Shown one piece after another: positions 1 through 34,415 of a DNA stretch of 34,415 bases. The position numbers were made by a program, and so were the translations under genes. Source of the DNA: Fulvivirga kasyanovii (lineage in GTDB: Bacteria; Bacteroidota; Bacteroidia; Cytophagales; Cyclobacteriaceae); the NCBI RefSeq assembly GCF_009711405.1, contig NZ_SMLW01000647.1:1-34415 (forward strand), written 5' to 3'. The notes beneath the pieces are model-generated. The model was not told the DNA's origin and made no database searches. It saw nothing but the letters and a program-made list of their open reading frames with translations. How positions within the stretch are numbered: position 1 is the stretch's first letter; every line of letters begins with the position of its first letter.

Positions 1-677
1 ACCGATATGCCGAACAGGGAGCTAACATAGCATTCACTTACTTATCTAGTGTAGAAAAAGGTCAGGCACTTGAAAAAGAGTTACAGGAAAAAGGCGTTAA
101 AGCTAAAGGCTATAGATCCGATGCCTCCGATTTTGCAGCCGCAGAGCAACTGATCAATGACGTGGTCAATGATTTTGGCTCTTTGGACATTCTTGTGAAC
201 AATGCCGGGATAACCAAAGACAACCTTCTGCTCAGGATCAACGAAGCTGATTGGGACGATGTAATTAATATCAACCTGAAATCTTGCTTCAATACCGTAA
301 AAGCAGCCACCAAAACCATGATGAAGCAAAGAAGTGGCTCTATCATCAATATGACTTCTGTAGTAGGCCTGAAAGGTAATGCAGGACAAACCAACTACTC
401 GGCTTCCAAGGCAGGTATCATCGGTTTTACCAAATCAGTAGCCCTGGAGCTGGGGTCAAGAGGAATAAGGTCTAATGCCATAGCCCCCGGCTTCATAGAA
501 ACTGAAATGACTGATAAACTTGATGAGAAAACGGTACAGGGCTGGAGAGATGCTATTCCTTTGAAAAGAGGAGGCAGACCTGAAGACGTTGCGGATGCCT
601 GTGTATTCCTTGGCTCGGACATGTCATCATACATCACGGGTCAGGTGATCCAGGTTGATGGTGGTATGCTTACCTAA
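1..677 (+). CDS. fabG: 3-oxoacyl-ACP reductase FabG, 5' end cut by window
   Basis: NADPH-dependent reductase of the short-chain dehydrogenase (SDR) family that reduces 3-oxoacyl-ACP in type II fatty acid synthesis in the cytosol. The frame is open from base 3 and gives 224 codons. FabG is usually about 245-250 residues, so some 20-25 residues with the TGxxxGIG cofactor loop lie outside the window. Visible SDR marks are LVNNAG, the catalytic Ser in NMTSVVG, Tyr and Lys in NYSASKAG, the IAPGFIETEMT segment, and the C-terminal VDGGM typical of FabG. It ends before a strong hairpin shared with the converging serine hydrolase gene. Other SDR reductases are possible, but the NNAG-to-VDGGM pattern and spacing fit FabG well. 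Confidence 0.93.
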   Translation, partial: RYAEQGANIAFTYLSSVEKGQALEKELQEKGVKAKGYRSDASDFAAAEQLINDVVNDFGSLDILVNNAGITKDNLLLRINEADWDDVININLKSCFNTVKAATKTMMKQRSGSIINMTSVVGLKGNAGQTNYSASKAGIIGFTKSVALELGSRGIRSNAIAPGFIETEMTDKLDEKTVQGWRDAIPLKRGGRPEDVADACVFLGSDMSSYITGQVIQVDGGMLT

Positions 678-700
678 ACAAAACCATACGAACTGAAAAT

Positions 701-751
701 AAAAGGCTCTTTTTGAATGATCTGCATTAATGGCATTCAAAAGAGCTTTTT
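701..751. terminator. Bidirectional hairpin terminator between fabG and serine hydrolase
   Basis: Left arm at 701-719 and right arm at 734-751 pair over GCTCTTTT and GAATG with a one-base bulge. The hairpin is flanked by A and T runs, so it can end transcripts from both convergent genes. Confidence 0.8.
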
Positions 752-754
752 CAC

Positions 755-2374
755 TTATTTCCTTTCTGCTCTGAACTGCTGCCCTCCCTGGTATATAATG
801 AGGGCAGGTGATTTATCTTTATTCTGCTCAAATTCAACCTCTACTGCTATTGCTTTCATAAAAAATTTATTATCAGAACCCGGAAAAATCTGAAAGGCTG
901 CCTGCCCTTCAACTTGGAAATAATATTTATCTTCTTCCTCCCAAACCTTTACGGCCTTGCCCTGTAAGCTGTATTCTCCGGTATATTTCTCAAAAGCACC
1001 CTCGTCCAGTTCCACTTCATGCTGTTCTTTCATACGTGGTGCCTTAAATTGGCTCCCATTCTGAGTATGCATTGCGTAATCGGCAACCCCATCGCCACTT
1101 AAATGAAAGGTAATTTGAGCATCAACGACCTTCCAAAAAAACTCATGTTTTCCCTTAGGGTAGACTTCATACCTGCTTTGCCCTGAAAGCTGTGCAAATA
1201 ATTGATCATTCTCCCGGGATATAGTCATAACCGCCCCTCCCGGGTATTCATATTTACCGATATACTTGCTGTAATTTGAAGTATCAACAGCCACTTCTTT
1301 TTCCTCCTTCAAATACTGTTTAAAGAATACTTTAACAAGATACTCTGCAAGGTTGGCCGGAATGATATTCTTTGGAGGAGAACTGTTAGTCAAAACTATG
1401 ACAGTGGCATCAATCTCAGGATAATAAGCGAGATAAGATAAAAAACCATGTAAGCCTCCCCCGTGAGCAATCCTTTTAAGTCCTTTATATTCGCCAATGC
1501 CCCACCCGTAGCCATAGGGGTGGTCGCTGCCATCATTCAAGACCACGTTGCTATGAGCTTTTGCCAGGCTTCCTGCCGTCAACAGATGGCCTGCAAACAA
1601 CTGCCGGTTCCAGTTATACAGATCCCGGGTGGTGCTATAAAGATTACCTGCCCCACCTGCCCAGGTCATATCCCAGTCAAGGGCTTTGCTTATTTTTCCA
1701 CTTTCGTAAGCATAGCCCACAGCTTCATTTTTATAAGTAGCTCCATTTTTGTAAACGCCGGTATTTTTCATTTTAGCCGGCTTAAAAAAGTGCTTACTCA
1801 GAAACTTCTCATAGGTCATGCCCGAAACCTGCTCTACAAGATAGCCCAGAATATAATATCCCGAATTATTATATTTCCACTGCTCTCCCGGTTCGAATTC
1901 ATATCCCAGAGATTTTATGGAACCTATAAGTTCTTTGTGATTTACAGGCTGTTCTACCTTCTCTATAAAACCGGGTTGATCGGTATAGCTCCGGATGCCG
2001 CTGGTGTGAGTGAGTAAATGATGAATGGTTACACTTTCTCCTTGAGGAAAGTCCTGAATATACTTTATAAGTGGATCATCCAGCGACATTTTTCCCATCT
2101 CTACCAGTTTAAGAATTGCCGCCGCCGTAAATTGTTTGGATACTGAACCGATACGGAATATGGTTTCATTGTCAGCCTTCACCCCTTCATCAGCATTCCC
2201 CAGTATTTTTTGGTAAATGATTTCATCTCCTTTGCCCACCAAAACAGAAACGGCATGCTCATTTTCAGGCAGGCTTTTTTGTAATACGGAATCTGCCTTA
2301 TCCGAAAACCGCTGGGCATTTAACCCTGGCTGGAAGATTATAAAAAGGCTAATGAAAATTAAAGTCCACTTCAT
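755..2374 (-). CDS. Secreted serine hydrolase, class C beta-lactamase/DD-peptidase fold, with two C-terminal domains
   Basis: Predicted exported enzyme of the beta-lactamase family (PF00144-type: class C beta-lactamases, DD-peptidases, esterases). A signal peptide covers about residues 1-20, ending LNA-Q. Catalytic motifs are present in order: SVSK (Ser77, Lys80), YNN (Tyr168 to Asn170) and HGG (304-306) in place of KTG, the variant common in esterase and peptidase members. After about residue 366 come two related domains (about 366-445 and 453-539), each starting with a Y-G-Y/K-Y pattern (YIGKYEY, YTGEYSL) and resembling the DUF3471-type domain often found behind this fold. The natural substrate cannot be read from sequence; a true beta-lactamase role is less likely than peptidase or esterase. 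It is divergent from the radical SAM gene. Confidence 0.88.
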   Translation of the reverse strand: MKWTLIFISLFIIFQPGLNAQRFSDKADSVLQKSLPENEHAVSVLVGKGDEIIYQKILGNADEGVKADNETIFRIGSVSKQFTAAAILKLVEMGKMSLDDPLIKYIQDFPQGESVTIHHLLTHTSGIRSYTDQPGFIEKVEQPVNHKELIGSIKSLGYEFEPGEQWKYNNSGYYILGYLVEQVSGMTYEKFLSKHFFKPAKMKNTGVYKNGATYKNEAVGYAYESGKISKALDWDMTWAGGAGNLYSTTRDLYNWNRQLFAGHLLTAGSLAKAHSNVVLNDGSDHPYGYGWGIGEYKGLKRIAHGGGLHGFLSYLAYYPEIDATVIVLTNSSPPKNIIPANLAEYLVKVFFKQYLKEEKEVAVDTSNYSKYIGKYEYPGGAVMTISRENDQLFAQLSGQSRYEVYPKGKHEFFWKVVDAQITFHLSGDGVADYAMHTQNGSQFKAPRMKEQHEVELDEGAFEKYTGEYSLQGKAVKVWEEEDKYYFQVEGQAAFQIFPGSDNKFFMKAIAVEVEFEQNKDKSPALIIYQGGQQFRAERK

Positions 2375-2507
2375 AATTTTATGGTTTGGTTAAAATAAAG
2401 GTCTGCATTTAACATTTCAGGACAAAACGTAAAGAGGCTGATCGGTTTATTTTTAATGATCAGTTCTTAAAATTGCGCTAGTCGATGCAATCCAGTAACT
2501 TCAATTT

Positions 2508-3485
2508 ATGCGGCTTATCTCACATCCTGTATTATGTAATTACTATGTCACGTACAGGTGTAATGCGCGCTGCGGGTTTTGCGACATCTGGGAGCGGCCG
2601 TCCCCGTACATTGACCTGCCTACTGCGGAAAAAAATTTCACGGACCTAAAAAAGCTGGGAGTAAAAGTAATTGACTTTACGGGAGGCGAACCACTGCTGC
2701 ACCGGGAGATAGATAAATTGCTAGGGCTGGCAAAAGAGTTTGGGTTCATCACCACCCTCACTTCGAATTGCTTACTGTACCCGAAGTGGGCAGAGCGACT
2801 AAAAGGCAAAGTGGATATGCTTCACTTTTCCCTTGACTCTCCCGTTAAGGAAGAGCATGACCTTTCAAGAGGTGTCGCCTGTTACGATTTTTTGGTTGAA
2901 TCTATCGCAAAAGCTATTTCCCTGGGAGAAAAACCTGACATACTCTTTACTGTTTTTGAAACCAACGTGCACCAGATAGAGGAAGTTTACAACAAATTTT
3001 GCAAGCCTAACGGGCTCGTACTGATCCTGAACCCTGTTTTTAAATATAATGAGGTGGATACCGGTGAGAAGCTCTCTAACCTGACCTTGCAGCAGCTTAA
3101 GCGATGGTCAAAAAAACCTGGCATTTACCTGAATGAGGCTTTCATCCAATTAAGAAAGGATGGCGGAAACCATATAAGCAATCCGGTATGTAAGGCAGGG
3201 AGCTCAACAATTGTAATTTCCCCTGAAAATGAGCTGGTGTTACCCTGCTATCATTTAGGTATAAAATCACTGCCTATTAAAGACAACCTCTACCATCTCT
3301 ACAATTCTGCTGAAGTACAAAAGCTGATTTCACTCGAAGGCAAATACCCTCAGTGCGAAGGCTGCACCATCAACTGTTATATGCAACCCTCTTTTGCCGT
3401 AGAACTCAACAAATACTGGTGGAAAGCGTTGCCCGGCACCATCAAATACAACCTGATGAAAGGTACCTGGAAGCAGCTTTTTTAA
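2508..3485 (+). CDS. Radical SAM protein with SPASM-like C-terminal cysteines
   Basis: Radical S-adenosylmethionine enzyme, 325 residues. The 4Fe-4S site is CNARCGFC (Cys18, Cys22, Cys25: CxxxCxxC), followed by the GGEP motif at 59-62 that binds the SAM amino group. A second cysteine set (Cys228, Cys247, Cys283, Cys286, Cys290) with the order C-x18-C...CxxCxxxC looks like a SPASM/twitch auxiliary cluster site, as in enzymes that modify peptides or other large substrates. The start ATG at 2508 leaves the cluster close to the N-terminus, as usual. The 133-base gap to the divergent serine hydrolase should hold its promoter, but I see no clear match to TAnnTTTG. I do not recognise the subfamily and no short Cys- or Gly-rich precursor peptide lies nearby, so the substrate is unknown. 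Confidence 0.88.
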   Translation: MRLISHPVLCNYYVTYRCNARCGFCDIWERPSPYIDLPTAEKNFTDLKKLGVKVIDFTGGEPLLHREIDKLLGLAKEFGFITTLTSNCLLYPKWAERLKGKVDMLHFSLDSPVKEEHDLSRGVACYDFLVESIAKAISLGEKPDILFTVFETNVHQIEEVYNKFCKPNGLVLILNPVFKYNEVDTGEKLSNLTLQQLKRWSKKPGIYLNEAFIQLRKDGGNHISNPVCKAGSSTIVISPENELVLPCYHLGIKSLPIKDNLYHLYNSAEVQKLISLEGKYPQCEGCTINCYMQPSFAVELNKYWWKALPGTIKYNLMKGTWKQLF

Positions 3486-3593
3486 GACTCATAAAAAAAT
3501 TAATCACCAGATACTCTACTGACATAAGGCTGTCACTTCTCCCCCTTTACTTTGCTTAAAAGCAAGTTCAAAGACCTTTTAATATTAGTAAAG

Positions 3594-4220
3594 ATGACAA
3601 CATTAGCCTATCCAAAATCAGAAGCAGCTATACTTCCTACACCAGACCCCATCTATTATCAGGCTGGTGATGAACCCGACATGATCGAACTAACACCTAT
3701 AACCTACTTATCCTTAGCAGGAATAGGTGCCCCGGATGAAGCAAGGTTTATAAACTCTATAGAAGCCATCTATGCTGTAGCCTATAATTTAAAATTCACA
3801 AGCAAATATGCAGGCAAGGATTTTATTGTTCCAAAGATAGAAGCTCAATGGTGGAGCGAAACCGGGTTGTCTCTGGACATAACACCTCAAGCAGAATGGT
3901 ACTGGAACATCCTGATCCGGCTCCCTGAGTTCATTGGCACAAAAGAAGTTGATAAGGCTGTTGAAGAGGTGATTCATAAAAGCAATATTACGCTGGCCGC
4001 CGAAGTGCTGCTTACCACACTTGATGAAGGCAAATGTGTGCAGGTATTACATCTCGGCCCTGGAGAGGAACAATTGGTGATGGAAAAAATAATGGAATAT
4101 ATGGACACGAACAATCTGAAAGTCAATGGGTGCCTTCATGAGATTTACATTACTGCCCCGCACCAGGCGTCCAGCAAGCAGTCAAAGACAATTATCAGAT
4201 ACCCGGTAAGTAAAGCATAA
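3594..4220 (+). CDS. GyrI-like small-molecule-binding domain protein
   Basis: Cytosolic protein of 208 residues resembling the GyrI-like/SOUL-type ligand-binding family (PF06445-like). Supporting segments are ITYLSLAGIGAP near the start, KDFIVPKIEAQWW in the middle, and GKCVQVLHLGPGEEQ with LHEIYIT towards the end, the pattern seen in stand-alone members of this family. No DNA-binding domain is attached, so it is not an AraC or MerR regulator itself. The frame can be extended to a TTG at 3552, but the ATG at 3594 (MTTLAYPK) gives the usual N-terminus for these proteins and I prefer it. The gap to the radical SAM gene is about 108 bases, so cotranscription is possible but unproven. Ligand and role are not known. 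Confidence 0.75.
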   Translation: MTTLAYPKSEAAILPTPDPIYYQAGDEPDMIELTPITYLSLAGIGAPDEARFINSIEAIYAVAYNLKFTSKYAGKDFIVPKIEAQWWSETGLSLDITPQAEWYWNILIRLPEFIGTKEVDKAVEEVIHKSNITLAAEVLLTTLDEGKCVQVLHLGPGEEQLVMEKIMEYMDTNNLKVNGCLHEIYITAPHQASSKQSKTIIRYPVSKA

Positions 4221-4276
4221 AACCGCCATTGGATCAGCAAACATTAAGAGGTAACCCCAAAATCAGAATTATTTTT

Positions 4277-4313
4277 GTCGATTCGTCGACGAATAAGTCG
4301 ATTCATCGACAAA
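4277..4313. repeat. 20-bp-period direct repeat with nested palindrome, candidate operator
   Basis: Two copies of GTCGATTCrTCGACrAA (4277-4293 and 4297-4313) match at 15 of 17 bases and start exactly 20 bases apart, about two helical turns. The left copy holds the perfect 14-bp palindrome ATTCGTCGACGAAT at 4281-4294. Outer arms TTTGTCGAT (4274-4282) and ATCGACAAA (4305-4313) also pair. It lies about 95 bases before the 68-residue gene, where a repressor or activator site would be expected. No cognate regulator is visible. Confidence 0.55.
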
Positions 4314-4407
4314 CCACTTAAAAGAGAGTAAAAAATTGGGTTATTTTAAGATAACCGCAAATAAAATACTGAACACGGTCGTTATAGCTCTACAACAAAA
4401 TAAAACC

Positions 4408-4614
4408 ATGCAAAACGAAAGAAAAGAAATCAAATTAAAAAGGGCCCTGATACTGGGGAACTTTTACAACAAAAGTGTCCGAATCGTTAAAGTTATCAAC
4501 GAAGGGTATGAAACCATCGTCGACACTATTGTAGGCTTAAAACAGGACATCGTACTAACAAAGGGAGGCTTATCTATTCCGAAAGCTTCAATCAAGACTA
4601 TATATCAGCTTTAA
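4408..4614 (+). CDS. Small protein of unknown function (68 residues)
   Basis: Short basic, beta-rich cytosolic protein without Cys or signal peptide. The sequence alternates predicted strands: RALILGNFYN, SVRIVKVINEG, ETIVDTIVGLKQD, IVLTKGGLSIPKASI. It looks like the small barrel proteins of about 70 residues common in Cytophagales with a LGN...G..V.T.V......I.LK.G..IP..SI pattern, which is an impression from memory and not a verified family. The open frame reaches a TTG at 4336, but the ATG at 4408 (MQNERKEIK) gives a compact, well-formed protein and leaves the repeat-bearing region as a leader. Stop codon lies inside a convergent hairpin. No function is proposed. Confidence 0.6.
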   Translation: MQNERKEIKLKRALILGNFYNKSVRIVKVINEGYETIVDTIVGLKQDIVLTKGGLSIPKASIKTIYQL

Positions 4615-4637
4615 GAAAAGCCACGGCTATTCTTAAA
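4610..4637. terminator. Compact convergent hairpin containing both stop codons
   Basis: TTTAAGAA (4610-4617) pairs with TTCTTAAA (4630-4637) and GCC (4620-4622) with GGC (4625-4627). The plus-strand TAA at 4612-4614 and the minus-strand stop at 4633-4635 both lie in the arms. T-runs are short, so it may be a weak terminator or a 3' end stabiliser. Confidence 0.5.
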
Positions 4638-7600
4638 ACATAAATCCTAACCGGATATAAAAAAGAGTTTCTTCTTCAGAGTGACCCACTTCTGCTGATA
4701 CTACTGTTGTGTTAAAGGGAGCGATCCACAAACCTCCCCCGTAGCCGTGATGCCACAGGCTGGAATCTTCACCATCGAGCCAGACTCTTCCTATATCGTT
4801 GAAGGCCAATATTCCCATACTGGCAGGGAAAATATATGTTCGGAATGAAAACAGGTTCCAGCGTGCTTCAAAATTGTTATAAAACTTGGTATCTCCATAA
4901 AAACGTGTTTTACGATATCCACGCAACTCAGATTTACCATCCAGGATTTGCGCCTGATAGAATTCATAATCACCAAAATTACTCCCAAACCCAAAGCGTG
5001 TTGCCAATGTAAATGAGGAAGGCAACCTTAGGGTATAGTAGAAAGCCAGGGCAGAGTTAAAAGAAGAAAAGGTTTTTTCCGCATTGCTTATCCCGGTAAG
5101 TACAGAGGCTTCATTGTTCCAGAAAACACCTGCCGTAGTTAGCTGGGCACTATTACGCTTATCAAAAGTAAGGTTCAAAGCACCTCCCGTATAACCTTTA
5201 TACACATCAAAATCTACAGCCCCGGTAGCGTTATTAAAATCAGTAATAAAGCGGTCGTCATCATCAGTGTCTTCTATTTCTATAGCCTGGTATTTATGTG
5301 AGACTGAGAATGTGGCAAAGCCTCCTATCTTTTTATAGAGGCCAACCTCTGACGAAACCTCCTGGAAACGTAGCCTGTAATAGCTAATGGGGCGTCCTAC
5401 GTTCGTTACTTCATCAATATCCTGATTAAACTCTGTTTCATTGCCCAGGCCGAAGAAGTTATTTACATAATTTGGTTGCTTTACGCTAAGCTTTACGCTC
5501 AAATTCCAATCACTGATGGCATGGGTAAAATCTCCTGTGTACCTAAAATCGTATGAGGAGGTTTTCAAAGCATAACTTGCCAATAATGTATGTTTGCTTT
5601 TATACGGCTCCTTTCTAAATCCATGAGTAGTGTACATGAAGCCACCCCCAATAAAAAGGCCGTCATCCGGGTTAAGGTTACCCGTAACCAGCGGCATTAG
5701 CACATCATACTTATAGGCCTTACGATCATAACGGTGTACCTCAGGGTTGTCTGACAGGCGCTTTTTGCTCTCACTGTTAAATTCAAATTCATTGCCGAGC
5801 CTGGTGTCATAAAAAATATTTTTTTTACCTAAACCTGCCACATGGGATCTATCTTTCAGGATATCCTCATCCTCTCCGCCTATTACCCTTATTTTAATGC
5901 CTCCTTTACTTTCTCCCTCAATTAAAAATTCATCTTCACCTCCCAGGCCGTACAGTCTTATCTCCCGGGTTTCCTCCTTATTAAAAAGGCGGTCATAGAT
6001 CTTTTTCTTTTTCTCTCCGTCCTTTTTCATCTTGCGAACTACTACATGTACATCACCATTTTCATGCCTGGTTACATGAAAGTACTCATGCTTATCGCTA
6101 CCTACCACATCAACTTCCTCAGCAAGGAACAAGTAATGTTCAATAGCATATTGCTCCAGCTTGTCCCTTCTTGATTTAATTTTTGCAACCACTTCTTCAC
6201 CATGCAAGGCATAGATGGAGTCGGGCCACTGACGGATAGCCTCTTCAATTTTAGCATCAGTCAGGCTATCTTGGATGGCCCGGACTGTGGCTATCCAGTC
6301 TTCTTTGGAAAGACCGGTAAGGAACGAGCGATCGAAATAGCGCGCATTAAACATAAAGCCGGAGGGCCACCTTACATCATAGTCAAAGCCTTCCAGCTTA
6401 GGCAAAGCCCATTTTCTGCTTACCAGACTGGGCAGCAGACCTTCATTCACAAAAAAGGCCTGATCACGGTCGCGAGGAATGGGCCTGTATATATCACCCT
6501 TCTCATCTTCTTTATCAAACCTTGCCCAACGCCACTGGTCATCATGACGGTCCCAGTCACCAATAACCAAGTCAAAGAGCCGGGATTTTAATGTAAATTT
6601 CTGATCTACCTCATTGTCATTATCATCTATCAGCTTATCCAGCACTTTGGAGGTACTTACGATCTTTTCCGAATTACCAAAAAAAGGTGCATCCGACCAG
6701 TCATCATCCGGCCTTTCTTCATAAAGCGCCAGCGTATTGGCAAAAGTCTTTTGATATTCTCCAAACCTGGGATCATCCGGAATATAAACCAGCTTCGGAT
6801 TGGTGTGATAGATGCCTACTGCATCGGCAAGTCCGGGGACTACAAAAGCACCATAAGGATGAGCAGCAGAAATCTGGTCCTGCACAAGGTCAACCGCAAA
6901 AGTCTCTCTTAAGAATGCCGGCACCGCATTCTCAGGATATTTTTCAATAGACCTTAACACATATTGTTTGCCATTCGCAGCTTCCAGCCTCAGAGACTTG
7001 GTTTGCATCCCTCCACCGCGCTGCACAATCTTTAACCCTCCATGCTCGCTGCCAATATCAAAAACCGGAATTTCAATTTTCTGTTTCCACTCTGCCCGGT
7101 AGTTTTCTCCCATAAGCGCTTCCCCAAGGCCTTTCTTCATGCCGTACTGATTACTGGCATTAGCAACTGCAACACTGTCTTTGAGGTTAAACTTGCGCTC
7201 AAACTCTTCGGTAGTCAGCTTCGGTTGAAAGGGCTTTTTGTAAAGTGTTTTCTCAAAAGCCAGCTTCCCGGAAGGCTCATCATCCTTCGCAGGTTTCCAG
7301 TATTCAACTTTAACCTCTCCATTTTTATAAAAATCAAGCCGCGCAAAACCATATACGGACTCCGTATACTCTGCAAATCCTTTGGTTCGTACATACTCCG
7401 TTTTACACCCCGAGCCGCTTACAATATAATGTATGCTGTCTTTATAGATATACTCCAGTGCATGTTCATGGCCGGAAACATGGATAAGGCCGGGGTAATT
7501 ATCAAAAATATTGACCATGCTATTTCGCATTCCTCTGTATGTGGGATGGGAGATGTCCTGGATATTACCAAACACTTTACGAAAGAATGGGTATATGGAA

Positions 7601-8352
7601 CCTACAACCGGCATGGGAATATATAATGGTGGCGCCAGCTCCGTTAGTGGAAAAAAATGATCTTTAACTGTATTAAACCCTCCATGATTGCCGTAAGAAT
7701 ACATAGGATGGTGGGTAGCTACAATAATTTTCTTCTCGGGGTTTCTTTTAATGATGTCATCCATCAACTGTAAAACCTCAATAGGGTTGCCTGTGGGGCA
7801 ATCGCCCTGCAATTCATTAGGCTTATCCCATCCGTGCAAAAACCATTGGGTATCGATGATGATCAATTCTATTTCCTCATTGAGGGATACCGCAACAGGC
7901 CCCGGACATCCATTGTCAGGAAGGAAAACATTCACACCCTCCGCTTTGCCCTCAATATAATCTTCCTGGTTTTGCAAATATGACCAGCCATAACTTCTCC
8001 CCTGGGCCCAGTCATGGTTACCCGGGATAAAAAAATATTTACCGGCGTAGCCAGTGGTCAAAGCCAATTGCTTATCGATAGCAGCTTCAGAAGCCTCCCT
8101 GTCAAGACTGTATGAAGGCGGCATACCTTTCGGGTACAGGTTATCCCCGAGAAAAATCAAACTGCTTTTATCTCCGGCTGAATCAAGTTGTTGCTTAAGC
8201 ACCTCAAAGATTTTTTTCTGCCCCTGAGTGATTTTCCCCGCATCACCAACCAGAAAAACAGAGTACGTAAGCGTATCAGAAGAGTTGGGCTGGCTGTAAC
8301 CGCTTAATGTGCAAACCAGAATCAAAATCCCTAAAACAAAAGATTTTTTCAT
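4633..8352 (-). CDS. Outer-membrane fusion: purple-acid-phosphatase-like domain, kinase-like middle region, C-terminal beta-barrel
   Basis: 1239-residue exported protein. Signal peptide about 1-20 (ends SGYSQ). Residues about 28-345 are a calcineurin-like phosphoesterase of the purple/tartrate-resistant acid phosphatase type: GDAG (36-39), GDNLY (69-73, the GDxxY motif whose Tyr binds Fe(III)), GNHD (111-114), ATHH (212-215), GHEH (294-297). Residues about 440-690 hold kinase-like motifs: YVLRSIEK (464-471), RET (482-484), GDWDRHDDQW (598-607) and DRDQAF (628-633). Residues about 801-830 contain two acidic GGEDE turns. From about 886 the sequence alternates like a 16-strand Omp85/surface-antigen barrel (FFGLGNET), ending YIRLGFMF with the terminal Phe needed for barrel insertion. 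Likely phosphate release from organic esters at the cell surface; the middle part's activity is inference. Lies 45 bases behind the beta-propeller lipoprotein, probably one operon. Confidence 0.85.
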   Translation of the reverse strand: MKKSFVLGILILVCTLSGYSQPNSSDTLTYSVFLVGDAGKITQGQKKIFEVLKQQLDSAGDKSSLIFLGDNLYPKGMPPSYSLDREASEAAIDKQLALTTGYAGKYFFIPGNHDWAQGRSYGWSYLQNQEDYIEGKAEGVNVFLPDNGCPGPVAVSLNEEIELIIIDTQWFLHGWDKPNELQGDCPTGNPIEVLQLMDDIIKRNPEKKIIVATHHPMYSYGNHGGFNTVKDHFFPLTELAPPLYIPMPVVGSIYPFFRKVFGNIQDISHPTYRGMRNSMVNIFDNYPGLIHVSGHEHALEYIYKDSIHYIVSGSGCKTEYVRTKGFAEYTESVYGFARLDFYKNGEVKVEYWKPAKDDEPSGKLAFEKTLYKKPFQPKLTTEEFERKFNLKDSVAVANASNQYGMKKGLGEALMGENYRAEWKQKIEIPVFDIGSEHGGLKIVQRGGGMQTKSLRLEAANGKQYVLRSIEKYPENAVPAFLRETFAVDLVQDQISAAHPYGAFVVPGLADAVGIYHTNPKLVYIPDDPRFGEYQKTFANTLALYEERPDDDWSDAPFFGNSEKIVSTSKVLDKLIDDNDNEVDQKFTLKSRLFDLVIGDWDRHDDQWRWARFDKEDEKGDIYRPIPRDRDQAFFVNEGLLPSLVSRKWALPKLEGFDYDVRWPSGFMFNARYFDRSFLTGLSKEDWIATVRAIQDSLTDAKIEEAIRQWPDSIYALHGEEVVAKIKSRRDKLEQYAIEHYLFLAEEVDVVGSDKHEYFHVTRHENGDVHVVVRKMKKDGEKKKKIYDRLFNKEETREIRLYGLGGEDEFLIEGESKGGIKIRVIGGEDEDILKDRSHVAGLGKKNIFYDTRLGNEFEFNSESKKRLSDNPEVHRYDRKAYKYDVLMPLVTGNLNPDDGLFIGGGFMYTTHGFRKEPYKSKHTLLASYALKTSSYDFRYTGDFTHAISDWNLSVKLSVKQPNYVNNFFGLGNETEFNQDIDEVTNVGRPISYYRLRFQEVSSEVGLYKKIGGFATFSVSHKYQAIEIEDTDDDDRFITDFNNATGAVDFDVYKGYTGGALNLTFDKRNSAQLTTAGVFWNNEASVLTGISNAEKTFSSFNSALAFYYTLRLPSSFTLATRFGFGSNFGDYEFYQAQILDGKSELRGYRKTRFYGDTKFYNNFEARWNLFSFRTYIFPASMGILAFNDIGRVWLDGEDSSLWHHGYGGGLWIAPFNTTVVSAEVGHSEEETLFYIRLGFMF

Positions 8353-8364
8353 AAAAACGAGGTT

Positions 8365-8398
8365 GAAGTTAAAAATTAGCCAAAACCGCTTTAACTTC
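8365..8398 (-). other. Intercistronic inverted repeat
   Basis: GAAGTTAAA (8365-8373) and TTTAACTTC (8390-8398) form a 9-bp perfect stem with a 16-base loop between the two minus-strand genes, overlapping the upstream stop codon. It has no T-run on the minus strand, so it is more likely a processing or attenuation element than a full terminator. Confidence 0.4.
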
Positions 8399-9288
8399 TA
8401 GTAAGACTTATAACTAATTTTAAAAATTCTGCCTCTGGCCCCATCACCTTCACTGGAGAGATACATGGTGCCGTCCCCGGCAAAGCATATACCTTCCGGT
8501 TGCCGGTAAATACCCCCATCAAGGCGCACTACCTCCTTAAGTTTATAATCAGGCGAGAGCACTACCAACACTTTGTCTGCGGAAAGCCAGTATATATCAG
8601 AAGTCAAAGGATGAACGGCTATTGCAGATGGATCAAAACTATGGATTTTGTTAAAAAACTTTCGGTTCTCAATGAAAGCTTCGATCTCCTCTTCTTTCAG
8701 ATTAAAAAGTGGTTTGCCTGCCACCTTCTTCTCTTTTGGGTCATACTCATAAACTGCCTTACCTTTAACCTTATTGTCTTCAATCTCTCCTTTGCCTTTA
8801 CAGGCAAGCAATAGCTTTTCCCCGGAAACAGATAGCCCTTCAATATCATTACCGGAAGAAAAATCCGTATCCACCTCCTCAGCCTCTACTTCATCATTAT
8901 CTGATATTTCGAAGGAAAAAACATCACCGTTGCTCTTCACTATATACACTCTATTGCCGATGGCTTCTATTCCTTCATAATCTCCGCCCTTGGCAAACTT
9001 AATTTTGCGCTCTACTTCACCATTTTCTGCTTTTAGCACATAAACATAGCCCTGCTCATCTTCTACTGCCAGCAGGTGGTCTGCACCAAACACCGAAAGG
9101 CCGGAAATCTCCTCCAAGTCGTAGTGAAGCAAATACTTCTCATCAGGAGCGTACAATTTATACGGCACCTTATGATGATCATAATCCATATAAATACTAT
9201 CCGAAACCGTATTAGTAATGCTATTGCAATTGAGCGTTGAAAGGGCTAAAAACGAGAAGGCACAGCACGTAAAAATCAGGTCTTTCAA
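8398..9288 (-). CDS. SdiA-regulated-type beta-propeller lipoprotein
   Basis: 296-residue exported protein resembling the SdiA-regulated family (PF06977-like, YjiK-type beta-propeller, related in fold to phytase-like and SMP-30 proteins). Recurrent blade segments are LEEISGLSVFGADHLLAVED, GDYEGIEAIGNRVYIV, GNDIEGLSVSGEKLLLA, FDPSAIAVHPLTSDIYWLS and QPEGICFAGDGTMYLSSE. The N-terminus (MKDLIFTCCAFSFLALSTLNC) looks like a lipoprotein signal with Cys21, although Asn before Cys is not the usual residue. The start is TTG at 9288; no in-frame ATG precedes it and the next Met (about residue 33) would remove the signal. It precedes the phosphatase-barrel gene in the same direction, which suggests a shared surface role, perhaps with phosphate esters. 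Biochemical function is unknown. Confidence 0.78.
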   Translation of the reverse strand: MKDLIFTCCAFSFLALSTLNCNSITNTVSDSIYMDYDHHKVPYKLYAPDEKYLLHYDLEEISGLSVFGADHLLAVEDEQGYVYVLKAENGEVERKIKFAKGGDYEGIEAIGNRVYIVKSNGDVFSFEISDNDEVEAEEVDTDFSSGNDIEGLSVSGEKLLLACKGKGEIEDNKVKGKAVYEYDPKEKKVAGKPLFNLKEEEIEAFIENRKFFNKIHSFDPSAIAVHPLTSDIYWLSADKVLVVLSPDYKLKEVVRLDGGIYRQPEGICFAGDGTMYLSSEGDGARGRIFKISYKSY

Positions 9289-9351
9289 AATGTCGTTGTT
9301 TGGTATTCAACAAATTTCCAGAAAAACAGTTTGACAAAAAAATAGTCCATA

Positions 9352-9382
9352 TTTTTATTAGTTATCAGTAGCAGTATCTTTG
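9352..9382 (+). promoter_or_regulatory. Candidate hemE promoter
   Basis: TATCTTTG at 9375-9382 is a full match to the Bacteroidota -7 element TAnnTTTG, with TTTT at 9352-9355 exactly 19 bases upstream in the -33 place. It sits only 3 bases before the hemE ATG, so the RNA would start at or next to the start codon. Confidence 0.4.
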
Positions 9383-9385
9383 TGC

Positions 9386-10420
9386 ATGCATTTAAAAAAT
9401 GACCTAATTCTTCGCACTATTAAAGGCGAAAAAACAGAACGTACACCTGTATGGCTCATGCGCCAGGCCGGACGCATACTACCAGAATACAGGGCAGTAA
9501 GAAACTCGCTCTCCGGGTTTAAAGAACTGGTAGAAACCCCTGAGCTGGCTGCCGAGGTTACTATTCAGCCCGTGGACATCCTTGGTGTTGATGCTGCCAT
9601 TATATTTTCAGACATCCTGGTTATCCCCGAAGCCATGGGGCTACCTTATGAGATGATAGAAAAGAAGGGGCCTCGCTTCCCTTCCACCGTCAAAACCGCA
9701 GCGGATTTAAAAAAATTAAAAATTGCTGAAGCTGATGACATCAGCTATACCATAGAGGCAATAAAAATAACCAGGAAGGAGCTACAGGGACGGGTTCCAC
9801 TTATCGGATTTGCCGGTGCTCCATGGACCATTTTTGCATATATGGTTGAAGGCAGTGGCAGCAAAACGTTCTCAAAAGCCCGTGCCATGCTTTATACAGA
9901 CCCTAAAATGGCCCATCAATTATTACAAATGATCACCGACAGTACCATTAACTATCTGAAAGGACAAATAGCTGCCGGCGCTGACCTTGTTCAAATATTT
10001 GATTCATGGGCGGGAATACTGCCACCTGCTCACTATGAAGAGTTTAGCCTAAAATACATCAGCCAGATATGTGATGCTATCCCGGAAGTACCCAAAACAG
10101 TATTTGCAAAAGATGCTTATTTCGCCCGAAAATCGCTGGGACAAATTAACTGCAACACCATTGGGCTGGACTGGTGCATGGACATTAAAGAGTCGAGGCA
10201 GTTGATTGGCGAAAACAAAACATTACAAGGCAATCTTGACCCATGCGTATTATATGCCGATGAGCAAGCTATTACCGAGGCCGTAAAAGCCATGCTCGAT
10301 CAGTTTGGGCCGCAAAGGCACATAGCCAACCTGGGCCATGGAGTGTATCCGGATACTGATCCCGGTAAGGTTAAATTCTTTGTAGATACGGTAAAAGAAT
10401 ACAGTGCTGCAATGCACTAA
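9386..10420 (+). CDS. hemE: Uroporphyrinogen decarboxylase HemE
   Basis: Cytosolic enzyme that removes four carboxyl groups from uroporphyrinogen III to give coproporphyrinogen III in haem synthesis. 344 residues, the normal length. The N-terminal [17 protein letters not shown] signature is present, with the substrate-binding arginines, followed by [32 protein letters not shown] and the C-terminal [12 protein letters not shown] signature. The open frame begins at a TTG at 9380; the ATG at 9386 (MHLKND) matches the usual family start and was chosen. Other haem genes are not in the window, so it appears to stand alone. It is divergent from the beta-propeller lipoprotein gene. Confidence 0.97.
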
Positions 10421-10489
10421 AATTATTATTCTTCTTTCTTATTTTTTCATGAAATACATTTAACTTGACTTAGTTAATTATAAGAAATC

Positions 10490-10990
10490 ATGAAAAAGCC
10501 TTTACTTTATCTGGCTCTTTTACTGTTCAGTACAGTAGCCTATGCCCAGGACAAAGCTGTTCATTACAAGGAACTACAAAAACACCTGCCAGAATCTTTG
10601 GCAGGGTTTACGGCTGAGGGTGACCCTGATGGCAACATGTTTGAAATGAACGATATGTCGTATTCATCCGCTATGCGGGAATATAGCAAGGGAGATTCAT
10701 ACCTTACCGTTACCATAATGGATTATAAAGGCGCGGCATCCATGTATCAGGGTTCTACTATGGCCTGGAACAATTCCATGTCGTATGAAGATGAGGAGCA
10801 AAAAGCACATAGTGTCAGCATCAATGGCATGAATGGTTGGTTTAGCTACGACAAGTCCAACAAAGAGACGACCTTACTACTCGGAATTAACGGAAGATAT
10901 CTGGTGACGATCAACATCACTGAAAATGAGGACGAAGACCTGGCAGAAAACATAGCAAAAACACTTAACCTGAATGGCCTGCCACAATAA
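10490..10990 (+). CDS. Small secreted protein of unknown function
   Basis: 166-residue exported protein with a clear signal peptide (MKKPLLYLALLLFSTVAYAQ, cleavage about residue 19-20). The mature part is acidic and Met/Ser-rich (GNMFEMNDMSYSSAM, TMAWNNSMSYEDEEQ), with alternating strand-like segments (YLTVTIMDYKG, KETTLLLGINGRYLVTINITE) and a C-terminal helix (EDLAENIAKTLN). The layout (signal, small alpha/beta domain, quantity-like strands) resembles uncharacterised periplasmic proteins found in many Cytophagales; I recognise no named family and propose no function. It is 69 bases behind hemE and ends at a perfect 16-bp terminator stem shared with accD. TACATTTA at 10455-10462 is a near match to a -7 element and could give it its own promoter. 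Confidence 0.8.
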   Translation: MKKPLLYLALLLFSTVAYAQDKAVHYKELQKHLPESLAGFTAEGDPDGNMFEMNDMSYSSAMREYSKGDSYLTVTIMDYKGAASMYQGSTMAWNNSMSYEDEEQKAHSVSINGMNGWFSYDKSNKETTLLLGINGRYLVTINITENEDEDLAENIAKTLNLNGLPQ

Positions 10991-11015
10991 CTGATACTCT
11001 TTGCGGAAGAAAAAT

Positions 11016-11050
11016 AAAAGCTCAACCCGGCATTGCCGGGTTGAGCTTTT
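11016..11050. terminator. Bidirectional terminator, 16-bp perfect stem
   Basis: Perfect inverted repeat with arms 11016-11031 and 11035-11050, loop ATT, GC-rich core CCCGGC/GCCGGG and A/T ends on both sides. Serves the converging secreted-protein gene and accD. Confidence 0.93.
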
Positions 11051-11070
11051 TAATAAGTTTTATATATATC

Positions 11071-11910
11071 TTATTGAAGCATTTTGATCAAAACTGAGAG
11101 CTTACTCTTCAAGTTTCTTCTATCCACAATGAAATCAAGGAAACCGTGCTCCAGTACAAACTCCGCACTTTGAAAACCTTTGGGCAGATCTTTACCAATA
11201 GTCTCTCTGATTACCCTTGGGCCTGCAAAACCGATCAAAGCTCCCGGCTCAGCAATATTGAAATCACCCAGCATGGCGTATGACGCCGTTACCCCTCCGG
11301 TTGTAGGGTCAGTAAGCAACGATATGTACGGGATTCGTGCCTCGCTTAGCAGTGCAAGCTTGGCAGAAGTTTTAGCCATTTGCATAAGCGAAAGGCCGGC
11401 TTCCATCATTCTGGCACCACCTGATTTGGAAATCATCAAAAACGGGATCTTCTCCTTAAGAGAGTAGTCTATTGCCCTGGCAATCTTCTCTCCCACAACC
11501 GATCCCATAGAACCTCCAATAAAGTTAAAGTCCATACAGGCTATGGTTATATCGAGCCCGTTAAGCTTACCATGGGCTGTACGCACAGCATCTTTTAGAT
11601 CTGTTTTAGCCTGGGTTGCTTTTATCCTGTCCGGGTACGGCTTGCTATCCGTAAATTTCAACGGGTCGGCAGACTCCATTTCAGGATCAAGCTCTGTAAA
11701 CTTGTTATTGTCAAAAAGGATTTCAAAATACTCTTTGGATCCTATTCTTGCATGGTAGCCGTCTTCAGGACTTACGTACGCATTATTCTTTAACTCTCTG
11801 GTATGAACAATTTTACCACTTGGAGTTTTAAACCAAAGTCCGTCCGGTGCCTCTTTTTTGGCCTCTGTCGGGGTTTGAATACCTTTATCTTTTCTTTTAA
11901 ACCAGCTCAT
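11071..11910 (-). CDS. accD: Acetyl-CoA carboxylase carboxyltransferase subunit beta, zinc ribbon without cysteines
   Basis: Beta half of the carboxyltransferase that moves the carboxyl group from carboxybiotin to acetyl-CoA, giving malonyl-CoA for fatty acid synthesis; works with AccA, which is not in this window. 279 residues, normal length. The crotonase-like core is intact: [61 protein letters not shown]. The N-terminal region aligns with the zinc ribbon ([21 protein letters not shown]) but the four usual Cys positions are Thr29, Gly32, Ser47 and Asp50. This loss is, to my knowledge, shared by Flavobacteriia and Cytophagia relatives, so it is probably lineage-wide and not a local defect. 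It has its own well-formed promoter. Confidence 0.97.
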
Positions 11911-11978
11911 GAGGTTAATTTTATATGGATCAATCCTTTATAGGATATGACACGTCAATATAAGTAATGTAATCTTTG

Positions 11979-12009
11979 CAAATATCTGCAGTATCGGTCA
12001 GCTTTCAAA
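11979..12009 (-). promoter_or_regulatory. accD promoter
   Basis: On the minus strand TTTG (12009-12006) is followed after exactly 19 bases by GATATTTG (11986-11979), one base off TAnnTTTG. The predicted start leaves a leader of about 60 bases that contains the dyad TGAC-GT-GTCA (11957-11948). Confidence 0.6.
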
Positions 12010-12051
12010 AATTAGCCTTAAGAATGTGACCAACTTGAATTATTTAGTTTA

Positions 12052-12082
12052 TTTGCAAGGCTTTTAAAGCTATTTATTATTA
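12052..12082 (+). promoter_or_regulatory. Candidate aldolase gene promoter
   Basis: TTTG at 12052-12055, 19 bases, then TATTATTA at 12075-12082, which keeps the TA and spacing of the -7 element but differs at two positions. Start codon follows 23 bases on. Confidence 0.3.
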
Positions 12083-12105
12083 TCTAACCTATAAAAAACG
12101 AAAAA

Positions 12106-13179
12106 ATGTCCGCTTCACAATTTAAAGCCGGGGTTTTGACCGGTGATGACGTTCAGAAACTTTTCCAGTTTGCAAAAGACAAGCAATTCGCCCTTCCCGC
12201 TGTTAACGTAGTAGGTACAAACTCTGTTAATGCCGTAATGGAAACCGCCAGTGAGTTAAATTCACCGGTAATTATCCAATTTTCCAACGGAGGTGCAAGC
12301 TTCTATGCCGGTAAAGGCCTGTCTAATACCGATCAAAAGGCTGCCATAGCCGGAGCTGTTTCTGGCGCACACCACGTTCACCTGCTTGCCGAGCAATATG
12401 GTGCAAGGGTAATTCTCCACACCGACCATGCTGCCAAAAAGCTGTTGCCCTGGATAGACGGTATGCTGACTGCCGGTGAGGATTTTTACAAAGTGCACGG
12501 CAAATCGCTCTACAGCTCGCACATGATTGACCTTTCAGAAGAGTCTTTGGAAGAAAACATCGAAATATGTAAGCGGTACCTCGAGCGCATGAGTAAAATG
12601 GACATGACCCTCGAAATTGAACTGGGCGTAACCGGTGGTGAAGAAGACGGCGTGGATAATACAGGCATTGACAGCTCTAAACTATATACTCAACCTGAAG
12701 AAGTAGCCTATGCTTACGAGGAGCTGAGAAAGGTGAGTGACAAGTTCACAATTGCCGCGGCGTTTGGAAATGTGCATGGTGTATACAAGCCAGGCAATGT
12801 AAAGCTGACACCAGTGATCCTAAAGAATTCTCAGGACTATATTCAGGAAAAATATAATACCGGTGAAAAACCTGTTGACTTTGTTTTCCATGGAGGTTCA
12901 GGCTCCACTGTAGAAGAAATCAGGGAAGGTATTTCATATGGTGTAATTAAAATGAATATCGACACTGACCTGCAATGGGCATACTGGGATGGCATCCGCC
13001 AATACTATCAGGCCAATGAAGGGTACCTGCAAGGACAGATCGGAAACCCTGAAGGTGACGATGTGCCTAACAAAAAATATTATGATCCACGTGTTTGGTT
13101 AAGAAAAGGAGAGGAAACTTTCAAAGCCAGATTGAAAAAGGCTTGCGAAGACCTTAACAACATAGGTACCCTTGCTTAA
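12106..13179 (+). CDS. fbaA: Class II fructose-bisphosphate aldolase
   Basis: Zinc-dependent aldolase that splits or forms fructose 1,6-bisphosphate in glycolysis and gluconeogenesis; cytosolic dimer of the class IIA (long, E. coli FbaA-like) type at 357 residues. Metal-site motif ILHTDHAAKKLLPW carries the His/Asp ligands, GVTGGEEDGVDN matches the conserved Glu-rich loop, and NVHGVYKPGNVKL, FHGGSGS and KMNIDTDLQWAYW are the phosphate- and metal-binding loops near the C-terminus. The ATG at 12106 gives a normal N-terminus (MSASQFKAGVLTGDDV). Monocistronic: own upstream region and a strong terminator behind it shared with rplS. Confidence 0.97.
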   Translation: MSASQFKAGVLTGDDVQKLFQFAKDKQFALPAVNVVGTNSVNAVMETASELNSPVIIQFSNGGASFYAGKGLSNTDQKAAIAGAVSGAHHVHLLAEQYGARVILHTDHAAKKLLPWIDGMLTAGEDFYKVHGKSLYSSHMIDLSEESLEENIEICKRYLERMSKMDMTLEIELGVTGGEEDGVDNTGIDSSKLYTQPEEVAYAYEELRKVSDKFTIAAAFGNVHGVYKPGNVKLTPVILKNSQDYIQEKYNTGEKPVDFVFHGGSGSTVEEIREGISYGVIKMNIDTDLQWAYWDGIRQYYQANEGYLQGQIGNPEGDDVPNKKYYDPRVWLRKGEETFKARLKKACEDLNNIGTLA

Positions 13180-13201
13180 GGAGTACCTACTTCTATCAAC
13201 A

Positions 13202-13234
13202 AAAAAAAGATCGTCGGGCTGACGATCTTTTTTT
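13202..13234. terminator. Bidirectional terminator between aldolase gene and rplS
   Basis: A-run plus GATCGTC (to 13215), loop GGGCT, then GACGATC (13221-13227) plus T-run: 14-bp stem with T tails on both strands. Confidence 0.93.
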
Positions 13235-13259
13235 ATGTCTTAACAAATAAGAAGAAGGA

Positions 13260-13613
13260 TTACAATTTCTCCTTGATTCTTGCAGCTTTACCTTGTCTTC
13301 CTCTCAGGTAGTACAGTCTTGCTCTTCTTACTTTACCTCTTCTCACCACTTCAATCTTTTCGATGCTTGGTGATAAGATTGGGAATATTCTTTCGATACC
13401 AATACCATTGGAAACCTTTCTAACAGTGAAAGTCTCACCGTTTGAATTCGGATGTCTCCTTTGTATTACAGTACCCTGGAATTGCTGAATTCTTTCTTTG
13501 TTACCCTCAGTAATTTTTACGTGTACGTTAACAGTATCTCCAGCCTTGAAAGAAGGGAATGAAGCTCTTCTCTCGTTGTTTTCTGCTTCCAATGATTTGA
13601 TAATATCGTTCAT
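13260..13613 (-). CDS. rplS: 50S ribosomal protein L19
   Basis: Large-subunit ribosomal protein at the subunit interface, 117 residues. Family marks are [64 protein letters not shown] and the basic C-terminus [10 protein letters not shown]. The open frame continues upstream to a TTG at 13658, but the ATG at 13613 ([11 protein letters not shown]) is the usual L19 start, and the longer frame would begin inside the promoter. In many bacteria rplS is last in the rpsP-rimM-trmD-rplS operon; here it is separated from trmD by about 550 bases and has its own promoter. Confidence 0.97.
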
Positions 13614-13655
13614 GATTTCTATCGCTAAAAAGTCTCTGTTCCAAAAATCGGACTG

Positions 13656-13663
13656 CAAATATA
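13656..13663 (-). promoter_or_regulatory. rplS promoter -7 element
   Basis: Minus-strand TATATTTG is a full match to TAnnTTTG and is followed by CAGTC. A TTTC lies 21 bases upstream as a possible -33 element. Predicted leader about 35-40 bases. The stretch 13651-13663 matches the rpsP promoter (15992-16004) at 12 of 13 bases. Confidence 0.6.
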
Positions 13664-14168
13664 ATAATAATTTTAGAAATACACGAAACTACCTTAAAAA
13701 TATAAATAGGTCAAAAATTTTTGTTTATTAATTTTTAAAAAAGATTAAACAAAAAATTCCGTACTTACGTTAAAGCTTATAAGAGAACAGTTACAATTTG
13801 TAATTATACACAGGTATATAAAATAGAGTGTCAATTAGTATCAGGTTTTGAAAAGCTATTTGCTGTATTAATGGGGTTATTGAAACAGAAATCCTTAATT
13901 ACCTAAACAAAACAATACAAGAATAGCTGAGGTGGTTGGACTCAGGGCCTGCAGAGTTACGCACAAACGACTCTGGGGCCCTCTGTTTTTTTAAGGGATC
14001 AACTGAAAGCATATGAAGCAATGGATCTGAAAATGCATTGTGATGCTCACCACTTAGAAACAGTAAATAGCCCTTATTGTCGTTTTTACTAGTTTGCCAA
14101 CTGCCTGTCAAACCCATAGGCGAACAGTTCGTGTCTACCCACAAATTCCGGCCAGATCCTTTTTAGGG
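13664..14168. other. Gap between trmD and rplS without a recognised gene
   Basis: About 505 bases. The half next to rplS (13664-13900) is very AT-rich with no convincing frame. The half next to trmD contains a minus-strand frame of 81 codons (13899-14144) beginning 24 bases after trmD; its product has no recognisable domain, and I do not call it a gene. A GC-rich hairpin with a T-run lies at 13945-13992. Confidence 0.6.
13945..13992 (+). terminator. Terminator-like hairpin with no plus-strand gene upstream
   Basis: GGGCC (13945-13949) plus CAGAGT (13952-13957) pair with ACTCTG (13970-13975) plus GGCCC (13977-13981), leaving a 12-base loop; seven T follow at 13986-13992. The T-run is on the plus strand only, yet the neighbouring genes trmD and rplS are on the minus strand. 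It may end an unannotated plus-strand RNA. Confidence 0.5.
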
Positions 14169-14843
14169 TTACTTCAAAAGATTAGGCCGTCGGCTTTTCG
14201 TTCTCTCCACAGCCTGATTAAAGCGCCAGTCTTCTATTTTCTTTTCATGGCCGGAAAGCAAAATATCAGGCACCTTCATTCCTTCAAAATCAGCGGGTCT
14301 TGTGTATACAGGTGGGGCAACAAGGTCATCCTGAAAGGAGTCCGTTAAAGCAGAAGTTTCATCGGACAATACACCGGGCTGCAGCCGGATAATAGCATCT
14401 GAAACTACAGCGGCGGCCAACTCACCCCCTGACAACACATAGTCACCAATACTGATTTCCCTGGTAATAAAATGTTGCCTAACCCGCTCATCAACTCCTT
14501 TATAATGGCCACATAGAATAATAATGTTTTTATATAAGGAAAGCTGATTAGCCATGCTTTGAGTAAACTGCTCACCATCAGGACTCATATAGATAACTTC
14601 ATCATAGGTCCGCTGAGACTGCAAATCGCGGATGCAGTTGGCAATTGGCTCTATCATCATTACCATACCTGCACCACCACCAAAGGCATAATCATCAATC
14701 CTCTGATGCTTATCAGTAGAATATTTGCGCAGGTCGTGAATGTTAACTTCAACAAGTCCTTTTTGCTGAGCCCGCCGCAGAATAGAATCCGAAAATGGAC
14801 TATCCAGTAACCGGGGCAAACATGTAATGATATCAATTCGCAT
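14169..14843 (-). CDS. trmD: tRNA (guanine-37-N1)-methyltransferase TrmD
   Basis: SPOUT-class methyltransferase that makes m1G at position 37 next to the anticodon and so prevents +1 frameshifting. 224 residues. Conserved blocks are [17 protein letters not shown] at the start, [25 protein letters not shown] (with the catalytic Asp) and [16 protein letters not shown]...RLQPGVL, which form the SAM-binding trefoil knot. The open frame runs 45 bases further to 14888, but that extension overlaps rimM and lacks family similarity; the ATG at 14843 begins one base after the rimM stop. The product ends slightly short of long-form TrmD but the C-terminal helical domain is present ([17 protein letters not shown]). 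Confidence 0.97.
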
Positions 14844-14844
14844 A

Positions 14845-15369
14845 CTATTCCAGGTAAATGTCCAGCAGGCCTTCCGGAAGATCAACATTCAGTATCTTAC
14901 TTTCATGGTCGACTTTGCCAATGATCTCATCATTAATGGGAACCAGCACTTCTTTGCCCTGATGGTCTATAGCCAGCAAATCCTGCTTAGGAGAGGTATA
15001 AACATCCTTTATTGTACCAATATCTCCTGCAGTAACATCCATTACATGATATGATATGATCTGGTGGTAATAAAATTTGTCGTCATCCAATTCGGGAAGT
15101 ACTGTAAGTGGCAGGAACAGTCCCTTTCCCTTCAGTTCGTCAGCCTGCTCCGCAGTATTAACATCTTCAAACCTGACGATGGCTTTATTGCCTTTAATAG
15201 AAATGGATTCAATAAAAAAAGGAACCAGTTTGTCGTTTATTTCAACGAAAACTGATTCCAGATTCTGATATTCCTGAGGCACGTCAACATCGAGTAAAAT
15301 ATTGACTTCCCCGCTCAAGCCATGCTTCTTGATGACGTAACCAAGTTGGAAACACCCACCAATATTCAT
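14845..15369 (-). CDS. rimM: Ribosome maturation factor RimM
   Basis: 16S rRNA processing factor that binds S19 and helps to fold the 30S head. 174 residues, two domains: an N-terminal beta-barrel ([17 protein letters not shown] to about residue 85) and a C-terminal PRC-barrel ([25 protein letters not shown]... with [21 protein letters not shown]). The N-terminal G-x-I-x-K-x-H-G-L-x-G-E-V pattern is the family signature. It lies 5 bases after rpsP and ends one base before trmD, so translation is probably coupled in the rpsP-rimM-trmD operon. Confidence 0.95.
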
Positions 15370-15374
15370 AGCTA

Positions 15375-15944
15375 TTATTCTCCTTTGTTCTCTTCTCCTT
15401 CAGCAGGAGTTTCGCCCTGAGCTTCTTCAGTAGCCTCAGCAGATTCAGTTGCTTCGGCATCGGCCTGTGCAACAGCCTCTTCTTCGGCTGCATTTTTCTT
15501 TTTAAGAGCTTCAGCCCTTGCTTCTTTAACCTTAGTTTCAGCTTCTTTTCTAGCCTTAGCACTAGCAGCAGCTTCCTGAGCAAGTTTATCCTTCTTAGAC
15601 TCGATCTTAGATTCTTTATCTTTCAACCAGGCTTCGAATTTCTTATCTGCCTCTTCCTGAGTTATCGCTCCTTTGTTAACACCAATTTGCAGGTGTTTCT
15701 TAAGCATAATTCCACGGTAAGAAAGCATAGCTCTTACTGTGTCAGTAGGCTGAGCGCCGTTCATAACCCACTGGAAAGCTTTCTCCTCGTTCAACTCAAT
15801 AGTTGCAGGGTCAGTGTTCGGATTGTATCTACCGATCTTCTCAATGTAGCGACCATCTCGTGGTGCTCTCGCATCTGCTACGACTACATCGTACAATGCT
15901 TGTTTCTTGCGGCCTCTGCGGGCCAATCTGATTTTTACTGCCAT
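15375..15944 (-). CDS. rpsP: 30S ribosomal protein S16 with long C-terminal extension
   Basis: Small-subunit ribosomal protein needed for 30S assembly; first gene of the rpsP-rimM-trmD operon. The S16 core is residues 1 to about 84 ([46 protein letters not shown]). The whole protein is 189 residues, about twice the usual 80-90. Residues about 85-110 continue as a short domain ([16 protein letters not shown]), then come a Lys/Ala/Glu helix (about 110-160) and an acidic Ala/Glu/Thr-rich end. Extended S16 proteins occur in Bacteroidota. The tail may be a coiled coil or disordered arm. The neighbouring promoter shares a 13-base block with rplS. Confidence 0.96.
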
Positions 15945-15996
15945 TTTATTATTTGGTTTCTAAAATTACGGATCACGTCCGTCCTTTAAAAGACTG

Positions 15997-16004
15997 CAAA
16001 GATA
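15997..16004 (-). promoter_or_regulatory. rpsP promoter -7 element
   Basis: Minus-strand TATCTTTG matches TAnnTTTG fully and is followed by CAGTC as in the rplS promoter. I see no good TTTG at the usual distance upstream. Leader about 45-50 bases. Confidence 0.5.
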
Positions 16005-16200
16005 AGGTTTATTTTCAAATAAATACATATAGCCCACAACAAAAGAAACAATCCCCTTCTAAAACACACCTTTATAAGCCAGATTCAGACAAAACAAATG
16101 CCTTTTAGAAACGTTCCAAAGATAACCGGCATAGACCACCTTTAAAAGTCATTTATAACTAATTGAAAATCAGCCAAATTTGTAAAAGCGAATAAACGGT

Positions 16201-16231
16201 TTTTTAATTGTATATATCTTACCTACATTTG
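16201..16231 (+). promoter_or_regulatory. sucA-sucB-lpd promoter
   Basis: TACATTTG at 16224-16231 is a full match to TAnnTTTG. TTTT at 16201-16204 stands 19 bases upstream in the -33 place. Predicted leader about 20 bases to the ATG at 16258. Confidence 0.55.
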
Positions 16232-16257
16232 TTTTACAATTTCACAAGAACAAACCC

Positions 16258-18975
16258 ATGGATAAATATTCCTACATTTCCAACGCTCACGGCCATTATC
16301 TGGATGAGTTGTATCAATCATACAAGCAAGATCCCTCATCGGTAGATCAATCATGGCAGAAGTTTTTCGAAGGTTTTGAGTTTTCTCAACAGAAGTTTGG
16401 TGAAAACGGACATGTCACAACAGAAGAGATTTCCAAAGAGACTCAGGTACGTAACCTGATCCACGCTTACCGTTCACGGGCGCATTTGAAATCCGATACT
16501 AACCCGGTTAGAAAAAGGCGTAATCACAATGTAACACTTTCTTATAAAGATTTTGGATTGTCAGACAGCGATCTGAATACAGAGTTTGAGGTAGGTAGTG
16601 AAATAGGCGTCGGTAAAGCCAGTCTGAAAAAGATCATTGAAACCCTGGATAAAATCTATTTGGGCCATATCGGTTTTGAATATATGCACATCCGGGATTC
16701 TGAGATACTGGACTGGTTTAAAAGAAAGTGTGAAAAGGAGGCCCTTGACACCAATCCGGATAAAGACACAAAGCAGAGAATGCTTAGCAAGCTCAACGAA
16801 GCTGTAGTATTTGAAAACTTCCTGCATACAAAATTCCTCGGCCAAAAAAGGTTCTCATTGGAAGGTGGGGAAAACACTATTCCTGCCCTTGACCAAATCA
16901 TACACTACGCTGCTAACTTTGATGTAAAAGAAGTAGTAATTGGTATGGCTCACAGGGGGCGCTTGAACGTGCTGACCAACATCATGGGCAAAACCTATGA
17001 AGAAATATTCAGTGAGTTTGAAGGAACTACCGATCCCGACCTGACCATGGGCGATGGTGACGTGAAATATCATATGGGTTATTCCAGCCGTATTAAAACG
17101 GGTTCTAATAAAGATGTTTATGTTAAACTAACGCCAAACCCATCTCACCTGGAAGCGGTTGACCCGGTAGTATTGGGTTACACCAGGGGCCAGATAGATG
17201 ATGAGTATCACGGAGATAGCAAAAAAGCTATGTCTATCCTTATTCACGGGGATGCTGCAGTAGCAGGCCAGGGACTGGTTTACGAAATCATCCAGATGTC
17301 GGAGCTTGATGGCTACACTACCGGAGGAACCATTCATTTTGTGATCAACAACCAGGTTGGCTTCACCACCGACTATGATGACGCACGCTCAAGCATCTAC
17401 TGTACCGATGTTGCCAAAATAATAGATGCGCCAGTACTTCACATCAATGGAGACGACCCTGAGGCAGTGGTATTTGCATCCAAACTAGCGGTAGAATATA
17501 ACCAGAAATTTGGCAAAGATATTTTCCTTGACCTGTTATGCTATAGAAGGCATGGCCATAATGAAGCTGACGAACCTAAATTTACTCAGCCAAAACTATA
17601 CAGTCTTATCGCCAAGCACCCCAACCCAAGGGAGATTTATGTAAAAACGCTCATCGAGCGTGGGGATATAGATGAAGAAAAGGCGAAAAAACTGGATAAG
17701 GAATTCAGGGATTTGCTTCAGGACCGACTTAATGAAGTGAAACAGAAGCCTCTTCCTTATAAGCCACAAAAAGTAGAAGAAGAATGGCAGCTATTGCACC
17801 GGGCCAAACCAGAGGATTTTGACGAATCCCCGGACACAAGTATTGGCCAGGATGTGGTGGATAAAGTAGCCAAGGCGCTTACCTCTCTTCCCAAAGGCTT
17901 TAAACCCCTTAAGCAGATTGACAAGCTTATTAAAGACAGAAAAGTAAACTTTTTCGAGAAAAAGGAGCTTAACTGGGCTGATGCTGAGCTGCTGGCCTAC
18001 GGATCATTACTCACGGAGCAAAAACTGGTCAGGATGTCTGGTCAGGATGTGAAAAGGGGAACATTCTCCCACAGGCACTCTTTTGTGTTTGATGCCAATA
18101 CCAACGAGCCTTACTGTAACCTTAACCATATTGAAGAAGGGCAGCAGAAATTCCAGATATATAACTCACTGCTTTCCGAATTCGGTGTTCTGGGTTTTGA
18201 ATATGGTTATGCTATGGCCACTCCAAATGCATTGGTAATTTGGGAGGCACAATTTGGGGATTTTGCCAATGGCGCCCAGGTTATGATCGATCAGTTCATT
18301 ACCAGTGCCGAATCAAAATGGCAACGCATGAACGGTTTAGTGATGTTACTTCCTCACGGCTATGAAGGACAGGGGCCTGAGCATTCCAATGCAAGGCCGG
18401 AAAGATTTTTGCAGCTAGCTGCAGAAGAAAATATGATTGCTGCCAACTGTACTACACCTGCCAACATATTCCACTTACTCAGAAGACAAGTGACCTGGAA
18501 TTTCAGAAAACCATGCGTGGTATTTTCGCCGAAGTCCCTGCTAAGGCACCCCAAGGTGGTATCTCCGATGACAGATTTCACTGAAGGCAAGTTTCAGGAA
18601 GTTATTGATGATGCTGCAGTTACAAAAAAATCGGTTAAGCGGGTACTTCTCTGCAGTGGTAAAGTCTACTATGACCTGCTGGAGGAGCAGGAAAACAGAA
18701 AGACCAAAGACGTAGCTATCGTAAGGCTTGAACAATTATATCCTTTCCCTAAAAAGCAATTGGATAAAGTACTGAAACAGTACAAAAATGCTGAATTGTA
18801 TTGGGTACAGGAGGAACCTTCCAACATGGGCTACTGGTGGTTTATCATGAGGTTTATGGAGGGCACTAAACTGGAACTCATTTCAAGAAAAGCCAGCGCC
18901 TCCCCTGCAACAGGCTATGCCAAAGTACATAAGGCAGAGCAAGCACGTATAGTAGAAAAAGCATTTGACAAGTAA
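16258..18975 (+). CDS. sucA: 2-oxoglutarate dehydrogenase E1 component SucA
   Basis: Thiamine diphosphate-dependent E1 of the oxoglutarate dehydrogenase complex in the citric acid cycle: decarboxylates 2-oxoglutarate and passes the succinyl group to the lipoyl arm of SucB. 905 residues, normal length. Residues 14-40 (YLDELYQSYKQDPSSVDQSW) are the E1o-specific N-terminal segment that contacts E2. The TPP/Mg site is GDAAVAGQG (331-339) through NNQVGFTT (364-371). Other family blocks: GMAHRGRLNVL (229-239), NPSHLEAVDPVV (294-305), RRHGHNEADEP and the C-terminal EEPSNMGYWWF. First of three genes with gaps of 23 and 28 bases, clearly one operon. Confidence 0.98.
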   Translation: MDKYSYISNAHGHYLDELYQSYKQDPSSVDQSWQKFFEGFEFSQQKFGENGHVTTEEISKETQVRNLIHAYRSRAHLKSDTNPVRKRRNHNVTLSYKDFGLSDSDLNTEFEVGSEIGVGKASLKKIIETLDKIYLGHIGFEYMHIRDSEILDWFKRKCEKEALDTNPDKDTKQRMLSKLNEAVVFENFLHTKFLGQKRFSLEGGENTIPALDQIIHYAANFDVKEVVIGMAHRGRLNVLTNIMGKTYEEIFSEFEGTTDPDLTMGDGDVKYHMGYSSRIKTGSNKDVYVKLTPNPSHLEAVDPVVLGYTRGQIDDEYHGDSKKAMSILIHGDAAVAGQGLVYEIIQMSELDGYTTGGTIHFVINNQVGFTTDYDDARSSIYCTDVAKIIDAPVLHINGDDPEAVVFASKLAVEYNQKFGKDIFLDLLCYRRHGHNEADEPKFTQPKLYSLIAKHPNPREIYVKTLIERGDIDEEKAKKLDKEFRDLLQDRLNEVKQKPLPYKPQKVEEEWQLLHRAKPEDFDESPDTSIGQDVVDKVAKALTSLPKGFKPLKQIDKLIKDRKVNFFEKKELNWADAELLAYGSLLTEQKLVRMSGQDVKRGTFSHRHSFVFDANTNEPYCNLNHIEEGQQKFQIYNSLLSEFGVLGFEYGYAMATPNALVIWEAQFGDFANGAQVMIDQFITSAESKWQRMNGLVMLLPHGYEGQGPEHSNARPERFLQLAAEENMIAANCTTPANIFHLLRRQVTWNFRKPCVVFSPKSLLRHPKVVSPMTDFTEGKFQEVIDDAAVTKKSVKRVLLCSGKVYYDLLEEQENRKTKDVAIVRLEQLYPFPKKQLDKVLKQYKNAELYWVQEEPSNMGYWWFIMRFMEGTKLELISRKASASPATGYAKVHKAEQARIVEKAFDK

Positions 18976-18998
18976 TAACACATTAAAAATATATTCCG

Positions 18999-20543
18999 AT
19001 GAGTTTAGAAATTAAAATTCCTGAAGTAGGTGAATCAATCACCGAAGTAGTTATCGGCTCGTGGTTAAAGAGCGACGGGGACTATGTAGAACAGGACGAA
19101 ATCATTGCAGAAATTGAAACTGACAAAGCTACTCAGGAATTTCCGGCAGAAGCTTCAGGCGTGCTTCGCATCAAAGCCAACGAAGGAGATACAGTTGCTG
19201 TAGGTGCTGTAATAGCCGAAATCGATACCGACGCCAAGGCTGACGGCAAGAAAAGCGACGATACTGCCAAAGAAAAGACCGCTGACACCAGCGCTTCCAA
19301 CGACTCTGGCGAAGGCAAGAAAACCGGTGAAGTAAAAGAAATGCATGTATCAGAACTCGGGGAGTCAATCACCGAAGTTACATTAGCTTCATGGTTTAAA
19401 AAAGATGGAGATTTTGTAGAACTTGACGAAACTATTGCTGAAATCGAGTCGGACAAGGCTACATTTGAATTACCTGCAGAAGCAAACGGTATTCTTCGAA
19501 CTGTGGCCAATGAAGGTGATACACTGGAAATCGGTGCACTTCTTTGCAAAATAGAAGTGATGGAAGGAAAGCCAGCGGGAACCTCTTCTTCAGCAAGCAC
19601 GGAGAAAAAGCCCGAAGCTCAGTCTGCTCCGTCTTCCGATGAGAAAACTTATGCTACAGGCCACCCATCTCCTGCTGCTGCAAAAATATTGGAAGAAAAG
19701 GGTATCAGCGCCAAAGATGTAAAGGGTACCGGAGTAGACGGACGCATTACAAAAGAGGATGCCGAAAAAGCTCAAAAGGCTACCCAATCTCCAGCCAAAG
19801 AAGCTTCTAAACCTGCTCAGGCCGGCACTAGTCCGTCAGGAGCAAGGGATGAGCGCAGAGAAAAAATGACAAACCTGCGTAAAACCATCTCCAGAAGACT
19901 CGTAGCTGTTAAAAACGAAACGGCAATGCTTACTACCTTTAACGAGGTAGATATGAAGCCGGTGATGGACCTGCGTAAAAAGTATAAAGACCAGTTTAAA
20001 GAGAAGTATGGTGTGGGCTTAGGCTTTATGTCATTCTTCACCAAGGCCTGCTGTCAGGCGCTTAGAGAGTGGCCGGCGGTAAATGCTGCCATAGATGGAG
20101 AAGAAATAGTATATCATGATTATTGTGATGTTTCCATCGCCGTTTCTACACCAAGAGGACTCGTAGTGCCTGTAATCAGAAATGCTGAGTCAATGGACTT
20201 TCAGGGTATTGAAAGTGAAATCATCAGGCTTGCGGGCAAAGCTCGTGACGGTAAACTGACTATTGATGAAATGAGTGGTGGTACCTTTACTATTACTAAC
20301 GGCGGCGTATTTGGCTCTATGCTTTCCACTCCAATTATAAACGCTCCGCAATCAGCGATTTTGGGCATGCACAACATTGTAGAGAGGCCGGTGGTGATCA
20401 ATGGTGAGGTACAAGTAAGGCCCATCATGTATGTGGCATTGTCTTACGACCACAGGATAATCGATGGCAGGGAGTCTGTAAGTTTCCTGGTAAGAGTGAA
20501 GGAACTACTCGAAGACCCTGCCCGCTTAATGTTGGGAGTATAA
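18999..20543 (+). CDS. sucB: Dihydrolipoamide succinyltransferase SucB with two lipoyl domains
   Basis: E2 core of the oxoglutarate dehydrogenase complex: takes succinyl from E1 on a swinging lipoyl arm and hands it to CoA. 514 residues, about 110 longer than the single-lipoyl E. coli type. Lipoyl domain 1 is about 2-77 (lipoyl Lys43 in IETDKAT), lipoyl domain 2 about 113-187 (Lys153 in IESDKAT); the lysines are exactly 110 residues apart. Ala/Ser/Lys/Glu-rich linkers separate them. The peripheral-subunit-binding domain is about 220-258 ([20 protein letters not shown]), then the catalytic domain from about 285, with His485 and Asp489 in YDHRIIDG. Located between sucA and lpd, which favours oxoglutarate over pyruvate as the substrate. 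Confidence 0.97.
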
Positions 20544-20571
20544 ATAAAACTTTAGCTTAAAAAATATTAAC

Positions 20572-21972
20572 ATGCAATACGACGTAACAGTAATTGGCTC
20601 AGGGCCAGGCGGATATGTAGCTGCTATCCGCTGCGCACAGCTCGGCTTCAAAACAGCCATTATTGAAAAGTATAATACCCTTGGAGGTACATGCCTGAAT
20701 GTAGGTTGTATCCCATCTAAAGCTTTACTGGACTCTACCGAGCACTATCATAATGCTGTAACCCATTTTGAAGAGCACGGCATTGAGATCAGCAAGCCGA
20801 AGGTGAACTTAAAGCAAATGATTGACCGCAAGGCCAATGTGGTAAAGCAAACTTGCGATGGCATCGACTTTCTGATGAAAAAAAATAAAATAGATGTTCA
20901 TCATGGAGTAGGTTCATTTGTTGACAAAAACACCATTAAAATCACTCCTGAAAAAGGGGATGCCAAGGAAATAAAGACTGACAAAGTAATTATAGCAACA
21001 GGTTCCAAACCTGCGGATTTGCCCTTTGCCAAAATAGACAAGAAACGGGTGATCAGCAGCACGGAAGCTTTGGAGTTGAAGGAGATACCTAAGCACCTGA
21101 TCGTAATCGGAGGAGGTGTGATAGGCATGGAGCTTGGTTCTGTTTATGCACGTATTGGCTCAAAAGTTACTGTGGTAGAATATATGGACAGAATCATACC
21201 TACTATGGATGGTACTATGGGTAAGGAGCTTACAAGGGCTACCAAAAAGCTAGGCATCGACTTTAAGGTAAGCCACAAGGTAACTTCTGTTGAAACCAAA
21301 GGTAAAGAAGTTGTGGTGAAAGCCGAGGACAAAAAAGGTAGCACCGTTGAAGTAAAAGGCGACTATTGTCTTGTGGCTATCGGAAGGAAGCCTTACACTG
21401 CAGGTTTGGGGTTAGAGAATGTTGGTATTAAAACTGACGACCGGGGCAGAATAGAAGTTGACAATCATCTTAAAACCAATGTCGATAATATCTATGCCAT
21501 TGGTGATGTGGTGAAAGGTGCCATGCTCGCACACAAAGCCGAAGAGGAGGGTACGATGGTAGCAGAACAACTGGCCGGACAGAAGCCACACATAAACTAT
21601 CGCCTTATCCCTGGCGTAGTTTACACCTGGCCGGAAGTAGCCAGTGTAGGTTATACAGAAGAGGAGCTTAAAGAAGAAGGAAGGGCCTATAAAACAGGAT
21701 CATTCCCATTCAAAGCCTTAGGTAGAGCCAGGGCCAGTATGGATATCGACGGTCAGGTAAAAGTACTTGCCGACAAACAAACAGACGAAATCCTGGGCAT
21801 CCATATCATTGGCGCAAGGGCTGCGGATATGATCGCTGCCGGAGTTACTGCCATGGAGTTCAGGGCTGCAGCAGAGGACGTGTCACGCATGTCGCACGCA
21901 CACCCGACCTACATGGAAGCAGTGAAAGAGGCTTGCCTTGCAGCAACTGCTAACCGACCAATTCACATTTAA
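20572..21972 (+). CDS. lpdA: Dihydrolipoyl dehydrogenase (E3)
   Basis: FAD flavoprotein that reoxidises the dihydrolipoyl arms and reduces NAD+; E3 of 2-oxoacid dehydrogenase complexes. 466 residues. FAD loop GSGPGGYVAAIR (9-20), redox disulfide GGTCLNVGCIPSK (Cys41 and Cys46), NAD loop VIGGGVIGMELGSVYARIGSKV, FAD-ribityl segment YAIGDV, and the dimer-interface His-Glu pair in MSHAHPTYMEAVKEA. Placement as third gene behind sucA and sucB ties it to oxoglutarate dehydrogenase, although E3 may be shared with pyruvate dehydrogenase. Confidence 0.97.
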   Translation: MQYDVTVIGSGPGGYVAAIRCAQLGFKTAIIEKYNTLGGTCLNVGCIPSKALLDSTEHYHNAVTHFEEHGIEISKPKVNLKQMIDRKANVVKQTCDGIDFLMKKNKIDVHHGVGSFVDKNTIKITPEKGDAKEIKTDKVIIATGSKPADLPFAKIDKKRVISSTEALELKEIPKHLIVIGGGVIGMELGSVYARIGSKVTVVEYMDRIIPTMDGTMGKELTRATKKLGIDFKVSHKVTSVETKGKEVVVKAEDKKGSTVEVKGDYCLVAIGRKPYTAGLGLENVGIKTDDRGRIEVDNHLKTNVDNIYAIGDVVKGAMLAHKAEEEGTMVAEQLAGQKPHINYRLIPGVVYTWPEVASVGYTEEELKEEGRAYKTGSFPFKALGRARASMDIDGQVKVLADKQTDEILGIHIIGARAADMIAAGVTAMEFRAAAEDVSRMSHAHPTYMEAVKEACLAATANRPIHI

Positions 21973-21979
21973 ATATAAT

Positions 21980-22005
21980 ATGCCCGGAGTACAGATTCCG
22001 GGCAT
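21980..22005 (+). terminator. Hairpin behind lpd
   Basis: ATGCCCGGA (21980-21988) pairs with TCCGGGCAT (21997-22005) over an 8-base loop. No long T-run follows, so it may end part of the transcripts and let the rest run into the rhomboid gene 16 bases on. Confidence 0.5.
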
Positions 22006-22020
22006 CAATCTTTCCAGTCT

Positions 22021-22641
22021 ATGTCCGTGACTTTAATTCTCGTAATCATCACTGTACTGACCAGTCTCTATGCCTGGAACAATCAAGACATCCTCAGAAA
22101 ATGGATATTTAACCCATACAGTGTAAATGAATATGGGCAGTACTACCGTTTCATTACATCGGGCTTTATTCATAATGATTTTATCCACCTGCTCTTTAAT
22201 ATGCTTGTGTTATGGATGTTTGGTGAACAGGTTGAGTACATCTTTGCTGCTATCTACGGTGTTGCAGGAAAGGCTATTTTTGTCGCACTTTATATTTTAG
22301 GTATTATCGTTTCAGATATTCCTACTTATCTCAAGCATAAAGATCATGCTTATTACAATGCTTTAGGAGCTTCAGGAGGAGTGGCTTCAGTACTATTTAG
22401 CTTCATACTCTTTGCTCCTGCCCAAAAGCTATATTTGTACGGCATCATCGGCCTGCCAGGCATTGTCTGGGCAGCACTGTATATATTATACTCTGCTTAT
22501 ATGGGTAAAAGACAGGGAGACAATATAAACCATGATGCTCACCTTTACGGAGGATTGTTTGGAATTGTGTTTACTATACTGGTTTACCCTAAGGTAATCA
22601 GTCATTTCATAGGGGAATTGGGGGATTTGAGTTTTTTTTAA
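22021..22641 (+). CDS. Rhomboid-family intramembrane serine protease
   Basis: 206-residue inner-membrane protein with about six hydrophobic segments. Rhomboid marks: HLLFNM (His56 and Asn60, oxyanion side), the active-site GASG motif (Ser118 in NALGASGG), and the catalytic His174 in NHDAHLYGG near the last membrane segment. The dyad Ser118-His174 is complete, so an active protease is expected; the substrate is unknown. It follows the oxoglutarate dehydrogenase operon by 48 bases with a hairpin in between. Its stop overlaps the stop of the converging gene by the four bases TTAA. Confidence 0.9.
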   Translation: MSVTLILVIITVLTSLYAWNNQDILRKWIFNPYSVNEYGQYYRFITSGFIHNDFIHLLFNMLVLWMFGEQVEYIFAAIYGVAGKAIFVALYILGIIVSDIPTYLKHKDHAYYNALGASGGVASVLFSFILFAPAQKLYLYGIIGLPGIVWAALYILYSAYMGKRQGDNINHDAHLYGGLFGIVFTILVYPKVISHFIGELGDLSFF

Positions 22642-24716
22642 GGACGGCTAATAGAAAACTCTTTGCGTGCTTTATAAATTTTTCCATCAGTAGCTATTAT
22701 TTCAACGTACACCAAGTAATCCCCCTCTACATCTGATTTATAAAACTCAAAAGCTGCTTCACCTGCATCATTGATCCTAAGATTGGGATTCCAGAATATT
22801 GTACATCTAAGGTCAGGAGCTTCATCAATCAGACGAGATAAAGTCTTAGGTTCCGTATTATCAATACCTCTAATCTTAGTAAAATGATCCCGTAGAGACT
22901 GTAATGGGTTAACAACATCTGATTTCAATTCAATTAATATAACCCCATGTTTACCAAACATACCATACCTTGCCTCCGAAGCAGGAGAATTGTACAAATG
23001 AATTTTAGCAATATCGCTAACATCAAACTCTAGAAGATATTTAATCTCAAAAGTTGGGATTCCGTTAATTAGTATAAGTGGTTTTTCTTTATATCGATGA
23101 CTACTTTCCTTTGGCACTAACCTGAGTTCCTTACGCCCCTTACGCTTAACAACACGACATTTAGGCACAATTGCTTTCAAAGTTTCCTCAACCGTAGGAA
23201 GCGTCTGATAATCTGCCAGTTGAATAGAGTAATCTGGAACAACAAATTTTGATTCTTGCCTTGGAATGCGTTGCTCATCTGAGGCATAAACTTTTTGAAC
23301 TAGAAGCCTTTTCCTACTCAATGCTATCATGCTGTTATAGTTACCACTAAGAGGTTCATTATTGTCTTCATACGAATACGAGCACTCATAATTGAGTATA
23401 GCATCAATTTCACCGAGTATTGTTCCATCCTCAGCAAATTGAACTGGCCAGATGGTACCGTCTCCTTCCTTCTCTTTGAGCCATTCTATAATACTCCCCT
23501 TTCTACCATAATAGGCTTCCTTGGCATAATACTCCTCCAGATTATAAACTGATATTCTTGAAGCAGGATCCTCTGTCAGCACATCCAATCTAATCTTTGG
23601 TGTTTCACAAAACTTATCATTCAGTGCCATTCCAGATTTTGGATAAGACCCCAAATTCTTATCAAAAACTTTAACAATTACCAAGGAATTATCATATACC
23701 TGACGAATACTAGAATTTATGGAAGCTCGAATGAGCTGACTTCTTTCTCCAACTTCAGTTAACTTGATATCAACAGTATCGGCTAAATCCTTTACAATTT
23801 CCTTCTTAGCCAACACTCGTCCAACAGAATCCTTTAGTATGTAAGTAGCCCTATATCCACTAGCTTTCGATGGTAAAGAGCCCATGACCTTAACGTTAGA
23901 AGCAAGATCAAGTTCAACAGTTGATATCAAGGAATCATTCAAAAATTCTTCTAATGTCGCTTTAGTACTATGCGGCGAGCTACCTCGTGAACTCTTTATT
24001 TGGAGAATGAATCTATTGTCGTTCTCTTTAATGTCAATTATTGCACCTATACTGGATACGGCAGGCAGCTTCACCTCTTTTAATTCTCCCTGATACACAA
24101 ATCGCATTGTATAATGTTCTTTGCCAGGAACAAGTGTAAATTCACCAACCCCATAATTATCAGTAGAAACATCTGTCACTTCCGAATAAGTCTCATCATA
24201 AATTTTCCCGGATATCGGTATACCATCTCCGCTTACATCCTGGACATGCATCGTAATATGGTTCTCTACCCCAAATAGCAGTACTCCGGTACCTGTTTCT
24301 GTCTTAAACTTTATCTCAAGTTTCTCTGATGTCAAAGAATATTCATAGTCCTCCCCATATACTTCAATATCTACCCGACCTGAATGAACCTCACCACTTT
24401 CATCATGAGCAAAGACAGTATAATTTCCACTAACCAATTCAGGTGATAGTATAAGCTCTGCAGATTTGTTTAAACTATCGGTAATAATACGCTTTTCCTC
24501 TATTACATTCCCACCAGGTCCGACCAACTGCAGCCTGATTAGAATTTCGTCCTCCACAAGTTTACCTGTACCCACCTCTCTACATATGACCCCAACTTTA
24601 ACCACATCACCAGATACATAAAAATGTGAATCAGCAACCAAATGCAAATACTGATTGTAAGCACATAGTTGCAAACTATGACTAATAAAAATACAACTTA
24701 ATAATACTTTTAACAT
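22638..24716 (-). CDS. Exported macroglobulin-like protein with TonB-plug-like domain and no barrel
   Basis: About 692 residues from ATG 24716 (MLKVLLSC..., a normal signal peptide); an ATG at 24731 would add five residues and overlap the upstream gene. The N-terminal part (YLHLVADSHFYVSGDVVKV, then LVGPGGNVIEEKRIITDS, GNYTVFAHDESG) looks like the MG2 domain of alpha-2-macroglobulins; further beta-sandwich repeats follow. Counted from the longer start, residues about 549-603 (LILINGIPTFEIKYLL, DVSDIAKIHLYNSP, YGMFGKHGVILIEL) resemble the plug domain of TonB receptors, and the end (TIFWNPNLRINDAGEAAFEF) the final sandwich often seen in such Bacteroidota proteins. It begins two bases after the DUF4249 gene, so it belongs to the second TonB receptor unit and may help that receptor at the periplasmic face or surface. 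Role inferred. Confidence 0.75.
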   Translation of the reverse strand: MLKVLLSCIFISHSLQLCAYNQYLHLVADSHFYVSGDVVKVGVICREVGTGKLVEDEILIRLQLVGPGGNVIEEKRIITDSLNKSAELILSPELVSGNYTVFAHDESGEVHSGRVDIEVYGEDYEYSLTSEKLEIKFKTETGTGVLLFGVENHITMHVQDVSGDGIPISGKIYDETYSEVTDVSTDNYGVGEFTLVPGKEHYTMRFVYQGELKEVKLPAVSSIGAIIDIKENDNRFILQIKSSRGSSPHSTKATLEEFLNDSLISTVELDLASNVKVMGSLPSKASGYRATYILKDSVGRVLAKKEIVKDLADTVDIKLTEVGERSQLIRASINSSIRQVYDNSLVIVKVFDKNLGSYPKSGMALNDKFCETPKIRLDVLTEDPASRISVYNLEEYYAKEAYYGRKGSIIEWLKEKEGDGTIWPVQFAEDGTILGEIDAILNYECSYSYEDNNEPLSGNYNSMIALSRKRLLVQKVYASDEQRIPRQESKFVVPDYSIQLADYQTLPTVEETLKAIVPKCRVVKRKGRKELRLVPKESSHRYKEKPLILINGIPTFEIKYLLEFDVSDIAKIHLYNSPASEARYGMFGKHGVILIELKSDVVNPLQSLRDHFTKIRGIDNTEPKTLSRLIDEAPDLRCTIFWNPNLRINDAGEAAFEFYKSDVEGDYLVYVEIIATDGKIYKARKEFSISRP

Positions 24717-24718
24717 AT

Positions 24719-25822
24719 TTAATACCACCATGAAGGCTTTGAATTAGTGATGGAAGTGTACCCTGATTGGTAATCAAGACAATTGTTACATACAGCAGGA
24801 GGAATATGCGGCGCTCCTGGTACCGGGGCACATAGATCATCCAGAGCTACATTAAATGGAAAATCAGATGGCTTTATAAACCATCGTGTTAGGGACTCAT
24901 CCGCAACGATAAAATATCCGGATGTTTTCTCCTCAGGATTAGACACGTTGTATATATTACTCGGAATCTCAAATGGAGGTGGATCAAAAATACTTCCACC
25001 ACCCTGCTCCCTCTGTATCTTAATGTTTTCCCAAAACTCGTAGGCACCCTTCCCAAGTGAATATTGAGTAACTAATACGCTAAATTCGTGTTCCACTCTT
25101 GAATTAGCGCTCAACTCTAAAAAAAACAAGGGTTGAATATATCCACCGGTAATATCCCTAACCATCGTATAATCTTTAAAATAATTTTCGTTAGAAATCC
25201 AACACCTTTTGTTTGGATGTCCAGTTGAGAGCAAGCCTGCTTGCACCTCCCATGCTGCTTCGTACTTCCATCTGTAAAATTTTTCTTCTCCTGTGTTTTC
25301 TGGTATTTCAATCCGTCCTTCTACACCCTGCACTACAACTGGCTTTTCTTCTCCTGCAACGTTCTTTAACACTTCTTTTTCCATAAATTCCGGTTGCACA
25401 GAAGATACAGAACCTACAACTGTCATGGTTTCTTCCATGGACTCATATATCTTTCCTTCTTTGGTGGTAATCCTCAATTTATAAATTCTATCCTCTAAAA
25501 CTTTGAAATCAGCATCATAGAGCCTATAGGTACCAGAATTATCAAGATCTTCAAAATGCCATGTATTATCAAGATCATCCTGTAGGATCACTTCAGCCTC
25601 TAAAACGGGTTCATCCTTTTCGTTAGAAACCTTACCAGTATTAGACAGTTTAACACTAAAATATTCAGGATCAACCGGTAACTGTAAGCGATCGTTGTAC
25701 GAAATATTAGTTATAGTAGATTCTACTACTAACCGAGATGGTTCAGATGAAGTATCAAAAGATACCAGTTCAATACAGGATCCTAGCACACCTACTGCCA
25801 TTATTAATATTATCAATCTCAT
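24719..25822 (-). CDS. DUF4249 family lipoprotein
   Basis: 367-residue lipoprotein: signal MRLIILIMAVGVLGSC with lipobox LGSC, Cys16 as the lipid site. The body is beta-rich and matches the DUF4249 pattern seen beside TonB receptors: LVVESTITN near the start, EAEVILQDD, GTYRLYDADFKVLEDRIYKLRITTKEGKIYES, a central FYRWKYEA segment, and a Cys-containing end (DLCAPVPGAP, VCNNCLDYQSG). Genes of this family usually lie directly behind a TonB receptor, as here with a gap of 4 bases. By position it may be the surface lid or ligand-capture partner of that receptor, like SusD to SusC, but this is inference. Confidence 0.85.
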   Translation of the reverse strand: MRLIILIMAVGVLGSCIELVSFDTSSEPSRLVVESTITNISYNDRLQLPVDPEYFSVKLSNTGKVSNEKDEPVLEAEVILQDDLDNTWHFEDLDNSGTYRLYDADFKVLEDRIYKLRITTKEGKIYESMEETMTVVGSVSSVQPEFMEKEVLKNVAGEEKPVVVQGVEGRIEIPENTGEEKFYRWKYEAAWEVQAGLLSTGHPNKRCWISNENYFKDYTMVRDITGGYIQPLFFLELSANSRVEHEFSVLVTQYSLGKGAYEFWENIKIQREQGGGSIFDPPPFEIPSNIYNVSNPEEKTSGYFIVADESLTRWFIKPSDFPFNVALDDLCAPVPGAPHIPPAVCNNCLDYQSGYTSITNSKPSWWY

Positions 25823-25826
25823 TATA

Positions 25827-28505
25827 TTAAATTCTAAAATTGTACGTGATTGACGGAAAAATACTACCTAGAACTGATAGTTTATAGGCTGTTCCTCTTT
25901 GGGTGAAAAATACTGAGTAAGGATTTTTACGACCATACGCGTTGTAGATCGAAAAAACCCACTCCCCATCTATAGCTTTATGCTTTTTAAAGCCACTTCG
26001 CAGTGTTACTGACAGATCAAGCCTATGGTAATCAGGAATTCTGAACTGGTTGCGTTCTGAGAAATTCAATACTGCAGGAATCCCGTCATAATTAAACTTT
26101 GAAACAGGGACAGTAATGGGACGCCCTGTAGCGTATGTAAAGTTCCCACCAATGCTAAAACGTCTACTTATTTTATAACTGCAAACAAGGGACAAGTTAT
26201 GGGGTGTATCATAATTAGCAGGAAAGTAAGTACCATTATTTATCCGATTCTCTCTATACTTCGCAGACTTAAATAACCTCTCACTTCTTGAGTAAGTATA
26301 TGCCAACCAGCCAGTCAAGAGTCCCTTATTCTTCCTAAATAAGAACTCAATCCCGTAGGAGCGTCCAAAACCTTGAAGTAAATCCGCCTCAAGTTTATCA
26401 TTAAGCAATATTGTAGTACCATCTTTATAATCAACAATATTATGAACTTCCTTATAATACCCCTCTACCGATACTTCCAATACATTGTCGTGCATATTTC
26501 TAAAATAACCAACTGTAATTTGGTCACCTACAGCAGGGCGTATACTAGGTCCACTGGACTTCCAGAAATCAAGCGGTGATAGGGCAGTAGTATTAGATAT
26601 TAGGTGGACATATTGTATTGTTCGGTAATAACTTAGTTTCAAAGAATTTTTACTGTTAAGCAATAACCTTAGTGAAAGGCGAGGTTCAATACCATTATAA
26701 GTTTGAACCGGCTCATCATTATCGTATACAAGTGTATCAACTATAGAGTCTACGGATTTGGGCTGACCCTCATCATAAGCATATGTAGTGGCTCCATACA
26801 ATGTATACATTGAATACCTCGCACCATACACTAAACTTAGATTGGGAGTGAGTGACAATTCATTACTTAAGTATACAGCACTTTCAATGGACCGCTCATT
26901 ATCCAAATTCTTAGAAATTACATTAGGATTATTATCTCCAGGTATCAATTCTCCAGGCTCAAACACATAAACCAATGAGTGAAACCCAAAATCAAATTTA
27001 TTATTTGCAGAATGCTCATAATTGAAATCAAATTTGGCATTTAACGTTGAGATAGATGAAGAATATTCAAACTGTCCCACTCCCTCTTTGTCAAATACTT
27101 CATTAAGGTATTTACTTCCAGAGAGCTGGAGGGTGGATAACAGTTTTTTATTATAAATATGATTCCATTTGACCGAGAGCCCTTTATTTTTCCAGTTATA
27201 AGTGGTATCAGACACAAATTTAAATCTATCCGCACTGCTATAACCAGAAACACTAACCACATTTGACTTATTTATTACATGCTTGACTTTTACATTTACA
27301 TCATGGAATGTCGCTGAACTCTGGTTCAAATCAGGATTATCAACTTTTTTCAACAGCCAGTTCACATAAGAAACCCTTCCCCCTGCTATAAATGTGGTCT
27401 TATTCTTAATAATAGGTCCCTCTATTACAATTCGACTGGAAATCAATCCTAGTCCCCCGTTTATTTTATACTTGGTGTCATTTCCATTACGAAGGTTAAC
27501 ATTTAAAACAGAAGAAACCCTTCCTCCATACATAGCGGGCCCTCCACCTTTATAAAGAACGACATCTCGTACTATATCGGGATTAAACGCAGAAACTAAT
27601 CCAAAAAGATGCGATGAAGAAAATAATAAAGCACCGTCCTGCATCAACAGGTTCTGGCCTGCTTCTCCTCCACGTACATTAAAGCCAGCGGTTCCTTCAC
27701 CCACTGCACTTATTCCGGGTAACGCGGTAATAGTCTTAACCGGATCTACTTCGCCAAGAAAGGTAGGAAGAGTTTTAATTGACTCTAAGCTAAGAACTTC
27801 TTTTCCCGCTTCAATTCCCTTTACATTAGCGTCATCCGCCACAGCCGAGATTGTCACCTCTTTCAACTCTACTGTTTTCTTATATAACTCAACATCAACG
27901 ATTCCTGAAGAACGTATATCCACCCAAAACTCTTTAGGTTCATACCCAAGATATTCTAATTTAATCAAATGCTTTCCGGCAGGTAATACAAAAGAATAAT
28001 ATCCCATAACGTCAGAAACTCCACCCTTTCTTAAATCTTCAGTTGCAACTTGTACTCCTGTCAACACTTCCCCTGTTTCTCCATCTCTTGCATAGCCCGA
28101 CAACTCTACACTTTTTCTATTAAGATTCTGTTCGTAACTACCAACAATAAAATCAACAGGTATGTCCGATACCAGATTCTCGGTACCCTCTTCCCTTTTT
28201 GGCTGATTTACAATTATCCAATTATTTTTATAAGTAATAACCTGGAGTCCATATTGAGGTAACACTCCTTCAAGTAGAGCAGTAAGATTAGTTCTTTCAT
28301 CAACCTTGAGTTTTATTCCATCTAACCATTCCTCTTTGTAAAAAAAACGGAGAGAGTGCCCCTCTTCAACCTGATCAATCAAGTCTGTTAATAGTAAATT
28401 ATATTTGCTTTCTACCCATATAGTATCGCTTTGTGCATAAGAGTTATAAGTGGTAAAAGTAATATGAACAACCAGGAGGATTTTGAAAAAAAAATGTGCC
28501 TTCAA
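25827..28505 (-). CDS. TonB-dependent receptor with STN and carboxypeptidase-like regulatory domains
   Basis: Outer-membrane active transporter, 892 residues from TTG 28505. In the longer frame from 28553, numbering is: signal about 17-41 (MKAHFFFKILL...SYAQ), STN domain about 52-115 (signalling to an anti-sigma factor or periplasmic contact), carboxypeptidase-like regulatory domain about 148-215 (LSGYARDGETGEVLTGVQV), plug about 232-357 (TLPTFLGEVDPVKTITALPG, GFNVRGGEAGQNLL), then the barrel to the C-terminal NFRI. The frame starting at 28553 would begin inside the terminator of the preceding unit; TTG 28505 gives a standard MK signal peptide. Heads a unit with DUF4249 and the macroglobulin-like gene. 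Substrate unknown. Confidence 0.9.
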   Translation of the reverse strand: MKAHFFFKILLVVHITFTTYNSYAQSDTIWVESKYNLLLTDLIDQVEEGHSLRFFYKEEWLDGIKLKVDERTNLTALLEGVLPQYGLQVITYKNNWIIVNQPKREEGTENLVSDIPVDFIVGSYEQNLNRKSVELSGYARDGETGEVLTGVQVATEDLRKGGVSDVMGYYSFVLPAGKHLIKLEYLGYEPKEFWVDIRSSGIVDVELYKKTVELKEVTISAVADDANVKGIEAGKEVLSLESIKTLPTFLGEVDPVKTITALPGISAVGEGTAGFNVRGGEAGQNLLMQDGALLFSSSHLFGLVSAFNPDIVRDVVLYKGGGPAMYGGRVSSVLNVNLRNGNDTKYKINGGLGLISSRIVIEGPIIKNKTTFIAGGRVSYVNWLLKKVDNPDLNQSSATFHDVNVKVKHVINKSNVVSVSGYSSADRFKFVSDTTYNWKNKGLSVKWNHIYNKKLLSTLQLSGSKYLNEVFDKEGVGQFEYSSSISTLNAKFDFNYEHSANNKFDFGFHSLVYVFEPGELIPGDNNPNVISKNLDNERSIESAVYLSNELSLTPNLSLVYGARYSMYTLYGATTYAYDEGQPKSVDSIVDTLVYDNDEPVQTYNGIEPRLSLRLLLNSKNSLKLSYYRTIQYVHLISNTTALSPLDFWKSSGPSIRPAVGDQITVGYFRNMHDNVLEVSVEGYYKEVHNIVDYKDGTTILLNDKLEADLLQGFGRSYGIEFLFRKNKGLLTGWLAYTYSRSERLFKSAKYRENRINNGTYFPANYDTPHNLSLVCSYKISRRFSIGGNFTYATGRPITVPVSKFNYDGIPAVLNFSERNQFRIPDYHRLDLSVTLRSGFKKHKAIDGEWVFSIYNAYGRKNPYSVFFTQRGTAYKLSVLGSIFPSITYNFRI

Positions 28506-28540
28506 AAGAATATGAAAATTTAAAACAACGATTATCAATA

Positions 28541-28572
28541 AAAACGGGAACATTGAATCATGCTCCCGTTTT
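28541..28572 (-). terminator. Terminator of the SusC-SusD-lipoprotein unit
   Basis: On the minus strand AAAACGGGA (28572-28564) pairs with TCCCGTTTT (28549-28541) over a 14-base loop, and T-rich sequence follows. It lies 31 bases behind the Calx-beta-like lipoprotein gene. Confidence 0.8.
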
Positions 28573-28602
28573 CAAAATCTAATAAAATACTATTTTATAA
28601 TA

Positions 28603-29649
28603 TTATTCCTCATCTATAATAAGCTCTTTACTATCCAGTTCATTATTTATGCTCACCTCATCATCAGCCGTTGTCAGCCCATCTAAGCTCACTGTAATAG
28701 TTTGCTTGGGATCCAAAGCATTATCATTAATGGAAAGCGTAATATTCCTTTCAGTTATACCTGCCTCAAATGTAAGCACACCAGGAGTTGTGGTGACCGT
28801 AGCGTCAGATACACCCACACCCGGTGTGATGGAATAAGCCACACTTATTGTTTCGCTGGATTCCTTTGAAATTGTAACAGGAATAGAATATACTCCTGCT
28901 TCTGTAATATCCATAGTAGCAGTATCCAAGGTAACTATCTTCAGGTCATCAACAAAACTATAAACTATAGATTGCAGAGTATCTGATTTAATATACTCAT
29001 GGGTTAATACCGGATTTACAGCATCAATGGTAAGCACAATATCTAAGGTATCAGTTACAGCTACATCGGGATATACCACCAGTTTGATGTGATTTGTAGA
29101 GTCTGTACTTATGGTATAAGGGCTTTCATACCCAGCTAATACGTCATACCGAGAAGCATCCATAGAACCTGACAAAGAATAAGTTACATCAAAATCACCA
29201 TTAAAACCACCGTCAATAGCTAATGGAATAGTAACTGTATCATTTTTAACAGTCTCAGACCTTAGAGTAGAATCTACATCAAAATGCACTTCCCTTGAAC
29301 TCACTTTTACACTCATGTCCCCACTCGCAGATGAAGTAGAAACCGTAAGGGCATGATCAGTCGGTTCAAAAAAGTCTACATAAACGTAGGCATCATTTTC
29401 TGAATCTTCAGTAATCTTTGCTCCATTATCTATGGCCCAAATATGATCAAGCTCCTTTCTATTATTTAAAATATAATATTGTTCTTTATCACCTACATAA
29501 ACTGAAGACGGTCCCGAAACATTCAGGTGCTGGCCTGGTTTATAATCTATAACATTTCCATCTTCCTCCTCACATGCGGTCATTGCGAAAGCAACTACTC
29601 CGCAAAAGGCAAGGCTCCTAAAAAGAAGGTTATTCTTTAATGATTTCAT
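28603..29649 (-). CDS. Calx-beta-like lipoprotein in a SusE/SusF-like position
   Basis: 348-residue lipoprotein with signal ending FAMTAC (Cys26) followed by acidic EEEDG, which fits outer-membrane sorting and possible surface export in Bacteroidota. The body is beta-sandwich-like: a first PKD-like or Ig-like part (SGPSSVYVGDKEQYYILN, IWAIDNGAKI) and two repeats with a Calx-beta character (VTIPLAIDGGFNGDFDVTYSLSG... and VTISKESSETISVAYS...LTFEAGITERNITLSIND). Third gene of the unit, 30 bases after the SusD homologue, where SusE/F-type glycan-binding lipoproteins usually sit. Ligand binding is inferred from position only. Confidence 0.8.
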   Translation of the reverse strand: MKSLKNNLLFRSLAFCGVVAFAMTACEEEDGNVIDYKPGQHLNVSGPSSVYVGDKEQYYILNNRKELDHIWAIDNGAKITEDSENDAYVYVDFFEPTDHALTVSTSSASGDMSVKVSSREVHFDVDSTLRSETVKNDTVTIPLAIDGGFNGDFDVTYSLSGSMDASRYDVLAGYESPYTISTDSTNHIKLVVYPDVAVTDTLDIVLTIDAVNPVLTHEYIKSDTLQSIVYSFVDDLKIVTLDTATMDITEAGVYSIPVTISKESSETISVAYSITPGVGVSDATVTTTPGVLTFEAGITERNITLSINDNALDPKQTITVSLDGLTTADDEVSINNELDSKELIIDEE

Positions 29650-29679
29650 ATATAATTTTTTTTAATCAGATAACTAAAC

Positions 29680-31110
29680 TTATTGAACGTCCCACCACAC
29701 ATTTTCTTCCATATTGTTGAAACCTATTGCAGAAAGATTTTCCGCATTTGCCTCGGCCTCAACTGCAGGATAAAATGCTCGCACCGGAATAAAGCTTGTA
29801 ACTGCATCAGCAGGTAACTCCAACTCCGGCTCATCCAGCCTTCTTTGTTCAGCCCAAGCCTCAATACCTTGAGTATAAAGCGCTACCCACTTTTCATACC
29901 CAATTGACTCTTCCCAGTTCGCTGCATCATAAGAATTATCCGCTAAATACTGGCCCGCCAATGCATCCGACAGTCCCCATTGATTAAAGGATGCCGTTAC
30001 TGCATTATTGAAAGCGCTCTCAGCCGATCCACTAACAAAGTTTCTTTCTATGGCCTCCGCTCTGAAAAACTCCACTTCTGCATAGCTCATCAATATGGCC
30101 GGAGCAGTAGCTTCCTTTATCTGATCATGAGGTCTAGATGTCATTGGCTTCAATTGAAAAGAAGCTGCGTCAGTCAAGCCATATGGAAGACCCACAATTT
30201 CACCATTAGGATTTGGCATAGCATACTCCGCCAGTCTTGGATCATCTTTGTCAGCCATTGCAATAGCAAGCTCAGCAGAGATTGCAAAATCATCGCGAGT
30301 TATAGCATCAACATAGAATGGATTAGCTATTCTCTGGTCAGAATTAAAAACAAACTCGGCGTTTTGAGCATTGGATGATATAACACCTAAACTTGAACTC
30401 AAAGCTTCACTTACGATAGTGCTAGCCTCTGAGGAAGCAACATCAGCCATTCTCATTCCAATTCTCAACTTTACAGAATTAGCAAACCTGCCCCACAATG
30501 CCATATCTCCACCGTAAATAATATCTCCGTTTCCAAATCCGGCTTCGTCTGGAGTAATACGCGCAATAGCTCCATTTATTTCCGAAATCAAGCCACTGTA
30601 AATAGATTGCTGGGAATCATAAACCGGATTCGGGAATTCCTCAGGCTGTAACGCTTGTGAATAGGGAACATCTCCCCAAATGTCTGTTACCATTTGGAAT
30701 GCCCATACTCTCAAGATAGCTATCTGAGCCAGCCTATTATTTCTAACAGCCTCACTGATAGTTTCATTATTTTCGGTCAACGTTTTTGCCTCGGCAAGAT
30801 CATTCAATCCAGAAGCGTAAAACGATTGCCATGACACATTGAATGTGGATGGATTTTGATTATATCTCGAGTCTTCAGCGTATTCATTTTGAGAAAAGTG
30901 CTGTACCATAAGCATTGCAAACTCAAAATTCATCGCACGACCCCACATACGATCAGCCAAAGCAAACTGTGCCTGAGTGAATAGATTTTCAGCAGGAACT
31001 ACAATAGGCTGATTTGGATCAGTATTTGTCTCTTCAAAATCATCAGTACATGCACCTAAAAGTAGCACCAGTACTACAAATGTTGATAGTAATCTATATA
31101 TATTGTTCAT
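29680..31110 (-). CDS. SusD/RagB-family outer-membrane lipoprotein
   Basis: Surface lipoprotein that captures nutrient and closes over the SusC barrel as a lid. 476 residues; signal with lipobox LLGAC (Cys21). It belongs to the SusD-like type with the segments FEETNTDPNQP at the mature N-terminus, MWGRAMNFEFAMLMVQHFSQ, AQIAILRVWAFQMVTDIWGDVPYSQAL (TPR-like helices), GDMALWGRFANSVKLRIGMRMA, ILMSYAEVEFFRAEAI and the closing GIEAWAEQRRL...FIPVRAFYP; this fits the PF12771-like branch. It lies 12 bases behind the SusC gene, so the two are co-translated partners. The substrate may be a glycan, peptide or other polymer; no hydrolase nearby settles this. Confidence 0.93.
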   Translation of the reverse strand: MNNIYRLLSTFVVLVLLLGACTDDFEETNTDPNQPIVVPAENLFTQAQFALADRMWGRAMNFEFAMLMVQHFSQNEYAEDSRYNQNPSTFNVSWQSFYASGLNDLAEAKTLTENNETISEAVRNNRLAQIAILRVWAFQMVTDIWGDVPYSQALQPEEFPNPVYDSQQSIYSGLISEINGAIARITPDEAGFGNGDIIYGGDMALWGRFANSVKLRIGMRMADVASSEASTIVSEALSSSLGVISSNAQNAEFVFNSDQRIANPFYVDAITRDDFAISAELAIAMADKDDPRLAEYAMPNPNGEIVGLPYGLTDAASFQLKPMTSRPHDQIKEATAPAILMSYAEVEFFRAEAIERNFVSGSAESAFNNAVTASFNQWGLSDALAGQYLADNSYDAANWEESIGYEKWVALYTQGIEAWAEQRRLDEPELELPADAVTSFIPVRAFYPAVEAEANAENLSAIGFNNMEENVWWDVQ

Positions 31111-31122
31111 TTTTACTAGTTT

Positions 31123-34100
31123 TTAAAGTTTAAAGCTTAGGTTAAACCCTAACGAACGTGTAGGAGGAATCTGAGCATTCTCTAAGCCTTGAACATTACC
31201 TGTTCCAGTAACCACTTGAGGATCCAAGTATGGTATTTCGCTATAAAGAACTCCTAAATTCCTTCCGAAAAATGCAAGTGTCACGTCTCTAAATGGTAGG
31301 TTACCCATCAATCGCTCAGGTAGTGTATAACCAATCCTTACCTCTCTAAGTTTGATGAAACTGGCATCATACACATTAGGAGCTGCTACATTCCATACTG
31401 TTTGGTAGTAAACCTGAGGGTCAACTGCTACAGTGTTATTCTCCCCAGTCTCTGTTACACCGTTGATGATCATGCCCTCTTCTCTAATATTACCCTCAAC
31501 AGTTTTAGGCAACATTCCGGAGTAAGCCGCCCATTGTAGGGAGCTAGAGTGTATTACTCCTCCACTCTGGAAGTCAATTAACGCGCTGGCGGTTATACCT
31601 TTGTAGCTGAACGTATTTCTAATACCCCCAGTAAAGTCAGCTATTGCTGAACCAAGATATTTTCTGTCAGCTTCCACTAGAGGAATGCCATTTTCTCCAA
31701 TGATCAATTGACCATCCTCATTGCGTTGGAAATCCTGTCCGAATAAAGCCATGTATGGTTGACCTTTTTGTAGCCTTACATCGGCTGCCCAGGTTGTACC
31801 CATGATAATATTGTTCACACCCTCAGCCAATTCTACAACCTCATTGTTATAAGTCGCAAAGTTGAAGTTTACATCCCATGTAAAATCTCCTGCTTTAATA
31901 GGTGTACCTCTTAATGTCAATTCAATACCACTATTCTTCATGGTTCCGGCATTAACCACCCGTGAAGTATACCCAGTAGTCGCAGAAGATGCAACTGAGA
32001 ATATTTGATCTTCAGTAGTCCTGTTATAATATGAAAGGTCAAAACCTACACGATTTTGCAAGAAATTCATCTCCAATCCAGCTTCAAACTCTTTTGTCAA
32101 CTCATTTACAAGATTGGGGTTATTCCTGCTGTTTGGCACTGCATACCTTGGGTTATCGCCAAAATTAGGCTGCTGTGGAGCATAAACATTTGTCAATTGG
32201 TAAGGATCTGCATCATTACCTGCCAAACCATAACCTACTCTTAACTTACCGAAAGAAATAATATCGTTATTTTGAAGTGCATTCAACTCTGTAAACACAA
32301 AACTTGTGGTTAGAGCAGGATAGAAATAAGAGTTATCATCAATAGGCAGGGTAGATGACCAGTCATTTCTCATAGTCAAGTCCAAGAAAACTGTCGAAAA
32401 CAATCCTACCGAAGCAGATGCAAATACACTATTAATTTTCTTTCTATCAATTTCTGTCTCAACTGTTGGGTTTCCAACACCGTTAGCTATATTAAAGAAT
32501 CCATCCAAAGCCAAACCTCCATTAGTGTTAGCTGTATTTCTTTCTCTTTCCTGAGACATTAAGTTACCTCCAATCATAGCATTGATCGAAATATTCTCAT
32601 TAAGATTTTTTGAATATAAAATCTTTGCCTCATAATTAGTCTCCGTAAATGTCCTTACTGTTTCAGCATATTTAGACTGATCTACGCCCCCTAAAGGTAC
32701 TCCTTCACGTGACCTGAATGTAAATCCATCAGTCATAGCCCTTGCACTAATTGTTAGGCCCTCAATGAGTTCATAATTAAGAGCTATATTACCGTAGAAC
32801 CTATCTCTTGAATCCTCTTGCAAATACTCATTTCTTACCCAGTAAGGGTTATCAAAAAAGTATGGAGCTGGGTCAAAATCAGTGAGTTCACCAGAATTAT
32901 TGGTTGTTATACCAGTTGGATTCCAAGTATATTGTTTTCCGTCTTCTCGCTTATAATTTTGCAACCTATCAAAGTCGAGTTGGGTTTGCCACCATTGAGT
33001 AAACCCTTGCATAGGGTTATTATTGGCATATCCTGTTGCGTTTCTTCCATTTGCTTCCTGTTTCACCAAGCTACCTGAACCGGTTACAGTTAATTTTTCA
33101 GTAAGCTTATAATTAGAATTTATGCTAAAAGTATTTCTTTCTAAATCTGAATTAGGCATAGTACCTGATTGATCCAGATTGGTGTAACTTAATCTAAAGC
33201 TTCCTTTATCATTACCACCATTAAATGCCACCGAATTTTGAAACGTTACACCCGTTTCAAAAAATTCTTCATAACCGTTATCTGGAGCAACCCAAGGACG
33301 TGTCTCTCCATAGTTTGGTGATTGAGGATCCCAAGAATCCCAATGTCTGACCATTCTATTTGGGTCATACTTTGGCCCCCATGATCCATCTTTAGAATAA
33401 ACCGGTGCATAATATGTTACACCATCCTCAGTAAATTCATTAAAGCCAGAAGGAGTACTTAATACAGCTCCTCCACCATACTCCTGCTGGTGTTCAATTA
33501 GGTTCTGAACCTTATCAAAGGTTACACTGGAGTTAAAATCGACTCCTATACCCTTTGCTCGACTTCCAGATTTTGTGGTTATCAAAATAACACCGTTAGC
33601 ACCTCTGGTACCATAAAGCGCTGTAGCTGCAGCACCCTTTAATACGGACATTGAAGCTATATCCTGAGGGTTAATATCGGCAGCAGCGTTACCATAATCA
33701 TAAGCACCGTCACCAAATCCTCTTTGCTGATCCGTTGAAGCGTAGTTATCGTTGTTAATGGGCATCCCATCAACTACAAAAAGAGGCTGATTTTCTCCCA
33801 AAAAAGAGTTTGAGCCTCTAACCGTAATTCTTGAAGAACCACCCAAAGCCCCACTGGTACCTTGTATTTGAACACCAGCTATTTGTCCTTGTAGTGCATT
33901 TACAACGTTTGGCTCAGAAGATTGAGCAACTTGCTCCGTATTAACTTCCTGAACAGCATAGCCAAGTGCCTTTTTCTCCCGGGAAACACCAAGAGCAGTT
34001 ACAACAACCTCGCTAAGTTGTTTGACGTCCGATGCCATCTGAATATCAAGTACTGATCGGGAACCCACTTCAACTTCCTGTGTTTCCAAACCAACAAATG

Positions 34101-34317
34101 AAAAGATCAAAGTGCCTCCTTCAGAAGGAACACTAAGTTTGTAGTTTCCATCTATATCGGTAACCGTACCGGTAGATGTACCTTTTAAAATTACGTTTAC
34201 CCCTGGAAGGCTAGAGCCATCATCCAATGACGTAACCTTTCCAGAAACAGTCCTGTCCTGACCCCATGTTATAAATGAGACCAAGAAGAAACTCATAAAT
34301 AGTAATAGTTTCCTCAT
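31123..34317 (-). CDS. SusC/RagA-family TonB-linked outer-membrane receptor
   Basis: 1064-residue TonB-dependent transporter of the SusC type. Signal about 1-19 (ends ITWGQ); carboxypeptidase-like regulatory domain about 22-95 (VSGKVTSLDDGSSLPGVNVIL, GTVTDIDGNYKLSV); TonB-box-like VVVTALG about 104-110; plug about 115-250 with NALQGQIAGVQIQ, ITVRGSNS, LFVVDGMPINN, SVLKGAAATALYGTRGANGVILITTK, the SusC signature; barrel to the C-terminal LGFNLSFKL. No STN domain, unlike the second receptor in the window, so sigma-factor signalling is not expected through it. First gene of a SusC-SusD-lipoprotein unit with a good promoter. Confidence 0.96.
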   Translation of the reverse strand: MRKLLLFMSFFLVSFITWGQDRTVSGKVTSLDDGSSLPGVNVILKGTSTGTVTDIDGNYKLSVPSEGGTLIFSFVGLETQEVEVGSRSVLDIQMASDVKQLSEVVVTALGVSREKKALGYAVQEVNTEQVAQSSEPNVVNALQGQIAGVQIQGTSGALGGSSRITVRGSNSFLGENQPLFVVDGMPINNDNYASTDQQRGFGDGAYDYGNAAADINPQDIASMSVLKGAAATALYGTRGANGVILITTKSGSRAKGIGVDFNSSVTFDKVQNLIEHQQEYGGGAVLSTPSGFNEFTEDGVTYYAPVYSKDGSWGPKYDPNRMVRHWDSWDPQSPNYGETRPWVAPDNGYEEFFETGVTFQNSVAFNGGNDKGSFRLSYTNLDQSGTMPNSDLERNTFSINSNYKLTEKLTVTGSGSLVKQEANGRNATGYANNNPMQGFTQWWQTQLDFDRLQNYKREDGKQYTWNPTGITTNNSGELTDFDPAPYFFDNPYWVRNEYLQEDSRDRFYGNIALNYELIEGLTISARAMTDGFTFRSREGVPLGGVDQSKYAETVRTFTETNYEAKILYSKNLNENISINAMIGGNLMSQERERNTANTNGGLALDGFFNIANGVGNPTVETEIDRKKINSVFASASVGLFSTVFLDLTMRNDWSSTLPIDDNSYFYPALTTSFVFTELNALQNNDIISFGKLRVGYGLAGNDADPYQLTNVYAPQQPNFGDNPRYAVPNSRNNPNLVNELTKEFEAGLEMNFLQNRVGFDLSYYNRTTEDQIFSVASSATTGYTSRVVNAGTMKNSGIELTLRGTPIKAGDFTWDVNFNFATYNNEVVELAEGVNNIIMGTTWAADVRLQKGQPYMALFGQDFQRNEDGQLIIGENGIPLVEADRKYLGSAIADFTGGIRNTFSYKGITASALIDFQSGGVIHSSSLQWAAYSGMLPKTVEGNIREEGMIINGVTETGENNTVAVDPQVYYQTVWNVAAPNVYDASFIKLREVRIGYTLPERLMGNLPFRDVTLAFFGRNLGVLYSEIPYLDPQVVTGTGNVQGLENAQIPPTRSLGFNLSFKL

Positions 34318-34377
34318 AATTAGTTGTTTTAAGGTTATTATTTAGAACAGAAATCCCCCTATGTGGGGTATGATCCG

Positions 34378-34408
34378 CCAATATAAACCACATTCGATGA
34401 AAAACAAA
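34378..34408 (-). promoter_or_regulatory. Promoter of the SusC-SusD unit
   Basis: Minus-strand TTTG (34408-34405), 19 bases, then TATATTGG (34385-34378), one base from TAnnTTTG. Leader of about 50 bases; a short CCCC/GGGG hairpin (about 34355-34369) lies at or near its 5' end. Confidence 0.55.
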
Positions 34409-34415
34409 ATTATAT

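Follow-up and report, generated by a model that had tools for sequence, protein, structure and literature searches.

A predicted kinase-fold domain between a purple-acid-phosphatase domain and an Omp85-type barrel in a Bacteroidota protein family

What is the long middle segment of a predicted outer-membrane protein of Fulvivirga kasyanovii, flanked by a phosphatase and a β-barrel, and what might it do there? The gene was found in the window, the whole 34,415-nt stretch analyzed here (GCF_009711405.1, contig NZ_SMLW01000647.1, positions 1 to 34,415, forward strand). An earlier note, made from the sequence alone, had described a phosphatase, a region reminiscent of atypical kinases, and a barrel; the open reading frame (ORF), its strand and coordinates, and all the motifs quoted in that note are present in the sequence (Table 1).

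Table 1. Positions of the gene, its predicted domains and motifs, and the upstream gene in the window
Feature	Position (nt)	Strand	Basis or remarks
Whole gene, 1239 aa	4633..8352	(-)	Signal peptide, purple acid phosphatase, kinase-fold domain, beta domain, 16-strand Omp85-type barrel (predicted)
N-terminal signal peptide, about residues 1-20	8293..8352	(-)	Read by eye
Purple-acid-phosphatase domain, about residues 26-360	7273..8277	(-)	PF00149; seven ligands; TRAP/ACP5 in PDB
Kinase-fold domain (predicted), about residues 394-742	6127..7173	(-)	Model and Foldseek; CtkA by sequence profile
GGGMQTK, residues 446-452	6997..7017	(-)	Takes the position of a glycine-rich loop, after the first strand and before the second; model secondary structure and conservation
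R467 to K471, candidate phosphate-binding basic residues	6940..6954	(-)	Third strand and just after; conservation
D492, candidate helix-C acidic residue	6877..6879	(-)	Helix after third strand; 75/81
DWDRHDDQW, residues 599-607, putative catalytic-loop motif	6532..6558	(-)	Conserved; aligned with the CtkA DRH loop and a CotH GNWD
D628-R629-D630, putative metal-Asp motif	6463..6471	(-)	Conserved; aligned with a CotH DYD
Beta domain, about residues 745-870	5743..6120	(-)	Links the kinase-fold domain to the barrel in sequence; has GGxGxD-like stretches
16-strand Omp85-type barrel, about residues 884-1239	4636..5703	(-)	Profiles, strand count in model, PDB matches
SdiA-regulated (phytase-like) beta-propeller gene	8398..9288	(-)	45 nt upstream; PF06977, E = 3.5e-8; lipoprotein-like start by eye

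Phosphatase, barrel, and membrane placement

The reading of the N-terminal region as a purple acid phosphatase is borne out by a Pfam match of the window protein to PF00149 (Metallophos) at residues 33-231 (E = 3.2e-9; 37.9 bits against a cutoff of 21.5) and by the presence of all seven residues that we take to be the metal ligands of these enzymes, Tyr included (D37, D70, Y73, N112, H214, H295, and H297). The seven positions are complete in 87 of the 96 sequences having this region (window included), the mismatches being based on one MAFFT alignment, in which some may be alignment errors; Cys149 and Cys185 of this domain are conserved as well. Seven of the eight PDB sequences listed for a 63-sequence profile match the phosphatase region, namely, six tartrate-resistant or purple acid phosphatases and glideosome-associated protein 50. 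The best PDB relatives, of the TRAP/ACP5 type, share all seven ligand positions, but in the window protein, the phosphatase is fused to a predicted kinase fold and an outer-membrane barrel.

The barrel likewise proved to be of the Omp85 type, with 16 long strands counted in the model and with BAM, TamA, or SAM chains making up the best 50 of 635 PDB matches. Although the fold is that of a 16-strand BamA-like barrel, the scores stay below the curated profile cutoffs (22.5 bits, just below 24, for Pfam Omp85; 115.3 bits against 200, with E = 4.6e-33, for NCBIfam Omp85_fam). No POTRA domain was matched in the Pfam scan of the window protein at E <= 1, and some Omp85 subfamilies are described as lacking POTRA (PMC4104836). 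The combination of phosphatase and barrel is already in print: the ‘Metallo’ subfamily of Omp85, catalogued in 2014 by Heinz and Lithgow (PMC4104836), has PF00149 N-terminal to an Omp85 barrel, with no mention of POTRA in the account of this subfamily. PF00149 is called there a metalloprotease domain, and the word kinase does not occur in the main text, whereas analysis of the window protein points to a phosphoesterase followed by a middle kinase fold, thus correcting the printed label. A search of CC-licensed PMC papers found no report of a kinase domain in these proteins.

The N-termini of 17 family members, read by eye, all suggest export. Among 12 barrel-less relatives, judged in the same way, six have lipoprotein-like starts, five a membrane anchor, and one a signal peptide, suggesting that the kinase-fold domain stays outside the cytosol. 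Where it is carried as a passenger N-terminal to an Omp85 barrel, it may face the periplasm rather than the cell surface.

A kinase-like fold in the middle domain

The middle domain is not recognized by any Pfam or NCBIfam model. Structure prediction for residues 392-890 yielded a confident model (pLDDT 92.5, pTM 0.92), and in the Foldseek comparison of the middle-domain model with the PDB, the best 50 of 598 matches (E <= 10) were all kinases or kinase-fold proteins, with E <= 0.001 for 18 of the matches listed; for YihE, MSMEG_1954/Rv3197, and an mTOR chain, we assume the kinase fold from general knowledge rather than from the entry titles. Thus, the confidently predicted fold is kinase-like, as the earlier note had supposed. 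The likeness to Fam20, CotH, and HipA suggested there holds in part: CotH (E = 8.9e-5), HipA (7.4e-4), and the Golgi casein kinase, of the Fam20 type (1.3e-3, rank 20), are all matched, but the atypical Ser/Thr kinase CtkA (solved as 3akj, 3akk, and 3akl) comes first (9.0e-7), followed by PI4K2A (6.3e-5).

CtkA also was the best match in a search of 177,635 PDB sequences with a sequence profile of the domain, which is independent of the structure model (E = 0.057 for a profile of 64 sequences; E = 0.0034 for one built from 48 diverse sequences), and the DRH loops of the two proteins were aligned. As compared by search output, however, CtkA is only 12-14% identical to the middle domain, comprises 325 residues in the PDB, has neither phosphatase nor barrel, and carries a catalytic-loop Asn where the window protein has Gln. 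On the strength of the model and the sequence profile together, the middle domain almost certainly has a kinase fold.

Sequence searches did not assign the domain to a described kinase family. The CotH spore-coat kinase model (PF08757) matched 1 of 48 diverse members (E = 0.018), did not match the window protein, and was absent among the 25 of 30 families listed for 64 members; HipA_C (PF07804) matched 1 of the 48 (E = 0.18) and not the window protein. In profile-profile comparison, CotH reached a probability of 9.3 (E = 0.0035) and HipA 7.0 (E = 0.0051), against 0.1 to 1.4 for controls, the highest of which was reversed CotH (E = 0.037); at this low probability, GDWD and IPRDRD of the window protein pair with GNWD and IPYDYD of one CotH sequence. 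Fam20 kinases carry a DRH loop, and Pfam has a Fam20-type model; no Fam20 family appeared among the 19 Pfam families found for 48 members, the Pfam matches of the window protein, or the PDB sequence matches. Fam20C, or Golgi casein kinase, whose kinase fold is likewise at work outside the cytosol, inside a secretory compartment, further differs in being eukaryotic and in having neither phosphatase nor barrel. Scattered weak Pfam matches within residues 392-890 (Haemocyan_bet_s, with a best E of 0.0016, in 5 of 64 members; Inhibitor_I42, at 0.0075, in one) were judged to be due to chance, and an assignment to a defense system was rejected, the best PADLOC match being PDC-M03A over residues 585-610, covering the DRH loop, at E = 0.012 only.

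Conserved motifs, modular forms, and gene neighborhood

One of the locus searches used six peptide patterns, including WDRHDDQW, so that the loci it contributed (L036-L115) may favor this motif, and 78 of the 105 sequences in the first conservation alignment came from it. Conservation was therefore recounted on loci from other searches alone, that is, 81 complete, nonidentical family ORFs (window included) obtained by whole-sequence or whole-profile search; the profile behind part of this set was itself built from peptide-pattern loci, and 20 stretches chosen for odd forms lower the counts. The motifs are near-invariant among homologs: R467 is retained in 75/81, K471 in 77, D599 in 80, D601 in 74, R602 in 79, H603 in 73, D628 in 77, and D630 in 75, each of them ranking among the 34 most conserved of 338 columns. 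Of the residues singled out in the earlier note, only Glu483, within ‘RET’, falls out; it is found in 11/81 (rank 281 of 338) and, not being conserved, was rejected as the helix-C glutamate; D492 is the better candidate for the helix-C acidic residue.

At the catalytic-loop position where kinases usually have a metal-binding Asn, the window protein has Gln (Q606), as do 148 of 155 complete members; Asn is present in 4/158. Allowing E at 492 and N at 606, a putative kinase site of eleven positions is intact in 72 of the 81 ORFs not found through the motif and in 146/155 complete members overall, and in 128/128 with the phosphatase domain; all nine sequences that lack part of the phosphatase ligand set keep it. 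(Earlier counts, on 105 and 158 sequences, included broken or cut ORFs; three pieces, two of L016 and one of L033, are omitted from the sets of 155 and 81.) The motifs are broken in the other 9/155, so some members probably are not kinases.

Of 296 Bacteroidota genomes sampled, 113, more than a third, carry the domain, which occurs with and without the phosphatase and with and without the barrel. (The ORF-size tally comprises 143 values, in agreement with the total of the match column of the genome search; the tree comprises 109 family cores, close relatives having been thinned out.) In a set enriched by choice for odd forms, no phosphatase match was obtained for 30 of 158 ORFs (three of these being fragments), and most members of this kind still keep the kinase residues. 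Judging by these sequences, the constant part of the family is the kinase domain rather than the phosphatase. The boundary assigned to the domain is supported by free-standing relatives, 406-433 aa long, that stop close to it.

The propeller gene is upstream, adjacent, and codirectional in 41 of 73 testable loci and was not seen in the other 32; one of four propeller relatives checked passes the Phytase-like cutoff. The scan of the 23 other window ORFs named none as a phosphate-starvation gene. Kinase-only forms have no shared neighbor, the seven neighbors at five loci (RNase Y, M20 peptidase, sigma factor/DUF6596, DUF5686, SET, methyltransferase, and CLC channel) all being different, as are three neighbors at loci of other forms (10 neighbors of 8 loci altogether).

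Possible function and alternatives

We propose that in this envelope enzyme two phosphate activities of opposite direction share a single outer-membrane anchor, with the propeller in the same pathway, a scheme that, taken whole, we regard as evenly poised between right and wrong; that the kinase-fold domain is an active phosphotransferase is a somewhat safer prediction. Signal peptide and barrel would place the protein in the outer membrane. The kinase-fold domain, of the CtkA/PI4K2/CotH/HipA/Fam20 branch, would phosphorylate a substrate in the envelope or outside the cell, with a nucleotide as phosphoryl donor, the glycine loop and R467/K471 holding the phosphates, D601 of the DRH motif activating the acceptor, and D628/D630 binding metal. 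The TRAP-like domain would dephosphorylate this substrate or a related one, and the phytase-like propeller would act in the same pathway.

Counting against this proposal are the low TM-scores and profile-profile probabilities, the 32 loci where the propeller neighbor was not seen, the scarcity of ATP outside the cytosol, the Gln in place of Asn, and the motif losses in nine members. The last three would suit a pseudokinase, with a binding or regulatory role in which it responds to nucleotide or phosphate and thereby governs the phosphatase or the barrel. We consider a pseudokinase improbable given the conservation rank of the canonical residues and the persistence of the kinase site where phosphatase ligands are incomplete and in most members without phosphatase, which is unlike a decaying enzyme. 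The domain might instead be a kinase-type transferase that acts not on proteins but on a lipid, sugar, or small molecule, or that transfers AMP in the manner of SelO; its nucleotide would be extracellular or periplasmic. This alternative, unlikely but deserving of serious attention, draws on the lipid kinase PI4K2A being the second-best kind of fold match, on amicoumacin kinase, a small-molecule kinase, being among the Foldseek matches listed, and on the phytase-like kin of the propeller; the top match, CtkA, is in contrast called a Ser/Thr kinase (PMC5536186).

The mostly complete phosphatase ligands and the frequent propeller neighbor would also fit a phosphate-scavenging station, in which these two free phosphate from organic phosphates and the kinase fold only captures or handles them, but with the kinase domain as the constant part, members lacking the phosphatase, and no phosphate-starvation gene named among the other window ORFs scanned, we consider this quite improbable. 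The least credible reading is that the kinase resemblance is accidental and the domain has another fold: the target-normalized TM-scores are low (0.45 to 0.55 for CtkA, 0.33 for CotH) and the profile-profile values weak, yet predicted structure and sequence profile both put the same kinase first.

Under the proposed scheme of a kinase and a phosphatase opposed on one anchor, the two domains would form a self-contained switch, and the protein would point to phosphate chemistry in the cell envelope. We suggest, tentatively, that envelope kinases working outside the cytosol might form a broad, unnamed family in Bacteroidota, in the main form of which one outer-membrane protein would both phosphorylate and dephosphorylate envelope or extracellular targets, as a bacterial counterpart of secretory-pathway phosphorylation. 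The apparent noncytosolic placement raises the questions of whether bacterial phosphorylation takes place on the surface or in the periplasm and what the source of the phosphate donor is. Exported Bacteroidota proteins, the gingipains, are phosphorylated by a kinase described as not identified in a 2023 review (PMC10202324), which, like PMC12645872, cites a Riemerella metallophosphoesterase with phosphatase activity (PMC8208144).

Kinase fold of the middle domain

Within the open reading frame (ORF) at 4633-8352, Pfam matched Metallophos at residues 33-231 (E 3.2e-9), Omp85 below threshold at residues 947-1199 and, very weakly, Metallophos_C, with nothing else matched; the NCBIfam model Omp85_fam covers residues 892-1239 (E 4.6e-33, under the cut-off). 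For residues 392-890, no credible Pfam family common to the members was found in 64 sequences among the best 25 of 30 families, the commonest match, Haemocyan_bet_s, being confined to 5 of the 64 (best E 0.0016). A predicted structure of the middle domain (AlphaFold2, 64 sequences; pLDDT 92.5, pTM 0.92) retrieved 598 PDB matches at E <= 10 with Foldseek, 18 of them at E <= 0.001, and the best 50 of the 598 are all kinases or share the kinase fold, a few of them not being so named in their titles. CtkA occupies the first seven rows (E 9.0e-7 to 2.7e-5), followed by PI4K2A, CotH and amicoumacin kinase; HipA ranks 15th and Golgi casein kinase 20th; TM-scores to the PDB matches are low, which indicates a shared fold, not close kinship. 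The predicted order of elements fits that of a kinase N-lobe.

Location of the gene and of elements of its middle domain
Feature	Position	DNA strand	Remark
Whole gene, 1239 aa from ATG	nt 4633-8352	(-)	
Strand	residues 441-446		predicted model; GGG loop follows
Strand	residues 453-457		predicted model
Strand with R467	residues 463-468		predicted model
Helix with D492	residues 485-496		predicted model
DWDRHDDQW	residues 599-607		predicted model; after further helices
PRDRD	residues 626-630		predicted model

Sequence comparison, which is independent of the model, also placed CtkA first in the PDB, both with a profile of 64 sequences (E 0.057; HDAC6 next, 0.95) and with one of 48 diverse kinase cores (E 0.0034; an unrelated protein next, 0.2). 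The DRH loops of CtkA and the family align in the profile match, and by our reading the metal-Asp region of CtkA lies about one residue out of register in that ungapped stretch. Single members matched the CotH model (E 0.018) and HipA_C (E 0.18), among 19 weakly matched families. Profile-profile comparison, with 29 of 30 CotH and 26 of 30 HipA loci usable, gave E 0.0035 at a probability of only 9.3 for CotH and E 0.0051 at only 7.0 for HipA, against E 0.037 and 1.4 for reversed CotH and probabilities of 0.1 to 0.2 for the reversed HipA, phosphatase and barrel controls; CotH against HipA reached 67. In the CotH comparison, GNWD and IPYDYD of one sequence pair with GDWD and IPRDRD of the window. 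The Bacillus subtilis CotH variants D228Q and D251A (CotH numbering) are described as catalytically inactive in a passage of PMC7821199. The Foldseek matches and the profiles placing CtkA first support the kinase fold well. The kinase-like region read in the earlier note is a real observation; the folds of the protein are known ones, and the kinase-fold family lacks a curated model.

Conservation of the candidate kinase site

R467 and K471 are each present in 103 of 103 sequences in an alignment of 105 (window counted), and in the same alignment D601 is kept in 104 of 105 and R602, H603, D628, R629 and D630 in all 105. Because 78 of the 105 came from a search with six peptide patterns, WDRHDDQW among them, we recounted on 81 complete ORFs from whole-sequence or whole-profile searches, where the candidate residues are kept in 73 to 80 and rank within the top 34 of 338 columns. 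Glu483, previously proposed as the kinase Glu, occurs in 11 of these 81, and that assignment was wrong. An 11-position site that accepts E at 492 and N at 606 is complete in 72 of the 81, in 146 of 155 complete ORFs in all and in 128 of 128 with a phosphatase match. All nine ORFs with a broken site are without the phosphatase domain and look like pseudokinases or diverged copies; the kinase site is retained in all nine sequences that lack part of the phosphatase ligand set. Gln replaces the usual catalytic-loop Asn in 148 of 155. Two kinase-beta members (L004/L148 and L149 6391-8148 (+)) carry Ser at the D601 position with D599 kept, so D599 or a neighbor may matter as much as D601. Seven kinase-beta-barrel members with broken kinase motifs (loci L158, L159, L160, L161, L162, L163 and L164) look like pseudokinase forms.

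Phosphatase, barrel and topology

All seven purple-acid-phosphatase ligands, at what we take to be the metal-binding positions, are present in the window, and the full set is kept in 87 of the 96 sequences with this region (window counted); a PDB search with a profile of 63 sequences found tartrate-resistant acid phosphatase type 5 (E 7.1e-9). Cys149 (96/96) and Cys185 (95/96) are conserved; a disulfide between them is possible and would be in keeping with an extracytoplasmic location. A model of residues 40-1239 (pLDDT 88.2, pTM 0.80) contains 16 long strands beyond residue 883 by our count; the best 50 of 635 structure matches to the barrel are BAM, TamA and SAM chains, and no POTRA was found in the Pfam scan of the ORF. 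The N-terminal domains may be periplasmic or else carried to the surface; such transport is reported for the PlpD patatin domain (PMC4104836).

In that paper, Heinz and Lithgow (2014) established 'Metallo', an Omp85 subfamily carrying PF00149, and treated it as a metalloprotease; in Pfam, PF00149 is the calcineurin-like phosphoesterase model. By word count, "kinase" is absent from the main text of PMC4104836, and the literature searched, which lacked most subscription journals and preprints, yielded no report that these proteins carry a kinase domain. Nor was any study of the function of the phosphatase-kinase-barrel combination found there. The main objection to a putative kinase outside the cytosol is the source of ATP; ATP release by bacteria has been reported (PMC7432876). 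According to section 18 of a review (PMC10202324), exported Porphyromonas proteins are phosphorylated by a kinase not identified, a question for which such a family could matter, without this being evidence for its role.

Architectures, distribution and neighboring genes

The 158 non-identical ORFs comprise 128 phosphatase-kinase-beta-barrel, 16 kinase-beta-barrel, 7 kinase-beta and 7 kinase-only forms; they include three fragments and hand-picked odd forms, so these counts are not frequencies. N-termini of 16 phosphatase-less forms, judged by eye and not by a predictor, are lipoprotein-like in 6 of 7 kinase-beta forms and one barrel form, carry a hydrophobic anchor in 5 of 5 kinase-only forms and resemble signal peptides in the remaining 4. 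The family is present in 113 of 296 Bacteroidota genomes sampled phylum-wide and in 29 of 60 from the window's own taxonomic family (own genome counted in both), with five copies in the window's genome. Among 143 matches, 82 ORFs have at least 1100 aa, 42 have 800-1099, 12 have 480-799, 6 have 400-479 and 1 is shorter. The nearest relative among the 80 loci kept from the peptide-pattern search is in Fulvivirga marina (best segment 85% identical). Seven changes are needed to account for the phosphatase-bearing form on a tree of 109 kinase cores. Well-supported branches force at least two of these, which implies at least two gains or losses of this form.

A phosphatase-less paralogue in the window's genome (L147) and the end of an ORF encoding an HD domain plus PycTM, the Pycsar effector membrane module, overlap; the pair lies on contig 195 at 2958-5648 (-) and 5614-6849 (-). 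One genome has three adjacent kinase-beta paralogues (L149, 3129-8148), and a same-genus genome has a copy interrupted by a stop (L016). One contig labelled Thalassovita (Pseudomonadota; L084) was placed among Bacteroidota on the tree and is perhaps mis-binned.

A gene for an SdiA-regulated beta-propeller lies 45 nt upstream on the same strand in the window, and a propeller is directly upstream and co-directional in 41 of 73 loci with room (80 in all). Among flanking-ORF groups found in at least 7 loci, it is the only common one nearly always adjacent and on the same strand (39/40 loci); a bigger single-linkage group, in 53 loci, is adjacent in 24, of which 22 have it upstream on the opposite strand. 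PF06977 matches all four of the propeller relatives that were checked, one of which also passes the Phytase-like cut-off, and many propellers have lipoprotein-like or secreted-like starts by eye. One member of the 53-locus group, which flanks the pattern-search loci L036-L115 (for example L052 1-477 (-)), has an HD domain. Beside the gene, window positions 755-4220 encode a beta-lactamase-fold protein with DUF3471, a radical SAM protein and a GyrI-like protein; at 22638-34317 (-) lies an apparent nutrient-uptake block with two TonB-dependent receptor-like genes, a SusD-like gene, a Calx-beta protein, DUF4249 and a weak MG2 match.
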